Shown: piece by piece, positions 1 to 64,000 of the stretch
Layout: each line of letters opens with the position of its first letter
How positions within the stretch are numbered: position 1 is the first letter of the stretch
Source of the DNA: Bacteroidota bacterium
GTDB lineage: Bacteria > Bacteroidota > JABWAT01
DNA length: 64,000 nucleotides
Assembly: GCA_013360915.1 (NCBI GenBank)
Contig: JABWAT010000013.1
Span: forward strand, 1-64,000
Direction: 5' to 3'
Notes under the pieces: model-generated
What the model was told of the DNA's origin: nothing
The model's input: the letters and a program-made list of their open reading frames with translations, nothing else
Database searches by the model: none
Translations under genes and position numbers: made by a program

Positions 1-162
1 CGATTCATCGGGACGAGTTCAATCGTTTTAGGCCTGGAGTGCCACGAACGAGTTGAGGTACTCCGAAATCTGGTACACTGAGTTTATCGAAGTGCCGTAC
101 TTTAGTCGGGATCTCAGGCTGGGCGGTCGGGCTTGGGCGGTTCCCGAGCGGAGCCGAGGGAT

Positions 163-190
163 GGTGACTTTTGGGCCGTCAAAAGTCACC
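163..190. repeat. Perfect 11-bp hairpin
   Basis: Arms GGTGACTTTTG (163-173) and CAAAAGTCACC (180-190) are exact inverse complements around a 6-base loop. No T-run follows, so it is more like a dispersed palindromic repeat than an intrinsic terminator. Confidence 0.75.
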
Positions 191-336
191 CTGCGGAGCA
201 AACCAAACTGGCAGGTTTGTGCAGTAGTTGCGGAAAAGGCAGGATAAACCGGGCCCCTCGATATCCGTCAGGGCCGGACTTTCAGCAATTCTCCCTTCGG
301 TCGAATCACTCGGGGACCGAATAGGGGGCTATTCAT

Positions 337-366
337 GGTTCGACCCCATTCGGGGTCGTGGGAAAC
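337..366. repeat. REP-like palindrome related to the repeat at 5556-5627
   Basis: GGTTCGACCCC...GGGGTCG followed by GGGAAA forms a short stem. It matches, with a few substitutions, the right arm of the inverted repeat at 5600-5627, so the two places carry the same dispersed element. Confidence 0.6.
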
Positions 367-430
367 CGGGTTTTTCTGATCACTGATTTCTTTTCTTTGA
401 CTTGCGTTCAGGTTTTCCTGTCAATGCCAT

Positions 431-456
431 TCACCAATCACCACTCACCACTCACT
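431..456. repeat. Period-7 tandem repeat (TCACCAC type)
   Basis: Imperfect tandem copies of TCACCAC. The same sequence recurs at 5741-5772 and 42913-42934. Confidence 0.7.
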
Positions 457-656
457 TGTTTTGGCTGATCACAGTTCAATGTCTGTGAAAAACCAGGAAC
501 CGCTGCTGTTGGATTGATGGAATTTCAGCAGCGTAGCGGTGACATCTTATCCGGTGATGGCAAATCAGGTTTGTGGTCTCCATGTTGGTGCCGTCGAGAT
601 GTCAGGGCTCCGTCTCTGGATCATGGTTTTTTAAACCTTGAATTCTGCCGGACACC

Positions 657-968
657 TTGAATTTCGGAGGTGGCAATAAAATAGTCTGGACGTACACGGC
701 CAGTGGTTCCATGATCAGGAAACAAGTGTATACGGCCGGAACCCTGACAGTGACCCGGGAGTATGTGGGTGGTTACGAATATGTTAACAACACCCTCTCC
801 TTCATGGGCACCGCAGAAGGACGGGCTACACCCGTTACAGGGCAGACTAACTGGCGGTATGAGCTGGATTTCAAAGATCATCTGGGTAACGTTCGGGCCA
901 CCATTGCCGATCTGAACGGAGATGGTGCGCGATTCTATGTCGGAGCGAAGCGGAGATCCGGCCACTGA
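657..968 (+). pseudogene. Rhs core fragment, truncated at both ends
   Basis: The reading frame carries the Rhs/YD-repeat core signature that precedes the C-terminal toxin, with the motif DHLGNVRATI near the end. The long YD-repeat shell and any secretion domain are absent upstream, and the only start is a weak TTG. The frame stops at 966-968. The next codons, in the same frame, continue with the following Rhs motif (PSIGRWLTVDP). The usual segment between the two motifs is missing, and about 36 bases of foreign sequence that include the stop sit between GARFY and PSIGRW. It is therefore the decayed 3' part of an rhs gene joined in frame to the C-terminal module at 969-1738. Confidence 0.75.
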
Positions 969-1738
969 CGGAACCCCTCCATTGGCCGCTGGCTGACGGT
1001 GGACCCGCTCGATGAGTTTCACTCTCCGTACACATATGTTGGCAACAACCCCATCAATCTGGTTGACCCGTATGGGATGGCGAGCGAGGGAAGTGATGTA
1101 TATGTTAAAGAAGGACAAATGTGGCTAAGGGAGATAGAAATATCTCCGCAAGATGATAACTTTGCGTGGTTGAATAACATTCAGACAACTCTGGATGTTG
1201 CAGGCATTGCAGATCCAACGGGTGCGGTAGATTTGGGTAACGCAGTTATCTATGCAGGAAGGGGTAAATGGAGTGAAGCTGGCATCAGATTACTTGGAAT
1301 CATTCCCTATGTGGGAGATCTTGCAAAGGCCGGAAAACTGACGAAAGGTGTTTTTCGGGCAGCCGAGAAAGAGATCGTTCAGACTGCCACCAAATCCAGC
1401 GAGATAATTGCTGAGTCGAAGGCGATATGCAAAGCCGATAATTCCTCTGGTGCCCTCATAAAACCAGATAAGGTATGGCCCAAAACAGCAACCGAAATAG
1501 AGGAAATGATTGGAGTTAGAGGGATAGATATACCAGATTTGCCTCACACTCCATGAAGAAATAAGGTGATTTTTCAACCTTCAGAAAAAATGAAGATCAC
1601 GTTTGAACAACACCCATACCATCCGCACCTGAATATCATAAGGGTCCTCATTGGCATTTGAATACGCCAGGACAAAACCATAAAAGATACTTGCCTGGTG
1701 AAGCAATGCCAGGTAATAAAAAAAGGTTAGCAACATGA
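969..1738 (+). pseudogene. Rhs C-terminal module 1: core ending plus toxin domain, broken by a stop and a frameshift
   Basis: The module begins with the Rhs core ending (GRWLTVDPLDEF, YVGNNPINLVDP), then a variable region with a hydrophobic pre-toxin linker (IIPYVGDLAKAGK). The open frame 999-1556 stops at a TGA (1554-1556), but the protein-like sequence continues in frame (RNKVIFQPSEKMKITFEQHP). Near 1637 it shifts frame to read HKGPHWHLNTPG..KRYLPGEAMPGN, ending at TGA 1736-1738. The GPHWHxxTPG ending looks like the C-terminus of a polymorphic toxin, probably a nuclease-type domain, although I cannot name the family. The terminal TGA overlaps the ATG of the next gene (ATGA), as expected for a toxin-immunity pair. 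Inactivated toxin; nonsense plus frameshift. Confidence 0.75.
975..1079 (+). repeat. Rhs junction repeat, copy 1
   Basis: This 105-bp sequence encodes the conserved Rhs core end (PSIGRWLTVDP to VDPYGM). It is nearly identical in length and sequence to 2684-2788. Such conserved junctions are the homology through which Rhs C-terminal cassettes are exchanged. Confidence 0.85.
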
Positions 1739-1935
1739 CTGACAAAGAAGTAGGCATGGTTCATTTTAACTCCTTGGACATAGAGAATGAAGGCTTTGCC
1801 ATCGTTCGGATAGTCAAGGGAAACATTTCGATTTGTATATCCCTACGAAATGGTGGAGATACTGAGGTGTTAATTTCTCGTGCGGAGTGCAACGAGTTTT
1901 TAAAGTTGCTAGAAAGGACACTTAATGAATGTTAG
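1735..1935 (+). CDS. Putative immunity protein for Rhs toxin module 1
   Basis: Small acidic soluble protein of 66 residues with no signal peptide or membrane segment and no family I recognise. The assignment rests on position. Its ATG overlaps the stop of the frameshift-restored toxin frame (ATGA at 1735-1738), an arrangement typical of translationally coupled toxin and immunity genes. It would sit in the cytoplasm and bind the toxin domain encoded just upstream. The toxin is broken while this gene is intact, so it may persist as protection against sister cells carrying the active toxin. Role inferred, not shown by sequence similarity. Confidence 0.6.
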   Translation: MTDKEVGMVHFNSLDIENEGFAIVRIVKGNISICISLRNGGDTEVLISRAECNEFLKLLERTLNEC

Positions 1936-1970
1936 GATTTATCATATTATAAAAAGTTGTGCTTTATTAA

Positions 1971-2078
1971 GATGCGAAGGTTATATTATTAGCAATCGTG
2001 AAACAAAATTCATTCTATAAATATCCAGGTGACTTGTTTCAACTCAGTATACCTTCTACCGGATTGAAAGATGAATAA
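1971..2078 (+). pseudogene. Possible C-terminal remnant of a displaced Rhs toxin
   Basis: An open stretch without a start codon encodes a protein-like ending (SFYKYPGDLFQLSIPSTGLK) and stops at TAA 2076-2078, overlapping the start of the gene at 2071 by 8 bases. This is the same geometry as a toxin/immunity junction, so it may be the last residues of a toxin whose main body was lost. It is short, so coding is uncertain. Confidence 0.4.
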
Positions 2079-2472
2079 GATTGAAACACCAACAACAATT
2101 ATAATCAATAGAGTAATTGGGGGAAGTACCCTTCGATTCAAGAATGTGGTAGAAATTTCGCAAGGAGGACCAGAGGTTGGTGAATTGAGTGTAAACGATA
2201 GAGAATTAGAAGGTAAATTTGGTGGCCCTATTATTTTTAATGATGAATTTATTTATTTACCTGCCCTTTATAAGCGGTTTTTTGGTGTTGCATTTAAGTT
2301 GGCAAGAATAAATTTAAAGTCGCTTGAAATAGAGTATCATAACAAAATATTTGACTTAATATACCTCGATAAAATAAGTAATAATAAAATATTATATTTT
2401 ACCGATATTGAAAAAACAAAAAAAAATTACCTTGATTTGACCGCAAAAAACAACTTTAGTTTAAAATCATGA
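2071..2472 (+). CDS. Putative orphan immunity protein
   Basis: A 133-residue, AT-rich, lysine- and isoleucine-rich soluble protein with a predicted beta-strand-rich sequence and no recognised family. It starts inside the end of a toxin-like remnant (1971-2078) and its stop overlaps the ATG of the OmpH-like fragment at 2469 (ATGA). Within an Rhs cassette array, this position, between a toxin tail and the common downstream flank, is that of an immunity gene. The low GC relative to the backbone is typical of exchanged effector modules. Function is inferred from context only. Confidence 0.5.
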   Translation: MNKIETPTTIIINRVIGGSTLRFKNVVEISQGGPEVGELSVNDRELEGKFGGPIIFNDEFIYLPALYKRFFGVAFKLARINLKSLEIEYHNKIFDLIYLDKISNNKILYFTDIEKTKKNYLDLTAKNNFSLKS

Positions 2473-2636
2473 AATCCCCCACACCCCCAACACTTCCCAC
2501 CAAATGGCCATTCTGGTTGGTTACTATTATCGCGCTTGCCGCAGCCGTTTTTGTGGTTGTCACCCGTCCATCCATCGGGTATGTCGAGTCCGCCATCATG
2601 ATGGATAGGTATGAGGGGGCAGTTGTACTGGTTTAA
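2469..2636 (+). pseudogene. OmpH/Skp-like gene 5' fragment, copy 1
   Basis: Encodes a short cytoplasmic leader, a single membrane anchor (LVTIIALAAAVFVVV) and the start of an OmpH/Skp-type domain (YVESAIMMDRYEGAV), then runs into unrelated codons and stops after 55 residues. Intact OmpH-like proteins are about 150-200 residues. The same fragment recurs at 4257-4448, also directly after an immunity candidate, so it marks the original right flank of the rhs locus that is copied with each cassette. Non-functional remnant. Confidence 0.65.
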
Positions 2637-2683
2637 GTCGTTTGATTCATTGCGATTTTTCTTCTGTTCTTTAAAATACTGAC

Positions 2684-2788
2684 CCCGCCATTGGGCGCTG
2701 GCTGACAGTGGACCCGCTCGATGAGTTTCACTCTCCGTACACGTACGTTGGCAATAACCCCATCAATCTGGTTGACCCGGATGGGATG
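2684..2788 (+). repeat. Rhs junction repeat, copy 2
   Basis: Second copy of the 105-bp junction at 975-1079, differing at only scattered bases. It follows immediately after the truncated OmpH-like fragment, showing that the second cassette was appended behind the first. Confidence 0.85.
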
Positions 2789-3457
2789 AATAGTGAAGGT
2801 GGTACCCACACGGTCTCTGAAAACGGAAAACCGGTTGGGATGGCAACCGATGAGATTCTTGTTGAGGCCGACCGAAACTTCAGTTATCACATGTCTCAGC
2901 ATGTCTGGCATGGAATGATCATGCCCTATTCTGAGTTCCATGAAATGCTTGAATTTCATAAAAAGATGGCTGAAATTGGAGTGGTGATTGCCACGGCCGT
3001 TACGCCTGTGGCAGGTGTGGCTTCCTCTATGCGCGGTGTAATGCGGGCAATCGAAACAGCCAAAACGGTTATTCATACCACAGCAGTAACTGCAATTAAG
3101 GAAGTGGCTGTTACCTCAAACGCTGCCTCTGTGGTTGTTAAGGTGGGATCCGGTGTTGCAAATGAAGGGCTTTCGAATGCACAACTCGTACAAAGAGCTG
3201 CATCATTTGCAGACAAATTTGTTCCTGCTACTATGAATGCAGGTGTAACTGGTACATTAAAACATGAAGTCGCTACAACATTATTAAAACGATACCAAAA
3301 CATATACGGGTATAAAGGATTAAATTTTAAGGTAAGGGAAGCTGGTTCAATCTTAGATGTCCTTGACGAAGAAAATGGTGTAATTTATGATTGGAAGTTT
3401 GGTGTTCAAGTAGGCAAGACAATTCAACAATTAAATAAATTGCCTCAAATGATTTGA
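2708..3457 (+). CDS. Orphan Rhs C-terminal module 2 with putative PD-(D/E)XK nuclease toxin
   Basis: The frame opens upstream at about 2681 with the Rhs core ending but lacks the rest of the shell. The only start is a GTG inside the junction, so this is a displaced (orphan) toxin cassette and may not be expressed alone. Order: Rhs junction (residues 1-27), variable linker with an Ala/Val-rich hydrophobic stretch (about 95-125), and a C-terminal domain from about residue 180 (TLKHEVATTLLKRYQ). In that domain the pattern LDVLDEENGVIYDWKFG supplies a D-x(n)-DxK arrangement, the core of PD-(D/E)XK nucleases. Predicted action: DNA or RNA cleavage in a competitor cell once recombined onto a full rhs gene. 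The next gene (3499) is the likely immunity partner. Nuclease call moderate. Confidence 0.6.
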   Translation: MDPLDEFHSPYTYVGNNPINLVDPDGMNSEGGTHTVSENGKPVGMATDEILVEADRNFSYHMSQHVWHGMIMPYSEFHEMLEFHKKMAEIGVVIATAVTPVAGVASSMRGVMRAIETAKTVIHTTAVTAIKEVAVTSNAASVVVKVGSGVANEGLSNAQLVQRAASFADKFVPATMNAGVTGTLKHEVATTLLKRYQNIYGYKGLNFKVREAGSILDVLDEENGVIYDWKFGVQVGKTIQQLNKLPQMI

Positions 3458-3498
3458 TATCAAAAAACATTTGGGTTGCCAACGCAAGTTATTAGGCC

Positions 3499-4185
3499 AT
3501 GAAAATCGAAAAGAATGCAAAAAATGTAATATTCCAAAAGTGGAACTCACAGTTTCCAGAATTGAGTTCATTCTCTAAAAGTAAATTATTCAAGTTACTT
3601 GGTCCCCTTGTTGGAGGTATTGAATTCTTTGATCTGAAAAAAACAGTGGAATACAGACCATATGTGGCTTGGTATCCAATTTGGAAATCAACCTTAAAAG
3701 AGTGTTTAAATCAACCGTTAGTTTTATACGAAATAAGAAACAAAAAGGGATTACAATTCGACATACCATATAATGTTGGTGACACTGTTTTAAACGAGGC
3801 AATAGATGCAACGAGACAACAAATGTTTCTATCGTTAGAGGGGGATGTCAAAGTAAATGAAATATTTAGTTTAATTGACAGGCAATTCTCAAAAACACTG
3901 ATTAAGTCTAGTCCTATTGGACAAGCGTATCTATTGGAAGGTAAGTTACTTATTGCGTTATATTTAAATGATCAGAAATCAATTCAGATGACTATGAATG
4001 AAATCAAGGAAAAATCTGATTTATGGATGTCTGGTTTATTCGAGTGGAAAAATGGAAGGACTGACATTTGGATTGAAAAATTAAAGGGTATAGTCCTCAA
4101 TAGAGAGCAATTTCTAAGCCAGGTGTATTCAAATCGACAGGATAAAAGTCTGTTATCGCTTAAAAGTTCGGAAATATTGATTTGA
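3499..4185 (+). CDS. Putative immunity protein for Rhs nuclease module 2
   Basis: A 228-residue soluble, AT-rich protein with no signal peptide or membrane helix and no domain I recognise. It has alternating aromatic-rich strands in the first half (YRPYVAWYPIWKS) and helices in the second. It lies 41 bases after the nuclease-type Rhs tail on the same strand and is followed by the OmpH-like remnant that also follows the other cassette, so it occupies the immunity position. It would neutralise the nuclease domain in the cytoplasm. Inferred from context only. Confidence 0.55.
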   Translation: MKIEKNAKNVIFQKWNSQFPELSSFSKSKLFKLLGPLVGGIEFFDLKKTVEYRPYVAWYPIWKSTLKECLNQPLVLYEIRNKKGLQFDIPYNVGDTVLNEAIDATRQQMFLSLEGDVKVNEIFSLIDRQFSKTLIKSSPIGQAYLLEGKLLIALYLNDQKSIQMTMNEIKEKSDLWMSGLFEWKNGRTDIWIEKLKGIVLNREQFLSQVYSNRQDKSLLSLKSSEILI

Positions 4186-4256
4186 ATTGGATTTAAATAT
4201 TTTCGTTTTTAAAAATTCATTTACTAGCAAAATAATAGATTATAAATAAGCAGAAC

Positions 4257-4448
4257 ATGAAATCCCCACACATTCAACCATTCCCTCCAACTGGCCACTC
4301 TGGTTGGTTACTATTTTCGCCCTTGCCGCAGCCGTTTTTGTGGTTGTCACGCGTCCATCCATCGAGTATGTCGAATCGGCTAACATGATGGATCGGTATG
4401 AGGGGGCTGTGCAGGCACGGGTACAGATGATTAAGACGTTACCTTGAT
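4257..4448 (+). pseudogene. OmpH/Skp-like gene 5' fragment, copy 2 (frameshifted)
   Basis: Near-copy of 2469-2630. The ATG frame shifts within the first 15 codons. The correct frame resumes as LVTIFALAAAVFVVVTRPSI and continues further than copy 1 (YEGAVQARVQMIK) before stopping at TGA 4446-4448. It retains the anchor and the start of the OmpH domain only. Together with copy 1 it defines the right-hand boundary of the duplicated cassette unit. Confidence 0.65.
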
Positions 4449-4536
4449 GAGTAGTCCATAAAGAAAAAGGTTCATTTCCAATTCCGGTTTGCCTTCCGGC
4501 CTACCGGGCACCATTCACCAAAACATTCATCCACCC

Positions 4537-5331
4537 ATGAAATCATTTCTCTCACTCACCGCATTTCTGTTACTAAGCACGGTGGCGCACGCACAGCAGT
4601 CGCCCAACCTGATGGCGGTAACCAGTCAGCAGGATACCATATACTTTTCAGCTCCCGATTCGGCCCTCCGGCTGGATCTTCCACCCAAAACCATCCGGCT
4701 GTTCACTACCTCGCAACTGCTGCAAAGCCGGTTAGCATCTGCATATCCGGGTATTAAGTGGGTACGGTCCTTTGGGAAAGAGGAGGACGTGACGACACCA
4801 ACTGGTCAGTCGGTTGCCATCTCCCCTGCAGAACGGCCGTACATTTACGTGGAAAGTCAATTATTCCCAACCAGTCATTACAACGCTGACTTCAAAACTT
4901 TTTCACATGGTACAACAAGGATTTATAAGCTGAAAGTGAATAACCGTATTCTGAATGAACGTGACTGGCGCGAGCAGGTAATACCATATTTGGAAAGCGA
5001 TCCGCAATTAGTCCCTGATCTCGAAAAGGTGAAGTTCGCAGATAAGGTGAGCACGGTGAGTGTTGTTACTTTTTGGGGTGGTTTGATTTTAGCAGTTGCA
5101 ACCTTTGATTCTGATAAAGGGTCTGATGATGATGAGTCATTTGATAAAGGCAGTTTGGGTCCTGCCACCATGCTTGGAATAGTATTGGCAGGAATCAGTT
5201 CAACACTTTACTATTTCAATTTATCGAGTAAGGATAACGATTTGGTTAAGGCAATCCGACGATACAATGAGAATCTGGCGATTATAAGGAATGAGCCTTT
5301 GCCCGTTGGGTTATACACGGAAAAGAAGTAG
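4537..5331 (+). CDS. Secreted/membrane protein of unknown function
   Basis: 264 residues from the ATG at 4537, chosen because it opens a clean signal peptide (MKSFLSLTAFLLLSTVAHA, then QQ). The longer frame from 4489 would put a polar extension in front of it. After a periplasmic region of about 165 residues there are two hydrophobic segments (about residues 168-185 and 212-235) separated by an acidic Asp/Ser loop, so the C-terminal part is probably inserted in the inner membrane. It is the first gene after the Rhs cassette array. I do not recognise a family. Confidence 0.7.
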   Translation: MKSFLSLTAFLLLSTVAHAQQSPNLMAVTSQQDTIYFSAPDSALRLDLPPKTIRLFTTSQLLQSRLASAYPGIKWVRSFGKEEDVTTPTGQSVAISPAERPYIYVESQLFPTSHYNADFKTFSHGTTRIYKLKVNNRILNERDWREQVIPYLESDPQLVPDLEKVKFADKVSTVSVVTFWGGLILAVATFDSDKGSDDDESFDKGSLGPATMLGIVLAGISSTLYYFNLSSKDNDLVKAIRRYNENLAIIRNEPLPVGLYTEKK

Positions 5332-5555
5332 GCGGTGGGGTGAAACCCACTTGTAAATAAGGGTTTGTTTCTGGTTTAATTTTTATTTGCCGACATCGGC
5401 CAGCCGACGTACTTGTGAGCGGAGATTCCGTTAAGACCGAATCTGCTGTCTGAGATGCGTTTGGTTCAGGACTCCAGGAGGAGTCCAACCATGAATAGTC
5501 ACGGGTGTCAACCCGGGGGTTAAGTAGATAAAAGGAAACAAGAACGAATTAGGTG

Positions 5556-5627
5556 ATTTCCGACCCTGACGGGGTCGAACAATTGATTTTGTTTTCGAGT
5601 TCAACCCCTTCAGGGTTGGGAAATTCA
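5556..5627. repeat. Imperfect inverted repeat, REP-like
   Basis: Arms 5556-5581 (GATTTCCGACCCTGACGGGG...) and 5600-5627 are inverse complements with a few mismatches around an 18-base loop. Each arm has its own internal CCCT/AGGG dyad. A related single arm lies at 337-366. It sits between convergent genes and could also stop transcription. Confidence 0.65.
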
Positions 5628-5740
5628 TCACTGCTAACCAAGAACCCCCGATTGCCCCTCGATAATCCTCATCCGGATGGCTTCGAGAGCCTCAGCCACC
5701 GGATTCGGCACTCGGGGACCGGGGAATTCCATCCCCCAAT

Positions 5741-5772
5741 CGCCACTCACCCATCACCACTCACCACTCACT
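5741..5772. repeat. Period-7 tandem repeat just beyond a stop codon
   Basis: Copies of the TCACCAC unit end 5 bases short of the stop codon of the minus-strand gene at 5778. Same family as 431-456 and 42913-42934. Confidence 0.7.
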
Positions 5773-5777
5773 TAAAT

Positions 5778-6236
5778 TTACCGTTTTCTGAAAGTCTTTT
5801 CATACAAATCAATCCACTGCTGAACGGTAACCTTCCCGGCCAGTTCACCAAGCAGGCCGAAGGGAATGGACTCTGGTTTCTTAAAACGAATACAACTTTT
5901 TCCCATATCCAGCCTGGTTTTGCTGTGCGTCGGATAGGCGGCCGTGAACCAATCGAGCAGCACCGGATCAGCGTACAGGCCCATGTGATAAACCGCCATA
6001 AAATGTTTCTGTGATGCCAGATTGATAAACGGAAGCGGCGTTTCGGGATTGCAGTGATAACCCGCCGGATAAACCGATTTCGGCACCACAAATCCGATCG
6101 TGTCGTATGAAATGGTTTCCTCAAATCCCGGTGGCAGATGGTTCCGGAAAACCTCACGCAGTTTACTCATGGCCTCCCGGCGGTCGTCGGGCACTTTAGA
6201 GAGATAGTCATCGGGTGAAATGGAAAGAATTTTCAT
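5778..6236 (-). CDS. DUF1801 (YdhG-like) protein
   Basis: A 152-residue soluble protein with the DUF1801/YdhG pattern: an N-terminal helix that begins around DDYLSKVPDDRREAMSKLRE, then TISYDTIGFVVPK, and a C-terminal helix ending in KTFRKR. The family is small alpha/beta, sometimes annotated as an iron chaperone, but its biochemical role is not settled. The gene stands at the end of a minus-strand group of small genes. A period-7 repeat follows the stop codon at once. Confidence 0.8.
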   Translation of the reverse strand: MKILSISPDDYLSKVPDDRREAMSKLREVFRNHLPPGFEETISYDTIGFVVPKSVYPAGYHCNPETPLPFINLASQKHFMAVYHMGLYADPVLLDWFTAAYPTHSKTRLDMGKSCIRFKKPESIPFGLLGELAGKVTVQQWIDLYEKTFRKR

Positions 6237-6296
6237 GATAATCCTTTCAGTCTGATTGCAATTTAAAAGGGCCTGTGCGGATGATTTCAGAACGGG

Positions 6297-6962
6297 TCAG
6301 GCAGGTGAACTGAATCCGGCCGGCGCCGCCTTTTCCAACTCATTGGGGTCAGCTCCCAAAACGACAGATAAATGCCTGGTCAGGTGATCCGCCGGCCAGT
6401 CCCACCAGCCGATGGTTTGCAGACGGGAAATGGTTTGATCATCGAACCGTTTTCTGATGACCCGGGCCGGATTTCCGCCGACGATGGAATAGGGTTCCAC
6501 ATCGGAGGTTACCACACTCCGTGCCGCAACGATGGAGCCGTTTCCGATTTTGACGCCGGGCATAATCAGTGCCTCATATCCGATCCAGACATCATGACCA
6601 ATCACTGTGTCACCTTTGTATGGAAAATCCTCCGGCTTTGGCATGGCAGATTCCCACCCGTTACCGAAAATGTAAAACGGATAGGTGGAAAATCCGGCCG
6701 TGGCGTGGTTGGCTCCATTCATGATAAATTTCACACCGTGGGCGATTGCACAGAATTTTCCGATGATGAGTTTATCTCCGATGAAGGGAAAATGATATAA
6801 TACATTCCGCTCAAAGTTTTCAGAGTCCTCCGGGTCATCATAATAGGTAAAATCGCCGATCAGAATGTTCGGATTTTTTACTGTATTTCTGATGTAACAG
6901 ATTTGCGGAAATCCGGTCATCGGATGCGGGTTCAGAGGATCAGGGCCGACAGGTATTGGCAT
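6297..6962 (-). CDS. Vat/XAT-type acetyltransferase (left-handed beta-helix)
   Basis: A 221-residue hexapeptide-repeat acetyltransferase of the xenobiotic (Vat/CatB) group. Hallmarks: IGKFCAIAHGVKFIMNGANH with the catalytic His of the NxANH motif, the extended loop, then hexapeptide coils (GDTVIGHDVWIGYEALIMPG, GSIVAARSVVTSDVEPYSIV) and the family ending GGNPARVIRKRF. Such enzymes form trimers and transfer acetyl from acetyl-CoA to streptogramin A or chloramphenicol-like alcohols. Chromosomal members often have unknown natural substrates. It is close to a GNAT gene in the same direction. Confidence 0.87.
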   Translation of the reverse strand: MPIPVGPDPLNPHPMTGFPQICYIRNTVKNPNILIGDFTYYDDPEDSENFERNVLYHFPFIGDKLIIGKFCAIAHGVKFIMNGANHATAGFSTYPFYIFGNGWESAMPKPEDFPYKGDTVIGHDVWIGYEALIMPGVKIGNGSIVAARSVVTSDVEPYSIVGGNPARVIRKRFDDQTISRLQTIGWWDWPADHLTRHLSVVLGADPNELEKAAPAGFSSPA

Positions 6963-6974
6963 AGGGTATCCCGT

Positions 6975-7544
6975 TCAGAATGTGTGTTGAGGGCCGGCTG
7001 AATCTGTATGCCGGAATCTGAAATATGCTGGTGTCAGTTCATACCAGTTTTGTGGTTGATCCATGTAAAAAAACTCACCGGTTTTCTTAAATCCGAGTTT
7101 TCTGATGATGTGGTTCGAGGCGGCATTTTGCTGATGCACATTTGCAATGATCGGATCCAGATTCAGTTGATTGAAACCATATTGCAGACTGGCAATGGCC
7201 GTTTCGGTTCCAAAGCCTTGTCCCCAGAACGGTCGCCGGATGCGATAGCCAAAATCGTAAAAATCGGCTTGATCGTTAATCCGTTCGGTGACCCATTTTA
7301 ATCCGCACCATCCGATGAATTCCCCGGTGGGTTTTGACTGGATCGCCCACCGTCCGATTCCAAACTCCCGGTACTGGCTTTGCACATATTCAATGATTTT
7401 CAGGCTGTCAGCCGGGGACCTGACCGTTACGCCACCCAGATATTTTACTACTTCCGGATCGGAATCCAGCAAATACATACCATCCTGATCGGATGAATCA
7501 AGATCGCGTAAAATCCAGCGGTCGGTTTCTGCATAAATGATCAT
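6975..7544 (-). CDS. GNAT N-acetyltransferase (RimJ/RimL type)
   Basis: About 189 residues from the ATG at 7544, preferred over the upstream in-frame ATG at 7577, which would overlap the preceding gene. AGG lies a few bases before it. The fold follows the RimJ/RimL pattern: TDRWILRDLDSSD at the start, IGWCGLKWV, FGYRIRRPFWGQGFGTETAI (acetyl-CoA-binding QGxGTE loop) and NAASNHIIRKLGFKKTGEF. It probably acetylates an amino group on a protein terminus or small molecule using acetyl-CoA. The substrate cannot be read from sequence. Confidence 0.85.
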   Translation of the reverse strand: MIIYAETDRWILRDLDSSDQDGMYLLDSDPEVVKYLGGVTVRSPADSLKIIEYVQSQYREFGIGRWAIQSKPTGEFIGWCGLKWVTERINDQADFYDFGYRIRRPFWGQGFGTETAIASLQYGFNQLNLDPIIANVHQQNAASNHIIRKLGFKKTGEFFYMDQPQNWYELTPAYFRFRHTDSAGPQHTF

Positions 7545-7554
7545 CGGTAACCTG

Positions 7555-7986
7555 TCAGGAGTTTGCAGCTTTTTCAAGGTCGGCGATGATGAATTTTTTC
7601 ATCTGCATGAAGGCATACAATACTTTCGGAGCAGTGGCCGGGTTGTTCATCAGAGGTCCAAGAATGGAGGGAATCACCTGCCAGGAAACGCCATACCGGT
7701 CCTTCAGCCAGCCGCATTTATTTTCCTGACCACCTGCTGTCAGTTTCTCCCAGTAATAATCAATTTCTTCCTGAGTGTCGCAGGAAATCACCAGCGACAT
7801 GGCCTCGTTAAACGTAAATTCCGGACCGCCATTCATGTTCATCATCCGGCTGCCATTGATTTCATAAACCGCGATAAAATCATTCCGGCTCAGTAAACGT
7901 GAATTGGGAAATACTGAACAATAAAAGTCGGCGGCTTCATGGGCTTTTCCATCGAACCAGAGACATGGGTACACAGGGGTTGGCAT
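7555..7986 (-). CDS. VOC/PhnB-like protein
   Basis: A 143-residue vicinal-oxygen-chelate fold protein of the PhnB / '3-demethylubiquinone-9 3-methyltransferase' group: PVYPCLWFDGKAHEAADFYC at the start, the metal-side FTFNEAMSLVISCDTQEEID, and GWLKDRYGVSWQVIP near the end. Despite the historic name these are not demonstrated methyltransferases, and the activity of this one is unknown. A ribosome site AAAGGA precedes the ATG. Downstream is the GNAT gene, 10 bases away from its preferred start. Confidence 0.87.
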   Translation of the reverse strand: MPTPVYPCLWFDGKAHEAADFYCSVFPNSRLLSRNDFIAVYEINGSRMMNMNGGPEFTFNEAMSLVISCDTQEEIDYYWEKLTAGGQENKCGWLKDRYGVSWQVIPSILGPLMNNPATAPKVLYAFMQMKKFIIADLEKAANS

Positions 7987-8034
7987 GGGCAGAAGTCCTT
8001 TATTAAAATCTGAAACGGTTGTTAATTGAAACGA

Positions 8035-8364
8035 CTATTTTTTTCGGGATTTGCCGGTTGGTTTCGATTCCAGTTCCTGTCTGGAAATACGGATCAGATG
8101 TGAAAACCAACGGGAATCTTCGAACCGGGTGCCGATGTCGAAACAGGGTTTTGCGCCGGGATAGGGTTGTCCTTCGACCGGCGTTCCGATAAAGGCCCGG
8201 CCTGCTTCGGTGGCCTTAACATACACACGGTTGTCGGCGATGATCGCTGTGTAGACTCCATCGCAGTACACCATGAATTCGCCCATCATGGAGCGGGTGG
8301 TGATAACGCCTGCATCGGATGCCTGATCGGCGATGTAAGCGGCAAAAGATTTGTCGGAGGGCAT
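8035..8364 (-). CDS. TfoX N-terminal domain protein
   Basis: 109 residues with the TfoX/Sxy N-terminal fold: TTRSMMGEFMVYCDGVYTAIIADNRVYVKATE followed by PGAKPCFDIG. The C-terminal TfoX helix-hairpin domain of full-length Sxy (about 200 residues) is absent, which is common for stand-alone members. Sxy regulates competence in gammaproteobacteria, but a role here is not established. It lies 12 bases after the coiled-coil membrane gene and is probably cotranscribed. Confidence 0.85.
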   Translation of the reverse strand: MPSDKSFAAYIADQASDAGVITTRSMMGEFMVYCDGVYTAIIADNRVYVKATEAGRAFIGTPVEGQPYPGAKPCFDIGTRFEDSRWFSHLIRISRQELESKPTGKSRKK

Positions 8365-8376
8365 GGTGTGTTTTCT

Positions 8377-8748
8377 TTAATTCAGCAGTAACCCGATTAA
8401 TAGTCCGGCAAGGAGGCCGGAACCACCCCATAACAAACCGATTTTCCACTCGTTGGCCTGTGATTGATCACGGTAGTTTTTCAGGGTCTCTCTGGCCTTT
8501 GCCAGTTCGTCATGTACGGCAGCCAGACCGGCCGATTGTGCCGACAGAGAATCAGCTGCTACCGACAGACCTGCCACCTGCCGGTTCCGGAATTGTTCGA
8601 TGATCAAAAGCAATTGCTCACGATCCGATTCCAGATCCCGGATGTAGGATTCCTGCAGATTAATCAGTTGATCATACGCTTTCTGTTTTGATAGCGTTGA
8701 ATCAGGAGTGGAAACCAACAGGTTCAGACATATCAGAAGGCTGGTCAT
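8377..8748 (-). CDS. Coiled-coil protein with C-terminal membrane anchor
   Basis: 123 residues: a hydrophobic N-terminus (MTSLLICLNLLVS), a long heptad-rich helical region (about 20-95) and a C-terminal transmembrane segment with glycine zipper (LLWGGSGLLAGLLIGLLL). Its ATG overlaps the stop of the preceding gene (ATGA at 8745-8748), so the two are translated together. Both proteins combine one membrane helix with a periplasmic-type coiled coil and may assemble. The topology recalls small two-gene envelope or spanin-like pairs, but no family was recognised. Confidence 0.65.
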   Translation of the reverse strand: MTSLLICLNLLVSTPDSTLSKQKAYDQLINLQESYIRDLESDREQLLLIIEQFRNRQVAGLSVAADSLSAQSAGLAAVHDELAKARETLKNYRDQSQANEWKIGLLWGGSGLLAGLLIGLLLN

Positions 8749-9077
8749 GGTCGATCCGCTTTGGGTTGGTTAATGAGTGACAGAAGAGAATCCCGCCTTG
8801 CCTGAAAGGCTTTATAACGGGCATCATGTCTGGCATTACTGGCCGCCAGAATCCGGTCGAGATCCTGAATCTGAAAAAGAAGAATGCGTATCTGGTGATC
8901 CAGATCGGCGTTCCGGACCCGAAGCTGGGTCAGCAGCGAATCGGCCGATTCCACAGTCCGGATAGCTGGTTTCAATGAGTCGGGCTGCCCGGAATGGGTG
9001 AAAAGCCAACCGGTGATGGCCCCGGCTAAAAAGGTGACAATGATACCCGCAATGGCCCAACGGAGAGAAATGGTCAT
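8745..9077 (-). CDS. Single-pass membrane coiled-coil protein
   Basis: 110 residues from the ATG at 9077; the longer frame from 9134 begins with TTG and a polar tail. One N-terminal transmembrane helix (WAIAGIIVTFLAGAITGWLF) is followed by a heptad-rich helix through to the C-terminus. It forms an overlapping pair with the gene at 8377-8748. Function unknown. Confidence 0.65.
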   Translation of the reverse strand: MTISLRWAIAGIIVTFLAGAITGWLFTHSGQPDSLKPAIRTVESADSLLTQLRVRNADLDHQIRILLFQIQDLDRILAASNARHDARYKAFQARRDSLLSLINQPKADRP

Positions 9078-9168
9078 ACCCGGAATCCGGCTTTTGTTTT
9101 TCTGAAATGTACCCGAAACCGGAAAAGGAAGCAACCCGCGGCCATCCGGTCGGGCAAAACCGGCCCTT

Positions 9169-10335
9169 TCAGTTTTGCTTAGAGGCCGCCGGTCGGGGAG
9201 TTTTCATACCGAAGAGAAACCGGAGGGCAGGCACCGGCATTATCACGAACCAGTAAATACCAACTGTGCAGATCAGGGAAAGAAGGCTGATCAGCAGGTA
9301 CTCGGTCCAGATGGGCCAATGGATGGAAATGAAAGGAGCGGCCACGAGAATGATCACCGTCTGATGCAGGATGTAAAAGGGATAGATGCCTTCATTCAGC
9401 CGGCTCAGCCAGGGGTGTGGCTGGTTCAGGTACGCTTGGCCGTAACCAATGATGGTCAGAACCCACGACCATCCCATCAGCACCCCATTGATGAACCAGA
9501 AACGGCTGATGGCATCGTTCCAGTCGGGAAACGTGCGCCATGGCCAGTAGTCGCTTGAGACCATGGTCATCATCACAGCGAGGGAAATCAGACCGGTGGC
9601 GAGGTGAATACGACGGTGAGTTGAAATGGAGTACCAGATCACGGGAGACCGGTAGAAAATAAATCCGGCAATGAAGAAACAATAATACTGGGTGAAGGCC
9701 GCCCAGTCATCAATCAGACCGTGAGTTTCTTCGGGAAAAAAGGGTCTCAGAATCGCCTGAGTCAATAGAATGACCAGCACACCCGACAGGAATCCGTAAG
9801 GACGCGAAATCCAGGTATTCAGCCATGCATAAAAGCCTTCCGACCGGTCGCTTTTCAGCCAGCGCAGGAGGGGAATGCTTAGGACCGAGTAGAGAAACAG
9901 ATACAGGATGAACCACAGGTGATGCCAGCTCAGATTACCGGCCGGGTAAGGTCCAGTGGTGAAAATGCTGGGGTAAAACTGAAGAAAGGAGGAATACTGT
10001 GCACTTTTCTCGATGTAAATCTGGGGCGGAACGATGACCAGCATGCCCACGATAAGCGGAATCATGAGACGCCGGAACCGCTCTCCGGCATAAGCAGGCA
10101 TGGTCCGCGACCGCAGTGCAAGAAACGTTCCGGCACCCGACACAAACAGCAGCAGAGGCATCCGCCATTCATGCATCCAGTGCATGGGGTAAATAAACAG
10201 CGGGCTGGTTTCCTCATTTTTAATGTGCCATCCCCACGGATTGAAAAACATGCCCACATGGAAGAACAGCACCAGCAGAACAGCAATCACCCGAAGCCAG
10301 TCGAGATCATGCAACCGTTGTGGGGATCCGGACAT
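9169..10335 (-). CDS. Acyltransferase family 3 membrane protein
   Basis: 388 residues with about ten membrane helices. The first part carries the Acyl_transf_3 signature (LHDLDWLRVIAVLLVLFFHV, with the conserved R and H) and the HEWRMPLLLFVSGAGTFLAL motif typical of the OpgC/glucan-modifying branch. These enzymes transfer acyl groups to extracytoplasmic carbohydrates. The substrate is unknown. It is the last gene of a minus-strand run after the TonB receptor and the YhcH protein. Confidence 0.87.
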   Translation of the reverse strand: MSGSPQRLHDLDWLRVIAVLLVLFFHVGMFFNPWGWHIKNEETSPLFIYPMHWMHEWRMPLLLFVSGAGTFLALRSRTMPAYAGERFRRLMIPLIVGMLVIVPPQIYIEKSAQYSSFLQFYPSIFTTGPYPAGNLSWHHLWFILYLFLYSVLSIPLLRWLKSDRSEGFYAWLNTWISRPYGFLSGVLVILLTQAILRPFFPEETHGLIDDWAAFTQYYCFFIAGFIFYRSPVIWYSISTHRRIHLATGLISLAVMMTMVSSDYWPWRTFPDWNDAISRFWFINGVLMGWSWVLTIIGYGQAYLNQPHPWLSRLNEGIYPFYILHQTVIILVAAPFISIHWPIWTEYLLISLLSLICTVGIYWFVIMPVPALRFLFGMKTPRPAASKQN

Positions 10336-10382
10336 AAAAAACCCTTTTTTGTCGGAATCTTACGGATGGTTCACGGGTCAGG

Positions 10383-10844
10383 TTACAGAGGAAAACTGAG
10401 GCGTAGTTTCATCACCACTTTACGGACGGGTGCCGGTGAGCCATTGTGGATGGAAGGCATATGCAATTCAGGTGGAAAAAAGATGGCAACCTGACCGGGG
10501 ACCAGGCGGGTATAGGCGCAGCGCTCATCGAACAGCATGTAATCATCTTCCGGATGGTAGGGAACCGATGGAACCTGACCGGTATTGGGCAGGTACCCGA
10601 CCCATTCCTCACCGGAAATCAGGAAATGGATATCGGTGAAAATCCGGTGGGCTTCCATTTTGGTTTCATCGCGGTTTTTGGTCTGATAGTCGCTGAGGAT
10701 GGCAAAGATATCATCGCCCAGAACCGGGTATTTTCCCGGCGTCATGGAGGAAAAGTCGGTGGATTGAAGATAGCTGAAGGCCGTTTTCAGGTAAGGATGG
10801 ATGGCTTCGTATCTGGCCGAGGCAGACAACTGATCAACAATCAT
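10383..10844 (-). CDS. YhcH/YjgK/YiaL family protein
   Basis: 153 residues of the YhcH/EbgC (DUF386) beta-sandwich family: GKYPVLGDDIFAILSDYQTK, ETKMEAHRIFTDIHFLISGE with the metal-site His/Glu, and a cupin-like end PGQVAIFFPPELHMPSIHNG. Relatives are linked to sialic acid or sugar catabolism as anomerase-like proteins. It starts 12 bases after the TonB receptor stop, implying co-expression and suggesting that the receptor may import a sugar derivative. Confidence 0.88.
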   Translation of the reverse strand: MIVDQLSASARYEAIHPYLKTAFSYLQSTDFSSMTPGKYPVLGDDIFAILSDYQTKNRDETKMEAHRIFTDIHFLISGEEWVGYLPNTGQVPSVPYHPEDDYMLFDERCAYTRLVPGQVAIFFPPELHMPSIHNGSPAPVRKVVMKLRLSFPL

Positions 10845-10856
10845 GAAAAAGTTCCT

Positions 10857-13094
10857 TTAAAATTCGAATCCGGTTTTCAGTCTGATAAACCGGGGTGTGC
10901 CCGGAATAAAGTGAATGTCGGTGACCGGAGATGGTTCGGTTAAAAGACGAGTTTCGGTGGCAAACTGGGTTTCTTTCCAGTCATTATCAAAGATATTATC
11001 GACAGAGAGTTCTGCAAACCAGGGTCCGGTCTGGTACCCGACCATCAGATCGGTAATGACATAGCCCTCGGCTGTAATGGTGCCATCTTCATTGGCCGGA
11101 CGGTCACCCATCCAGCGGTATCGCAAGGTTCCCTTCCAACCCGATTCATGGCGGACGGTCAGACCACCGGTGCTGGTCCATTCGGGAGCCAGCGGAACGA
11201 GGTCTTCACCAGCGGGTTCACCGACTGCCCGTGCATGAGCATAATTCACATCGGCATCGGCAAAAAGCCAATCGAGCATCTGGTACCTGAACCCTGCGTC
11301 GAAACCCATCCGCCGGGTTTTCCCGGATGGTTCCACCACACCAGCATCACCGACGTAGACAAATTCCTGTTCCAGATTCAGGATCCATCCAGAGGTGGTG
11401 ATCATCAGCCGCGGAATGGGTTTCCAGATGGATCCCAGATCAGCCCCGACAGCAATGGGAATCATCGACGTTCCTTTTCCTGAGGCAACCACGCGGGTAT
11501 CGTTGGAGTGAAATCCCATGCCAGATTTCAGATAGAACTGCCACTGATCGGTGGGTGTGTAAATGACGTTGAATTTCGGACTGAATCTGGTATCGTAAAA
11601 AGATTGCGTTCCAAAGGGTTTTTTTACAGCATCCAGCAGAGTGAAACGGAAATAATCAATTCTCAGCGCCGGATTGAGTTTCCAGTCACCGTAATCAAAC
11701 TCTGCATCGGCAAATCCGAACCAGTTGTTTTCAACGATATCGCTGATGGCCAGTGTATCGAGAGTGATCAGGCGGTCCTTTGTGTGAGTCAGTCCGATAT
11801 CGTCGATTTCATCAGTCCGGAAACCGGCTCCTGCCCGGTAACCGACTTCCCAATCTCCGAGACGCAAGGAAGCGTGGTAAACCGACTGGACCCCGGAGAG
11901 CAATCTGGTTTCCTTTTGTCTGATCTGATCCCCATTCAGAGAGTCTATAAGGAAAAAGGTGAAGTTGGAATACAGATCAAAGTCATATTGGCTTAGGTAG
12001 CCCGATGTTTTGATGAAAGAATGAGCATCCAGCAAAAACAGGTGGTCCGCCTGAAGGTTACTGCGGCTGGTTGAACCACCTTCGGTGTCATCGATGGCTC
12101 CGAACCATCCGATGGCTCCCGACTTAACAGCCCGTTCAGGAATCTGACCCGAGGCATCCCAGCGGCTGGCAAACCGGCTTGCGGTCAGGATCAGGTGCTG
12201 GTGGGATGATGGCTGACCTGAATATTTCAGAAACCAGTTGGTGCGGCTGAGTTGCTGGGGAGAGTCGAAGGCACCATCGGTCATGACATTTTCCACGGCC
12301 AGATAGGCACGGTGGATTCCATCGGTGGGAAGCAGGTTCAGCAATCCGACCATGCGATAGGAATTGAACTGACCAGCTTCCATGGCAATCAGGTTCTGAC
12401 TGATCACCGGAAGGGTTTCGAGATTCACATACCCGGCAGTGTTGAAATTTCCGCGATCCGCGTAATAGGGTCCTTTTCCGAAGTCAATTTTTCCAATGGT
12501 TTCCGGTATGACAAAATGAAGATCGGCATATCCCTGACCATGAGCATGAGAGACCATGTTCACGGGCATGTTGTCAACCGAGATGGCCACATCGGTTCCA
12601 TGGTCCACATCAAATCCGCGCATAAACAACTGTTCGGCCTTTCCGCCACCGGCATGTTGCCCGATGAAAAGGCCCGGTGTTTTCCTGAGCAGTTCCTGTG
12701 AGTTGGCAACCGGACTGACCTTCATGTCGATTTCGGCCACCTGTCTGAGCGGATTGACCGATCCGTTAACGACCAGCTGATCGAGTACAATCGGGGACGG
12801 TTGAAGGATAATATCCAGCGGAGTTCCCACCGATTTTAAATGAACCACCTGACTGAAGTAACCGAGACGGTAAATGCCCAGTGAATCGCCCGCCTGACAA
12901 TCGGGAAGGGTAAACCGGCCAGACTCATCGGTGTGATCGTGGAACCCCGTTCTGAAATTAACCACATACACCTGATCAAGTTTCTGGCCCGGACCGGCAC
13001 TGACCGTTCCGGTTTGAATGGGACCGGGGTGAGCATAGGTGAGAAGTGGAACCAGGATTAAAAGATTGAATAACAGCCAAAAACGACGAGTCAT
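10857..13094 (-). CDS. TonB-dependent outer-membrane receptor
   Basis: 745 residues. Signal peptide (LLFNLLILVPLLTYAH), then a carboxypeptidase-regulatory-like beta-sandwich (about 25-110, TDESGRFTLPDCQAGDSLGI), a plug domain (about 115-230, LRKTPGLFIGQHAGGGKAEQ, FMRGFDVDHGTDVAISVDNM) and a 22-strand barrel ending in the C-terminal Phe (RLKTGFEF). It would import a ligand across the outer membrane using TonB energy. No SusD partner is adjacent. A strong ribosome site (AGGAGG) lies just before the ATG. The YhcH and acyltransferase genes follow in the same direction. Ligand unknown. Confidence 0.9.
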   Translation of the reverse strand: MTRRFWLLFNLLILVPLLTYAHPGPIQTGTVSAGPGQKLDQVYVVNFRTGFHDHTDESGRFTLPDCQAGDSLGIYRLGYFSQVVHLKSVGTPLDIILQPSPIVLDQLVVNGSVNPLRQVAEIDMKVSPVANSQELLRKTPGLFIGQHAGGGKAEQLFMRGFDVDHGTDVAISVDNMPVNMVSHAHGQGYADLHFVIPETIGKIDFGKGPYYADRGNFNTAGYVNLETLPVISQNLIAMEAGQFNSYRMVGLLNLLPTDGIHRAYLAVENVMTDGAFDSPQQLSRTNWFLKYSGQPSSHQHLILTASRFASRWDASGQIPERAVKSGAIGWFGAIDDTEGGSTSRSNLQADHLFLLDAHSFIKTSGYLSQYDFDLYSNFTFFLIDSLNGDQIRQKETRLLSGVQSVYHASLRLGDWEVGYRAGAGFRTDEIDDIGLTHTKDRLITLDTLAISDIVENNWFGFADAEFDYGDWKLNPALRIDYFRFTLLDAVKKPFGTQSFYDTRFSPKFNVIYTPTDQWQFYLKSGMGFHSNDTRVVASGKGTSMIPIAVGADLGSIWKPIPRLMITTSGWILNLEQEFVYVGDAGVVEPSGKTRRMGFDAGFRYQMLDWLFADADVNYAHARAVGEPAGEDLVPLAPEWTSTGGLTVRHESGWKGTLRYRWMGDRPANEDGTITAEGYVITDLMVGYQTGPWFAELSVDNIFDNDWKETQFATETRLLTEPSPVTDIHFIPGTPRFIRLKTGFEF

Positions 13095-13270
13095 GACTAC
13101 CTCCTGAAGGAAAAATAGACAGAGGCTTAAAAACAGACAAAAATATCCTGTATCCTGACTCTCATTTAATCAGATATTAATTCAATCGTACACAAACGAC
13201 CTAACCTGTTTCAGAAGTGCTGCCGTCCTGTCATCTTGCGGTTTATTTGACCATTTCAAACCTGAACTGG

Positions 13271-15025
13271 CTATTTCCTGATTTCTTCCAACACCCGTTC
13301 GATCGCGGTATCCCGATGATTCAGGAAATCACCGATGGTTTGTTCAGCGGGCAGATCTGGTACCAGTCCGGTGTCGGGTCCCGGCTCTGCCAGCAGAGTG
13401 GTCAGGAGGGGAATATCAACTTCGAGTCCTGAATTGGGTAAGTGAAGAAAGAAAAACTGACCCCCGGAAGAACCCTTCAGATTTCCACCGGTTTCGGTAC
13501 CCACCTGAATGGAAAGTTTGAATTGATTCCACAAAACAGCCAGATGGTGTGTGGCGGAACTGTTTATCGGTGAGGTCAACAACCAGACCGTTCCGTTGAA
13601 ACGGTTATTTGCGGGCTCCAGTACGACTGGTGACCCGGTGCGGGAGGTCAATTCATAAAATCCGTTTTCCGTTGGTTTTACCGTTCCCCGTCTGTCAAAC
13701 CAGGAAGGTTCCCAGGTACTCAGAAAAGGTCTGAGACTATCAGGAACCGTTTCATACCGGATCACAGGAATTCCCCCTGGCTTCCAGGTAACCGTCTGAT
13801 CAATCACATACCTGGTTAATTCTGAGATCACTTCATCAGCCCCTCCTTCATTTTCTCTGATGTCGATAATCAGATGCGGAGTCTTTTTTTCGGCTAACCT
13901 GGAAAACCATTGTTCCAGTTTCTTTTTCCAGTCGAACCCGAAATTCCAGACCGTAAAGGAGTTCAGTTTCATGATAGCCAACCGATCAGCCTGGTGAAAG
14001 GTCAGGGTCCACGGATCGGCCGGACGTTGAAGCTGTTGTTGTCTCTGTTTGAAGGTTGTTCCTGAAACATCCATTCGCTTTACCCGAGAATCGGGTGTCA
14101 GTATGGTGACATGCGATGAATCGGTCAGATTGAGAAAAAGGTCGGTCACCTGAAGGTTATTGCCTGTACACAATTGCGTCATTCGCTTGGCATGCTGGGT
14201 CCCGTCAGCACGTGTAAGCGGAAACAACTGGCTGGCAACCGAATCGGCTGATATTGAATCAATGGTCATTAGTCGTGAACCAACCGGGAACGCCAGCGTA
14301 TCGATTGCATCGCTGATTATAAAGGAACCTTCAATCCAGTTTGTGAAAAAGGGCAGAACCTGTTTTTCTTCCAGCCAGTATTTGTTTAATGAAACAGCCT
14401 GGTTATATCGGTTAGCCCAGGTATGACTGCACCGGATGCTGCTTAAAAAAGCTGTCATTAAACGATAAGCTTCTGTCTGGTTAACGGGACGGGAATTTTC
14501 CAGCATTCTGACCTGACTGAGATAAGAGTCGCGATCCTGAAACCGGTACAAAGACGGATGAAACTCAGCAAGTGCCCGGGTTAATAAACGGATGTCCTGT
14601 TGCCATCCCTCCGCAGATATTTTTACAGAGTCAGGATGGTCAGGATTATCATACCGTGCATTTACAACCCTGGAGGAATCGGCATACAGCCACTCCCGTC
14701 GGTTGGTAAAGCCTTCCAGTTCCCATTGGGTATCATTGGCGATCAGTTTCCATTGAAGACTTTGAACAGGATGATTGATCTGTAATTGAACGGACCCGGT
14801 AAAGAAACCAGCGGAATCGGGTCCGGAAAGGAAAAATGTCCGTTCCCATGAAAGCGGATTTATCGACCCCCGCAGACCCAATGAGGCGGGAGGGTTGGTT
14901 GAATCAGGCCATTTAACCTTAAAGTGGACCTTTGTCTGGAAAGGGACTTTGCTCTGCTGATCGATCGTGCTGCAACCTGCCGATAACAGCATGAGAAGGA
15001 ATACCATTGGATAGAGCCAGTTCAT
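13271..15025 (-). CDS. S41-family peptidase lipoprotein
   Basis: 584 residues from the ATG at 15025 (AGG upstream); the alternative start at 15052 is TTG. The N-terminus is a lipoprotein signal (FLLMLLSAGC). A beta-rich region precedes the tail-specific protease domain: RSLLTRALAEFHPSLYRFQD-like helix at about 150-170, core strands PHLIIDIRENEGGADE, and the nucleophile region LLTSPINSSATHHLAV with GTETGGNLKGSSGG after it. No PDZ domain is evident. It should be an envelope-anchored serine protease. It lies between the AraC-type regulator and the TonB receptor on the same strand. Confidence 0.82.
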   Translation of the reverse strand: MNWLYPMVFLLMLLSAGCSTIDQQSKVPFQTKVHFKVKWPDSTNPPASLGLRGSINPLSWERTFFLSGPDSAGFFTGSVQLQINHPVQSLQWKLIANDTQWELEGFTNRREWLYADSSRVVNARYDNPDHPDSVKISAEGWQQDIRLLTRALAEFHPSLYRFQDRDSYLSQVRMLENSRPVNQTEAYRLMTAFLSSIRCSHTWANRYNQAVSLNKYWLEEKQVLPFFTNWIEGSFIISDAIDTLAFPVGSRLMTIDSISADSVASQLFPLTRADGTQHAKRMTQLCTGNNLQVTDLFLNLTDSSHVTILTPDSRVKRMDVSGTTFKQRQQQLQRPADPWTLTFHQADRLAIMKLNSFTVWNFGFDWKKKLEQWFSRLAEKKTPHLIIDIRENEGGADEVISELTRYVIDQTVTWKPGGIPVIRYETVPDSLRPFLSTWEPSWFDRRGTVKPTENGFYELTSRTGSPVVLEPANNRFNGTVWLLTSPINSSATHHLAVLWNQFKLSIQVGTETGGNLKGSSGGQFFFLHLPNSGLEVDIPLLTTLLAEPGPDTGLVPDLPAEQTIGDFLNHRDTAIERVLEEIRK

Positions 15026-15100
15026 ATCAGACCTAGTGTTTTTTTTCAGCAAAGATGGCTGCTTTGGGAGGTGCTGATCGTCTCAATTTCCTGCAAGCGA

Positions 15101-16300
15101 TCAACTGTGAAGATTTTGAGACCTGTTTTCTGCCATGGACAAGTAGGAAGAAGGAGTTTTTCCTGTTTCTGTTTTGAAGACCCGGTTAAAGGTGGCCTTG
15201 CTTTTAAACCCCGAATCAAGTGCGATTCCAAGCAGGCTGAAATCGGTTGCCTGGCCTGTATCAATCAGGTTTTGGACATGTCTGACCCGGAAGCGGTTGA
15301 CAAACTGATTAAAATTAACAGTCAGCCCGCTATTCAGGGCTTTTGAAATGGCTGCTGGTGAAACGTCCATCAGGCGTGCAAGTTTTTCCAGGGTCAACTC
15401 CGGATCCAGATACCATTTCTGGTCAGACATTCCGCTCTGCAGGAGACTGATCAGCTGCGGGTGTTGGTCGGTTTTATCAGTATTCAGAGGTTCCTGCCAA
15501 TCAGGAGAGAACTCCAGGTTCCAGGACGGATCCTTTTTCCACAGAAGGCCGGCGAATGAGAGGTAATAGCTGATTAATCCCCATACAAAAAAGGAAAACC
15601 AAAGTTCCTGGTAGCTGAGAGGAGATAAACTGTTCCAGATTCTGAAACCAAGCCAGATCAGGACCGATAAAGCCAAAGCAACCAAAAACCTTCCAAACCA
15701 GGCCATTGAAAGAATATCAGTGAATGAATAATTCTGACGGATATATCTCTGATACAATCGGAAATCACGGAAAATCAGCCAGGAGTAAGCCCCGACCGAG
15801 ATATAGATCCCTGCATGAAGCAGGTCGGACCATACAGGTATTCCATTTAAGGCAAGTTCTCCCTGAGTATGGCCATGATAAGGCAGCGGCTGACCGGTGA
15901 AGAAGGGTGTTATCACCAGATCGGTTACCGTGATGATCAGAGTGGTGATGATTGAAATCAATCCCGGAATCAGATGGAACCAATCGGTTCTGGTCATGGT
16001 GAAACGGGAATTAGTTACACTTCTGAAATAAAAGAGAGCAATGGGCCCCATGAAGTACCAATTGCTGAACGGAAAGTAGAACATAAAGGTAGAAAAGCCA
16101 TCACGGCTATCATACCAACCCATAAACCCCAACATCCAGGAAGCAATTCTGAAAGTGATCAGCAGAAGCAGAATTCCAAAAAAGCGATCAGCATACCGGT
16201 CTGTGGTTCCCGTCCGAAACAGGAAGATGAACGAACAAATCAGTCCGTTAACGACGGATGGAAGAAGAAGGCTGCTGAACAGATTCGATTCAAACGGCAT
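15101..16300 (-). CDS. 7TM AraC-family transcription regulator
   Basis: 399 residues from the ATG at 16300. The frame extends upstream, but that extension overlaps the previous gene and has no membrane character. Seven or so transmembrane helices (residues about 10-235) are fused to a C-terminal AraC-type double helix-turn-helix (LTLEKLARLMDVSPAAISKA ... FSLLGIALDSGFKSKATFNR, ending TGKTPSSYL). This architecture suggests a membrane-embedded sensor that binds DNA directly. It may regulate the S41 lipoprotein gene 75 bases downstream. Confidence 0.85.
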   Translation of the reverse strand: MPFESNLFSSLLLPSVVNGLICSFIFLFRTGTTDRYADRFFGILLLLITFRIASWMLGFMGWYDSRDGFSTFMFYFPFSNWYFMGPIALFYFRSVTNSRFTMTRTDWFHLIPGLISIITTLIITVTDLVITPFFTGQPLPYHGHTQGELALNGIPVWSDLLHAGIYISVGAYSWLIFRDFRLYQRYIRQNYSFTDILSMAWFGRFLVALALSVLIWLGFRIWNSLSPLSYQELWFSFFVWGLISYYLSFAGLLWKKDPSWNLEFSPDWQEPLNTDKTDQHPQLISLLQSGMSDQKWYLDPELTLEKLARLMDVSPAAISKALNSGLTVNFNQFVNRFRVRHVQNLIDTGQATDFSLLGIALDSGFKSKATFNRVFKTETGKTPSSYLSMAENRSQNLHS

Positions 16301-16841
16301 GCGTCTGTCTGGCCAGATCAGCGAACGACCGGACAGGATGTTTACCAGCAGGGGGTGGAGGGGGAGTCGGCACGGGATCCGGTTTGGGAGGCAATGTTTC
16401 GGCCAGCCTGGCAAAGAAATCAATCCGTGGTTTCGGTCCGGCCACGGGAACCGGGCCTTTCAGATGAGGAGGTTGCTCATTCCGGATGTAATACTTCAAG
16501 ACATCTTTCACGGCCAGTGAAACGCCCGGATCGATGGTGACAGCATCTTTTCCGAAACGGTCCAGGACCGACGGGTCAATTTTTTTATTATCCGGAACCA
16601 GAATCGGGGCCAGATTTCCGGCCACATCCCGTTCACCCGAGTCAATCTTGGCGTGAGTCAGTCCGGTCAGTTTTTTCCAGGTGATGGCCTCTTCATTCCG
16701 GTTTTTGCCGTAACAAAGCTGAAAGCCGGTCACGAAACCTTTGTCGTCCTGCCAGACAAACAGATCGAAGTACTCGTTGGCAAACCAACGGGTCCGCTGA
16801 TCATCACTGTCCTGTTTTATGTTGTTAATTTCCCGAAGCAT
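16290..16841 (-). CDS. Hypothetical protein with proline-rich tail
   Basis: 183 residues from the ATG at 16841. The open frame reaches 16988, but the extra 49 residues lack coding character and AAGGA stands near 16841. The first 120 residues form a compact domain (WFANEYFDLFVWQDDKGFVT, FQLCYGKNRNEEAITW); the end is proline-rich (PPKPDPVPTPPPPPAG). No family recognised. Its 3' end overlaps the start of the AraC-type regulator by 11 bases. Confidence 0.6.
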   Translation of the reverse strand: MLREINNIKQDSDDQRTRWFANEYFDLFVWQDDKGFVTGFQLCYGKNRNEEAITWKKLTGLTHAKIDSGERDVAGNLAPILVPDNKKIDPSVLDRFGKDAVTIDPGVSLAVKDVLKYYIRNEQPPHLKGPVPVAGPKPRIDFFARLAETLPPKPDPVPTPPPPPAGKHPVRSFADLARQTHAV

Positions 16842-17174
16842 CGTCCTTAAAAATACAAACCACCTGCCCAATGTGTAAGCTCTTTTCATGTCCACGTGCT
16901 GCAGTCCACATGAAAATCTGTTCCATTCCTCCGGTCGGGGAACCCAAAAGGGGGTAAAATTCTGTTCGTACTGATTTATGGCCAGCAATCAAAACCGGCT
17001 GAGACTGCCTGTGAAGGTTCTATATGATTCAAACTTAGATTATTTAGTAGATAAATGACAACGACTTAAAAAATTAACTAAAAATGACGCAGAAGTCTTG
17101 CAATCATTAAGTCGACAAACTAATTTGGCACCCCTGTGTGACACTCGTCACCGAAAGTAACGGAACTGGAGACT
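16842..17174. promoter_or_regulatory. Divergent control region upstream of the CheY operon
   Basis: A 333-base AT-rich gap between a minus-strand gene and the plus-strand signalling operon, so it must carry promoters for both. A TTGGCAC element at 17125-17131 matches the -24 half of a sigma-54 promoter, but the -12 half is not conserved. GGAG precedes the CheY ATG. Confidence 0.45.
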
Positions 17175-17543
17175 ATGAAGCTATTAATTGTAGATGACTC
17201 GAGCATCATGCGGCGGGCCATTCAGAAGTACCTCGATGAGAACCGGATTGAGGTGGTTGGAATGGCAGGTAACGGTCTGGAAGCCATTGATGTGTTTAAA
17301 AAGACCGATCCCGACCTGGTTACCATGGACATCACGATGCCGGAAATGGATGGACTGACCTGTCTTCAGGAGTTGCTGAAGATTAAGCCGTCAGCCAAAA
17401 TCATGGTAATCACAGCCCTGACCGACAATGCCACTGGTTTGAGGGCGTTGAAGCTGGGGGCAAAAAACTTTCTGGGTAAACCGTTCACACCCGAAAAACT
17501 GAACGATGCATTTCAAAAACTGATAGAGGGGCCAAAGCGATGA
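17175..17543 (+). CDS. CheY-like single-domain response regulator
   Basis: 122 residues forming only a receiver domain: acidic pocket D7/D8, phospho-acceptor D52 (TMDITMPEMDG), T80 and K102 (GKPFTP). There is no output domain, so it acts by phosphorylation-dependent binding or as a phosphate carrier. It overlaps the CheX gene by 4 bases (ATGA) and heads an operon with the ammonium-transporter kinase, the likely phosphodonor. CheX would reset it. Confidence 0.92.
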   Translation: MKLLIVDDSSIMRRAIQKYLDENRIEVVGMAGNGLEAIDVFKKTDPDLVTMDITMPEMDGLTCLQELLKIKPSAKIMVITALTDNATGLRALKLGAKNFLGKPFTPEKLNDAFQKLIEGPKR

Positions 17544-17986
17544 CAGACAAAGAATTGCAGGTTTTCCTGGAAGGAACCGTCAACTATTTCCTCGAGGTAT
17601 CAGGAACCCCCGCTGTTATGGGCGTTCCCTACATTAAGGAAACGCAGGAGGAAGTTTCACTCGACCTGACCGGAGCCATAGGTATTTCCGGCAATAAAAA
17701 GGGAGTCATTTACATTACCTGTCCGTCTCCCATGGTTAAGGAGTTGGTCGGAATCATTCTCGGGGATAAAAATCCCGATTCGGGCTCACTTTGTGACATG
17801 ACCGGTGAGATTGCCAACACCATTGCCGGCAATGCCCGTCAGGTTTTCGGTGCCAATTTTATGATTTCGGTTCCCATTATCATTGAAGGAAAACCCGTCC
17901 ACCTGAAAGTAGCCGCCCCCACCTTTGTTATCCCGATTACCTGGAAGACGTTCAAGTCGTTCCTTGTGGTTGGAATCGAATCCTGA
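17540..17986 (+). CDS. CheX-type phosphatase
   Basis: 148 residues of the CheC/CheX/FliY fold. The signature DMTGEIANTIAGNARQ carries E90 and N93, the ExxN pair that promotes CheY-P hydrolysis in CheX. One such helix is present, as expected for dimeric CheX. It overlaps the CheY gene (ATGA) and precedes the transporter-kinase by 23 bases, so it is probably the dedicated phosphatase of this relay and not part of a flagellar cluster (no flagellar genes are in view). Confidence 0.88.
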   Translation: MTDKELQVFLEGTVNYFLEVSGTPAVMGVPYIKETQEEVSLDLTGAIGISGNKKGVIYITCPSPMVKELVGIILGDKNPDSGSLCDMTGEIANTIAGNARQVFGANFMISVPIIIEGKPVHLKVAAPTFVIPITWKTFKSFLVVGIES

Positions 17987-18009
17987 ATCCCCCCGGAGTA
18001 CCCTGAAAA

Positions 18010-21000
18010 ATGGAAAAATCACTGATTGATGTAATGTGGGTCCTGGTGACCGCCGGACTTGTTTTTGTTATGCAGCCCGGGTTCGCCTGTCTGGAATCCG
18101 GACTGACCCGCTCAAAAAACAGCATTAACGTGGCTGTAAAAAACGTAACCGATGCCATGATCGCCCTGATTCTGTTCTGGCTGGTGGGATTCGGCATCAT
18201 GTTCGGAATCTCGGAATCGGGAATTGTCGGGACAAATGAATTCATGATTCCCTTTACGGAAAGTTCATGGAATGTGGCCTTCTTCCTGTTCCAGGCCATG
18301 TTCGTGGCCACAGCGGCCACCATTGTGTCGGGTGCTGTTGCAGAACGGATGAAGTTTGAGGCCTATCTGGTCATGACGGCTGTCATCTCTGCTCTGGTGT
18401 ATCCGTTCTTTGGTCACTGGGCCTGGAATGGCGCAATGACCGATCAGTACACAGGGTGGCTCGGACAACTGGGTTTCCGTGATTTTGCCGGTTCAACCGT
18501 GGTACACAGCATCGGTGGCTGGGCCTCTCTTGCTGCTTTGCTCCTGATCGGACCCCGTGCGGGCCGGTTCAATGAAGCCGGGGTTCCCCGGCAGATTCCG
18601 GGCAGTAACATTCCGCTTGCAGCATTGGGTGTTCTCCTGCTTTGGTTCGGTTGGTTCGGTTTCAATGGCGGATCGACCCTTGGACTGACCGAGCGGGTCC
18701 CGATGATTATTGTTAATACATTCCTGGCAGGAGCGGCCGGTGGGCTTTCCGGTATTCTGATGGGTTACATTGCAAACCGGAAGGTGATCTCGGTTGATCT
18801 GATTTTTAACGGATCTCTGGCTGGTCTGGTATCGGTAACGGCCAGTGCCAACGTGATTTCACCTTTGTCTGCTGTGTTAATCGGATTAATTGCCGGACCT
18901 GTGTTTTTCTCACTTCACCGCCTCCTGCTCCGCTTCCGCATTGATGATGCCATTGATGCCGTCCCTGTTCACCTTGGTGGTGGAATCTGGGGAACGATCG
19001 CGGTTGCCATTTTCGCAGATTATGACACGCTGGGTACCGGCCTCAGCTTCGGAAGTCAGTTGGGTGTACAGCTGCTGGGAGTGGCAGTTGCCGGGCTCTG
19101 GACGTTCCTGATTGTTTTTACCGTACTCTGGATCGTGAATAAATTCCTGAAACTCCGGGTCTCTGCCGAGGATGAGCACATTGGTCTGAACGTGTCAGAA
19201 CACGGGGCGACCACCGAAATCCTGGACCTGTTTATGGCCATGGATCAGCAGGCGAAGACCGGTGACATGAGTCTCCGGGTTCCGGTTGAACCGTTTACCG
19301 AGGTGGGACAAATCGCCAACCGGTATAACAAGGTGATGGAAGCGCTCGAAAAAGCCATCCGGAAGACCGAAGCGATCGTGACCACGGCTTTGGATGGAAT
19401 TATCACCTTCACACCGGACCGGTATGAAATCCTGACGGTGAACCCGGGTGGTCAGGCCATGTTTAAAATCAATGAGCAGGATCTGGCAGGCACTTCACTC
19501 ATCCGGTTGTTCGATCATGAAAACGCCGGGTACAAGGAATTCAATGAGCGCCGGGCCGAAGAGGTATTCAGAAAAGTTGAGGAAACCGGAACCCCGGTGG
19601 AATTGGTGGGTAAACGTGCCGATGGGTCGGTGTTTCCCATGGAAGTGATTGTTACCAAAGCTGACCTGGGTTTCGAATCATTCTACACCGGCATGTTCCG
19701 TGATATCACCGACCGGAAAGAAGCCGAAGCAGCCATTCTGGCGGCCAAGAAAGAAACCGATGATATTCTGTATAATATCAACGAAGGTATCTTTCTTCTG
19801 AATGAAAAGTTCGAGATCGGTTCGCAGCACTCTCTGGCATTGCGAAAAATTTTCCGGCGTCAGGATCTGACGCAGATGAACCTGCTGCTTCTGTTTTCCA
19901 AACTGGTTCCGGCCAAAATCTATCAGTCGATCCAGGATTATCTCGAACTGATGTTTCAGCTGGATATTGACGAAGACATTGTTAACAACCTGAATCCGCT
20001 GAAACAGATCGAAGTGAATTTTGAGGAAGAAACCGGCCAGTTCACCACTCAGTATCTCCAGTTTAAATTCAGCCGTATTTATCATGGAGCACGGGTCAGT
20101 CACCTGATGACGACTGTTTCTGATGTGACGGAACAGGTACTGCTGGCCCGGGAGCTGAAAGCCAGTGAAGAGCGGACCAAAAATCAGATGTCGCTTCTGT
20201 TTAACATTCTTCACATCGATCCGCAGCAACTGAAACCATTTGTTGAAGAATCAGATGAGTCAGTTCGGAAAATTAAATCCACGCTGAAGGCCGCTGCAGA
20301 TAAAGCCATCGCCGATGATTACTATCTCCTGCTTACCGACATTTACCGGATTGTCCACAACATCAAGGGAAATGCCAGTATCCTCGATCTGAAATTCTTT
20401 GCCGAATCGGCACATGAACTGGAAGATATGATCAGGGAGGTCCAGTCGAAGCCATCGATTAAAGGCGAGGATTTTATCACCCTGCTGTTTAAGATTTCAG
20501 AACTGGAATCCAATATTGATGACATCAAAGCCCTGGTTGGCCGGCTGATGGCTTATCAGGGAGTGTCCCGTTCTGCGGGCGGAACCGAGTCACCAGCACC
20601 GGCGCCTGCCTCTGAACGCCGTGCTCCGGACCGTCAGGTCGATCTGGTGATCAATCAGTTAAACGATGCTGCCCGGAAATTGAGTGCAGGTCTGAATAAG
20701 AAAGTTGAATTCAACTCTAAACAATTCGAGGCTTCGGTGGTTCCCGATAATCAGGTCCCGCTTATCCGCGATGTGCTGATTCAGCTGATGCGAAATTCAC
20801 TGGTTCATGGCATTGAGTCACCCGATGAACGGACCCGTGCAGGAAAACCTGTAACAGGTACCATTTCAGTTATCACCTCGGTTACTGAGGAACCGGGATA
20901 TCTGGCCATAAAGATCCGGGATGATGGCCGGGGACTTCAGATCGAGAAAATCCGCCAGAAGGCCATTGAAATGGGTAAATGGAATGAAGGGCAACTGAGA

Positions 21001-21201
21001 GCCATGCCGGCTGGTCAGGTAGCGAAACTGATCTTTGAGCCCGGATTTTCCACGGCAGATGAAGTAACCATGGATGCCGGACGAGGAGTGGGCATGGATC
21101 TGATCCGTAAAAATGTCACCCAGGCCGGCGGAAAAATTTCGATGTCATCAGGTCCGGGCAAGTTCTGTGAATTCACCATTAAACTTCCCCTGAAATCCTG
21201 A
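18010..21201 (+). CDS. Ammonium transporter fused to a CheA-like histidine kinase
   Basis: 1063 residues. Residues 1-385 are a complete Amt/Rh domain with eleven helices and the key pore residues: D158 and H166 (DFAGSTVVHSIGG) and the second pore His H321 (DAVPVHLGGG). Then come a HAMP-like linker (about 400-450), a PAS domain (about 453-570), a second PAS-like region (580-715), an Hpt domain with phospho-acceptor H783 (RIVHNIKGNAS), and a CheA-type ATPase (N-box N929 in MRNSLVHGIE, DDGRG 971-975, GRGVGMD 1024-1030). There is no HisKA dimer helix and no P5/CheW domain. Amt-sensor fusions are known, but pairing with Hpt plus a CheA ATPase is unusual. Predicted inner-membrane ammonium sensor that phosphorylates the neighbouring receivers. 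Confidence 0.92.
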   Translation: MEKSLIDVMWVLVTAGLVFVMQPGFACLESGLTRSKNSINVAVKNVTDAMIALILFWLVGFGIMFGISESGIVGTNEFMIPFTESSWNVAFFLFQAMFVATAATIVSGAVAERMKFEAYLVMTAVISALVYPFFGHWAWNGAMTDQYTGWLGQLGFRDFAGSTVVHSIGGWASLAALLLIGPRAGRFNEAGVPRQIPGSNIPLAALGVLLLWFGWFGFNGGSTLGLTERVPMIIVNTFLAGAAGGLSGILMGYIANRKVISVDLIFNGSLAGLVSVTASANVISPLSAVLIGLIAGPVFFSLHRLLLRFRIDDAIDAVPVHLGGGIWGTIAVAIFADYDTLGTGLSFGSQLGVQLLGVAVAGLWTFLIVFTVLWIVNKFLKLRVSAEDEHIGLNVSEHGATTEILDLFMAMDQQAKTGDMSLRVPVEPFTEVGQIANRYNKVMEALEKAIRKTEAIVTTALDGIITFTPDRYEILTVNPGGQAMFKINEQDLAGTSLIRLFDHENAGYKEFNERRAEEVFRKVEETGTPVELVGKRADGSVFPMEVIVTKADLGFESFYTGMFRDITDRKEAEAAILAAKKETDDILYNINEGIFLLNEKFEIGSQHSLALRKIFRRQDLTQMNLLLLFSKLVPAKIYQSIQDYLELMFQLDIDEDIVNNLNPLKQIEVNFEEETGQFTTQYLQFKFSRIYHGARVSHLMTTVSDVTEQVLLARELKASEERTKNQMSLLFNILHIDPQQLKPFVEESDESVRKIKSTLKAAADKAIADDYYLLLTDIYRIVHNIKGNASILDLKFFAESAHELEDMIREVQSKPSIKGEDFITLLFKISELESNIDDIKALVGRLMAYQGVSRSAGGTESPAPAPASERRAPDRQVDLVINQLNDAARKLSAGLNKKVEFNSKQFEASVVPDNQVPLIRDVLIQLMRNSLVHGIESPDERTRAGKPVTGTISVITSVTEEPGYLAIKIRDDGRGLQIEKIRQKAIEMGKWNEGQLRAMPAGQVAKLIFEPGFSTADEVTMDAGRGVGMDLIRKNVTQAGGKISMSSGPGKFCEFTIKLPLKS

Positions 21202-21208
21202 TTAATCT

Positions 21209-22273
21209 ATGAACCGGATTAAAATTCTTGCCTTCGACGGCAACAAGTACAACCTGCTGGCCCTTCAGAGCATTTTCGCAAGGCAGGAATACGAATTCCG
21301 GTCGACCAGTTCCAGCTTCGATATTCCTAAAATTCTGGAAACCTGGGTTCCTGATTACCTGATCATGGATGATGGTTTGCATGATGGAAAAGTTCTGGAT
21401 CTGATCGCTGATATCAAGGGACTGCCCGGAATGAAATTCTGTTCGATCATTCTTCAGGTGGATAAACTGAATGATAAACTGGTCACTGATTATCTGAAAT
21501 CAGGTGTGACCGATTTTATCAGGAAGCCGGTGGTTGGCACTTATCTTCTGCACAAGCTGAACCATCACCATTCGGGGAAAAATACACTCACAAGAGCCAA
21601 GGACCTGTCCGGAAAAGTTGAGCGGATGTCGGAATTTGTGAAAAAGTATTTTTCTGATGATCTGGTTGATCAGCTTACCAATCAGACGGGAACAGTGGAA
21701 CTCAGGGGCAGTCAGCAGATAGCCACCATTATGAACCTGCGGGTGATCGGTCTGGATGTGGTTGCCGAGAATCAGGATCCCAAAACCCTGGCTGATTTTC
21801 TGAATGAAATGTTTACCGATCTGATGGATCTGATTTACGGAAACAGCGGGTCGGTGAATAAACTTCTGGCCGATGGTCTGATTGCCACTTTCGGAGTACC
21901 GGTTCCATCGGAAAAAGATGCATTTAAGGCGGCCAAATGTGCCCTTGAAATTGTGGAGTATCTGCAAACCATCAATGATGTCAGACCCAAATTTATCAAA
22001 CAGCCCTTATCCGTTGCCATTGGTCTTTCCACAGGGAAGGTGTTTGCAGGTCTGGTCGGGTCGGTTCGCCGGCTTGAGTTTTCTGTGTTAGGTGAGGCCG
22101 TTACACTGGCCGATCAGTTAAAGGCTTACGGAGAATTGCGAGGCATTCCGGTTCTGATTGATGACAAGACCATGAATTCCATTGACAGTCCGCAGAAAAG
22201 CCTCGAAGTAGCCCTTCCTGCTGGTGCCAGACCGTTCAATGTGGGCGTTTTTCAGCTGTCCCAGTTGCTCTGA
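21209..22273 (+). CDS. Receiver domain fused to a degenerate class III nucleotidyl cyclase
   Basis: 354 residues. Receiver domain 1-120 with acidic D54/D55 (LIMDDGLHDG) and K106, then a linker and a guanylate/adenylate cyclase homology domain (about 165-350). The catalytic set is incomplete: the first metal Asp is N176 (MNLR in place of DIxG), the second metal Asp is kept (D222 in ADGLIATFG), and the transition-state Asn/Arg pair is T299/Q303 (VLGEAVTLADQL). It may be inactive and serve as a regulated binding domain. It begins 7 bases after the transporter-kinase, its probable kinase. Confidence 0.85.
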   Translation: MNRIKILAFDGNKYNLLALQSIFARQEYEFRSTSSSFDIPKILETWVPDYLIMDDGLHDGKVLDLIADIKGLPGMKFCSIILQVDKLNDKLVTDYLKSGVTDFIRKPVVGTYLLHKLNHHHSGKNTLTRAKDLSGKVERMSEFVKKYFSDDLVDQLTNQTGTVELRGSQQIATIMNLRVIGLDVVAENQDPKTLADFLNEMFTDLMDLIYGNSGSVNKLLADGLIATFGVPVPSEKDAFKAAKCALEIVEYLQTINDVRPKFIKQPLSVAIGLSTGKVFAGLVGSVRRLEFSVLGEAVTLADQLKAYGELRGIPVLIDDKTMNSIDSPQKSLEVALPAGARPFNVGVFQLSQLL

Positions 22274-22378
22274 ATAATTACCAAAATCCACTTTCACCAG
22301 GGGTGGGTATTACCATTCGTAGGTGATGGTGATCACGTACCCTTTCACTACGCGTGGAATAAGGGGTTTTTGCCACTT

Positions 22379-22394
22379 TGGTACAGGAATTGCA
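22379..22394 (+). promoter_or_regulatory. Sigma-54 promoter
   Basis: TGGTACAGGAATTGCA matches the sigma-54 consensus TGGYRYR-N4-TTGCA at every fixed position, with the correct spacing between the GG (-24) and GC (-12) elements. Transcription would begin near 22405, about 20 bases before the ATG at 22426. Expression of the small downstream gene would therefore need an ATP-dependent enhancer-binding activator, none of which is seen in this window. Confidence 0.8.
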
Positions 22395-22425
22395 CCTCAT
22401 AAGGGTACTTAGACGAGGTGTTCCA

Positions 22426-22773
22426 ATGGCACGGCTTTCAGCAGTTGATTATCGCAAGATCCGGGATTATGTCTATCAGATCACCGAGAACCAGGCATAT
22501 CCGACCATGGATGGGGTTCAGATTGGTCCGTTGAAGGAAGCAACCGATTCCCTGAAAAAACTGGAGTGGATGGTTCCGGGCAATCCGCTCATCATCAAGG
22601 CAAGAATCGAACATCAGCGTTTGCTTGAACTCGCCTCACTGATCGTGACGCTGTGCCGTCAGCGTGAGTATGATGTGGCCCACATGCTGGTGGGAAAGGT
22701 CGATGTCATCCTGCGCGAAATCGGATCGCTTGAACAATCCATTCAGGAGCAATTGTCAGATAAAGCCAACTAA
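22426..22773 (+). CDS. Small helical protein under a sigma-54 promoter
   Basis: 115 residues, mainly alpha-helical, soluble, no family recognised. The ATG at 22426 is chosen because GAGGTG lies 6 bases upstream and because the earlier in-frame start (22378) falls inside the sigma-54 promoter, before the transcription start. It follows the ammonium-sensing cluster by 150 bases on the same strand, and sigma-54 control commonly marks nitrogen or motility functions, so it may be an output of that system. Its stop codon overlaps the stop of the convergent CoA-binding gene. Confidence 0.7.
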   Translation: MARLSAVDYRKIRDYVYQITENQAYPTMDGVQIGPLKEATDSLKKLEWMVPGNPLIIKARIEHQRLLELASLIVTLCRQREYDVAHMLVGKVDVILREIGSLEQSIQEQLSDKAN

Positions 22774-23294
22774 GCCTTTTCCGGATGAACCGATACCGGT
22801 TCCTTCATGCCCCCTGTCATTCTGAAAATCCAGCCCATGCAACGATGCCCCACATCACCTGCAAATTGCATGGGACAACTTCCCGGGATCACCTGAATTC
22901 CATTTTCTTCTGCCAACCGGACGGCCTCTTCTGACACGCTGCTCTGCATGGGTGATTCACTCGATTTAAACGCATTCGTGGTGCCGGTGGCCCGGTGCAT
23001 CCAGATGGCGGGAATGCCCACTTCCACAGCTTCTCTGACCAGGTCGAGCGTGATCGCCGGACTGGTTACAATGATCAGACCATCTGGTTTTTCGGGCAAA
23101 GCCTTCAGCGACGGATAGCAGGGATCTCCATCGAACTGATCATATTTCGGATTGACTGCCAAGACCCGGTATCCTTTTTTCTTCAAGGTGCGGTAATTGT
23201 AATTGGCTGCATCATCGCGACGTTGAGACACGCCGGCAATGGCAAAGGTTTTTCCTTTCAGAAACTGTCTGGCCCGTTCTGTGATAGCAGACAT
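22770..23294 (-). CDS. CoA-binding domain protein
   Basis: 174 residues from the ATG at 23294. The open frame extends over CopA in reverse, but only from this ATG does the sequence look like a protein. Rossmann-type CoA_binding_2 fold: KTFAIAGVSQRRDDAANYNY, KKGYRVLAVNPKYDQFDGDP, PDGLIIVTSPAITLDLVREA, GIPAIWMHRATG and the Cys-containing end VIPGSCPMQFAG. Relatives bind CoA through an alpha/beta nucleotide fold; the physiological role is unclear. It follows CopA on the same strand. Confidence 0.85.
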   Translation of the reverse strand: MSAITERARQFLKGKTFAIAGVSQRRDDAANYNYRTLKKKGYRVLAVNPKYDQFDGDPCYPSLKALPEKPDGLIIVTSPAITLDLVREAVEVGIPAIWMHRATGTTNAFKSSESPMQSSVSEEAVRLAEENGIQVIPGSCPMQFAGDVGHRCMGWIFRMTGGMKEPVSVHPEKA

Positions 23295-23373
23295 GATCAC
23301 TCCGACAACTGGTTTTAAAAACGGATGAAAATATCCGGTTGGGGCGAGAATAAAAAACGGCGGGGGGGCCTGA

Positions 23374-25524
23374 TCAGAATTTACGGAGTCGAAGGGCGTT
23401 GCTGACCACCGATACCGAACTGAGGGCCATGGCTGCACCCGCAATCCAGGGCGCCAGAAGTCCGGCGGCCGCCAGCGGAATTCCAAGACTGTTGTAAAGG
23501 AAGGCGAAGAACAGGTTCTGGCGGATGGTACGATGAGTGCGGTCGGCCAGGTCAAAAACCATCGGGATCAGGGAGAGCCGGCCATTCAGAATACTGATGT
23601 CGCTGGTGGTTATGGCCAGATCGGCGCCGGTTGACATGGCAATACTGACTGTGGCCGAGGCGAGCGCCGGAGCATCATTGATTCCATCACCGGCCATGAC
23701 CACGCCACCCGATTCCTTTAACCGTTGGATGTGTGCAGCTTTTTCATCGGGTTTCAGATTGCCGGTAGCCTGCACGTGCGGCAGTCCGGCTTCTGATGCA
23801 CGGGCGCTGACGACTTCCTGACGATCTCCGCTGAGTATATGAATATTCAGGTTTCGCTGGCTCAGTTTTGTGATGGTGCCGGCGGCTTCGGGTTTCAGAG
23901 GATCGTGCAGCCAGAATGAAAAAAGACGTGTGCGGTTTAAGGCCACATGAACCACGGTTTCACCAGGGGTTCCGGTGGTACCCGACTCATCAGAAACCAG
24001 GTCACCCGAGCCCACATCCCAGCGATTCAGACCGGATAAAACGGAAAATCCTGCCCCGGGACGGTTATCGAGTGCATCGATGGGAATGGAAGCGGGAACA
24101 AAGGTCTTTTCTGACAGATACCGGTGAATGGCCTGTGAGAGCGGATGGGTTGATTGCCCCAGGATGGTCATCAGGTCGCTGCCGTATCGGCTCAGGGAAT
24201 CGGTAGGATCGTCGAACCGTGAAACCGTTGGTTTGCCGGTTGTGAGTGTGCCGGTTTTATCGAAGACCAGTGACCGGGACGAGCGAAGCAGATCCAGTGC
24301 ATCGGGGTTCTGGATGAGAATTCCATGACGGGCTGCCGATCCGAGGGACACCATTAACGCGACGGGCGTGGCCAGACCCAGCGCACACGGACAGGAAATG
24401 ACCAAAACGGCCACGGCATGAAGCAAGGCATCACGGAGCGGGGCTTCAGTGAAAAAATACCAGCCGGTAAACGTCCCTGCGGCAATGACAAGCACCACCG
24501 GAACAAAAACGGCTGAGACCCGGTCGGCCATGGCCTGAACGGCGGCCTTCTTTCCCTGAGCAGCCTCCACGGCCCGGATGATGCCAGCCAGAACGGTTTG
24601 CTCGCCCACCGAGGAAGCTTTGGCCATCAAACGGCCGTCGGTGACCAGGGTCCCCGAGAAAATTTTATCACCCGGCTGACGGGTCATGGGCAGACTTTCG
24701 CCCGTCAGCATGCTTTCATCGGTGGTGATGGTTCCCTGCTGAACCACTCCATCAGCGGGGATGGTTTCTCCGGGAAGCACAACAAAGACATCTCCCGACA
24801 GTAAGTCCGCCACCGGAATGGTACGTTCTGTTCCATCCCTGATTACCCGGGCTGATTTAATGGAAAGAGCGGCCAGCGACTGAATGAGTGTTCTGGTTTG
24901 CAGTTTGCTCCGTTTTTCGAGGTACTTGCCCAGCAGCACCAGGCTGATTACCATGGCTGAGGATTCAAAATAGTGGTGGGCATCGCCTGTCAGGTACAGA
25001 TACAGACTCAGAAAATAAGCAGCGGAGGTTCCGAGAGCCACCAGCGTATTCATGTCGGCTGTTTTCTGAAGGGTGGCTGCCCAGGCCTGACGGTAAAAGT
25101 GACGGCCGAAGTAAAATTGGATGGGAGTTGCAAGTAAGAAGGGCCAGATACTCTGGTCAAACCACATGGCCGCATGAACATGATAACCGGTCATCCATTC
25201 CACTGCCATCAGCATCATGGCCAGTATAAATGGTGCGGTCAGGATGAGTGACAGAAAAACCTCGGTCTGCTGTCGTTTCAGTCCGGAGTCTGAGGCTCCT
25301 GTTCCTGATTCCGGAATGGCGGAATCGTACCCGATATCACGGATGGTCTGACGGATGGTATCTAGGCTGGTAACCGAGGAATCGTATTGAATCCTGGCCA
25401 TTTCGGTGGCCAGATTCACCGACACCTGACTGATACCGGGTGCTTTTCCCAATTTCCGTTCAATCCGTGCCGAGCAGTTGGCACAGGTCATTCCGGTGAT
25501 GCGGAGGGTTTGGGAATCTGCCAT
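23374..25524 (-). CDS. copA: Copper-exporting P-type ATPase
   Basis: 716 residues. N-terminal HMA domain with GMTCANC (C14, C17), eight membrane helices, actuator TGES (274-277), CPC ion-binding motif (378-380), phosphorylation motif DKTGT (422-426) and hinge GDGIND. The CPC plus a single N-terminal CxxC places it with Cu(I)-exporting P1B-1 ATPases. It pumps copper out of the cytoplasm using ATP. The gene for a small HMA protein lies 26 bases upstream on the same strand, forming a copper efflux operon. No copper-responsive operator was recognised. Confidence 0.92.
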   Translation of the reverse strand: MADSQTLRITGMTCANCSARIERKLGKAPGISQVSVNLATEMARIQYDSSVTSLDTIRQTIRDIGYDSAIPESGTGASDSGLKRQQTEVFLSLILTAPFILAMMLMAVEWMTGYHVHAAMWFDQSIWPFLLATPIQFYFGRHFYRQAWAATLQKTADMNTLVALGTSAAYFLSLYLYLTGDAHHYFESSAMVISLVLLGKYLEKRSKLQTRTLIQSLAALSIKSARVIRDGTERTIPVADLLSGDVFVVLPGETIPADGVVQQGTITTDESMLTGESLPMTRQPGDKIFSGTLVTDGRLMAKASSVGEQTVLAGIIRAVEAAQGKKAAVQAMADRVSAVFVPVVLVIAAGTFTGWYFFTEAPLRDALLHAVAVLVISCPCALGLATPVALMVSLGSAARHGILIQNPDALDLLRSSRSLVFDKTGTLTTGKPTVSRFDDPTDSLSRYGSDLMTILGQSTHPLSQAIHRYLSEKTFVPASIPIDALDNRPGAGFSVLSGLNRWDVGSGDLVSDESGTTGTPGETVVHVALNRTRLFSFWLHDPLKPEAAGTITKLSQRNLNIHILSGDRQEVVSARASEAGLPHVQATGNLKPDEKAAHIQRLKESGGVVMAGDGINDAPALASATVSIAMSTGADLAITTSDISILNGRLSLIPMVFDLADRTHRTIRQNLFFAFLYNSLGIPLAAAGLLAPWIAGAAMALSSVSVVSNALRLRKF

Positions 25525-25550
25525 ATCGGTTTAATCGATGGTTGACAGGC

Positions 25551-25772
25551 TCAGGCTACCGGCTGGACCGACACGAGCTGAAAGCCAGCTTCCCGGATGG
25601 CTGCATCCAGTTCCGGTTGCAGGGCGGGCAGGTTGTCTGTGGAAATGGTGGCTTCGTTGACCCGGATATCCTGAATGGAAACATCCTTCAGTCCGGAGAG
25701 TTCTTCGCGCACCGACCGCACACAGCTGTTCATGCAGTGCATTCCCTGAATGGTCAGTTTGTAAGTTGCCAT
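25551..25772 (-). CDS. Small HMA (copper chaperone-like) protein with CxxxC
   Basis: 73 residues with the ferredoxin-like HMA fold: TYKLTIQGMHCMNSC at the start and an ending AIREAGFQLVSV. The usual metal loop GMxCxxC is altered: C13 and C17 are separated by three residues (CMNSC), so Cu(I) geometry may differ from that of standard CopZ. A GGAG ribosome site lies before the ATG. Position directly before CopA indicates copper delivery or sequestration. Confidence 0.85.
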   Translation of the reverse strand: MATYKLTIQGMHCMNSCVRSVREELSGLKDVSIQDIRVNEATISTDNLPALQPELDAAIREAGFQLVSVQPVA

Positions 25773-25825
25773 GGTGATTCTCCGTTAAGTTGAATGAGAT
25801 TGGATGCAGGAAGTGGAAGAAAGTG

Positions 25826-26431
25826 TCAGGATGGACCTTTTTTCCATTGATTGGCCCGCTGGTTCAATGCTGCAAGTCTTGCCGTTTCCACGATCCTTTT
25901 CTGCCGGGTTGACTGCGTTTTTGCCTGTAAAATCCACTCGAGAATGGCCCGGCGGGCTGAAGGAGGAAAGTTGGAGAAATGGCCCTCTGATTCTGGAAAT
26001 TCTTCAAAAGCCTCCTTTAAATCATCTGGAACCGCCAGATGATCAGTCTCTTCCAGTTTTGACCAGGAACCATTTTGGCGGGCTTGTTCCACCACCTGTT
26101 TTCCGGCAATGGATAACCGATTCTGAGATTCGAGGCGAGCAATCTTTTCACGATTGATTTTCGACCAGGCACTTCCCCGTTTACGGGGTGCAATCCATAA
26201 CATAGACCGGTCGGCATCGAGCTTACGGGGGAGGCTGTCGATCCAGCCAAAACAGAGCAGTTCATCCACCACTGCTGAATAGTCGGTGTACCAGTCGGGC
26301 ATGTGTTTTTTATACCGGATGAGCCATAAACCCGATTCAGTCCGGTGGTTTGATTCAAGCCAGCTGCGCAGTTCCTCTATGCTTTTAACTTCGACTGAGC
26401 GATCATTTTGTGGTCCGGTTTTTTTAATCAT
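25826..26431 (-). CDS. YdeI/OmpD-associated family protein
   Basis: 201 residues with the YdeI family pattern: SIEELRSWLESNHRTESGLW at the start, the WYTDYSAVVDELLCFGWIDS motif, WIAPRKRGSAWSKINREKIA and a C-terminal FPPSARRAILEWILQAKTQS helix. Members are annotated as bacteriocin-protection or OmpD-associated proteins, with no clear biochemical function. Its ATG overlaps the stop of the upstream lipoprotein gene (ATGA). It is one of several YdeI-like genes in this window. Confidence 0.87.
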   Translation of the reverse strand: MIKKTGPQNDRSVEVKSIEELRSWLESNHRTESGLWLIRYKKHMPDWYTDYSAVVDELLCFGWIDSLPRKLDADRSMLWIAPRKRGSAWSKINREKIARLESQNRLSIAGKQVVEQARQNGSWSKLEETDHLAVPDDLKEAFEEFPESEGHFSNFPPSARRAILEWILQAKTQSTRQKRIVETARLAALNQRANQWKKGPS

Positions 26432-27012
26432 CAGAACACAACTGAAAAGGAAAGGGCAGGTAACATCACCACCTCTCCGTCATGACCCCGTATCAACAAA
26501 TTGATTTCGGGTAAGAGTCGGAAAGTATTTTTCCCCACCCGGGCACCTAAAAACAGACCGGTTCCAAAATACCCATCTGCTTCAAGGCTTTCTTCTGACC
26601 CAAATAAATCGATGGTACCTCTCGAGACAAAAAACATCCCTCTCACTCCGCCATAGATCAGGTCTCCTCCTGCCAATAAGGACGGATAAAAACCATGCAT
26701 CCGATAATTTTTTCCATCGGTGAAATAGGAATACATGACATCCGCCGTGAGGTCGACTTTTGAGTCAATCAGACGGTATTTAGCATCGGTTGCGAAACCG
26801 GAAGGGAACATGTACTTAAGACCCATATCCAGGTCGCTGATGATACCCACGCGCACACCTGCCTCCGGGGCGATGAACTCCGGATGAATGGTTGAGGAGA
26901 TGGCGAGTTGTACCTGACCGGGTTCCAGCGGGACCGGATCGTTCAGATTCACCATGGACATACAGCCGGAGAGCAGGACCAGAGCAGAAAAAAGAGGCAA
27001 CAGGGTTTTCAT
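26431..27012 (-). CDS. Outer-membrane lipoprotein, beta-rich
   Basis: 193 residues with a lipoprotein signal (LFSALVLLSGC). The mature part alternates polar and aromatic residues in short strands and ends in a Phe (LPALSFSVVF), like a small outer-membrane beta-barrel. No family recognised. It is flanked by 4-base overlaps on both sides (27009-27012 and 26431-26433), so it belongs to a tightly coupled operon with the second lipoprotein and the YdeI protein. Confidence 0.7.
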   Translation of the reverse strand: MKTLLPLFSALVLLSGCMSMVNLNDPVPLEPGQVQLAISSTIHPEFIAPEAGVRVGIISDLDMGLKYMFPSGFATDAKYRLIDSKVDLTADVMYSYFTDGKNYRMHGFYPSLLAGGDLIYGGVRGMFFVSRGTIDLFGSEESLEADGYFGTGLFLGARVGKNTFRLLPEINLLIRGHDGEVVMLPALSFSVVF

Positions 27013-27539
27013 GGTTGGTTTGAGATGGTCTGTTCTGATTGATAATAAAAATCAATTCTTTTTGGTGGTGGTGCAATCACCACCGGACCCTGCAGGTCAT
27101 ACAATCTGGCGGTGGGTGAATGGATCACCAGAATTCCGGTACTTACGGTATTCTTTGCCAGAAACTGAATACGGTACTCACCCGAAAGATAGGGCAACTC
27201 AATCAAAGCATGAGCAGGTTGCATGACAGCCAGGGATATTCCGTCTGGTGAAAGCACACCGTGAATGGTTATGGTGATCACCCCATTCTGATGGTCCAGA
27301 CTGGTGATCAGCCGGTGGTTGCCTGATCCATACTGATTGGTGGTCCAAAGATGAAGGACCGGGTACATCTCAATCTGCCTTTCATCCGGATCATGGATAG
27401 CGGCGACCACCTTATCATAGTCCAGTAATACTTCCTGCCGCGTGATGGGTGTTTCTGGCACTTCAGGCGAACGAACAGGCAGCCGGGTGTAACCACAACC
27501 GGTCAGAAGTGCTGTGAAGAGAAGCAGCCATTTATTCAC
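27009..27539 (-). CDS. Lipoprotein of unknown function
   Basis: 176 residues from a GTG start, with a clear lipoprotein signal (WLLLFTALLTGCGY). The mature domain is soluble and beta-rich, with a proline-rich segment after the Cys (RSPEVPETPITRQ). No family recognised. Overlaps the next lipoprotein gene by 4 bases (ATGA). Confidence 0.68.
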   Translation of the reverse strand: MNKWLLLFTALLTGCGYTRLPVRSPEVPETPITRQEVLLDYDKVVAAIHDPDERQIEMYPVLHLWTTNQYGSGNHRLITSLDHQNGVITITIHGVLSPDGISLAVMQPAHALIELPYLSGEYRIQFLAKNTVSTGILVIHSPTARLYDLQGPVVIAPPPKRIDFYYQSEQTISNQP

Positions 27540-27545
27540 GACAGG

Positions 27546-28001
27546 TTACCGTGAAATGGATTTTTTTGAGATTTTCTTGTGGATGGCTGTGACTTCGATC
27601 AGGGCTGCTGATCCATACCAGGGCCTCAGTTCCATTTCGAGTGTGCCGGCCTGAATGGCCGGGTCGGTTTCGGTCAGGGCTTTCGCCTCTTCGATGGTGG
27701 ACACGTTGAAAATGTAAATGCCACGCACGGGTTCTTTATCCAGAAAAGGGCCGGCCACAATCAGCTTGCCTTCGTCGGCCATCCGTTCGATGTTCTGCAA
27801 ATGGGCCTTTTGAAGATTCACCCGCTCAAGAGAATCCTTAATCTGGACCGGCCCGCGTTTCAGAAAAGCCATGACGTATCGTTTCATGCCATTGGGTTCG
27901 GCACCAAGCCGGGCCGCCAGCGTGGAATCATAAGAAAGGTTCTGGGCAAAGGCTGCACCCGCAGCCAGCAGGAATACAAAAAGGGTGAGCAGATGTTTCA
28001 A
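27546..28001 (-). CDS. Secreted YciI-like protein
   Basis: 151 residues, apparently from a TTG start with AAAGGA upstream. A signal peptide (LLTLFVFLLAAGAAFA) precedes a YciI-like ferredoxin-fold domain (RYVMAFLKRGP, LQKAHLQNIERMADEGKLIV, GPFLDKEPVRGIYIFNVSTI). YciI domains are usually cytoplasmic, so the exported form is slightly unusual but known in this branch. Enzymatic role unknown. Confidence 0.82.
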   Translation of the reverse strand: MKHLLTLFVFLLAAGAAFAQNLSYDSTLAARLGAEPNGMKRYVMAFLKRGPVQIKDSLERVNLQKAHLQNIERMADEGKLIVAGPFLDKEPVRGIYIFNVSTIEEAKALTETDPAIQAGTLEMELRPWYGSAALIEVTAIHKKISKKSISR

Positions 28002-28016
28002 CGGAAAGTCCTTTCG

Positions 28017-28547
28017 TCAGGTTTTTCGGGTGTAACGTGATTTGACCAGTCCGGTCTGATAAACGGTGGTTCCTGCATGTTCGAGCCAAAGCGGTTTTTC
28101 AAGGTAACCAAAAAGCGGAATGCCGCCGCCAAGGATAACGGGAATCTGAGAAATGATCAGTTCATCAATGGCATCGGCATAAAGGAAAGATTGGATGGTT
28201 TTTCCTCCGTCGATATACAGATCACTGAAACCTCTCGCATTGAGTTCAGAGGTGATTTCCCGCGGATGGCCTTGTAGCAGTGTTACTTTGGATTGCAGGT
28301 GGTCAGGAATTCTTTCCAGTGTTGAACTGAGCACCACAACCGGTTTCGAATAAGGCCAATCGCCGAAGGTAAGGACCGTTTCGTAGGTGTTCCTTCCCAT
28401 TACAATGGCCGAAATTCCTTCCATGAAACGGTCGAATCCATAATCACCCTGAGAGGGAACAGGAAACGAGGTCAGCCAGTCAAGGGACCCATCGGGACGG
28501 GCAATATATCCATCGAGACTGGTGGCAATAAAAACCCGGTTGGCCAT
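28017..28547 (-). CDS. Dihydrofolate reductase-family (RibD C-terminal) protein
   Basis: 176 residues with the RibD_C/DHFR-like fold: ANRVFIATSLDGYIARPDGS, ISAIVMGRNTYETVLTFGDW, DLYIDGGKTIQSFLYADAID and LIISQIPVILGGGIPLFG. These are NADPH-dependent reductases of unknown substrate, distinct from classical FolA. It is followed 15 bases later by the YciI-like gene. Confidence 0.88.
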   Translation of the reverse strand: MANRVFIATSLDGYIARPDGSLDWLTSFPVPSQGDYGFDRFMEGISAIVMGRNTYETVLTFGDWPYSKPVVVLSSTLERIPDHLQSKVTLLQGHPREITSELNARGFSDLYIDGGKTIQSFLYADAIDELIISQIPVILGGGIPLFGYLEKPLWLEHAGTTVYQTGLVKSRYTRKT

Positions 28548-28563
28548 GGGAGTCCCTTCTTCC

Positions 28564-30258
28564 TTACTCGGTCGGTGATTGGGTTGGAATATCGGCAGAA
28601 TTTGTCACGGATGAAACCCCCGAGATTTCCAGATCGATGAGGGACCAGGAGGCGTTACCAGCCAGTACCGGACCTGTCGGGGTGGCCAGCCGGTTTTCTA
28701 TCACCACGTACCGGACCCCCAGCTGACGGGCAGCCGATCCGGCATGCTGATGGTACAGTGCCGGCAGATCTTTCCGGTCCCACGGAGTGCGGTAGCCGAT
28801 CAGTTCCATCCGGCGCAGGTACTCTGCAAAGGTGGATTTGCTGTAGTTGTGCGGGGCCCCGTCCTTATACGTCCCGACAATGGCACGGTGAGAGTGGTAA
28901 CGGAATCCCTCCATGTACGAGGGGGACAGAATAACGGCATTGGCCGGAGTCAGCTGGCGGGTTTTTTGCTGAATATCCACCCAGTCGCTGCCTTGTGACA
29001 TCAGAATGGGTTGGCCGTACCGGATCCACTGTCCGCTGATACGTGCAAGTCCGCCCATCAGAACCAGAATTAAAAAGGCGTAAATCCACCACTTCGGCCG
29101 GAAGAGGCCGATGAAAACCGTTGCCAGAATTCCGGCCATGAGGAGCAGTCTGGCAGGACCAGGTGCCGGAGAGAAGGTGTTTTCCACTGCATACCAGCCA
29201 AGAAACAACAGGGTCGCTCCGGTCAGCCATTTGTTCCCGGGTTCCTGTTTTGTCAGCAAATGGTGAATCATTAAGCCAATCGCAACCAGGGTGATCAGAT
29301 AACTGAGCCGGGCCAGCTGAAGCTGAAGGATCAATCCGACAGAAAACCACTCTCCCAGCGCCATCAGAAGCAGAAGTGACAGCACCCCCAGCGAGAAGGG
29401 CAGCAGCCGGTACCAGACCGGATGATTTCTGAATCCCCAAAGCGTCACCACCGCCATCAGACCCAGAAAAACGAATCGTTCGGGGACCCAGGAACTCAGA
29501 AAAAAGGAATGATTCATCCGTGCCCGCACAAAATCCAGCCAGGCCGCTCCATCAAAGGGGATCGGTGGGGCATCGAGTTTGTGAATCAGAAAAGGCAACC
29601 AGGCTGGTGAGGCAATGACCAGCAGGGTGGCTCCGGAGGCCAGGGATCCCGGCAAGGTTTGCCGGTCTCGCCAGGCATCGAGCAGAAACCGCCAACCCAG
29701 TACGGCTGCGGTTGCCACCGCCGAAAACGGGTGAATCAGAAAAATGAAACCAGCCGTTCCGCCAGCCAGCAATCGCTTCCCCTGATCGAACCAGGTATAA
29801 CTGAGTAGCAACAGGGACAATCCGACCACGTGGGGCTGGAAGTAATGATACGGATTCAGGCCGTAACGGCTCATGGCTGCGGCACCATGGGCGAGACAAA
29901 GCATAGCCAGAAAAACCAACGCACCATTTCCCGGTCCGAAAAAATGCCGGTAAAAGAACCAGAGGGCTGCCGCGATCAGAAAAGTCTGACCCAACCAGAG
30001 CGTCACCAGGGTAAATTCCAGTGACGTTACCGAGGTCAGCCATCCGGCCGCTTTCCAGACCACCACCGGATGGTCGTTGATGGTCTGAATCAGCAGATCA
30101 TTGGCAAACAGAGACGGATCCGATTCATGAAGGATGAAAGGAATGTAGGTATCCAGGTCACTGCCCGAAAAATTAAACCCCTGAAGCAAGGCAAGTAACA
30201 CCAATCCGCCTGCCAGAAACAGACGGGTCCGGGTTGAAAAAACAGGTTGAGCCAACAT
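28564..30258 (-). CDS. Polytopic membrane protein, possible GT-C-like
   Basis: 564 residues with about twelve transmembrane helices and a C-terminal extracytoplasmic domain (about 430-564). An acidic first loop (FSGSDLDTYIPFILHESDP) follows the first helix, an arrangement reminiscent of GT-C glycosyltransferases or membrane proteins of the same topology. I cannot name the family. It starts 5 bases after the GH43 gene stop, suggesting cotranscription. Confidence 0.65.
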   Translation of the reverse strand: MLAQPVFSTRTRLFLAGGLVLLALLQGFNFSGSDLDTYIPFILHESDPSLFANDLLIQTINDHPVVVWKAAGWLTSVTSLEFTLVTLWLGQTFLIAAALWFFYRHFFGPGNGALVFLAMLCLAHGAAAMSRYGLNPYHYFQPHVVGLSLLLLSYTWFDQGKRLLAGGTAGFIFLIHPFSAVATAAVLGWRFLLDAWRDRQTLPGSLASGATLLVIASPAWLPFLIHKLDAPPIPFDGAAWLDFVRARMNHSFFLSSWVPERFVFLGLMAVVTLWGFRNHPVWYRLLPFSLGVLSLLLLMALGEWFSVGLILQLQLARLSYLITLVAIGLMIHHLLTKQEPGNKWLTGATLLFLGWYAVENTFSPAPGPARLLLMAGILATVFIGLFRPKWWIYAFLILVLMGGLARISGQWIRYGQPILMSQGSDWVDIQQKTRQLTPANAVILSPSYMEGFRYHSHRAIVGTYKDGAPHNYSKSTFAEYLRRMELIGYRTPWDRKDLPALYHQHAGSAARQLGVRYVVIENRLATPTGPVLAGNASWSLIDLEISGVSSVTNSADIPTQSPTE

Positions 30259-30263
30259 TGGAA

Positions 30264-32009
30264 TTAATCCACCCGAACAACCGGCGTGCGGGGGCCAATA
30301 CCGGCTTCGTTAAACGGTTCAATGCAGAAATAATAGGTGGTTTTCGAGTTCATCAGTTTAAAGTAATACTCGTTCTTGCCGTAAATCTGGATGGATGAAT
30401 ACAGTTTGTCAGGAGCTGTGCCGTAATAGATGTGGTATCCGGTGGCATTGGGTTCCTGATGCCATTTGATCCAGGCATTCCGTTTATCGCTTCCCTGCCG
30501 CAGCACAATGAATCCGCGAACCGTGTCGGGAAGGGCAACCGGTGCGTTTCCGAAAACCCTGAATCCGCTGATGGCAAATTTTCCGGCAGCCATGTGACGG
30601 TTTTCCAGACGTAAAAACCGGGTGGTGACCGGTGCGGGAAGTTCCAGATAATCATGGGGAACATCGGTCTTGTTGGCCGATTTATCGACCAGAACATTCC
30701 AGGTTTTTCCGTCGGCAGAATGAGAGAGAACGTACTGATGGTAAATGTCGGTCCGTTTACCCAGATAGGGCACATCCTGATCGGCATAGTTAATCTGAAC
30801 GGCTTTGACCACCGACGGTTGTCCGAGATCGGTCTGAATAAATTCGCCGGGATTGGCGGTAGCAGCTGACCAGTAGGTTTTGATATCCTCATCGACTGCA
30901 TAATTCGGCAGCAGTCCGCCCAGTGTGGAAGAGACCAGTACCGGTTTCTGGTAGTTCAGCAGCATCCAGCCGGTGAAGCGGCTTTTCCGGTGATCGGCGG
31001 GTCCGTTGGGCAGATAATGCGGGTAATCACCGAAGTGAGTGATGGAATACATCACCCCGTCCGAATCGAATCCGGTGGGAAAAATGCTGTTCCGGCGTTC
31101 AAAATTGTTTTTCACGCTGATGACCGTTGTGGTAACATGCCACCAGTTATCGAACACGTCCTTAAACGTGGCGCCATGGCCCGAACCGCGTGCGAATCCG
31201 CCCGGTTTGGCGCAAAATGGATTGTGGGTCTGATACGTCCAGGGACCGAGCGGGGAAGAACTGGTGTACACTCCGTCGGCATAACCGCTGAACTCGGTTC
31301 CGGGGGCGCCGTACTGCAAGTAATACACCCCATTGTGTTTGGTCATCCAGGCCCCTTCCATGAACGGATCCAGAAAGTTATTGTCATTGTACTCTCCGAA
31401 GCGTTCCCAGCCGTTTTCTTCGTCATTCAGCCGAATCAGATCGACCCGTTCCGATTTTGGCTGAAGGGTTTTCCGGTCGATTTCGCGACCGTATAACGGA
31501 TAGAAATTGCTGGAGCCATGGTAGAGATAAAGCCTACCGTCGTCATCGAGGAAATAGGCCGGATCCCAGGCTCCGGATTGTGAGGAATCAATGGCTTCCT
31601 TCCAGTCATCTTTAAACGGATTGGTACTCATCCAGATGGGGAACGTTTTTTCGTACGTGGACCCAATGACAAACATGGTGTCACCCGAAGTCCAGACGGC
31701 CGGGGCACAGAGTTCATCATACACTTTGTGCCAGGGTTTCAGAAACAGCCGGGGAACAAACGTCCAGTTTGCAAGATCGGCACTCCACCAATAACCCCAT
31801 TGATTGGTTGAAAACAGGAAGTAATGGTTTTTATAAGTGACAATGACCGGATCGGCCGTAGCCCGGTGTTTTCCTCCGGTGGCAAAATTCGGAATGGGTG
31901 TGAATCCGTAATCGAGATTCATCGGGTTGCAGTAAGTGGTTGGCTTCTGTGCAGACAGGTTGCTGAAAAACAGTCCCACCAAAAGAAGAAGGGTCACACG
32001 CAGGGTCAT
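30264..32009 (-). CDS. GH43 glycosidase with discoidin and FN3 domains
   Basis: 581 residues from the ATG at 32009, which opens a signal peptide (LRVTLLLLVGLFFSNLSAQ). Five-bladed GH43 domain with the expected acids: base D53 (ADPVIV), pKa modulator D149 (GAWDPAYF) and general acid E218 (FMEGAWM). A coagulation factor 5/8 (discoidin) domain follows at about 385-500, then an FN3-like end. Likely secreted arabinan- or xylan-type side-chain hydrolase. Divergent from a propeller-type sensor kinase, which may sense its products. Confidence 0.88.
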   Translation of the reverse strand: MTLRVTLLLLVGLFFSNLSAQKPTTYCNPMNLDYGFTPIPNFATGGKHRATADPVIVTYKNHYFLFSTNQWGYWWSADLANWTFVPRLFLKPWHKVYDELCAPAVWTSGDTMFVIGSTYEKTFPIWMSTNPFKDDWKEAIDSSQSGAWDPAYFLDDDGRLYLYHGSSNFYPLYGREIDRKTLQPKSERVDLIRLNDEENGWERFGEYNDNNFLDPFMEGAWMTKHNGVYYLQYGAPGTEFSGYADGVYTSSSPLGPWTYQTHNPFCAKPGGFARGSGHGATFKDVFDNWWHVTTTVISVKNNFERRNSIFPTGFDSDGVMYSITHFGDYPHYLPNGPADHRKSRFTGWMLLNYQKPVLVSSTLGGLLPNYAVDEDIKTYWSAATANPGEFIQTDLGQPSVVKAVQINYADQDVPYLGKRTDIYHQYVLSHSADGKTWNVLVDKSANKTDVPHDYLELPAPVTTRFLRLENRHMAAGKFAISGFRVFGNAPVALPDTVRGFIVLRQGSDKRNAWIKWHQEPNATGYHIYYGTAPDKLYSSIQIYGKNEYYFKLMNSKTTYYFCIEPFNEAGIGPRTPVVRVD

Positions 32010-32153
32010 GGGCAGAGTCCTGAAAAAACCAAAAGGTACAAATCGGCAGGAAGAATTGGAATCCTGCGCGTCCGCCCGGTGTGCAATCATCTGTTTACAC
32101 CTTCACCTACTTATATTTGTTTCTTATTTTTCCGCGATCAATTAGGAGTACGG
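32010..32153. promoter_or_regulatory. Divergent control region between GH43 and the sensor kinase
   Basis: This 144-base gap must carry both promoters. I see no clear operator. GGAG lies 5 bases before the GTG of the kinase gene. Confidence 0.5.
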
Positions 32154-35100
32154 GTGTTGCGACTGACCGCCGTGGCGATCGGATTGTTGTGTTGTGGGTT
32201 CAGTTTACTGGCTGGTCCGGGAAAACCATTTATCCGCACCATCAATTATTCCCAATATGTCTCCGGCCGTGAAAACTGGTGTATCGTCCAGAATCAGCTT
32301 GGACTGATTTATGTGGCCAATGAAAACGGGGTTCTGGAGTACGACGGAAATCAATGGAGGCTGATAGAACTTCCCGGACAGGCCAAACCACTCTGGCTGG
32401 ATATTGATTCGGCGAACACCATTTATGTAGCCGGTGTGAATGAAATCGGCTATCTCGCCCCCGATTCTACCGGATCGCTCACTTACCGGTCCCTCATGAA
32501 CCTCCTTCCCCCCCGTTCCCCCGATTATGGTGAATTCTGGGAAGTCCGCTCGTCACCTTCTTCGGGAGTGTGGTTCCGCGGATTCCGTTACCTGGTCCGG
32601 TGGCATCATGGAAAGATGACTGTGTTCGACCGGCCGGCCGGGGTGGACCGGTTCGATGTGATTTCCTTTGTCGGGGATCAGTTGTTTTTCCGTTTGGCCG
32701 GCAGGGGGATTTACACGGTGACCGGTGATTCGCTCCGCCTGCTGCCGGGTACCGGTTCTCTTGCCGGGGTGAAAGTGAATGGTTACTTGCCCTCTGATGA
32801 CGGATCCATTCTGATTGTCAGCCGGATGGATGGATTGTTCAGATATGATGGCAGCAAGGTGTGGCCGGTCCCTTCACCCGATAATGGATATTATAAAACC
32901 CGGTTTATTTATGATTCGGCCCGGCTGGGACCCGGCAGGTATGTTTTCGTCACGTTGCTGGGCGGCGTGGTGCTGGCTGACGGACAGGGGAGAATACTGC
33001 AGATTTACAATGAGAGCAACGGTCTGCATGATAATTATGGCTTGTTCAGCTTCAAGGACCGGGAAGGCGGATTGTGGATCGGGCATAACAATGGTCTCAG
33101 CCGTATTTTCTTAAGTCAGCCGTTTACCGTTTTCGACAGACAATCGGGTCTGCATGGAAACCTGGAGGCCATGACCCGCGTGAATAACCGGTTGTTCATT
33201 GCCACCTCTCAGGGATTGTTCCGCATTGACGAGGCGGATACCCTTACCCCCGACCGCTTCCCGCGTGCGGTTCCGATTCAGGGGCTGCCGGGAATTTACC
33301 GCTCGGTGGTGCCTTATGAGAACGGACTTCTGATCGGATCTTCCACTGCCGCTTACTACTGGAATGGTCAGAATCTCAGACAAATTTCCTCGCTCGATAT
33401 CGATTTTATTCTGCCGTTGCCCCATTTCCCCAACACCATCCTGTACAGCGACCGTTTCATCGGAATCGGCCTGATCACCAGACAGGGTGGGTCGTTCACC
33501 GATCATGGAGTGATTCAAACATTCCCTTATCCCATTTCGTCCATCAGACACCTGAATGGTGATCTGTGGATTTCCACCGTACGTCACGGTGTTTTCCGCG
33601 CGAGCGAATCTGAAATGGCTGCCGACCCCGCCGGAACGCTTTCCCGTGCAGTCCTGTCTGGACCGGTCCCCGGTTTGCCTGCCGGCCAGTCCATACATGT
33701 ATTCACAGCAGGCAATGATGTACTAGCCGGTACGTCAGAAGGAGTTTTCCGGTTTGAAGAGGACCGTTTTTCTGCCTGGCGCCTTGTGAATGAACGCCTG
33801 CCGGCTGGCATGAACCAGGTCCGGCATCTTCACCTCGATTCCCGTAACCGGCTCTGGATGAAAATCAGTGATGGCCGCCGGTATGATGTGCTGGCCATTG
33901 ACCTTACTCCCGGTGCCGGCTTTCCGGTGCTTCAGGTGCCATTTATCAATCCGTCCGATAAGAATTACTCCGATTTGTTTTCCGAACCCGATGGAACCGT
34001 CTGGTTTGTGCTCGGTGAGTACCTGCTCCGGTTCGATGGAACCAATCCGGACCGGGTATCCATGCCCCCCGAACCTATTATCCGGGAGGTGGTGATTAAC
34101 GGAAGGGAGGTTCTCACCGGAAGCTTCTATTCAGGTCCGGCTCCGGTCCTGCCCTTTGGCGATCAGGAAATCCGGTTCCGGTTTGTATCCCCGACGTATA
34201 ATCAGATTCAGTCAGTGCAGTATCGTGTGTCGATGAATACTGGCAAAGAACCGGTCTGGTCCGACTGGACCCACCTCCCCGAAAAGGAATATTCCAATCT
34301 GCATGAGGGCACATATACTTTCCGGGTGCAGTCCAGACTGGCGCCGGGAAGTGAATCGGAAGTGGCTTCGTATACTTTACGGATTCTGCCTCCCTGGTAC
34401 CGCACATGGTATGCCTGGACCTTGTTTTCACTCCTGGCCATCGGGTCTATTGCATGGATCATCCGCTGGCGCACTCTGGTTCTGAAGGAACAAAAAAACC
34501 TGCTCGAAATACAGGTGGCCGAGAAAACCGTGCAATTGCTTCATGCCGAGAAAATGGCCTCAATGGGGCAGTTAACTGCTGGCCTCGGACACGAAATCAA
34601 CAATCCGCTGACCATTCTTCAACTGAACACAGAACTGATGCGGATGAAAACCGATGCACATCCCACGTTGGCCGATGACAAGGAATTCAACGATTCACTT
34701 GGCCGGATTGAAAACGGCATTCAACGGATCCGCCGGATTGTTAATAAAATGGGGCAGTTCTCGAAAAGTGAAGATTTTGACCGACCCATGCCGCCGGGTG
34801 AATATCTCGATTCAGTGGCCGACATGGTCCGGGGACAGTTCACCGATGTGGTGGTCGATGTGGAAAACCAATTGCCGGTTTCGCGCCGCCTGCAGGGCAC
34901 CCGTCTTAAAATGATTCTGTTTAACGTCATGACCAACGGGGCAGAAGCGGTCCGGGAAAAACAAAAGGCAGGAGGATTGGCCGGCGAATCCGGTGTGGTC
35001 AGTCTGGTGGCCGGACTCTCTGGTCTGAACCGTTTTCAGTTTATCATCCGGGACAATGGAACCGGCATTCCCGAGTCGAACCAGAGCAAAGTGTTCGAAC

Positions 35101-35252
35101 CCTTTTTTACCACCAAGGCCCCCGGCGCCGGCACCGGTCTCGGGCTGTATGAAACCTACACCATGGTCAAGCAGGAGGGTGGTGATATCAGCCTGACCAG
35201 TATCGAAGGACAGGGAACCACCGTCACGATCACCATGCCGGTCCGGTTATAA
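32154..35252 (+). CDS. Propeller/Y_Y_Y sensor histidine kinase
   Basis: 1032 residues from GTG 32154 (GGAG just upstream), which opens a signal peptide (LTAVAIGLLCCGFSLLAG). The longer frame from 31824 runs back over GH43 and is rejected. The periplasmic part is a two-bladed Reg_prop beta-propeller set (about 30-640) and a Y_Y_Y domain (about 650-745), followed by a membrane helix near 750-772 and a HisKA/HATPase kinase with H813 (GHEINNPLT), an N-box near 924 and FFTTKAPGAGTGLGL. Unlike hybrid two-component systems of Bacteroides it has no receiver or AraC domain, so a separate regulator is needed. It probably senses glycan fragments. Confidence 0.9.
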   Translation: MLRLTAVAIGLLCCGFSLLAGPGKPFIRTINYSQYVSGRENWCIVQNQLGLIYVANENGVLEYDGNQWRLIELPGQAKPLWLDIDSANTIYVAGVNEIGYLAPDSTGSLTYRSLMNLLPPRSPDYGEFWEVRSSPSSGVWFRGFRYLVRWHHGKMTVFDRPAGVDRFDVISFVGDQLFFRLAGRGIYTVTGDSLRLLPGTGSLAGVKVNGYLPSDDGSILIVSRMDGLFRYDGSKVWPVPSPDNGYYKTRFIYDSARLGPGRYVFVTLLGGVVLADGQGRILQIYNESNGLHDNYGLFSFKDREGGLWIGHNNGLSRIFLSQPFTVFDRQSGLHGNLEAMTRVNNRLFIATSQGLFRIDEADTLTPDRFPRAVPIQGLPGIYRSVVPYENGLLIGSSTAAYYWNGQNLRQISSLDIDFILPLPHFPNTILYSDRFIGIGLITRQGGSFTDHGVIQTFPYPISSIRHLNGDLWISTVRHGVFRASESEMAADPAGTLSRAVLSGPVPGLPAGQSIHVFTAGNDVLAGTSEGVFRFEEDRFSAWRLVNERLPAGMNQVRHLHLDSRNRLWMKISDGRRYDVLAIDLTPGAGFPVLQVPFINPSDKNYSDLFSEPDGTVWFVLGEYLLRFDGTNPDRVSMPPEPIIREVVINGREVLTGSFYSGPAPVLPFGDQEIRFRFVSPTYNQIQSVQYRVSMNTGKEPVWSDWTHLPEKEYSNLHEGTYTFRVQSRLAPGSESEVASYTLRILPPWYRTWYAWTLFSLLAIGSIAWIIRWRTLVLKEQKNLLEIQVAEKTVQLLHAEKMASMGQLTAGLGHEINNPLTILQLNTELMRMKTDAHPTLADDKEFNDSLGRIENGIQRIRRIVNKMGQFSKSEDFDRPMPPGEYLDSVADMVRGQFTDVVVDVENQLPVSRRLQGTRLKMILFNVMTNGAEAVREKQKAGGLAGESGVVSLVAGLSGLNRFQFIIRDNGTGIPESNQSKVFEPFFTTKAPGAGTGLGLYETYTMVKQEGGDISLTSIEGQGTTVTITMPVRL

Positions 35253-35867
35253 TCAGGGGGCAGGAGGGGCCACTTCTTCAGGGCCGGATTCGCCTTCCAC
35301 CCAGATCATTTCTTTCACTTCATCCTTACCCGAGCCGAGATTCTGACGGATGATCATCCGCTTTTCCATGCGGGCTTTCGGCGCCATCCTTTCATTGATG
35401 CTGCGGATAAATGCCTCGAATGCCGGTCGCTGATCCTGATCGGCCAGTAACCATAACCGGTGGAAATGATCAAAATTGAGTGATTCCAGCCTCGCCTGCT
35501 GAATTCCGATCCCCGAGGTGATTCGTTTAACCGTTCCCATGTCTGGCTTGTCGGTAAACAGCACACTGTTCAGCTGCTCCTTCAGAACCAGTATGGAATC
35601 CCGGATGGTTTTGGTCTGTCTGAAGTGGGTTTCTCTGAGGGTTCCGGCGCTGGTCAGCTGAGCGTCATTAAAATGAAACCGGTCGGTCAGGACGGTCGAA
35701 ATCATATCGGCCGGCGGGGCATGTTCCGATTCCAGAACCATCATATGTGGTTGTCTGGCTTCCTTCCGGAAGTGCAGAATCCACAAGGTCACCAGGGATC
35801 CCACATTGGTCAGCAGAAGCACGGCAATCAGGCCGGTGACCAGTTTGTTTTTGAGTATGAGTTCCAC
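35253..35867 (-). CDS. Membrane-anchored periplasmic Spy/CnrR-like protein
   Basis: 204 residues from a GTG with GGAGG just upstream. One N-terminal membrane helix (LVTGLIAVLLLTNVGSLVTL) is followed by an all-helical periplasmic domain similar to the heavy-metal resistance/CnrR-CpxP group (LTSAGTLRETHFRQTKTIRD, LNSVLFTDKPD). This fold senses metals or envelope stress. It is the third gene of an ECF sigma operon, directly after the anti-sigma-like gene. It abuts the stop of the convergent kinase gene. Confidence 0.75.
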   Translation of the reverse strand: MELILKNKLVTGLIAVLLLTNVGSLVTLWILHFRKEARQPHMMVLESEHAPPADMISTVLTDRFHFNDAQLTSAGTLRETHFRQTKTIRDSILVLKEQLNSVLFTDKPDMGTVKRITSGIGIQQARLESLNFDHFHRLWLLADQDQRPAFEAFIRSINERMAPKARMEKRMIIRQNLGSGKDEVKEMIWVEGESGPEEVAPPAP

Positions 35868-36191
35868 TTAATCCTCCGTGGTGGTCTGGGGTTGATCATA
35901 TATGGTGGGCACATCCATGTTGTACGCCTCGGCCCATTGCACCCGGTCATTGGTGGCCGGGGTCTGATTGCCGGTGGCAAGAACCACACCGGTAGCCAGA
36001 TTAATGGCAAGCAGAATGGCTGCTGCAACCAGTTGCCAGCCCGGAATCACCAATCCGCCCGGGGCCGTTTGGTTGCGTTCCATCCGGTCCAGGGTTTGCC
36101 GGATCAGCCGGTCTGATATGGATGGAATGGGTTGTGAAGCCAGTCTGCGTAAAGGCTGGTCCATGTCGGTATATGAAGCATCGGGTTTCAT
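35868..36191 (-). CDS. Putative anti-sigma factor
   Basis: 107 residues: a short N-terminal cytoplasmic helical part, one membrane helix (WQLVAAAILLAINLATGVVL) and a short periplasmic tail. Its ATG overlaps the stop of the ECF sigma gene (ATGA), the classic place of a cognate membrane anti-sigma factor, though it lacks the zinc HxxxCxxC motif and family similarity is not evident. The following gene is a periplasmic sensor-like protein. Confidence 0.65.
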   Translation of the reverse strand: MKPDASYTDMDQPLRRLASQPIPSISDRLIRQTLDRMERNQTAPGGLVIPGWQLVAAAILLAINLATGVVLATGNQTPATNDRVQWAEAYNMDVPTIYDQPQTTTED

Positions 36192-36763
36192 ACGGATACC
36201 TCTTCGTTCGGTCGTTCAAGCGTTTTCTTCAGGTTGCGGCGTGCGCGGAACAGGAGCGATTCCACAGAGGAAACGCTGGTTTCCATGACCGCAGCCACTT
36301 CCTGATAAGGTAAATCATTAAAATAAAACAGGGTGATGGCCTGTCGCTGCAGATCGGGTAACCGGTTCACGGCCTGCCTTACGTTTTCAAGATCCTCGTG
36401 GCCGATGTACAGACTTTCGGGCGTGTGACCATCCGGGTCGGCCGGATCTGCAGACTCGTCTTCTGAATCGGAGAACCAACTGAACATCCATTTCCGCTGC
36501 TTGCGCCGGTGGTGTTCCTGCGCTTTCCGGATGGTAATCCGGTAAATCCACGTTCCCAGTTCCGATTCGCCGCGGAAGGTGCCAATGGATCGGATGACCT
36601 CGGCAAATGTGTCCTGAAAAATGTCCTCTGCATCGGACTGGTTTCCTGTGTAGCCATAGGCCGTTCTCATGACCTTATCCTGAAACCGGCGAAGCAGAGC
36701 CTCGCAGGCACCGGGATGTCCTGTTCTGAGCTGTTCGGTCAGTACCTGATCGGTTGGGGTCAT
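36188..36763 (-). CDS. ECF sigma-70 factor
   Basis: 191 residues from the ATG at 36763. The longer start at 36802 would be TTG. Region 2 (ACEALLRRFQDKVMRTAYGY, DAEDIFQDTFAEVIRSIGTF, ELGTWIYRITIRKAQEHHRR) and region 4 (LPDLQRQAITLFYFNDLPYQ, VAAVMETSVSSVESLLFRAR) are complete. An acidic linker joins the two. It overlaps the anti-sigma-like gene, and Spy-type proteins lie on both sides, so this looks like an envelope-stress or metal-responsive regulon. Confidence 0.92.
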   Translation of the reverse strand: MTPTDQVLTEQLRTGHPGACEALLRRFQDKVMRTAYGYTGNQSDAEDIFQDTFAEVIRSIGTFRGESELGTWIYRITIRKAQEHHRRKQRKWMFSWFSDSEDESADPADPDGHTPESLYIGHEDLENVRQAVNRLPDLQRQAITLFYFNDLPYQEVAAVMETSVSSVESLLFRARRNLKKTLERPNEEVSV

Positions 36764-36834
36764 GGGGTCCGTTGAATAAGCAGAAAAGCCGGTTCCCCGC
36801 AAGGGAAACCGGCCCGGCTGTTTTCAGTTCGTTT

Positions 36835-37380
36835 TCAGGGTTTATCTGTGTCGACTTCTTTTTGCATCCAGCGCATCTTTTTCATGACCGGTGCCATTCC
36901 CGGTCCGAATCCCGGTCCAGGCATGTCGGTCCATTCAAGCCGCTGCTTTTCGGTCAGTTGCTCCGAAATTTCGATTTTCTCATCAATCCGCAGCTTTTCC
37001 ATTTTCAGCTCGACTGCATTCATTTCTTCGGCCAGCTTGTATGCATCCGATTTATTGATTTTATCGGCAGACATGACGGTGCGCATTTTCGCCCGCAGTT
37101 CACCCATCTGGTTTTTCAAAGGTTTTAACTGCTTACGGTATTTGAACCGGATGTCATCAATTTTCTTCTCCTGTTCGGGAGTCAGATCAGGAATGAATCC
37201 GATCATATCGGGTCCGTCGCCACGTTGAATGATGATTTCATGTTCCTGACCGGGGGCCATGGCTTCCATCTGGTCGGGGCCTCCTTTGACAATCACCCGT
37301 TTCTGAACTGTTTCCTGAGCAGTCAGACTGGTGGCAATGAGCAGACCGGCGAAGGTGAAAAGGGCAAGTTTGGTTGTCAT
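36835..37380 (-). CDS. Periplasmic Spy/LTXXQ-like protein
   Basis: 181 residues with a signal peptide (LALFTFAGLLIATSLTAQ). The helical domain carries LTPEQEKKIDDIRFKYRKQL and a second LTEKQRLEW motif, the two LTxxQ repeats of Spy/CpxP proteins. Spy-like proteins chaperone or bind metals in the periplasm. AGGAG precedes the ATG. It is transcribed just ahead of the ECF sigma gene (72 bases upstream of the sigma start), so it may be part of the same operon and a target of it. Confidence 0.82.
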   Translation of the reverse strand: MTTKLALFTFAGLLIATSLTAQETVQKRVIVKGGPDQMEAMAPGQEHEIIIQRGDGPDMIGFIPDLTPEQEKKIDDIRFKYRKQLKPLKNQMGELRAKMRTVMSADKINKSDAYKLAEEMNAVELKMEKLRIDEKIEISEQLTEKQRLEWTDMPGPGFGPGMAPVMKKMRWMQKEVDTDKP

Positions 37381-37462
37381 ATCAGATCTCCTTGTTTGAT
37401 TGGTTCTGATGGTTCAGATGCCGCAGAGGCAGATAAACTTGCGGGGTGAGGAATTTTTTTTT

Positions 37463-37969
37463 TCAGTCCAGTCCCACCATCAGCCGGAAAGTCTCCTTTC
37501 CTGGCGGTATGGACTTCAGATTGTTCATGACCAGAACCGACCGGTCGATGCGTTTCTGCACATCCTTAACGCTGGAAACCCAGGTGATAATCCATCGTTG
37601 TTTGCCCGGGGTGAGTGCATGAAACCGTTTGTCTGATTCGGGATCCTGATCGAGCAGGACCTGAAGTTCTTCCGGCATGGGAAGTCCGTACGGACTGGTG
37701 TCTTTTTCCATCCGGACGGTGATCGTGGCGCCGGCCTGGGTTCCTGCTGCTTTCATGTTTTTGGTGCTGAACATGATGTAGGCCATGCCATTGCCATAAG
37801 TCATCAGTCCGCCCTGCCAGGTCACCCGATCATTAACGGTGACCAGAAAACGTCCCTTAAACGTTCCGCCAAAATGGGAAACCACATCGGCCGGAATTTC
37901 GACGCAATGCATGTTCAGGTACCCCAATCGCCCGACCCGGGTGGTGAACGTCAGTGGTCCGCTTTCCAT
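37463..37969 (-). CDS. DUF1905 plus YdeI-like bacteriocin-protection protein
   Basis: 168 residues: an N-terminal DUF1905 beta domain (LNMHCVEIPADVVSHFGG, GRFLVTVNDRVTWQGGL) and a C-terminal YdeI/OmpD-associated helix pair (LQVLLDQDPESDKRFHALTP, GKQRWIITWVSSVKDVQKRI). Function unknown. It starts 12 bases after the GH13 gene's stop. Confidence 0.85.
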   Translation of the reverse strand: MESGPLTFTTRVGRLGYLNMHCVEIPADVVSHFGGTFKGRFLVTVNDRVTWQGGLMTYGNGMAYIMFSTKNMKAAGTQAGATITVRMEKDTSPYGLPMPEELQVLLDQDPESDKRFHALTPGKQRWIITWVSSVKDVQKRIDRSVLVMNNLKSIPPGKETFRLMVGLD

Positions 37970-37981
37970 AAGACGGTTGGC

Positions 37982-40240
37982 TTACAGTTTCATCAGCAGG
38001 AATGCTTCGCCCTGATGAATGACCATACGGCCGGACTGAACCGGCTTGTAACCATCCACATTGGCGAGAAGAACCTGCCACTTTCCTTCGGGCAGAAAGC
38101 ATTCGCTCGGGTGCCGGTGGTTGCTGTTCATGGCCACGAAGAAGTTCGGCTCATCGAAAGCGGTTCCGACCAGTTCGAAAAACAGGGCCAGTGAGTTAAG
38201 TGAGGGGAAGAAATTGATATCCCGGTGAGAAGCAGCCGTGAACACCCGGAATGTTTTCTTCAGCCGGATCAGCTGACGGTAGAAATCGACCAGAGACTGG
38301 TTCAGATCGGCATGCTCAAAATTGATATAGCTGGTGTCGTTGTCCTTATCGTAGGAATTGGAACTGATTTCACCCACCTGCGGGTCGTGAATCGAGGTGG
38401 GAGCAACCACCTGACTGCGGCCATACTCCTGGCCCGAATGAATCATCACATTTCCTTGTGCAGAAAAAAGAAACAGGGCGGCCAGTTTATGCAGTTTCAG
38501 CTCATGCTCATTCAGACGGGCATGTTCTTCAAGATTGTCGATTTTCTGTCCGTGACGGTATTTCCCGATTCCAATCCGGATGAAATCACCAAAGGTGTGA
38601 TCATCGTGGCTTTCGAGATAGTTGATGGTGTGCTCGGCCTTGTGAAACGGACCGCCATCGACCCGCAGCGATCCGCGGATGTAACGGACCAGCGAGAAAT
38701 AGTCGTTGTGATGAAAAAACCGGCCGAACACGTAACCCTTTACATCGTCCTGCGGATGAAATCCTTTCAGGCCATTCCGGATCTGGTCGTTCCAGCCCGC
38801 CCAGCCGATATCAGAAAATCCGTTGGGATCGTAGCCGCCCCCCCACGGTTCGGCAATCATGATCACCGCCGGATTGATTTTCCGCGCCTCGGCAAGCACC
38901 TGCGCACAGGTTTCCTTATCGATCAGCTGAGCGAGATCGAAACGGAATCCGTCAATGTGATACTCGGTCATCCAGTGCCGCACACTGTCGATGATCAGAC
39001 GGCGGGTCATGGGACGTTCGGTTTTCAGATCATTCCCGCATCCGCTTTCCGACAGGGGATTTCCGTGTGAATCCAGCCGGAAGTAATATTTTTTATCAAT
39101 CAGTTTCAGCGGATTGTAGTCGTATTGTGAGACGTGATTGTACACCACATCCATGATGACGGCCAATCCCTCACTATGCAACCGCCTCACCATTTCCTTC
39201 ATTTCGGAAACCTGCCGGCCCGAAGCCCCCGTCCGCTGACCCGGATTCAAATGTCCATCCGAGGCATAGTAGCTTTCAGGAGCAAAGAAATAACTGGTCA
39301 TGTAGCCCCAGTGATTTCGGGCGTACGGATTCCAGGTATTAAACACTCCCGTATCGGACTGTTTCTGGTAGGGTGTTTCGATGTTGCCGAATTCCATCAG
39401 GGGAAGAAACTCGACAGCATTCACTCCCATGTGTTTCAGGTGAGGAAGACCGCCGCGCTGAGAATCATCAACAAAACCCAGATAGGTGCCCGGTGCAGAA
39501 CATCCGGCCGACGGATGAACCGTCATGTTGCGGAGATGAGCTTCGTAGATGATGAGTTCATTCCGCGGAATGGCCACCGGATTGGTATCCTTCCAGTCAA
39601 AATCGAACCGGCGGATCAGCGTTCTCGCCTGATGGTGGAACGTGTTCATGGTGGTGACAGCCGGTGAGTACGGATCTGCAATGATCACTTCCGGATTGAA
39701 CCATTCCCCGTCTCCCTGACGGCCAAAGACCCGGTACCCATAGGCATACCCATCTAGACTTTCGGGGAAAAACAGTTCCCAGACCCCCTCCTCATCCCGG
39801 TTCATGGTGTGCTCGGTATAATTCTCCGAACTGGCATCGGCAAAAAGCACCAGCCGGACCTCGGTGGCACGGGGGGCAAACACGCCAAACCGTGTGTAGG
39901 TGTCTGTTAATTCATAGCCAAGCGGTTTTTCGCTGAAAAGACTGTCCAGCCAGGGATCCTGATTAAGCAGCCGTGGTTCACACCCGCCAATGCTGATCCG
40001 GTACACTTCATCCCACCGCATCGGACTGGTTTCGATCATGAGACCATCGTACGCCTGACTGACAGAAACCACCTGAAGACCGGGCAGAAACTGTATATGA
40101 CCGAATTCGGGTAAACCATGAAGTCCCTGTACACGCACAAAGACGGTGGTCAGACTTAACTGATCAGCCGATACAATCGAGACAGAAACAGGGGAATGGG
40201 AGAAGGGATGACCTTCTGAATGGGGACGTTCAGCAAACAT
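37982..40240 (-). CDS. GH13 pullulanase/amylase-type glucan hydrolase
   Basis: 752 residues with no clear signal peptide. N-terminal beta domains with a CBM48-like module (about 105-205), then a GH13 barrel (about 225-640): region I DVVYNHV, nucleophile D435 (GFRFDLAQ), acid/base E464 (IMIAEPWG) and D546 (ESHDDHT). The layout is that of type I pullulanase/debranching enzymes, but the YNWGYDP motif of classical pullulanase reads NHWGYMT, so strict specificity is uncertain. It is divergent from a GH133-like lipoprotein, giving a glucan-degradation pair. Confidence 0.87.
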   Translation of the reverse strand: MFAERPHSEGHPFSHSPVSVSIVSADQLSLTTVFVRVQGLHGLPEFGHIQFLPGLQVVSVSQAYDGLMIETSPMRWDEVYRISIGGCEPRLLNQDPWLDSLFSEKPLGYELTDTYTRFGVFAPRATEVRLVLFADASSENYTEHTMNRDEEGVWELFFPESLDGYAYGYRVFGRQGDGEWFNPEVIIADPYSPAVTTMNTFHHQARTLIRRFDFDWKDTNPVAIPRNELIIYEAHLRNMTVHPSAGCSAPGTYLGFVDDSQRGGLPHLKHMGVNAVEFLPLMEFGNIETPYQKQSDTGVFNTWNPYARNHWGYMTSYFFAPESYYASDGHLNPGQRTGASGRQVSEMKEMVRRLHSEGLAVIMDVVYNHVSQYDYNPLKLIDKKYYFRLDSHGNPLSESGCGNDLKTERPMTRRLIIDSVRHWMTEYHIDGFRFDLAQLIDKETCAQVLAEARKINPAVIMIAEPWGGGYDPNGFSDIGWAGWNDQIRNGLKGFHPQDDVKGYVFGRFFHHNDYFSLVRYIRGSLRVDGGPFHKAEHTINYLESHDDHTFGDFIRIGIGKYRHGQKIDNLEEHARLNEHELKLHKLAALFLFSAQGNVMIHSGQEYGRSQVVAPTSIHDPQVGEISSNSYDKDNDTSYINFEHADLNQSLVDFYRQLIRLKKTFRVFTAASHRDINFFPSLNSLALFFELVGTAFDEPNFFVAMNSNHRHPSECFLPEGKWQVLLANVDGYKPVQSGRMVIHQGEAFLLMKL

Positions 40241-40435
40241 GTGGGACTTTCAACACACCAGAGCAACCGCAAAAAATTTCTGCAAGATGGGAAAAATCCC
40301 CACACCAAATACTCACCATGTCGTCAAAAAATGTTAAAATCGGTTTTTGTTATGTATACAAATTGTCATCATGTGATGGAACCGTCTTAACTTGCATTTT
40401 TGTTCCGGATCCAGTCACATTTTTTGGATTTACCC
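40241..40435. promoter_or_regulatory. Divergent control region of the GH13/GH133 pair
   Basis: AT-rich 195 bases between the two start codons. It includes CATCA-TG-TGATG (40366-40377), a short dyad of operator type. No regulator gene is adjacent. Confidence 0.4.
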
Positions 40436-42766
40436 ATGAAACCGGTTCCCGTTACCTTATTTCTCCTTACCTCCTTCCTGACGGCCTGCCGGCCCGAAGG
40501 CCCCGCCCCACGCATGATTGACTCGATGGGGATCATGGTTCCCGCCGCCGATAACCGCGATGTGACCTTTACCGATAAAAGGACCGCCTACTACTATGTA
40601 AAATCCCATCAGACCTCTGTTGAATGGTTCTCCGGATGGAACATTGCCACCCACCGGGTGCTGCAGGATTACACGCTTCTGGTGGATGGTGACAGCCTGA
40701 AACGCCCCGAAGCCTCCGTGACTGTGTATCCGCATCAGTTGGTGAGAGAATGGGGAGAAACCGCTGAAACGTTCCGGATGTATGACAATCTGAGGGTGCT
40801 GGAAGTCGGAATCAGAACGCCGGGTGAAGAAATCTCGATCATTCCGGATGGCTATCAGCTGGCGTGGAGCGAATCACGGGATGATGTGGCGTTTTACAAC
40901 TGCATCGAATCGGCCAATGGTCTTCTCATCGGAGTGGCACCAGTCAATGCCCAGCCCCTGCGGGTGGAAGGGAAACGCAGTCGCCCGACCCTGACGACCA
41001 ACGCCGCCTCGGGTGGTTTTTTCCTCATTGCCGATTCATCCAAAGCACGGATCACCGACCTGCTGGCTTCCATGCGTGCCAACCGGGCAGCACTTGTTGC
41101 CGCGCGGGAATCCCGGATGGAAAACCTGCTGGCCACCAACTTTTTCCGGTCGAATGATGCCAGTCTGGATTTATCCCTGAAATGGACCCTGCTCTCACTC
41201 GATGCCCTGATCACCCGCCAGCGCGGTGATGGGATTTTTGCCGGACTGCCATGGTTTAACGATTACTGGGGCCGCGATCTGTTTATCACCCTGCCTGGCG
41301 CGACGCTGGTAACCGGACAGTACGGAGTGGCCCGTTCCATCCTGATGTCTTTTGCCAACTTTCAGAACAATCAGGAACAATCTCCCGATTACGGTCGGGT
41401 TCCCAACCGTCTGCGTCCGGATGATATCATCTACAACACCACCGACGGAACACCGAGATTCGTGATTGAACTTCTTAATTACATTCATTATTCGGGTGAC
41501 ACCACCCTGGCCTGGATTCTGTATCCCAAAGTGAAAAAGGCCATGGAAGGTCCGCTGAAATACCGGGTGGATAAAAACGGTTACCTCACTCACGACGATG
41601 CCGATACCTGGATGGATGCAAAAATTGCCGACAGAATTCCGCTCTCTCCCCGCGGAAACCGGGCCAATGACATTCAGGCCCTGTGGTACGGGCAGCTTCG
41701 TGCCGGAGCAGAAATTGCACGCATTGCCGGTTCCTGGGAAGATGCACGTGCCTGGACTCAGCTGGCCGATCAGTTGCGGTCCCGGTTCCAGTCCGATTTT
41801 GTTGATGAATCCCGGTTGCTGGTCGCCGACCGGTTGCTGAGTTCAGGGAAACCCGATTACAGCCTCCGGCCCAACCAATTGTTTACATACGATCTCATCC
41901 GTCCGGATAGTCTTCGCTGGAAACTGACCCGGAAAATCTGGGAGGATCTGGTTTATCCGTGGGGAATCGGTTCACTGAATCAGTCCCATGACAATTTCTA
42001 CCCGTACCACACCAGCTGGCAGGGTTACCGGTCCGATTATCATAAGGATTGGGCTTATCACAACGGGTCAGTCTGGCTCTGGAACAACGGCATCATTCTT
42101 CAGCGCATGATTGAAGGGTTTCAACCGGATCCGGCTTATGCACTCTGGCGGAATCAGGCCCGGTTGGCCATTGAACCTCCCGGGGCTGTCGGTGCCATGC
42201 CCGAATTGCTCGATGCCTTTCCGCATGAAGGGAAAACCCAGCCGAGCCTGAGTGGCACCTTTTCTCAGGCCTGGTCCATGTCAGAGTTCCTGCGCGTCTG
42301 GTATGAAGGATTTCTGGGCATCCGGCCGGATGGCCGCAAACGCCAGGTGGTGCTCATGCCGCAAATGCCAGACAGTCTGTTTTCTCTCGATTACCGGGTT
42401 GGTTTGTTCGATGGTCAGTTGAGCGGCAGTTTTCACCGGTCGCTCGAACACATCCGCTGGACCTGGAGTGTGGATAGTCTTTCCTCTGACCTGACCCTGA
42501 TTATCAAATTTCCCGGATTTGAACCAGTCCCGGCCGTGGTCTATACCGGGGAAAAAGTCGTTGTCACCATCGAGGGCACGAAACTCAAACTGGATCTGAT
42601 CGATTCCACCGGCTCTTCCCGCGCCGAACGGGTGTTGTTTATTAATCCGGCTGAACAAGCCATCATCGATCAGGCCAACCGGATTTTTGCCGGCATGACC
42701 TTCGCACAGCCCGCTCCCCGTCCGCGATACCGCGGAATGGATGGTCCCCCCGTCTGGAGGGAGTGA
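40436..42766 (+). CDS. GH133-like amylo-alpha-1,6-glucosidase lipoprotein
   Basis: 776 residues from the ATG at 40436, which opens a lipoprotein signal (VPVTLFLLTSFLTACRP). An N-terminal beta-sandwich is followed by an (alpha/alpha)6 barrel of the glycogen-debranching C-terminal type: LPWFNDYWGRDLFITLPGAT, DADTWMDAK, and YPWGIGSLNQSHDNFYPYHT, PYALWRNQ-type helix. These enzymes remove alpha-1,6 glucosyl stubs. Surface or periplasmic anchoring by lipid suggests extracellular glucan processing, with the GH13 gene divergent from it. Confidence 0.82.
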   Translation: MKPVPVTLFLLTSFLTACRPEGPAPRMIDSMGIMVPAADNRDVTFTDKRTAYYYVKSHQTSVEWFSGWNIATHRVLQDYTLLVDGDSLKRPEASVTVYPHQLVREWGETAETFRMYDNLRVLEVGIRTPGEEISIIPDGYQLAWSESRDDVAFYNCIESANGLLIGVAPVNAQPLRVEGKRSRPTLTTNAASGGFFLIADSSKARITDLLASMRANRAALVAARESRMENLLATNFFRSNDASLDLSLKWTLLSLDALITRQRGDGIFAGLPWFNDYWGRDLFITLPGATLVTGQYGVARSILMSFANFQNNQEQSPDYGRVPNRLRPDDIIYNTTDGTPRFVIELLNYIHYSGDTTLAWILYPKVKKAMEGPLKYRVDKNGYLTHDDADTWMDAKIADRIPLSPRGNRANDIQALWYGQLRAGAEIARIAGSWEDARAWTQLADQLRSRFQSDFVDESRLLVADRLLSSGKPDYSLRPNQLFTYDLIRPDSLRWKLTRKIWEDLVYPWGIGSLNQSHDNFYPYHTSWQGYRSDYHKDWAYHNGSVWLWNNGIILQRMIEGFQPDPAYALWRNQARLAIEPPGAVGAMPELLDAFPHEGKTQPSLSGTFSQAWSMSEFLRVWYEGFLGIRPDGRKRQVVLMPQMPDSLFSLDYRVGLFDGQLSGSFHRSLEHIRWTWSVDSLSSDLTLIIKFPGFEPVPAVVYTGEKVVVTIEGTKLKLDLIDSTGSSRAERVLFINPAEQAIIDQANRIFAGMTFAQPAPRPRYRGMDGPPVWRE

Positions 42767-42790
42767 GAAAAGGCAGGAGACAGGAGTAAG

Positions 42791-42816
42791 GAATTCAGAA
42801 TTCAGAATTCAGAATT
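42791..42816. repeat. GAATTCA heptad tandem repeat
   Basis: Nearly four perfect copies of GAATTCA, period 7, immediately left of a large palindrome. Confidence 0.85.
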
Positions 42817-42842
42817 TCTCCCCCTCCGGCGGAGGGGGAGAA
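42816..42842. terminator. 13-bp perfect palindrome, likely bidirectional terminator or REP
   Basis: TTCTCCCCCTCCG and its exact inverse complement are separated by one base. It lies between the convergent GH133-like and YdeI-like genes. The G/C-rich stem flanked by A/T is compatible with bidirectional termination, though no long T-run follows. Confidence 0.6.
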
Positions 42843-42912
42843 CCTTGTGATGGGTTCGGTCTTTTCCAATCAGCAATAACCGGCATTTACCGTTCTCTGC
42901 TCACCGATTTCT

Positions 42913-42934
42913 GATCACCACTCACCACTCACTC
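42913..42934. repeat. Period-7 tandem repeat overlapping a stop codon
   Basis: TCACCAC-type repeat, same family as at 431 and 5741. It runs through the stop codon (42929-42931) of the minus-strand YdeI-like gene. Confidence 0.65.
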
Positions 42935-43588
42935 CCGTGATCCTTTCCCCGTATACCGGTCCTCCATAAAACCCAGTCCGGCCATGATCATGGGGATGGA
43001 TTTCTCGACACGTGACAGGCGTGTTTGTGCTTGTTTGGCCTGTGAGATGTGCAGCTGATGACTGCGGCGCCGGCCTGGCGTTAACGCCTCAAACGCTTCT
43101 TTCAGAAAGGGATCCGATTCCAGCCGGTCAGCCAGTTCGGATGGCATGGGGAACTCCGATTCCGGTTGACGCGGAATGGGAACTCCCGACAATTCCACCT
43201 CAATTGCATCGAAGAGATAGGCCTGTAAGACGTCCTCTTTGCCTTCAATATCAGCCATCGAGGTAAACCGGATCTGCCGGCCCGCCTGTGAATGTTCACC
43301 TGCCTTGGTCAGCAAGCCTTCCGGATCCTTCATGAGTGCCCCTTTGAAAAAGGCCAGCGCACAGTACTCCTTAAATGCCCCGAGGATGACCACATTCTTT
43401 CCGTTCAGGGTGTAACAGGCCACACCCCATTTCCGTTCTTCGGTCAGATCACATTGCAGAATGAGTGACCGCAACACCGCCATTTCCTGCTCCCATCGGT
43501 GCACTTTGCACTGCGGGGTGCCGCCATGCTCGCAACGCATGCATCCATCGGTGAAATAGGAATCAACATCGGGATTGGGATGTGACAT
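42929..43588 (-). CDS. YdeI/DUF1801-type protein with N-terminal Cys-rich segment
   Basis: 219 residues. A short Cys-containing lead (YFTDGCMRCEHGGTPQC) is followed by a DUF1801-like domain (RKWGVACYTLNGKNVVILGA, ALAFFKGALMKDPEGLL) and the YdeI C-terminal helices (LADRLESDPFLKEAFEALTP, GRRRSHQLHISQAKQAQTRL). The four cysteines could bind a metal. Ribosome site GGAAGG present. Function unknown. Confidence 0.85.
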   Translation of the reverse strand: MSHPNPDVDSYFTDGCMRCEHGGTPQCKVHRWEQEMAVLRSLILQCDLTEERKWGVACYTLNGKNVVILGAFKEYCALAFFKGALMKDPEGLLTKAGEHSQAGRQIRFTSMADIEGKEDVLQAYLFDAIEVELSGVPIPRQPESEFPMPSELADRLESDPFLKEAFEALTPGRRRSHQLHISQAKQAQTRLSRVEKSIPMIMAGLGFMEDRYTGKGSRE

Positions 43589-43685
43589 GGAGCCTTCCTG
43601 TTTTAAATGGCGGAAAATACACCGGCCGTTGCGAAACAGGCAAGGGAAGGGCAGAATCGATGCAAATCGCCCGGCAGGATCGGTG

Positions 43686-44048
43686 TTATTTTCCGCTCAC
43701 ATCCGGAATGTCATCCAGATGGTAGTACACGGGTAACCCTCGTTCCTTTGCCAGCCGGACGTCCTCGTCGGCGCCTTTTGAGGCCCCTTCCAGCCGGAGA
43801 ACCGCATCGCATTTTTCGAGCAGCCGGTGAGCGACCGGGTATTGGATTTCATCCCAGATGGCATCGCCGATCCGGGTGGAACCGGCCAGATGCATCAGCG
43901 GCAGGGCCACCCATTCACCGATCACGGGAAGATGACCCTTTCTGAACAGCGGAAGCGCAACTGATTCGAGCCGGTCCAGGTTCTTTTTGATTAAAACAGG
44001 GTCATCGTTGGTGCCGCCCCGGTAGGGACCGGCGATTAAAATCATCAT
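43686..44048 (-). CDS. DUF4406/nucleoside deoxyribosyltransferase-like protein
   Basis: 120 residues with the Rossmann-like pattern of DUF4406: ILIAGPYRGGT at the start, LFRKGHLPVIGEWVALPLMH, CDAVLRLEGASKGADEDVRL and a final VYYHLDDIP. The active-site Glu of nucleoside 2-deoxyribosyltransferases corresponds loosely to EDV. Substrate unknown. Confidence 0.83.
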   Translation of the reverse strand: MMILIAGPYRGGTNDDPVLIKKNLDRLESVALPLFRKGHLPVIGEWVALPLMHLAGSTRIGDAIWDEIQYPVAHRLLEKCDAVLRLEGASKGADEDVRLAKERGLPVYYHLDDIPDVSGK

Positions 44049-44268
44049 AGCTATGTGGGTTTTGGTGTGTGTTGAGATGCTCGCCGGTAATCGGTTAACC
44101 GGCGTGTGATCAAAGATACAGGTGTGTCATTCAGGACCGGGGTGCAGAGATGGGGTAAAATGAAGGGGATGGGACTGTTAAAGAAACCTGTTCAATGGAT
44201 TTGGGTTCCATGCTGATTGACAGGTGATCTCAAATTCAACGGTAAGTCTGACGAGAGAGAGTCAGTTC
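44049..44268. other. Short intergenic gap with weak dyad
   Basis: No gene is seen. A 7-bp dyad CGCCGGT/ACCGGCG lies at 44082-44104. Confidence 0.5.
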
Positions 44269-44790
44269 TTACCTGATTGATATATCCAGTTTCCTCCCCA
44301 ATCCTGTTTCGACGATTTTTCTTAGTGTGGCCAATTCCAGATCGGATCGGTCGTTTTCAATCCTTGAAATATAGGCTCTGGTGGTTCCGCTCCTGATTGC
44401 CAGATCCTGTTGGGTCATGCCAGACTTTAACCTCTCTTCACGTACCAGTTGCCCGATTTTGCTGGAATGATCTGATTGTTCCGGCTTGCTGAACTTCAGC
44501 AATACATCCGCCCCGATTTCAAAGGGAACCCTGACTTTCCGGCCATCCCGGTTGGTTATGAATTGATCGACCGTTTCCCACGACAGGGTATGGTTCTGAA
44601 GCTCAACTTTTGAAAATTGGTCAGGATTAAAGAGCACAAAGGCTGGTGACTTTTCTGACACACCAATTGACTTAAACACCTGGTGAAAGTCAATGAGTCG
44701 GGATTCCCCATTATTAAAAACGACCGATACGGTTAATTCCTTTACCCAGTTGATTTTAATGATCCGGGGGATTTTAATACGTTGTCTCAT
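44269..44790 (-). CDS. DUF2442 plus XRE helix-turn-helix protein
   Basis: 173 residues: an N-terminal DUF2442 domain (LTVSVVFNNGESRLIDFHQV) and a C-terminal XRE/Cro helix-turn-helix (GQLVREERLKSGMTQQDLAI, TRAYISRIENDRSDLELATL). Paired with an upstream DUF4160 gene by an ATGA overlap, an arrangement often found for small toxin-antitoxin-like modules, in which this protein would be the DNA-binding partner. Confidence 0.86.
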   Translation of the reverse strand: MRQRIKIPRIIKINWVKELTVSVVFNNGESRLIDFHQVFKSIGVSEKSPAFVLFNPDQFSKVELQNHTLSWETVDQFITNRDGRKVRVPFEIGADVLLKFSKPEQSDHSSKIGQLVREERLKSGMTQQDLAIRSGTTRAYISRIENDRSDLELATLRKIVETGLGRKLDISIR

Positions 44791-45023
44791 TTTAAATCCG
44801 GATTTAATTCATAAAAAATGGCAAGTGCCCACTCAGAGTGTTCAGCTAACCAGTTAAAAACCAGCTTAAGCGGTTTTTTTGGTAAATAACCAGCATAAAT
44901 CTGCCTGGTTTCAATCACGATTAACGCTTCATGGTCATTGTAAACTGCATGAATGTGCGGAGGACGATGCTCCCCATTATAAACGTGAATCTTGATACCA
45001 TTGAAACGATCAATTAAAGGCAT
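44787..45023 (-). CDS. DUF4160 protein
   Basis: 78 residues matching DUF4160: FNGIKIHVYNGEHRPPHIHA, VIETRQIYAGYLPKKPLKLV and ELNPDLK at the end. The HxxHxHxxY-like cluster (EHRPPHIHAVY) is the family hallmark. It precedes the DUF2442-XRE gene with a 4-base overlap. Possible toxin or effector of a two-gene module; not demonstrated. Confidence 0.87.
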   Translation of the reverse strand: MPLIDRFNGIKIHVYNGEHRPPHIHAVYNDHEALIVIETRQIYAGYLPKKPLKLVFNWLAEHSEWALAIFYELNPDLK

Positions 45024-45152
45024 GGTAGCGTTCGTATAAGCGAATGTATCTAATTAGGTACACGTTTTCAAGTTTCTGAATAAACCAGTCAGTCTGACGA
45101 CGATTTTGGTTGGGAAGGGGTTCTCATGACCGGATGGTCAGCTTTTTGCCTG

Positions 45153-45719
45153 CTATCCGTTATCAATAACGATATCATACCTGTTCAGCAATCCTGGCAA
45201 ACCCGCTAAAGAAAAACGTGTCTTTTTCAGGCGGTTCAGCTCCGGATCAATGGAATAACCATAGGCAGTCCGGAAGTCGGCATGCTCAAGGATGGTACGG
45301 TCAAACACTGCTTTGGACAGATCGCACAGATCGAATACCACACTGGTCAGATTGGCTTCGGTGAAATCGGATTCCTTTAACTGACAATTGCGGAAAACCG
45401 TGTTCCGGATATCCTTCCTGAAGAAGGTTGTATGATTCAACTGACAATTTTCGAATGAAAAGGCCAGTCCGAAGTCATTGCAAAACTCGAACCGGAGTCC
45501 CAGCAGTTTGCAATCCCTGAACCGGACCTCCCGGAAGGCGGTATGGTCGAGCCGGGCCAGACTGAGATTGCAATGGGTAAACGTGCAATCCGTAAAAACG
45601 AAGTCGGAAAGGTTGGAATTGGAAAAGTTGCAACTGTCGAACCGGCAGGCTTCATACTCGCCCTTTTCTATTGAGTCGATCCGGTCGAAGGTTTTATCGG
45701 AGTGGTAAGTTTCCTGCAT
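45153..45719 (-). CDS. Pentapeptide-repeat protein
   Basis: 188 residues built of A(D/N)LxF-type pentapeptides forming a right-handed quadrilateral beta-helix (CRFDSCNFSNSNLSDFVFTD, CKLLGLRFEFC, CQLKESDFTEANLTSVVFDL), with the C-terminal extension YGYSIDPELNRLKKTRFSLA seen in a widespread Bacteroidota group related to Qnr/McbG. Some relatives protect DNA gyrase, but that role is not shown for this one. Confidence 0.87.
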   Translation of the reverse strand: MQETYHSDKTFDRIDSIEKGEYEACRFDSCNFSNSNLSDFVFTDCTFTHCNLSLARLDHTAFREVRFRDCKLLGLRFEFCNDFGLAFSFENCQLNHTTFFRKDIRNTVFRNCQLKESDFTEANLTSVVFDLCDLSKAVFDRTILEHADFRTAYGYSIDPELNRLKKTRFSLAGLPGLLNRYDIVIDNG

Positions 45720-45790
45720 GGGGCTGATTGAGTTGTCCTGGTAGAAGGTTGGCTGTTGTCTGATGTAAATCGGGGTCTGGTGAAGGAGGT

Positions 45791-46252
45791 TCAGGACTGT
45801 TCATCATTCAGTGAATGATATCCTTGTTCACTCAGTTTCTTCAGTGCCTCTTTCATGGCCTTCACCTGTTCTGCCGGATGGCCTATCCATACGGTCACTT
45901 CACCAACCACTCTGAAAGGTTCCCTGGAGCGATATGATTTTGTCGGATTGCCCGGAAACTTTTTATCCGTCAGATCCGGGTCATCTTCGATTGCTCCGGT
46001 GGGCTCTGCCAGGTAGATTCTTTCCGGACCGTCACCAACGGCGAGTTCAGCTCCCCAGATGGCAGCATCCAATGTGGCAGACAGAAAAATAAAGGGGGCG
46101 TTTTTTCGCTGTCCGTAGTTTGAATGGAAACCGGGCTTAATCAGGTCACCGATTCTGAGGTCTGCCTTGGTCCCATGAAAATAGGTTTGGACAAACGGAG
46201 TGGCACCGGCTACGGGTGTGGGTGCATCAGGCTGTGTGTTTTCTGAGGTCAT
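45791..46252 (-). CDS. arr: Rifampin ADP-ribosyltransferase
   Basis: 153 residues with strong Arr-type sequence: YFHGTKADLRIGDLIKPGFH (catalytic H26), NAPFIFLSATLDAAIWGAEL, and the family block EDDPDLTDKKFPGNPTKSYR with REPFRVVGEVT. Arr enzymes use NAD+ to ADP-ribosylate the rifamycin 23-hydroxyl. Composition matches the backbone, and there is no attC site directly beside it, so it looks chromosomal, not a recent cassette. Confidence 0.92.
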   Translation of the reverse strand: MTSENTQPDAPTPVAGATPFVQTYFHGTKADLRIGDLIKPGFHSNYGQRKNAPFIFLSATLDAAIWGAELAVGDGPERIYLAEPTGAIEDDPDLTDKKFPGNPTKSYRSREPFRVVGEVTVWIGHPAEQVKAMKEALKKLSEQGYHSLNDEQS

Positions 46253-46303
46253 CAGGGCATTATATATTAAGTATTGAAAAGTGTGTGGTGACCGGGAATT
46301 TAC

Positions 46304-46777
46304 TTAGTCTGGAATCTGGGTATACTGCTGAGCAACGGCCACCCATCGGCCATTGTCGTAAATGAACGTATACATGTCACGGCCATTGAAGCGCCGGGTC
46401 TCGCCGGCCGAAGTCAGGAATTCCAGGGTGTAATAATAGGTCACAACTGCGGTTTTGTTTTCATTATACAACTGAATCAATGGGTCTGTTTCGATGAATG
46501 AAATGGTTTGTGCATAATTGGCATAACTTTGATATGACTCAATGATGCTGGCTTTTCCTCTCATTCTTTCCGGTGTATCCGGCAAGAAAATAACCATATC
46601 CGGGTGAATGAATAATCCCAGACTATCCATGTTTTCGGTGATAGCCCAATGGCGGTTAATGGTCTTAACCGTGTTCCATGCCTCTGTTTTTATTTCATCA
46701 TCCGTTAGATTCTGGCAATGGCCGGATGTATAAAGAGTCAATGCCAGGAAGGTTGAAAACACGTATTTAATGCTCAT
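46304..46777 (-). CDS. Secreted SnoaL/NTF2-like protein
   Basis: 157 residues with a signal peptide (YVFSTFLALTLYTSGHC). The domain is NTF2/DUF4440-like: AWNTVKTINRHWAITENMDS, HPDMVIFLPDTPERMRGKAS, and the last strands RDMYTFIYDNGRWVAVAQQY. Small-ligand binding or enzyme role unknown. Confidence 0.82.
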   Translation of the reverse strand: MSIKYVFSTFLALTLYTSGHCQNLTDDEIKTEAWNTVKTINRHWAITENMDSLGLFIHPDMVIFLPDTPERMRGKASIIESYQSYANYAQTISFIETDPLIQLYNENKTAVVTYYYTLEFLTSAGETRRFNGRDMYTFIYDNGRWVAVAQQYTQIPD

Positions 46778-46934
46778 GGCTCGCCTCTGGGGTAAAATGT
46801 TCCGCAGGATGGTTGTATTATCAATTTGTGACCAGCAGAAAAGTGTGGGTTCGGGTCACCCGGTTGTCGCCGGTATTGTATCATGGAAAAGGACCGGATG
46901 AAAAGACTGAGGGTTGCACATTACGTTGCCTCAT
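46778..46934. other. Junction between backbone and accessory island
   Basis: No gene is seen. Base composition drops from the GC-rich backbone to the AT-rich island just to the right. Confidence 0.5.
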
Positions 46935-47066
46935 GAATAACGTTTTGCAGCTACCCGAAGGGCGGGACTTTTACCACAAAACATGATTTGAAAAACAATT
47001 GCTTGATTAACCACAAAACTGTCTTTGGAACATGAAACCCCGCCTTTTGGGTAGGTGCTGTTATGC
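46935..47066. repeat. attC-like recombination site 1
   Basis: Starts with GAATAAC and ends with GTTATGC. The inner arms CTACCCGAAGGGCGGG (46951-46966) and 47039-47054 pair over 16 positions with two G-T wobbles, giving a folded single-strand structure about 130 bases long like integron attC sites. The R' core GTTATGC fits known variants. No integrase is in the window. Confidence 0.7.
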
Positions 47067-47082
47067 GGTCGGCTTTCTTGTA

Positions 47083-47400
47083 TTACCATTGTTTCGTTAC
47101 GTTTTTAAGTTTATCTGTCTCGAAAATAAGTGAAACTCTGTCAAGCGAAATTGTATCAGAATTGAAGTCCATATATTCAAAAAGTCTATGGTCTTTTAGT
47201 TCGCTTTTAATCGCTGATTTTGTCAAGTCAGTTTCATTTATGATTTCAATAAGCTGGTCAAGGTCGTTTTCTGTGTCTGTGTAACCTTCATTTTGGTAAG
47301 TCATTGTCACGCCATGGTCAATAATTGAATAAACGGAAAAAACTGTCACGGCAACCAATAGTGTCAAGCAATACCAAAACGCAATTTTCCATTTATTCAT
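47083..47400 (-). CDS. Small membrane protein in a cassette
   Basis: 105 residues from the ATG at 47400. One N-terminal membrane helix (FWYCLTLLVAVTVFSVYSII) and an acidic C-terminal domain. Overlaps the upstream small membrane gene by 8 bases. It lies between two attC-like sites and resembles the hypothetical genes typical of integron cassettes. Function unknown. Confidence 0.6.
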   Translation of the reverse strand: MNKWKIAFWYCLTLLVAVTVFSVYSIIDHGVTMTYQNEGYTDTENDLDQLIEIINETDLTKSAIKSELKDHRLFEYMDFNSDTISLDRVSLIFETDKLKNVTKQW

Positions 47401-47650
47401 TTTTTGTGTTTTTGTTTTTTGTCCAACGTCTGCCAATAGTCCAAAGAAAAATTGTCAATGAAATGTGGAACACCCAATAAATGAAAGTCCCAATGACTTG
47501 TCCAACCTGATAACTATCTAATTGACCGCTAAATATTTTGATAACCCCGACTATGGCACCAAGAAATTTAGCAAGTTGTCCAACGATTGCAAGCGTCAGT
47601 ATGATAGAAACTACTATAAAAATGTATCCAAATATTTTTCTTGTTGTCAT
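47393..47650 (-). CDS. Small two-helix membrane protein in a cassette
   Basis: 85 residues with two membrane helices (IFIVVSIILTLAIVGQLAKF and IYWVFHISLTIFLWTIG) and a basic C-terminus. First gene of a two-gene cassette. Function unknown; small membrane proteins in mobile cassettes are sometimes phage-defence effectors, which is speculation here. Confidence 0.6.
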   Translation of the reverse strand: MTTRKIFGYIFIVVSIILTLAIVGQLAKFLGAIVGVIKIFSGQLDSYQVGQVIGTFIYWVFHISLTIFLWTIGRRWTKNKNTKNE

Positions 47651-47675
47651 TGTCTGTCTGTCGTTTTAAGCTGCC

Positions 47676-47808
47676 GCATAACGGTTTGGCGGTATGTTTT
47701 TGTTGCCGATTTCGAAGCACTGTCCTGTCAAGTTACACGAAAGTTTATTAGATGCACAAACGCTGAAATACCCACTATCTCGGCAATAAAATATACCGCC
47801 TGTTATGC
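47676..47808. repeat. attC-like recombination site 2
   Basis: GCATAAC at 47676-47682 and its exact inverse GTTATGC at 47802-47808 bound a 133-base site. Inner arms GGCGGTAT/ATACCGCC and GTTGCCGA/TCGGCAAT pair closely. Same overall length as site 1, so the two bound a cassette of 742 bases from GTTATGC to GTTATGC. Confidence 0.78.
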
Positions 47809-48058
47809 ACTGGCGGTTCTTGTCTGTCCGTAGGTTCCTGTCAAATTGCTCTTTCATATTAAACTTGTCAAATTACTACTTCATTTTCTTTTCTGTCTGT
47901 GTCGCCCGTGTGCTGGCGTGTTTTAATTTTTTCTTTTAAGCGTGGGAGAAAAATTTTTAAATTCATCTCTTGGGTTGGCTTTGCAAGCTCTTTGACAAAG
48001 CTTTGGTTGAAGCGTTGGCTTGCGGGGCTTTGGCAATGTGCTTGCAAATGCGTGGGTT
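47802..48058. repeat. Left end leader and hairpin of the defence island
   Basis: GTTATGCAC is followed by ATATTAAACTTG (47856), GTGTTTTAATTTTTT (47918), AAATTTTTAAATTC (47951) and a 67-base hairpin (47981-48047) with 21-base arms. The mirror image, in inverted orientation and with nearly equal spacing, lies at 59617-59858. Confidence 0.7.
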
Positions 48059-49804
48059 TTAATCTGCTTTCCATCTTAACTCAAATTGATCTGGATTCAG
48101 TTTCAATATCTCTTTTATATTTTTACCACCAATTGAACTCATTCCTTCCATCATTCCAACCATCGTACTAGCAACTAAAGATTGAGCCATTACGCTATCA
48201 TTCTTTTTCAACCAATTTTGAGGGCTAAATATTTTTCCACTTAATTGGGCTTGTTGATTAGCGCTCTTTAATGCTTGATTTAAACAAGTTGAAGCATAAT
48301 GCAAAATTTCTTTACCATATTGCTCAACAATGGCTAATGTTGCAGATGGAAATGGAACCTTATCACCTTGATTATTTGCATAGGCAATTATTGAAGATAT
48401 TGAGAATAGAATGTGGAATCTCACATAACTTTTTGTTGCTTTCAGTAAATCGTCTAAGGGCAAATTATCCCAATCCTTCATTATTATCGAATCCCATTTC
48501 TTTAATGCTAAAACAGAAACTGGATTGTAGTCGGACTTAAATACGTTTCTATACAGTTCATCGAATAGTTTTTTCTCATTGTAAGAAATATTTGGTCTTT
48601 GGCATTGCCAAGCCATTACTGTTTTAGCAAAGTCCGAAACATCAACAACTTTACTTTTATCTTTATTGCCAGGTATTTCCATACCCCTTTGATTTATTAG
48701 TAACCCATCAGGATACATTGCTTCATAAGCACGCTTCAAACTCAAAATAACACGATCGTTACTCTTTAAATCACGTGGTTTAACGGCGCTTTGGCTATTT
48801 GTATTTATGCTTATTTTATCTGCTAAGTCCTTTTGCGGAATCTCATAAAACCTGAATAAAATAAAACTTGTTTCTTTTTCAATTCTTCTTACATCTTCAG
48901 AGCATTTATAAATTGTCGTTAAACTTTGGCAACCGTTTACTACATTTAGATCAAAACATTCAAGTGATGTTTTGGCTTCGTTAAGTTTGAATTCTTTACA
49001 GATAGCTGTAATACCGTTATGAGAAAAGAAAAAATCTTGCGGTCTATCACTTTTGATTGACTGTTTTATTTTTTTATTTATTGTATTCCAACCTAAAGAT
49101 TGCCTTACGTTTTTTCTAAAAAGCCTTTGATCGGATATTCCAGGAAATTTCAAACATTCACTTAATGGCAAGGCAACAATAACACTCCTTGTACCTTTAA
49201 TATCAAATGACATTACTTTATCACTTTCAATTTTTATGGTATGATTGATTGCTGGCAATTCTTTAGACTCAGCATCGGTTAATCTTGTTTCAATAACTTC
49301 TGAATCAACAAGAGTTATATTTGCATTGAAATCCTTTGATTGTTCCAATTTTTCAGCAAACACTTTAAAATCGCTGTCAGCAGCAGTTGTAAGTTTCCCG
49401 GTGGTCAATAATTCAAATGTAATATCGTATTCATCATCTAATGCCTGTCTCAGAGCTTCAATCCTTTCCTTTAGCTTATCATTACCATCCGTTTGTAATG
49501 AATGTAGATCTTGAATTCTAACCCATGCAGATAAAATTTCTTGTAAAGGGCCACTGTCAACATTTCCAGATTCATAAAATTTGCCTTGAATAATCAGAAT
49601 ATTTCTGTTTTCATCATCTATAACCAGAGCATCTATTTTTTTATCGTTTGCACCATCAACAACGCATATTTTTGTTGCTTGTGGAGATTGTAAAAGAACT
49701 CTTCTGACGTACCAAGCAACGAATCTAAATCCATCATTAGAAAAATGATCCTGATAAAATTTATCATTACTTATTTCTGATTTTATCTTCTGTAGTATGC
49801 TCAT
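48059..49804 (-). CDS. AIPR abortive-infection protein
   Basis: 581 residues of the AIPR family. The N-terminus holds a Mrr-like nuclease core with D58 and the QxK pair Q73/K75 (KIDALVID..ILIIQGKF), and the middle carries the family motif FFSHNGITAICKEF, VVNGCQSLTTIYK, KISINTNSQSAVKPRDLKSN. AIPR proteins are linked to phage resistance, probably by nuclease action. It is the last gene of the five-gene defence operon, 5 bases after the restriction subunit, and is AT-rich. Confidence 0.88.
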   Translation of the reverse strand: MSILQKIKSEISNDKFYQDHFSNDGFRFVAWYVRRVLLQSPQATKICVVDGANDKKIDALVIDDENRNILIIQGKFYESGNVDSGPLQEILSAWVRIQDLHSLQTDGNDKLKERIEALRQALDDEYDITFELLTTGKLTTAADSDFKVFAEKLEQSKDFNANITLVDSEVIETRLTDAESKELPAINHTIKIESDKVMSFDIKGTRSVIVALPLSECLKFPGISDQRLFRKNVRQSLGWNTINKKIKQSIKSDRPQDFFFSHNGITAICKEFKLNEAKTSLECFDLNVVNGCQSLTTIYKCSEDVRRIEKETSFILFRFYEIPQKDLADKISINTNSQSAVKPRDLKSNDRVILSLKRAYEAMYPDGLLINQRGMEIPGNKDKSKVVDVSDFAKTVMAWQCQRPNISYNEKKLFDELYRNVFKSDYNPVSVLALKKWDSIIMKDWDNLPLDDLLKATKSYVRFHILFSISSIIAYANNQGDKVPFPSATLAIVEQYGKEILHYASTCLNQALKSANQQAQLSGKIFSPQNWLKKNDSVMAQSLVASTMVGMMEGMSSIGGKNIKEILKLNPDQFELRWKAD

Positions 49805-49809
49805 AATAT

Positions 49810-52494
49810 TTATTTTTCAAGTTGATTCATTAATGTTGATTTCCAGATTTTATACTTTTCGTCTTTTATTGATTGGAAAAATGCTGCAATATCGCTTCCA
49901 TCATCGGAAAGGAACTTGAAATAATACCGTTCTTCCAATTTACCTTCTTCCAATTTCTTGTTTAAATTATCAAAATGCACTTTACCATCTCTGTATTTCG
50001 CTTTGTTCTTATTGCTGTCATCATCTTTCTTTTTGGTTTCAATAACGAGGATGTCATTTGTGCCTTTTACTTTCAGGAAAAAGTCAGGATTGAATGTTTC
50101 GTTCTTAACGTGAGTTCTTGCTTTAGTCTCCGGTTTGTATGAATATGGGAAACCATAAAATCCCTTATCAGCCGATTTTAGGAATGCATCAACCAATTCA
50201 ATATTCAGGAAAAGTGTTTTTGCAAATTCAATTTCAGGAGTATATGAAACGTACAATGAATTAAGACTTGTTTTAAATTTTGATTCGTCAACCTTTTGCA
50301 AGTGCTTATTTATTTCTGTCTGAAGAGATGCTAATTCGGCAATTTTTGAAGCAATTGCAACCTTGTCGGAATCGGGCTTTGATAAGTCAGCCGTTAAATC
50401 TGCTATTTGTTTATCAAGACTGGTATAGGTTTTAAACAATGTCTTTTCATCGTCTTTGTAAAAGTCAATTGTTTTTTCTGTGTAGAACAAAAATCCATTT
50501 CTCTTCAAACTGTCTTCGCTGAATGAAAGTGATGGAAAGTGTTCTGGGTTTATTTCAAAAAGTGCATCAGAAACATTTGATACCCTTGGCACTTCTTTTC
50601 CGGTTTCTCTGAACATTGGGCCAAATGCCTGTTGAGCTGATAAATAGTTTTCCTTGCTTAAAAAATCATTCTCATACCCTTTATCTTTCAGTTCTTTTTG
50701 AATGGATGTTTTTAATTTCCCTTTTGGATATTCTTGAGCAATTTTTGGATCTTTATCTTTCAAATATGTGTAAAGATTGGTAACTGCCTGATCAATACCG
50801 TAAACCTCTTTTTCTTCAAATACATAACTGATAGAATTATATTGAAAATCGGCTTTGTATTCCGACACTTTTCTTTGTGGATTAAAACCAAATGTCTTTG
50901 GGGATTGTGCTTTTTCTTTTTTGGTTTCTTTTGTTGTTTCCTTTGGCTCATATTTCAGGTTATGCAACTTGAAAGCATATTTACTTCTGCTTTTATCATA
51001 ACCCCATGAAAGCCGGTTTTCTAATTCCAATATCTCATTATATAGGTTTTGGATTTCGTGATTCCACTTCTCGTGATTATTTACTTTCAGAAAAATTTTA
51101 TCCGCACCAATGGCATCTTTAAGGTTTTGTGGTATTCTTAAACCACGACCTAAGACCTGTGCAATAAGCAATTTTGAATTAAAAGCTTTCTGTTTGTGAG
51201 GCACTACCTGAAATACATTTTTCACATCCCAACCTTCTGTAAGCATTGCGACTGAAATAATCCATTCAACGGGATTTACTTCTTTAGGATTATCTACCGA
51301 TTTTAATAATTTCAGATTGTCTTTTCTGATACTCTCTCCGGCTCTGCCTTCTTTGTCCTTTGATAATATTGGAGCAATTGCTTTGCCATCTTTCGTGTCT
51401 TTCCCAGGCAATCCAGATGTTACCCAAATTGCATTTGTTGCAGCTTCTTCAAAACTAATTTTTTCTTTCTCTGAAATAAATTTCACCAATTCATTCCATT
51501 CAATTATTACTTCTGCTATGCTGGCACATACAACTATAGAAATAGGTTTTACATATTTACCGTATGTTTTAATATTTTCCTGGTGTACTGCCCATATTTG
51601 TTGATAGCCCTTATCATCCTTGTATTCATCAAAAGTTTTTGGGTCAACTTTTTTTACAATGCCTTTGTCAACGGCTTGTTTTAAGCCAAACCGATATATG
51701 ACATCATTAAAATAGTCGTTATTATCTGAACCATAGTAAGTTGTACCGGTTACATTTACGATGTATTTAAAATTGTATTCCTTGTCTTTCAGAAATTCAA
51801 TCCATTTTTTATCCTTACTGTCTGCTTCACCTGAAAAAATATGATGTGCTTCATCATTCATAACTAAAACACTCTGACCTTCGCTTTTAAAACTTGCCTG
51901 AATTGATGAACCAGTCCGCTGATATGTTGCGTGTATGTTTTCGATGCAAATGTCGTTTGGCAAAATAGTTTCAGAAGCATTTTTGATTTCCGGTTGAACA
52001 TATTTTGGGTTAATCGCTTTCAAAATATCAACCAAATCCTTACGGCTGTTAAGTGTTTTGAATTTATCTGTTAATCCTTCTTCTATGGTTAAAGACGGAC
52101 AAAGCACCAATACCTTATCAATAGCTTGCTCGCAAAGCATTACCTGAGCAATACCAAACATTAAAAAGCTTTTTCCTGAACCTGTTGCCAAGTCCATTGA
52201 GCAGGCTTTGAATTTTCTTAATGGAATTGCATTGTCCGACAAATAATCATCCTTGCTTGGATAACGGTCTTTTATTTTAGGATTTTTTAAATAGTTTTCC
52301 TTTGCTAAATCTTCCATTGTTTTATATTTCTCGGAGAGAAGAAAACCAACGGCAGATTTAACTGCATCACGATGAAAAGAATAATCATCGTTGTACAATG
52401 CTTCAAGATAGGTGTCGTATTTATTCAGGATGTCATTAACGGCATCATCATCGAATTTTAATACCAAATCGGTATTGCGTATGCTTATACTCAT
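49810..52494 (-). CDS. res: Type III-like restriction subunit (helicase-nuclease)
   Basis: 894 residues. SF2 helicase: Walker A ATGSGKS (103-109), DEAH box (214-217), motif V-like MLTEGWDVKNV (417-427) and motif VI QVLGRGLRIP (446-455). The C-terminal PD-(D/E)XK nuclease reads NPD (802-804) and ETKKK (from 819). It should translocate on DNA and cut unmodified sites in complex with the adjacent methyltransferase. Start and stop overlap by one base (TAATG) with the mod gene. Low GC compared with the backbone. Confidence 0.9.
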   Translation of the reverse strand: MSISIRNTDLVLKFDDDAVNDILNKYDTYLEALYNDDYSFHRDAVKSAVGFLLSEKYKTMEDLAKENYLKNPKIKDRYPSKDDYLSDNAIPLRKFKACSMDLATGSGKSFLMFGIAQVMLCEQAIDKVLVLCPSLTIEEGLTDKFKTLNSRKDLVDILKAINPKYVQPEIKNASETILPNDICIENIHATYQRTGSSIQASFKSEGQSVLVMNDEAHHIFSGEADSKDKKWIEFLKDKEYNFKYIVNVTGTTYYGSDNNDYFNDVIYRFGLKQAVDKGIVKKVDPKTFDEYKDDKGYQQIWAVHQENIKTYGKYVKPISIVVCASIAEVIIEWNELVKFISEKEKISFEEAATNAIWVTSGLPGKDTKDGKAIAPILSKDKEGRAGESIRKDNLKLLKSVDNPKEVNPVEWIISVAMLTEGWDVKNVFQVVPHKQKAFNSKLLIAQVLGRGLRIPQNLKDAIGADKIFLKVNNHEKWNHEIQNLYNEILELENRLSWGYDKSRSKYAFKLHNLKYEPKETTKETKKEKAQSPKTFGFNPQRKVSEYKADFQYNSISYVFEEKEVYGIDQAVTNLYTYLKDKDPKIAQEYPKGKLKTSIQKELKDKGYENDFLSKENYLSAQQAFGPMFRETGKEVPRVSNVSDALFEINPEHFPSLSFSEDSLKRNGFLFYTEKTIDFYKDDEKTLFKTYTSLDKQIADLTADLSKPDSDKVAIASKIAELASLQTEINKHLQKVDESKFKTSLNSLYVSYTPEIEFAKTLFLNIELVDAFLKSADKGFYGFPYSYKPETKARTHVKNETFNPDFFLKVKGTNDILVIETKKKDDDSNKNKAKYRDGKVHFDNLNKKLEEGKLEERYYFKFLSDDGSDIAAFFQSIKDEKYKIWKSTLMNQLEK

Positions 52495-54848
52495 TATTTA
52501 AAATCTTTTTTGTCTAAAACTAATTTTTTCTCGTTACCGTATTCATCAATCAAAATGACTGCAAGCTTTGCTTTTTTCCACTTTTCCGCATCAATGCTGA
52601 TTTCAACAGGAGTTGTTTCATCTTTTACCAAGTCTTTTCCCCAAAGGTGCATATCCATTGTAAACGGGTCGGCTTCGTAATCAAGGTCAATTAAAACCAA
52701 TGAAAGTGTTTCAAAATTTTTAAAATCCTCCGGAGAATAAAGCAAACCATCAGAATAAAATTCACTCAACCTGATTGTAAATTGGTCTGTTTCAAACATT
52801 CCTTCTTTCTTTTTCTGCTTATGCAAATTATATTTCACTTGTGGCTGAGAAACAAAGTCAAAGCCAAACGCATCTATAACTTCGTTAACATTTTCTTCTG
52901 ATTTGGGTTGTTTGAAACTGCTTAACTCTCCGCTTTGAATAAGTCGGATAAGAACAGAAACAGGAACTTTCAGAAAAGTGTAAACAGTATCGCCCAGCTT
53001 AATTTCATCCTGCATAAAGTTAATGCTTTGCGTAGGTGCAATCACATAAAAACGTTCACCGGCTTTCCCTTTCAAATAACTGTGCAATTCCGAAACGTAA
53101 TCTTCATCAATGGCAATTTTTTTCTTTTCAGGATAATTCCAGATGTAAGCACTATGAACACCAATGTAACCATCAACATTAAAGCCGTTAATACTGTGTT
53201 CATTTTTTCGGACTTCAAACAACTTCATTACAAATTCCTTGTATTGCTCCCAATGAAGATTTAAAATATTCTCTTTATCATAAACACCTGCCGTCAAATA
53301 TGAAAATGTTTTAGTGTTTATGATTTTACCCGTCTCATTTTTGCCTTTTGACTCAATAAATAAAAATTGAATTTCGATGTCGTTTATTTCAAAACAAATA
53401 TATCCCTTTTCATTTTCATATAATTCTTCATCAGTAAGTTTAAGTTGGTCTCTGTTTAATGATAAACTTATAGTTTTTTCCTTTGTAGTTTCTTTAATGA
53501 ATAAAGTAAGTTTCTCAAGATAGTTATAGTCTATACTTTTTATCGCTTTTATTGATTTGTCTGTAAATATTATACTTATGCTATTAGAGAGAGCTTTTTC
53601 AATATCATCTAAACGTTCAATTTCGTTCTGTTTTTCGTTCTGTTTACCTTCTATTTCAGAATGTAAATTAAGAAGTCTTTTCTGTATAGAGTATATGGAT
53701 AATTTTCCGCAATCTATACCAATCCACTTTCTATGTAGTTTTTCCGCAACAGATAAAGTTGTTCCACTACCAGCAAAACAGTCAATTACAATATCACCTT
53801 CATTTGAAGATGCTTTAATAATTCGTTCAAGAAGCCTTTCAGGTTTTTGAGTTGGATAATTTCCTTTGCCACCCTTCATACGTCCTAAATCCTGCCAAAT
53901 ATCTTGAATTACTTGCCCAGATTTTATTCTATCTTCCAAATACACAACTCTACATCTTTGAGCACCTTTAGGATATTGTGGGAGGAATAAATAACCAGTC
54001 TTAAGTTTTTCCTCCATTTCTTCTTCTGTTCCAATCCACTGCAATCCCTTTTTGGGTATTACTCCTCTCCAATTAAAATATTTATCTTTATTACTTCCTT
54101 TCCAAGTAGCCCTTTCAAGTTTTAAAGGTTTTGCTCCAACTGGCAAAGGAAATTTCAGTTTTACGATTTTCCCATCTTGCAATTTCATCCATGAATACTC
54201 TTTCAAAGCACTTTTGGACATTGCTGTTGTAATTCTATCCCAATAATAATCTGCTTCCCCTTTAGTATAATAATAGATTACATCATGAATATTCCCATAT
54301 TTATTTTTAGCATCATTATGAGGATCCGACCTTTGCCAAATAATTTCATTTCTAAAGTTTTCCTCACCAAAAACTTCATCCAAAATTGCTTTTATATAAT
54401 TTCCCTTTTTATAGTCAAGATGGAGATATAAAGAACCACCATCTGCTAAAATTTCTTTAAGAAACACAAGTCTTCTTCTTATAAACTCAATAAATTTTGA
54501 ACCAGCAACTTTATCAGCATAAGCTTTTTCCTTGTCTTTCATAAAGTCGCTTTTTGTAGCAAAAGGCGGGTCAATATAAATGAGTTTTATCTTATTTCTC
54601 AGTCCGTATTTGTTTGGGCCACCTTCTTTCAGGTCTTCGTAAAGAGATTTTAGTGCAAGTAAGTTGTCGCCAAAAATGAGCATATTCCGCCAACCGTCCT
54701 CCCATTCGTTGCCTTCATTAAAAACTCTCACTTCCTGCAATGGGGCTTCAAGTGTATTGGTCAAAATACTTGCTCTTGGTTCTTTGTCAGCATAAACCAG
54801 TTCGTATTCTGCTTTAACTTTTATGTATCCTTTTTTGTCGTTTGCCAT
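52494..54848 (-). CDS. mod: Type III-like DNA adenine methyltransferase
   Basis: 784 residues with beta-class order: motif IV DPPF (93-96) first, motif [10 protein letters not shown] (356-364) later, and [13 protein letters not shown] just ahead of it. The stretch between them (about 170-330) is the target-recognition region. A long C-terminal extension (about 385-784) has no domain I recognise. It modifies adenine and supplies sequence specificity to the restriction subunit encoded next. It begins 32 bases after the PLD nuclease gene in the same operon. Confidence 0.9.
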
Positions 54849-54880
54849 TATATCAAAATATCTAAATTCAGGTTTCTAAA

Positions 54881-56236
54881 TTACTTGTTTGTTTTCAGAT
54901 TCAGGCTATATTCCTTCATTACCTGTTCCCACTTTTTTTGCACATCCTTCGAAATCATCATAGATTCTTCATTTGCTACCTGTTGCTTCTCATTCTTGCC
55001 GAATGATAGAAAATTGAAACTGCCTGCAATATAATAGTCATTGTCTTTGATAACCAGTTTGCGGTGCGTGCCTGTCAGGCGTGAACCAATGCTGTTAAAA
55101 TGTGTCGGTAAATGAATGAGGATGAATGTTTCTTTGTTTTCGCGTTGCAGTTCCTTTACTTTTTCAAGTGTTTGGTAATCGTGTTCGTCTTTTTCGTTTA
55201 TTCCGTAAAGTATTATCAACTGCTTTTTGTCTTTCAGCATTTTTTCAAACAATGGTAGGTATTCCATTGTGGCACGTTTAATCCAAGGGCTTTCAATCAA
55301 GATTTTCTCTTTTACATTATTTAATGCTTCAAGAAATTTATGTTTGGTTTCCCATATTGTTAATGTGGCAAGTTCTGAAGTTATAACTTGTGGTTTAATA
55401 GGCTGTACTGGTTCTTCGGTTACTGCTGCAAGTTCTTCAAAACTGGTGCGGTCTGAACTGCTTAATGAATAAATGTAGTGTCGGTATTCCGAGTTGAATT
55501 TTGCAGATAATGTTTTATCAGGTTTAAGTGTGTCAAAATCTCTTACTTCCAACTTCGCTTCAAGATTTGAATTTCTTTCTGGAATGTACTCAATCAGCCA
55601 ATAATTCAACCAAAAGCCACTTTCACCATCTCTGAAACTGTCAAACTTAATTTCATCGGCATTATAGCTTATTAAATAGCATTTGTTTTCATTGAGTTGT
55701 TTGAACGTGTCTGCAATCTGTTGAAATTTATTCTCAATAATCTCAGGGCTTCTGTTCGGTATTTTAATCTCCGATGTAAGATATTTTTGCAGTTTGGCTT
55801 TGTTAGCAGATTCCTGTTTAATTGTCAAAACATCACCTGAAATTCCATCCAATAAAAACTCAAATTCTTCGTGTTCTTCAATACGTAGAATCTTTTCGTT
55901 TTCCAGAAACTTTTCCCCTTCGGGTGCTACAATCCATTTATCTGCAATTAAATCAACATAATTCTTTTCTTTAAGAAGAAATAACTCTCGAAGTATAAAC
56001 TCATCCTGCTCACCCAATCCGAGGAATTGAAATAGAGTTTTTTGAGTGTTAAAACCTTGCTGAATTGCTCTAAGAAGGACATTATAAACCTTCACAAGAG
56101 AGCCGTCAGGCTGCTTGTTTACAAGTGCATCAATTTTTATCTTTCTAACAGGATAGCTAAATGCAATAAGTTCATTTAACTTAAATCCGGTTGGCGATTT
56201 ATCTTTTAATTCTTTATATGCTTCTAATTCTGTCAT
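54881..56236 (-). CDS. mkoB: Mokosh PLD-family nuclease (MkoB)
   Basis: 451 residues. The first 160 residues are helical, winged-helix-like (NVLLRAIQQGFNTQKTLFQF); a middle beta region follows. The C-terminal phospholipase D domain (about 290-440) has one HKD motif: H391, K393, D398 and the S406/N408 pair (HRKLVIKD..IAGSFN), so it should act as a dimer. The ATG overlaps the stop of the kinase-helicase gene. A kinase-helicase followed by a PLD nuclease is the two-gene composition of type I Mokosh. Confidence 0.83.
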   Translation of the reverse strand: MTELEAYKELKDKSPTGFKLNELIAFSYPVRKIKIDALVNKQPDGSLVKVYNVLLRAIQQGFNTQKTLFQFLGLGEQDEFILRELFLLKEKNYVDLIADKWIVAPEGEKFLENEKILRIEEHEEFEFLLDGISGDVLTIKQESANKAKLQKYLTSEIKIPNRSPEIIENKFQQIADTFKQLNENKCYLISYNADEIKFDSFRDGESGFWLNYWLIEYIPERNSNLEAKLEVRDFDTLKPDKTLSAKFNSEYRHYIYSLSSSDRTSFEELAAVTEEPVQPIKPQVITSELATLTIWETKHKFLEALNNVKEKILIESPWIKRATMEYLPLFEKMLKDKKQLIILYGINEKDEHDYQTLEKVKELQRENKETFILIHLPTHFNSIGSRLTGTHRKLVIKDNDYYIAGSFNFLSFGKNEKQQVANEESMMISKDVQKKWEQVMKEYSLNLKTNK

Positions 56237-59200
56237 TGCGCCAATTGTTTAATAAATTCAGCCTTTGCAACCCATTCCGGCTTAAGATATTCAAGATACA
56301 ATTGCAAAGCTGCTTTTTTCCCATTAAGCCTTTTTGTCGGGGCATTGATTAAGCCATGATAATCACCCACAATAATGAGCAATTTCTTTTGTCGTGATAA
56401 GGCTACATTAATTCGGTTTGGTACTTCAAGGAAACCAAGATTTAAGCCAGCTCCGCTTTTAACAAGGTCAACAATTACAATATCACGTTCTAAACCCTGA
56501 AAACGGTCAACAACTGAAACAGTAAGTTTATCTTCGGATTTATTCCACTTCCAAATATTGTTTATACCGTTCTGATATTTTTTCTTGTCAATTTTCTTTT
56601 TTAATTCTCTGAATTGTGCAGTATATCCAGTAATAACACCAAAGGAATACTCTTTAACTTTTGGATATTTATTTAGATGCTCCAGAATTTCAGCAATCAA
56701 ATCTGCACTTAATTTATTAAACGAAGAATTATTATTGTCCTTTTCATTTTTGGTGTGACTCCCAATATCAATGAATAAAATTGAGCTATTAACGGCTAAA
56801 GGAAGATTGTGTTCTTTGGAAATATCTCTTTTTACCGGAATAATAGGTTCATCGCCCTCTGGCTCATAGAAGCATTTTGAAGTTAAAAGAACTTGCTGTT
56901 CAGATGAACGTCTGCACTCAGTAAGTTGTGCTTTGTAATCGGGTTCTATTTGTGTTATAACCTGTTCAAATAAACTTGGGCGGTTAAAATAATCGTCCCA
57001 GTTTTCCAGATCATCGGATTCTTTTTTAAACTTCTCTCTTAGCCAACCTTCGACTTCTCTTGTCGCTGTGAGCATGGGGCGTAATTGCCTATGGTCACCA
57101 ACGAAAATCAGATTTTTCCCAGTTATAATTGGAACCAAAGCTTCGGCTGTAGTCGCTTTGCCAGATTCATCCATAATTACATAGTCAAATTCGAAGTGGT
57201 ATTTGTTGTATTTCTTTGCTGCTATGTGATTACAAGTTGCACCAATAACCCGAATACTATCAACAAGCTTTTGATTTAATGCACTTTTTTCATCAAGTGA
57301 ATTAATGGTTACAATCCAGTCTCTGTGCAAATCTTGCCGTTTAACAAATTCACCGATATTTGTTTTAAGTACATTGTCAATGAATGGAATTGCTTCGCTT
57401 TTGGTTTTAGGTAAATTATGAAGTTCTTTCAGATTTTGAATTCGGCTAACAATGTGTTCTATTTTTTCTTTTGCTTTATTCCAGTCTTTTACTTCATTTA
57501 ATATTTCAAAAATCGTTGATGCAAATGGATTGCTTTTTTGAAGATTTTGCTTGAAACTATTTATATTATTTTTGAAGTTTCTTTCAGCAGTTTCTCTCAC
57601 TTGCTGTTTCCATCCTTCCAGTTTACGGTCTAAAGTATGTTTTCTAATAATAGGAACTCTTGGAGCAGTAATGCCACTTAATCGTAAAATAGGAATGTCG
57701 TTTTTAAGCAAATTTTCAAGAACCTGATCAACAGCATTATTTGTCTGTGAGGTAATCAGAATTTTCGCTTCAGGTTTTGAGGATAGTATTTGAAATACAA
57801 TTTCAGTAATTACGGTGGTTTTTCCTGTTCCGGGAGGTCCCTGTATTATTGAAAGAGGGGTTTTGTTCAGTGCATTTCTAATAGCTTTTGTTTGATTATC
57901 GGAATATTGAAAAGGAATATTTTTATCATCTTTTTGCCAAACCTTTTCAATTGGTGTATAATCTGAAAAGGATGGAGGAAGTTCATTTGGTTTAAAGAGG
58001 TAATAAATTAAATCAGGGTTTTGAACTTCGTTTTTATCAACTTTTTTAATCGCTTCAAGTTGCCGATTTTTTTCTTCTTCCTTTTTCGCAGTATTTTCAA
58101 AAATATAACCTGTAACAGGGATGTTCTCTTTTTTTAGTCTTTCACAATCCTTTATTTTAAAAAGTTTATCCTTTGAAAAGTACTCATAAGGTTTTCCAGC
58201 AAATTCAACTGTTTCTTTATTTTGTTTTCTGTCTCCGGTCGCTGCAATTATATATTCAAACCCATCTGAGTTAACATCGTTTCCCTCTTCTATGTGTTTT
58301 TGTAAAAACCCTAAACTACTGCATTTTTCATTCTCTTTAATCTGAAAAACAATTTCATCACCATTGACTTTAAAACTGGAATATTGCAAACGCAGAGATT
58401 TATTTGCAATTACTTTTAATTCCTCTTTCAATAATTCAGAATAGAACCCCAGTTCGTCTCTTACTGCTCTTCTGTTTTCACGAAGTGAAATGTCTTTTGC
58501 TTTAAGTTCAGACCATTTCTGAAAATATGAAGTTAAATCAGCTTTATTTTGTGGATATTCATAAGTATAATTGAATTTGAAAGGTAGCTTTTTCCCTTCT
58601 CTGATTTTCCGTTCTGCGATTTTAGAATCAATGGATGAAAAATAATTGATGCCATTAAATAGTAACTTTCTTTCATCTTTAATCCATAAAACGCCTTCAC
58701 AAATAAAACTGCCAAGAATTACATCTGCTAAGAAGTTTAAACCTGGCTTTGGTGCAAGATCAAAAATAGGTGCATTATTTTGTAATAATTCTAATATTTC
58801 ATTTTCATGACCTGCTCTAAATGAAACCCAAACTGATTCAGTTTGTGAAGCATTTGCAAGTTTTCTCAAAAACGATAAAACATCTTGCCATTGAGGTCTG
58901 TCAGCCGGAGTGTTTGATAGTAATTTTTGAAGAATCAAATTATACTCTTCCGGAATAGTTTCTTGTTTTTCATTAAAGAACCATTCAAGAACTTTCCCCA
59001 ATGAATAAATGTCAGATTGATATGGAAAGCCACCTGCATGTAACTTGTTCAATTTTTCAGGAGCAGCAAAACTACTTGCAAAAATTTCAAGGTTTTTCTC
59101 CTGACTAAGTGTTTTTGTGATATCAGCAAGACCGAAATCTATAAGATAAAATTGTCCGTTTTTATCAATTAAAATATTTCCGGGATGAACATCACCATGA

Positions 59201-59577
59201 TTAATCTTGAATTTTGTATGTAATTCTTGTAGGCAGTCTGCTAAATCAATTAATCCACTTAGTGCGGTTTGGGTATTGAATTCCCAGAATGAAGTTTCAA
59301 AAGGTCTTGCATCTTCTAAAAATTCATAAACAATTGCATAAGCTGTTATTTCATTATCAAAACCATATTCAATTATTGGAGGCAAAGCGCTATGTCTGGC
59401 TTTTTGTAAATGCCTGAGTTTGTCAGATAAAATTTTTGCTTTTGTTTCGTTCTTTTCAATACCAAGAATCCATTTAACCCAAAATTGCTGTCCATTTTCA
59501 TCACTGGCTATGCAATTCTGCGAGTATCCTCTTTTTACTATATCCCTTGAATTATATTGATATTTTTCAAATAACAT
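56233..59577 (-). CDS. mkoA: Mokosh Ser/Thr kinase-SF1 helicase fusion (MkoA)
   Basis: 1114 residues. N-terminal protein kinase (about 1-240): K35, catalytic D129 (HGDVHPGN), metal D147 (LIDFG) and SDIYSLGKVLEWF. A linker follows, then a COG1112-type SF1 helicase: Walker A GPPGTGKTT (580-588), motif II DESG (803-806), motif III GDHRQLRP (827-834), motif V VDRFQGLERD (1023-1032) and motif VI NVALSRQ. First gene of the defence operon. No Shine-Dalgarno is apparent before the ATG, unlike many backbone genes. Kinase plus COG1112 helicase with a PLD partner matches type I Mokosh. Confidence 0.85.
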   Translation of the reverse strand: MLFEKYQYNSRDIVKRGYSQNCIASDENGQQFWVKWILGIEKNETKAKILSDKLRHLQKARHSALPPIIEYGFDNEITAYAIVYEFLEDARPFETSFWEFNTQTALSGLIDLADCLQELHTKFKINHGDVHPGNILIDKNGQFYLIDFGLADITKTLSQEKNLEIFASSFAAPEKLNKLHAGGFPYQSDIYSLGKVLEWFFNEKQETIPEEYNLILQKLLSNTPADRPQWQDVLSFLRKLANASQTESVWVSFRAGHENEILELLQNNAPIFDLAPKPGLNFLADVILGSFICEGVLWIKDERKLLFNGINYFSSIDSKIAERKIREGKKLPFKFNYTYEYPQNKADLTSYFQKWSELKAKDISLRENRRAVRDELGFYSELLKEELKVIANKSLRLQYSSFKVNGDEIVFQIKENEKCSSLGFLQKHIEEGNDVNSDGFEYIIAATGDRKQNKETVEFAGKPYEYFSKDKLFKIKDCERLKKENIPVTGYIFENTAKKEEEKNRQLEAIKKVDKNEVQNPDLIYYLFKPNELPPSFSDYTPIEKVWQKDDKNIPFQYSDNQTKAIRNALNKTPLSIIQGPPGTGKTTVITEIVFQILSSKPEAKILITSQTNNAVDQVLENLLKNDIPILRLSGITAPRVPIIRKHTLDRKLEGWKQQVRETAERNFKNNINSFKQNLQKSNPFASTIFEILNEVKDWNKAKEKIEHIVSRIQNLKELHNLPKTKSEAIPFIDNVLKTNIGEFVKRQDLHRDWIVTINSLDEKSALNQKLVDSIRVIGATCNHIAAKKYNKYHFEFDYVIMDESGKATTAEALVPIITGKNLIFVGDHRQLRPMLTATREVEGWLREKFKKESDDLENWDDYFNRPSLFEQVITQIEPDYKAQLTECRRSSEQQVLLTSKCFYEPEGDEPIIPVKRDISKEHNLPLAVNSSILFIDIGSHTKNEKDNNNSSFNKLSADLIAEILEHLNKYPKVKEYSFGVITGYTAQFRELKKKIDKKKYQNGINNIWKWNKSEDKLTVSVVDRFQGLERDIVIVDLVKSGAGLNLGFLEVPNRINVALSRQKKLLIIVGDYHGLINAPTKRLNGKKAALQLYLEYLKPEWVAKAEFIKQLAQ

Positions 59578-60581
59578 ACGAAGTACTATATGGTTGTTAG
59601 TTTGCGGGTCGGAAAGATTGCACTCTTTGACAAAGCTTTGGTTGCAGCGCTGGCTTGTGTGGCTTTGGCAATGTGTGCAATGTGGGTCGGCAGAATTTCA
59701 AAATTTTTGTGCGGTGGGTAAAAAAAATTAAAACACATTTGGATCGGCAATGAGTGTCGGGTTATTTGTCTATCAGTTTCGTTTTTCATACCAAGTTTAA
59801 TATTCTATTTTCATTGTCAATTTGCAGTGTCGTTGTCTTTTCTCCGCTTGTGCATAACTATCTTATAGCTCTCAAAAATATTCCCCAATCCGGCTGTATT
59901 GGGTAGATATGGGAATATTTATGCCTGGTTCGCCAGATAACAGGTAAATCCTTCGGTACCTGTCGTTAACAGGATCTTGGTTCTTCTGAAAGGTCCATTG
60001 CTGGCGTCTTTGTTTATCCCCGGTCATCGTTGATTGGCTGTGTTCAGGTAATGCCTGAATGTAACGGATCGCATTCTCCTTTTCAAGAAGATGGTGGCCT
60101 GGGGTTGGGGAGCGGGAAAAGTGACGAGTAACGCGTGACGAGAGACGAGTAGGCGTGACAAGCTCTGAAGGGGTTTTCCTCACTTTCCGGGTTTTGCATT
60201 TGTCAGGGTTCGCAGACAGGATAGCCCCTGACTCTTGATCCCTCTCCGGTGAAGAGGGAGTTTTCCGTGGTAGCTCCCTGTCATGTTCACTCCCTTTCCG
60301 GGGTTAACGATACATACCGGGTCCGGTTGGGTCGTGGGGCCCGGAAAAACAGAACCTGTTCCTGATTTTCTTTTTCGGTGGAGATAGAATCATCCTTTTT
60401 CCCACGTCACAGAAACGGCCCGCCTTCGAAGAAGAAAGTGGTAGTCTGATTTTATTTTGCAAGGCAGTGGCTTACATTTAATGAAATATTAATCATTCCG
60501 GTGCGGGTAAATGTCCATTGGTCCCAGGACGATGATCGGGTGGTTTAACAACTTGTCATGCTTAACCAGAAGGGTCTGTTT
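59578..60581. other. Long intergenic region right of the island
   Basis: About 1 kb without a credible gene. It holds the right island end (59617-59858), a stem-loop AAATATTCCC/GGGAATATTT (about 59876-59921), GTGACGAG-type repeats (60119-60160) and a CCCTCT/AGAGGG dyad near 60239. The defence operon promoter must lie in the first 250 bases; none is obvious. Confidence 0.55.
59617..59858. repeat. Right end hairpin and leader of the defence island
   Basis: Hairpin 59617-59681 with 20-base arms (17 of 20 paired), then GAATTTCAAAATTTTT (59693), AAAAAATTAAAACAC (59721), CAAGTTTAATAT (59792) and GTGCATAAC (59850-59858). These mirror the left end in inverted order and nearly equal spacing. A 53-base part of the hairpin (59623-59675) is 49/53 identical to 47988-48040 in direct orientation, possible because the hairpin is near-palindromic. 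Confidence 0.7.
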
Positions 60582-63500
60582 ATGAAACAATGGATATCGG
60601 GTCTAGTAATCGGTTACCTCGGCTTAACCGCATCGGCTTTTGCTGCTGCAAACAATCCGCCAGCATTTACCAGTCCTTCACCCGTGGGTCCGGTCCTCTA
60701 TTCGGTTCCGTTTTCCCACGCGATTTCGGCTACCGATAGTGAATCAGATCCGATTACTTTCTACACCCTCGGAGCCGAACAGCCCGATGCCAGTCATCAG
60801 ACGGGGTATTACTGGGCAACCGGCTACCAGAGTGTGATCTGGCAATCTTTCACAACCGAAGTGACCGGGTTTCTGACCAAAGCAGGAATGCAATGTGCCG
60901 GTAACACCTCCATGGGCCGGCAGGCTTTAACCATTTATGCAGGCACGGGGACCTCGGGTGCGGTTCTGTACAGTGATACCCTCGATTTTGGTCCGATACT
61001 CGATTATCACACCATTTCCATTCCCGTCTCCGCAGGTATTCTGGTCGAGTCAGGGCAAGTCTATACAATAGCGGTGACCAATGCGACTGGCTACATGATC
61101 GAAGACTTATACAGCAACCCGTATCCGGCTGGTCAATCCAGTTGGAGCGGGTCATCTGATTTTCAGTTTATTACCCGGGTTCAGCCGTTGAACAGTACCA
61201 CTGGTTATTCCTGGTTAAATCTGAATGATAATGAAGATGGAACCGGTGAACTGACTGGTTTGCCGTTGGCATCCGATGCCGGGACGGTTTCCATTACCCT
61301 GGTGGCCTTTGCGGCCGGTCAGTTTGCCACACAATCGGTTTCCTTCACGGTGGAATCGCCGGTTCCGGCTCCGGCCGATCTTCAGGCTGCGGCCGGAAAT
61401 GAAACGATAACCCTTACCTGGGATCCGGTCACCCATCCCATGGCGGTTCGGTATCTGCTCTACGGAGGATCGTCACCCAATCCGACCACCCTCATCGACA
61501 GCATCGGGAATCTGCCCGATACCTCCTACACCGTGACCGGACTTCCGAATAATGAAATCCGGTACTTTCGAATGAGGGTCCGCGATGATCAGGGTGGACT
61601 GAGCCGTTTTTCTGCCGAAACATATGCCGTCCCGGTTCAGGAAGCCGGATTGGCTTTCAACTTCAACGGAATTACCTCGATCAGTTTTCCGCGCACGGTC
61701 CAGAATGATTTCACCATTGAATTCTGGATGCAGAGCACACAGATAGCCGGGGGAACGGGTCAATGGTGGCAGGCCCCGGGTCTGGTGGATGCCGAGTCGA
61801 ATAGCCGCCCGGATGATTTCGGGGTGTCGTTCGGTGCCGGCCGGGTGGTCTTTGGAGTTGGCAACGGATCTACCGATACCTCCATTGCCGGTCCCTATAT
61901 CGCCGACGGGGGATGGCATCATGTGGCCGCCACCCGCAGTCAGTCCACCGGTGTCTTTCAATTGTATGTCGATGGGGTTCTCGTCGCCACGGGTCTGGGT
62001 GGAACCAATACGCTCGATGCCAGTGAAGTCATCCGCATCGGTCAGGTGAATCCGGCCAGTCACTTTTTCAATGGCAACATGGATGACATCCGCATCTGGA
62101 ATGTGGTCCGTTCGGAAAGTGAGATCCGGGAGTATTTCGGAACCCGGCTGACGGGTAAAGAACCGGGACTGGTGACTTACCTCAATTTTGATGAGCAGGT
62201 GGGTGTTCCGGTACTGGATTATTCGCGCCAGCCATCCACGCTGACTGTTTCAGGAAATCAGTACAAGCTTTCTTCGTATGCGATGCTTCCTTTCAACGTT
62301 CGCAACCTGGCAGGCACTCCGGAAAACAGTGTGGTGAAACTGTCCTGGTCGCCTAACCGCGAGGGAGACATTGCTTTTTACCGGGTGGCCCGCGGAACGG
62401 TTAACAATTACTATCAATCCTCCCCGCTTGCCTCAGAACTCACCGATACCGTGTTTACCGATGAAGTCGGTGAGGGAGATCATTTGTTTTTTTACTGGGT
62501 AACGGCCACGGATCAGTCGGGACGTGATGGCGGATTTGGGACGTCCGCCATGGTGTCATCGGTTGATTCGGCTTTCACCAGCGTGGTCTCGTTTGATGGC
62601 CCCTTTCTGCCGGTCGGTTGGGAAATCGTGAATCCCGATGACAGTTATACCTGGCAGGTGGTCGATGTGAATTATTCCGGCGGCGGGGAAGAATCGATTC
62701 AGTCCCAGGATCGTCCTGATGGACGGAGTGGAAAAGGTAAACCGGGTCAGACACCGGTGCTGCTTGCATCTCCATCAGAATCGGGTGCCATTTCTGCGGT
62801 GGGTCCGAACTATGCGGCCCGGATGAATTTTTATAGTTACGGAACCATTGGTCAGGCCGATACCCTGAAAACAAAGTTGTTCCGGGTTGAGCCCAAATCC
62901 TGGCTTAAGTTTGATCTTGCTTACCGCGGATATGACGGCAGTTATGTGGATTCACTCAAGGTGATCGTCCTGCCCGACAATCCGGCTGAACCGAAGGTGA
63001 AATTATTCGAAAAGAGCACCTTTTCGGGATTAAACAGCATCCGGGGACAACAGTATTCTTCTTTCGTTCCATCCTATCCTGCGGCCTGGGGTGAGCGCGG
63101 TTTCGACCTGAGTGCATGGGAAGGTCAGCTTATCCGGATTGCCTTTGTAAGTGTGACGGGCTATGGAAACAATCTGTACATCGACAATGTACGTGTGGAC
63201 CGTGGCCTGCCGACACCGCAAACACCGGTGACGCTGGGCAGTGACGGTCAGGTTCAGGTGGCCTGGTCTCCGGTGACCGGATCCAACTTTAAACAGTATG
63301 TGGTGAAAGGGGCCATTCAAGGTGATGAACTGGTGACCCTTGGTACCACCCCCGAAGGCAATCCGCTCGATACGGTTTTTGTTCATACTGGTCTGGAAAA
63401 CGGGACCATCTGGGAATATCAGGTGGCCGCCGTGAATGAACAGGATTCGGTTGGTAACTGGTCGGTGGTGAAAACCGGCATCCCGGTTACCGGTGCCGGA

Positions 63501-64000
63501 AATGCACTTTCTTTTGATGGACTATCCACCATGGTTTCTCTGGATAATTCCATTCAGTTTGCTGGTTCATCGTTTACCATTGAAGCCTGGGTGAAGGTCT
63601 ATGGCAGTTTTGTGATGCGAAAGGCGGTTACCATCGGCGGGTCGGTGGAAGCCGGGGTGAACAATGAAAACCAATGGTACTTCTACCTGAACGGAACTGA
63701 GATTTTAAGTGAGGTGACGCTCGAAGATACGCTCTGGCATCATCTTGCGGTTGCATTCAATGCGGGTACGAATCAGATGGATTTATATGTGGATGGGTTC
63801 CTGGCAGCAACCGGAATGACTCAATCTGGTTTGAATACCGATTCGGATGTGTATCTGGGCGACTTGTCGGGTGAATCGGATTATTTCTACGGTCAGATTG
63901 ATGAGGTTCGGTTCTGGAATAGTTACCGGTCGGAATCTGAGATTCTGAATAACCGAGATGTACATCTGGATGGAAGCCATCCGAATCTGCTGGGGATGTA
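60582..64000 (+). CDS. Giant secreted LamG/FN3/cleaved-adhesin protein (3' end outside window)
   Basis: At least 1139 residues; the frame stays open to the window edge. GAAGGG lies 7 bases before the ATG, which opens a signal peptide (WISGLVIGYLGLTASAFA). Domains in order: a putative Ig (He_PIG-like) domain whose two halves are separated by an inserted jelly-roll-type region (about 60-200), FN3 (260-353), LamG (356-530), FN3 (568-660), a cleaved-adhesin-like domain (663-876), FN3 (878-970), and a second LamG from about 972. It should be exported to the surface and bind carbohydrate or matrix. Any C-terminal sorting signal is out of view. Confidence 0.85.
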   Translation, partial: MKQWISGLVIGYLGLTASAFAAANNPPAFTSPSPVGPVLYSVPFSHAISATDSESDPITFYTLGAEQPDASHQTGYYWATGYQSVIWQSFTTEVTGFLTKAGMQCAGNTSMGRQALTIYAGTGTSGAVLYSDTLDFGPILDYHTISIPVSAGILVESGQVYTIAVTNATGYMIEDLYSNPYPAGQSSWSGSSDFQFITRVQPLNSTTGYSWLNLNDNEDGTGELTGLPLASDAGTVSITLVAFAAGQFATQSVSFTVESPVPAPADLQAAAGNETITLTWDPVTHPMAVRYLLYGGSSPNPTTLIDSIGNLPDTSYTVTGLPNNEIRYFRMRVRDDQGGLSRFSAETYAVPVQEAGLAFNFNGITSISFPRTVQNDFTIEFWMQSTQIAGGTGQWWQAPGLVDAESNSRPDDFGVSFGAGRVVFGVGNGSTDTSIAGPYIADGGWHHVAATRSQSTGVFQLYVDGVLVATGLGGTNTLDASEVIRIGQVNPASHFFNGNMDDIRIWNVVRSESEIREYFGTRLTGKEPGLVTYLNFDEQVGVPVLDYSRQPSTLTVSGNQYKLSSYAMLPFNVRNLAGTPENSVVKLSWSPNREGDIAFYRVARGTVNNYYQSSPLASELTDTVFTDEVGEGDHLFFYWVTATDQSGRDGGFGTSAMVSSVDSAFTSVVSFDGPFLPVGWEIVNPDDSYTWQVVDVNYSGGGEESIQSQDRPDGRSGKGKPGQTPVLLASPSESGAISAVGPNYAARMNFYSYGTIGQADTLKTKLFRVEPKSWLKFDLAYRGYDGSYVDSLKVIVLPDNPAEPKVKLFEKSTFSGLNSIRGQQYSSFVPSYPAAWGERGFDLSAWEGQLIRIAFVSVTGYGNNLYIDNVRVDRGLPTPQTPVTLGSDGQVQVAWSPVTGSNFKQYVVKGAIQGDELVTLGTTPEGNPLDTVFVHTGLENGTIWEYQVAAVNEQDSVGNWSVVKTGIPVTGAGNALSFDGLSTMVSLDNSIQFAGSSFTIEAWVKVYGSFVMRKAVTIGGSVEAGVNNENQWYFYLNGTEILSEVTLEDTLWHHLAVAFNAGTNQMDLYVDGFLAATGMTQSGLNTDSDVYLGDLSGESDYFYGQIDEVRFWNSYRSESEILNNRDVHLDGSHPNLLGM

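Follow-up and report, generated by a model that had tools for sequence, protein, structure and literature searches.

The window analysed here, a 64-kb stretch of DNA from a Bacteroidota genome, carries five adjacent defence-type genes, and raises the question of whether they form one combined immune system, as an earlier note on this sequence proposed, or are separate modules that travel together. The answer developed below is that they form a patchwork, which an integron-like platform probably carries as a single gene cassette, unusually large at 12 kb.

Five defence-type genes in a low-GC block

Open reading frames for all five genes were read on the minus strand of the window, at the positions given in the earlier note, which had also recognised their families correctly as Mokosh type I, a type III-like restriction-modification (R-M) pair and AIPR:

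56233-59577, minus: kinase-helicase, MkoA-like, 1114 aa (PADLOC MkoA 5e-140 over residues 15-1097)
54881-56236, minus: PLD-family nuclease, MkoB-like, 451 aa (PADLOC MkoB 1.3e-24; MkoC 2e-13 on residues 283-443)
52494-54848, minus: Mod, beta-class N6/N4 DNA methyltransferase, type III Mod-like, 784 aa (N6_N4_Mtase 3.8e-44; MTase_III 1e-51)
49810-52494, minus: Res-like SF2 helicase with a C-terminal PD...ExK-like motif, 894 aa (ResIII 4.9e-13; REase_III 6e-10)
48059-49804, minus: AIPR/AbiU-like protein, 581 aa (AIPR 1.3e-28; AbiU 1.8e-36)

From 5' to 3', the junctions are a 4-bp overlap (kinase-helicase/PLD), a 32-bp gap, a 1-bp overlap (Mod/Res) and a 5-bp gap, in agreement with the overlapping or 5-32-base spacing described before. 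No terminator-like site lies between the five genes, the overall number of such sites found being at chance level. The genes are probably one transcription unit, as had been supposed. A promoter scan did not rise above chance, and no promoter is claimed; an Rfam search of the operon region returned nothing.

The GC content is 31-37% within the block as against 51-55% outside, which marks it as a sharply bounded foreign insert. The low-GC sequence extends further, to ~46.9 kb, this extension being a second, small cassette, and there is a recombination site at either end of the block. This second cassette and the recombination-site ends had escaped the earlier reading.

The proteins and their relation to known defence systems

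The first gene product combines a Ser/Thr kinase and a helicase in one protein, as does MkoA of Mokosh type I, with domain matches to Pkinase (6e-15), AAA_11 (3e-40) and AAA_12 (3e-31). By direct reading, the kinase motifs HGDVHPGN and DFG are intact, and the helicase is of the UPF1/IGHMBP2-type SF1 group, with GPPGTGKT, DESG and all other motifs present. The gene that overlaps it encodes the PLD nuclease expected of MkoB in this position; its C-terminal HKD motif (HRKLVIKD) is likewise intact on direct reading, and the protein has no match in Pfam. Two-gene order and domains are therefore those of Mokosh type I, a putative membership founded on HMM matches, of which that to MkoB is moderate. 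Unlike Mokosh type I, however, both cassettes described below carry AIPR as a third, conserved gene, one of them has a Mod-Res pair inserted, and the carrier is an integron cassette.

The next two genes, an adjacent beta-class N6/N4 Mod and an SF2 helicase-nuclease Res with overlapping reading frames, have the composition of a type III R-M system. Mod contains DPPF followed by FAGSGTT and matches EcoP15I Mod (7e-14), and the GSGKS and DEAH motifs of Res are intact on direct reading. Res nevertheless fits type III models weakly, and its match to restr_BPTD_3080 (2.5e-22) lies below the cut-off. Mod also differs from other type III enzymes in a C-terminal part of ~370 aa, which the earlier note had singled out as long and unexplained. 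The long part is indeed present, but it is common to full-length homologues in four other genomes, and is thus a trait of its own Mod family that is not peculiar to this operon.

The last protein shares with the AIPR/AbiU family its profile matches and a conserved D...QxK motif: D54, D58, Q73 and K75 are invariant in 16 homologues, a pattern that looks like an Mrr-like D...QxK nuclease site. It differs from that family in being joined to a Mokosh operon, and its other relatives in the phylum are at most 30% identical. A structure model of the protein (mean pLDDT 73) gave no significant match in the PDB, solved nucleases included; weak PD-(D/E)xK-type matches appeared in the same search and were not taken as evidence. 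Sequence searches of the PDB with AIPR, PLD and Res returned no matches.

Two further systems were considered. For MADS, whose kinase is MAD6, weak kinase and ATPase matches to mad6 and mad8 were obtained, and the full mad gene set is absent from the operon. For MZA, whose AIPR protein is MzaE, the MzaE match did not pass the NCBIfam cut-off (37.5 versus 1050 bits).

A sister operon lacks Mod-Res

The proposal of a single five-component system holds that Mod methylation marks self, with Res, the kinase-helicase, PLD and AIPR as dependent, layered effectors. The tight gene spacing and the one probable transcript speak for it, as do distant AIPR proteins that adjoin type III Mod-Res in two other genomes, in the order DrmD-LmuB-like-AIPR-Mod-YhcG-Res. 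The earlier note accepted that a lack of other genomes with the same order would count against the proposal, and this is what was found: there was no second case among 395 genomes of the phylum, 4 genomes of the class, viral contigs and plasmids, a set whose coverage beyond the phylum is thin. Plasmid searches with the kinase-helicase and Mod gave distant matches only. A wider contig scan also yielded none; it was poorly sensitive, its poor patterns returning 3 true relatives, and absence there is therefore weak evidence. The kinase-helicase itself occurs in 3 of the 395 phylum genomes, all belonging to the order of the window, which is represented by four genomes in the sample.

The more direct evidence against a five-part unit comes from genome G001, of another genus in the same family, which carries kinase-helicase, PLD, AIPR and DUF3644 without Mod-Res, the extra gene (DUF3644/PDC-S19) sitting after AIPR. 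Leader, tail and boundary sequences are common to the two operons, and the alignment starts and stops at the cassette ends, while the flanks differ. At the protein level, identity between the two is 97% for the kinase-helicase, 91% for PLD and 93% for AIPR, even though 16%, 42% and 55% of the respective 4-fold sites differ, which implies purifying selection on all three. Conversely, two genomes (G073 and G393) have the same Mod-Res family, including the long Mod C-terminus, but neither Mokosh nor AIPR with it. In a third genome of the family, G011, the kinase-helicase and a truncated PLD gene are flanked on one side by an hsdM-like gene, recognised by eye, and on the other by hsdS/hsdR.

Nucleotide identity between the window and G001 is 99% at the start of the kinase-helicase and 90% in the tail, with lower values next to the Mod-Res junction, 84% on one side and 79% on the other. 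Such a dip would fit an exchange, among related cassettes, of the segment that bears Mod-Res, or else the loss of that segment from the sister. Together, these comparisons support a conserved core of kinase-helicase, PLD and AIPR, with Mod-Res as an apparently optional insert precisely where PLD and AIPR would otherwise adjoin. The idea of one obligatory machine of five parts is rejected, since the sister lacks Mod-Res and Mod-Res occurs alone elsewhere, and a five-component system in which methylation decides self is accordingly very improbable. Of the more general idea that the parts act together, the tighter association of kinase-helicase, PLD and AIPR stands and the five-part unit does not. 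The sister cassette provides a natural comparison for the dispensable parts of the operon.

Cassette boundaries and attC sites

The ends of the block define two consecutive cassettes, each with its own attC site, and a pair of direct repeats lies within the larger one:

47682-59857, minus: cassette B, the whole operon, 12,176 bp; start G^TTATGC (59858^59857), end at the G of attC R''
47676-47808, minus: 133-nt attC at the end of the operon cassette, from R' GCATAAC to R'' GTTATGC; found with exact ends at 81.3 bits (E 4e-17)
46941-47681, minus: cassette A, 741 bp, with two small ORFs; begins with GTTATGC, in agreement with R' GCATAAC in its own attC
47393-47650, minus: first ORF of cassette A
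47083-47436, minus: second ORF of cassette A
46935-47066, minus: 132-nt attC of cassette A, whose R'' GTTATTC borders the chromosome; 39.7 bits, E 3.9e-7
47988-48040, plus: one copy of a 53-nt direct repeat, close to the 3' end of cassette B, 92% identical to the copy at 59623-59675
59623-59675, plus: other copy of the 53-nt direct repeat, within the leader of cassette B, pairing with 47988-48040

The attC sites were located with a covariance model, which replaced hand-made scans presuming equal spacers or perfect R boxes; a one-pattern search of the genome had given controls as frequently as matches. Behind the operon in G001 lie eight further cassettes, their sites 131-133 nt long, and the model was trained on those eight sites only, the operon's own site being left out. 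Applied to the 64-kb window, it returned the two sites listed above, with exact ends, and nothing else; no attC lies inside cassette B. Each 3' attC thus has the R'/L' and L''/R'' boxes and the conserved fold of an integron cassette. As DNA, the operon attC folds with z -4.4 on one strand and -3.0 on the other. Helix covariation, in an alignment fitted to the model, amounts to 88.4% paired versus 55% in shuffled sequences (score 0.746 versus 0.193), and slid versions fail. The palindrome and its covariation favour recombination of a folded strand, but would also fit paired binding of two arms.

In integrons, each cassette starts with the complement of the R' box of its own attC. Cassette B starts with GTTATGC, which exactly reverse-complements GCATAAC, the R' box in its attC, and cassettes A and B and the sister cassette all follow the rule at 4 of 4 variable positions. 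Across all loci read, 65 of 83 consecutive junctions were perfect, that is, matched at all 4 variable positions, versus 4.9 expected and a maximum of 13 in 5000 shuffles. Chain rule and matched ends together delimit the operon as a cassette of 12,176 bp, at 47682-59857.

An ordinary defence island, brought in by some other mobile element or by homologous recombination, would offer a different explanation, in which the operon is no cassette itself and the attC-like flanks stem from small cassettes next to it. In its favour, defence genes are often nested or mosaic, the array has no adjoining integrase, and the 53-nt direct repeat lies near both ends of the operon. The repeats, however, are inside the cassette, and no other integrase or transposase gene was recognised beside the operon in its partly annotated flanks. 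Moreover, the operon start complements its own attC R' box exactly in two genomes at unrelated loci, and the sequence common to the window and G001 spans from GTTATGC (59858) to GTTA(T/G)G (47676), ending there on both sides. On a Flavobacteriales contig, a homologue of the kinase-helicase also starts beside such an attC array. An island of this ordinary kind is extremely unlikely, and the operon is best read as an integron-type cassette.

The attI site and an Xer-type recombinase

Directly upstream of the operon cassette lies a further site:

59858-59947, minus: orphan attI-like site, ending ...GAGAGCTATAAGATAG^TT

This 90-nt site is homologous to the attI that the genome carries on contig C31, next to an Xer-type integrase (z 14.2, a value never reached by shuffles), which identifies the operon as the first cassette at an orphan attI of the Xer-type platform. 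In G001 the operon is again the first cassette, following TATATAAACGAG^TT. Insertion at an attI, here an orphan one, is thus a further integron feature of the locus. An IntI-defined integron would have, beside its array, an IntI that contains the I2/patch insertion, and this is absent; the window array has no adjoining integrase at all, so that any activity there would be in trans.

The Xer-type enzyme, the genome's second tyrosine recombinase, is closest to XerA, and 131-134-nt attC sites cluster behind its homologues in three genomes of the order. It shares with IntI the tyrosine recombinase core, and IntI4 (2a3v) is among its best structure and sequence matches. Against the IntI model (TIGR02249), however, it aligns over positions ~2-180 and ~238-315 only, with 104-134 bits versus a cut-off of 265. 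The I2/patch segment of IntI is missing from both the alignment and the predicted structure, a model of modest pTM (0.52). Also unlike IntI, the enzyme has an extra N-terminal domain of ~75-95 aa and is codirectional with its own cassettes.

Homologues of this recombinase are present in 118 of the 395 phylum genomes at E<=1e-50. Full-length attC arrays were found at 17 of the 20 closest homologue loci, the three loci of the window's order not counted, and all 72 attC matches at those loci lie on the integrase strand; at more distant homologues, arrays are less frequent. Wherever an integrase is accompanied by downstream attC sites (20 of 20 loci, the 17 together with the three of the order), the start of the first cassette, as predicted from the first attC, follows a TATAAACGAG-like attI, 66-123 nt from the integrase in 19 loci and 466 nt in one with a broken integrase frame. 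The platform is also present in a cultured organism, Chryseobacterium sp. SNU WT5, where one plasmid has the integrase, an attI and six attC sites. Cassette boundaries, attC structure, attI homology, the sister cassette and the repeated co-location of recombinase, attI and attC are established at the level of sequence comparison.

The cassettes might instead have been moved by a canonical IntI, the Xer-type recombinase near similar arrays being incidental. IntI is the sole integrase known for attC use, and a bona fide one is encoded in this genome (contig C23), with a small array beside it, as well as in all 4 sampled genomes of the order. The attC sites of the IntI array are of another type, however, with 145-155 nt and TAACTATCGTTTCA (one has 123 nt), and none is matched by the model of the 131-134-nt sites. 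The window attI, which fits the Xer-type attI so closely, has no clear homology to the attI of the canonical IntI (z 2.0). Furthermore, among 20 tested genomes with Xer-type integrase and arrays, 17 have no IntI over the cut-off, several of them being single-contig assemblies, and 3 do. Movement by IntI is therefore unlikely, and the Xer-type recombinase is the probable agent of cassette insertion and excision. It is thus highly probable that the operon is a 12.18-kb integron-type cassette, placed first at an orphan attI of a platform served by an XerA-like, I2-less recombinase, with a modular defence cargo, as sequence comparison indicates. The I2 helix, a feature known from IntI alone, has been reported as necessary for cassette capture (PMC7790495); an I2-less integrase acting on folded attC would consequently need a mechanism not yet known.

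Large cassettes carry defence genes

Boundary-verified cassettes (n=89, a small sample drawn around integrases) have a median length of 980 bp, and 7 of the 89 are 4-12 kb long. All seven of at least 4 kb carry defence or restriction genes:

This operon, 12,176 bp, the largest example in this analysis
The sister cassette in G001
OLD-type ATPase and type III R-M, 8154 bp
hsdMSR, 6338 bp
HerA-NurA-methyltransferase, 5011 bp
C5/Eco57I-type methylase operon, 4960 bp
TIR operon, 4092 bp

These observations raise the possibility, which we consider somewhat more probable than its opposite, of a distinct integron class widespread in Bacteroidota-like genomes, with an I2-less XerA-type recombinase, its own attI (TATAAACGAG^TT), 131-134-nt attC sites and cassettes of a size that can accommodate complete immune systems of several genes (type I, II and III R-M, HerA-NurA, TIR and Mokosh with AIPR). 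Integrons and CALIN arrays with defence cassettes, as a 2025 review presents them (Darracq 2025 and Kieffer 2025, via PMC12409362), have in common with this platform attI, folded attC, the cassette chain, defence cargo and first-position insertion. They differ in that the large cassettes here are 4-12 kb long with 3-6 genes, and the recombinase is another. Section 5 of the review, citing Darracq et al., describes integron defence cargo as streamlined in size, with systems of more than two genes notably absent (PMC12409362). No description of the present integron type was found in the literature searched, which leaves preprints and most subscription journals uncovered, and priority is not established.

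Proposed working and implications

In the working proposed here, the Xer-type enzyme would integrate the cassette in trans, and the first-cassette position would lead to co-expression of the genes. The helicase-kinase may then detect or remodel phage nucleic acid, and phosphorylation by the kinase could license the PLD nuclease, perhaps the AIPR nuclease too, while Mod-Res would restrict unmodified DNA independently. The five parts would thus share transcription and transport, not one mechanism.

Should the platform be active, the statements that systems of more than two genes are absent from integrons (PMC12409362) and that I2 is necessary (PMC7790495) would need qualifying. Defence operons of 4-12 kb would challenge the limit of integron cargo to small, usually one- or two-gene units, and capture without the I2 helix would challenge the need for it, offering a direct test of integron-integrase evolution. 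The operon cassette may illustrate a way for bacteria to transfer an entire immune system in one cassette, and the platform would account for the movement of multi-gene immune systems as units in this phylum. A locus whose attC sites are 12 kb apart and whose integrase is not an IntI would hardly be called an integron, which may be why it was overlooked. One homologue of the recombinase carries the NCBI label 'site-specific tyrosine recombinase/integron integrase', which names the family, not the system, after integrons. The named relatives of both cassette and integrase are Bacteroidota.

Integron and integron-like loci, and surroundings of the operon cassette

Close to both inner ends of the operon cassette lie 53-nt direct repeats (92%; window 47988-48040 and 59623-59675), which also occur in the sister cassette of G001, a genome from another genus of the family. 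The insertion is adjoined by a gene for a rifampin ADP-ribosyltransferase (Arr, Pfam 1.4e-47; window 45791-46252), around which the GC content is host-like. In G011, a further genome of the family, locus L006 (contig C31, 1116-13404) carries a kinase-helicase gene (62%) and a truncated PLD gene missing its HKD half, flanked by an hsdM-like gene and hsdS/hsdR.

The canonical IntI integron of the host (L017, contig C23, 12046-18253) has attC sites of 145-155 nt, and one of 123 nt. Its small cassettes include several lipoprotein-like ORFs, one of which weakly matches the T9SS C-terminal sorting domain. A second integrase, which resembles XerA and lacks the I2/patch segment, is present in the host (L086, C31:1-8000), G001 (L085, C1) and G011 (L084, C30); immediately downstream of it are attI (TATAAACGAG^TT) and then arrays of 131-134-nt attC sites, an arrangement also seen in many IntI-less genomes of the phylum.

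Type III genes in other loci

A further case of AIPR associated with type III genes is a single cluster type found in two families (L059 in G131, 3914-16501; L065 in G030, 4248-16890, the one covered by the HMM scan), comprising a DrmD-like helicase, LmuB-like ATPase, AIPR, type III Mod, YhcG/PDC-S02 nuclease and Res. Two more loci, L158 (G185, 4616-12087) and L165 (positions 18376-25475 of the Chryseobacterium oryzae plasmid NZ_CP094530.1), carry in identical order an XRE regulator, an ATPase of the AAA/OLD type, and Mod and Res of type III. In L158 the set is a verified 8.15-kb cassette; in L165 it is flanked by IS91 copies.

Follow-up and report, generated by a model that had tools for sequence, protein, structure and literature searches.

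A type I Mokosh operon as the probable cargo of an integron-type cassette in Bacteroidota, with an I2-less recombinase as the inferred integrase

The locus raises the question of what a Mokosh-like gene pair belongs to, and how it came to lie in a low-GC block at about 48 to 60 kb of the window (the whole stretch of 64,000 nucleotides that was analysed), where GC is 0.33 compared with about 0.53 on the right. The explanation favoured here, held with considerable confidence, is that a type I Mokosh operon is the cargo of an integron-type cassette from a family with an I2-less integrase, an explanation in which defence, mobility and the assignment of the integrase are inferred. The pair itself consists of two genes:

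56233 to 59577, minus strand: mkoA, 1114 aa, N-terminal Ser/Thr kinase and SF1 Upf1/COG1112-type helicase
54881 to 56236, minus strand: mkoB, 451-aa PLD nuclease with a single HKD, with a 4-nt start/stop overlap with mkoA

A sequence-only reading had proposed a type I Mokosh system at these positions, from a Ser/Thr kinase fused to a COG1112 helicase and an overlapping PLD nuclease gene, and had named a defence-system model search as the check that would refute it if both proteins failed. Both proteins pass in PADLOC, where MkoA matches the MkoA model PDLC03920 end to end (E=5e-140; residues 15-1097 on profile positions 16-1096 of 1112) and MkoB matches the MkoB model PDLC03922 (E=1.3e-24) as well as the PLD part of MkoC (2e-13). 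Pfam identifies Pkinase (6e-15), AAA_11 (3e-40) and AAA_12 (3e-31) in MkoA, and in MkoB only PLDc_2, at 0.0012 and under its gathering score. Both reading frames and their 4-nt overlap were confirmed, and gene order, fusion and overlap all fit the type I composition. The further claim that all catalytic motifs are intact stands for the kinase (K35, HGDVHPGN 127-134, DFG 147, APE 172), the helicase (Walker A GPPGTGKT 580, MDES 802, motifs III, V and VI) and the one HKD of MkoB (H391-K393-D398), but it has to be qualified, as motif reading found no canonical GxGxxG glycine loop in the MkoA kinase.

The gene families are observed directly, and the MkoA helicase is nearest by sequence to Upf1/Nam7 and SMUBP2 structures. 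Relatives of the pair are encoded in a different genus (locus L006), at about 97% amino acid identity for MkoA and about 91% for MkoB, and the Oscillatoria plasmid NC_019763 carries distant MkoA and PLD relatives in adjacent genes. A NERD domain is given for type I Mokosh (PMC10952713); NERD is not among the 25 Pfam matches listed for the window proteins, and since the window MkoA matches a model of its own length (1112 positions), the domain may not be universal in type I. A scan of the window with Rfam yielded a single sub-threshold msr match, inside mkoA. On sequence evidence, the pair is supported as type I Mokosh, a further member of a known family, and both its anti-phage activity and phage defence by the cassette that carries it are inferred from that family. 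Mokosh has been described as degrading viral transcripts (PMC11291487), and no mechanistic study of it was found in the literature searched. In the mechanism proposed here, the Upf1-like helicase of MkoA would detect phage-derived nucleic acid, its kinase domain would gate or signal, and the MkoB PLD nuclease would cut nucleic acid.

The pair does not stand alone: mkoAB opens an operon of five genes carried by an integron-type cassette, a context missed in the first reading. Three further genes follow on the same strand:

52494 to 54848, minus strand: mod, Mod-like N6/N4 DNA methyltransferase, type III RM-like (Pfam N6_N4_Mtase 4e-44; PADLOC MTase_II/III)
49810 to 52494, minus strand: res, Res-like helicase/restriction subunit, with a 1-nt overlap with mod (Pfam ResIII 5e-13; PADLOC REase_III 6e-10)
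48059 to 49804, minus strand: AIPR gene, AIPR-family abortive-infection protein of 581 aa (Pfam AIPR 1.3e-28)

All five genes lie within the low-GC block in the order mkoA-mkoB-mod-res-AIPR, separated by overlaps of 4 and 1 nt and gaps of 32 and 5 nt. Regarding a type III RM assignment, the best PADLOC model for Mod is a type II model and the Res match is weak. L006, which derives from a MAG, as do several of the compared genomes (MAG.504, JAKLJL010000003.1; another genus of the same family as the window genome), encodes mkoA-mkoB-AIPR at 92-97% protein identity, with the AIPR gene directly after mkoB, a DUF3644 gene 3' of it, and mod-res absent. The Mod-Res pair is present without Mokosh in another genome, G073, so that it is read as a module separate from Mokosh, and its candidacy as a Mokosh component was rejected on both counts. 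Mod-Res and the AIPR protein are instead proposed as separate defence modules that would share a common transcription unit. Elsewhere, L007:7463-19751 holds a 62%-identical MkoA within a type I RM operon, together with a MkoB relative of 272 aa without a PLD domain; neither AIPR nor window-type Mod-Res was found beside this MkoA.

The limits of the unit emerge from the comparison with L006 and from the anatomy of the sites at its two ends:

47682 to 59857, minus strand: whole Mokosh cassette, 12,176 bp between two G^TT points
59852 to 59858, minus strand: 5' junction G^TTATGC, the attI/cassette boundary and divergence point from L006
47676 to 47808, minus strand: attC1, 133 nt, GCATAAC...GTTATGC, the 3' end of the Mokosh cassette
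46935 to 47066, minus strand: attC2, 132 nt, the 3' end of a second cassette

The Mokosh unit is observed in two genera, with 93% nucleotide identity over mkoA-mkoB and 83% over AIPR, and the Mokosh-AIPR unit of L006 measures 8.1 kb. Homology begins at GTTATGC (window 59858, L006 9783) and ends within the R' box of an attC-like palindrome 133 nt long (window 47676-47808, L006 17778-17910), while the flanks are unrelated save for a short attI-like tract; in L006 further attC lie downstream of the Mokosh cassette. These junctions are direct observations. G^TTRRRY is the integron cut site, and a genuine cassette opens with the bases that complete its own attC, so that its 5' heptamer complements R''. 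The Mokosh cassette behaves in this manner over a distance of 12 kb, its 5' heptamer GTTATGC complementing GCATAAC, the R'' of attC1, at 7/7 positions. The second cassette, of 741 bp (0.74 kb) with two small ORFs, likewise complements its own attC (2/2 window cassettes), and the R'' of attC2 matches the R' of attC1 exactly.

The attC sites possess paired R''/R' boxes and a foldable stem. In the attC model R1, attC1 scores E 3.6e-15, but it belongs to the training set, and R1 is mostly a sequence model, since RNAalifold found only 6 pairs. In Markov sequence the stem scan has a background of 0.19 hits per 10 kb per strand, and 126 kb of ordinary chromosome yielded 2; the scan under-counts attC, since two C3 sites and one C10 site with good R1 E-values were missed. 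Near each end of the Mokosh cassette, at 47988-48040 and 59623-59675, is a copy of a 53-nt direct repeat (92%), possibly a trace of cassette fusion; a further cassette (L111) has GCCAAAGC-rich tracts resembling it in its leader. A 67-aa ORF that precedes mkoA was discarded as a gene, having no family match, and is regarded as cassette leader containing the 53-nt repeat. The genes adjoining the array at 43686-46777 encode a rifampin ADP-ribosyltransferase (arr), a pentapeptide-repeat protein, a DUF4440/SnoaL protein and a small protein beside an HTH gene; this stretch, at 43.7-46.8 kb, looked cassette-like, yet the stem scan detected no attC among its genes, and it was not retained. On the other side, at 60558-63998, laminin-G-like and fibronectin III domains are encoded by a large ORF that is divergent from the array and continues past the window edge.

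If the unit is a cassette, an attI and an integrase should be sought at its 5' end, where two features were recognized:

59852 to 59925, minus strand: attI-like site, AAATATTCCCATATCTACCC...GAGAGCTATAAGATA^GTTATGC, which aligns to the attI that follows the C31 recombinase
59962 to 60159, minus strand: probable integrase relic, the C-terminal ~65-75 aa of an I2-less integrase (profile i-E about 0.001)

The attI-like tract aligns with the attI of C31, a contig of the same genome, at a score of 100, where 300 random stretches reached at most 42. C31 encodes a 363-aa tyrosine recombinase, followed by its attI-like stretch, a cassette and an attC. No intact integrase was found beside the window array; the relic match is weak but is the best that the recombinase profile gives in the window, and it is collinear with attI. 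Because this C-terminal relic stands just before attI, the window array probably represents an integron that has lost its integrase to decay. The C31 recombinase reaches 206 bits with TIGR02249, under the cut-off of 265, and its best solved relative is XerA (4a8e, 1e-44). A fold search placed XerA (5hxy) and IntI4 level at the top and did not discriminate between them, the structure model being only moderate (pLDDT 72, pTM 0.47). Relative to Xer, the enzyme has an extra N-terminal region of about 85 residues, and in the alignment the IntI-specific I2 insert is absent from it. The unit is called integron-type rather than a canonical integron because the criterion of an IntI with I2 is not fulfilled. 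The other sequence criteria are satisfied, namely an attI with a G^TTRRRY insertion point, attC sites with paired boxes and a foldable stem, and a cassette 5' end complementary to its own R'', which gives the unit the functional components of an integron.

In the proposed sequence of events, the family integrase would be a XerA-like tyrosine recombinase without the I2 helix, of which C31 has an intact copy with a matching attI. The 12.2-kb unit would have been captured as a circle, its own attC recombining site-specifically into attI at G^TT, with a predicted circular-cassette junction of ...AAACCG^TTATGCACAAGCGG..., and the integrase adjoining the window attI would have decayed after capture. 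Mobility of the cassette today is inferred from junctions and homology, in the absence of a same-genus empty-site comparison and of excision data.

The recombinase is not peculiar to this genome, since 95 of 297 Bacteroidota genomes have a homologue at E<=1e-70, although not all of the lower-scoring ones were inspected. GKKDR and HxxRHS are 58-61 residues apart in all I2-less members that were measured, as against 60-67 for chromosomal Xer and 100 for the two IntI included, and the gap at I2 relative to IntI is about 40 residues in all measured members. An attI-like motif was located 3' of the recombinase in about half of the first 13 homologues examined, and visual inspection recognized ...TATAAAC(G/A)A^GTTRnnn after the stop codon at 20/20 further best-scoring loci. 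Heptamer complementarity is likewise observed across the family: the attI heptamer exactly complements the R'' of the first attC in 17 of 22 arrays (permuted mean 2.4, maximum 8 in 5000), consecutive attC do so in 16 of 32 pairs from 22 arrays (mean 2.0, maximum 8), and cassette ends overall in 33 of 54 tests over 22 arrays. For the half of consecutive attC pairs that fail to chain, missed sites (most likely) or decay are assumed. Lengths of attC in the family cluster at 130-134 nt. Exactly matched cassettes are typically about 1 kb in size, and of the four largest, the first two (12.2 and 8.1 kb) have Mokosh as cargo, the third (6.3 kb) type I RM and the fourth (5.0 kb) type II RM.

Other arrays add further cargo. 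C3 (L119:227-5379, minus strand) has the same attC family and a cassette of roughly 4.2 kb with an apparent cytosine DNA methyltransferase and a UvrD-like helicase-nuclease, whose boundary heptamer is mutated (GTAAGCC) with a matching change in R'' (GGCTTAC). The cassettes after Mokosh at L006:18359-22176 encode YLATT and SLATT-like proteins and two ThsB-type TIR proteins, and are read from these genes as more defence cargo. Additionally, in three genomes (L023:231-1001, L100 and L116) the cassette that adjoins attI carries a gene of the LinB-like lincosamide-nucleotidyltransferase family, assigned through Pfam for L023 and by a similar start sequence for L100 and L116.

In the tree, IntI groups with the I2-less enzymes, separately from the chromosomal XerC/D of the same genomes (100/100), and IntI is a single clade among the I2-less enzymes, with moderate supports (83/81 and 87/90) and a midpoint root. 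This nesting fits an I2-less ancestor, while I2 loss or a different root is not excluded. The acquisition of I2 is regarded as what endowed integrases with single-strand recombination, and a lack of intermediates for integron integrases has been noted (PMC7790495); given that role, how an I2-less enzyme handles folded attC is the central puzzle. The broader proposal, that widespread Bacteroidota integrons use an I2-less Xer-like integrase forming an ancestral grade to IntI and carry multi-gene defence systems as giant cassettes, is tentative and falls somewhat short of an even chance.

It is conceivable, though unlikely, that a canonical I2-bearing IntI moves these arrays in trans, the Mokosh cassette included, and that the I2-less recombinase plays no part in this or is left over from an older function. 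The window genome does encode a full-length IntI with its own array at C23 (L020:10046-11002, TIGR02249 414 bits), IntI and the I2-less recombinase occur together in 8 of 28 genomes that have the latter, and the I2 insertion has been called essential for integron function (PMC8138268). However, no canonical IntI over the cut-off is present in the other 20, of which 11 have exact attI-attC or attC-attC matches, and the attI motif lies at the 3' end of the I2-less gene. The C23 array (L020:11722-16027, extending to about 230 nt from the contig end) has chained attC of 144-155 nt rather than 130-134 nt, and for this reason, and because it lies on another contig, the C23 IntI was set aside as the obvious partner of the window array. 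The I2-less enzyme is retained, by inference, as the recombining integrase.

The remaining readings concern the cargo and its setting. The tight spacing of all five genes would suit a single integrated system, an extended Mokosh with a methylation and an AIPR arm, which is nonetheless improbable when L006 keeps mkoAB and AIPR intact with no Mod-Res at all, G073 has Mod-Res without Mokosh, and L007 has MkoA and a MkoB relative without AIPR or window-type Mod-Res. Decay of the Mokosh pair, or a housekeeping RNA role in place of defence, is about equally improbable: the missing GxGxxG loop and the PLD-less MkoB relative in L007 speak for it, but identities of 97% and 91% across genera, otherwise intact motifs and defence genes as neighbours speak against it. 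Lastly, a low-GC island of defence genes (0.33 vs 0.53) could have arrived through some other element, its attC-like hairpins arising by chance; this is strongly disfavoured and barely credible against junctions that coincide in two genera, complementary heptamers and an attI homology score of 100 where the random maximum was 42.

Neither a five-gene giant cassette nor an I2-less integron class is described in the literature searched, which left subscription journals and preprints mostly uncovered; this integron type, widespread in Bacteroidota, is apparently undescribed. Giant cassettes such as the 12.2-kb Mokosh cassette would escape searches that group attC at <4 kb spacing, a criterion given in PMC9668308. 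If the cassette reading is true, a whole defence operon, not a single gene, travels as one integron cassette, and the turnover of defence islands is linked to integron recombination. It would also supply the missing I2-less relatives of integron integrases and make the origin of attC recombination directly testable.

Type I Mokosh, as Millman et al. reportedly set out in 2022, consists of MkoA and MkoB. The window pair resembles it in the kinase-helicase fusion, the adjacent PLD gene and the full-length match to the MkoA model, and differs in that its 451-aa MkoB matches a 610-position model only in part and that the pair shares a five-gene cassette with Mod-Res and AIPR. The array shares with chromosomal integrons and CALIN the attI, attC, G^TT junctions, complementarity of R'' and 5' heptamer, and tandem cassettes, whereas the putative integrase lacks I2 and its gene lies immediately 5' of attI, pointing in the direction of the array. 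A single ORF per cassette is the general rule, with two or none in some cases (PMC8618304), unlike the five-gene 12-kb cassette described here. For Bacteroidetes, IntegronFinder 2.0 reports only In0 from an earlier survey and then one complete integron, in Salinibacter (PMC9024848). XerA proteins are the best solved relatives of the C31 enzyme and share its lack of an I2 insert, but C31-type enzymes group with IntI, sit beside attI and attC arrays and have some 85 additional N-terminal residues. Anti-phage systems have been described as integron cassettes by Darracq et al. 2024, as cited in PMC12137116; defence genes are cassette cargo in both cases, and what distinguishes the present arrays is that whole multi-gene systems (Mokosh with RM and AIPR, type I RM, type II RM) each make up a single cassette of 5-12 kb.
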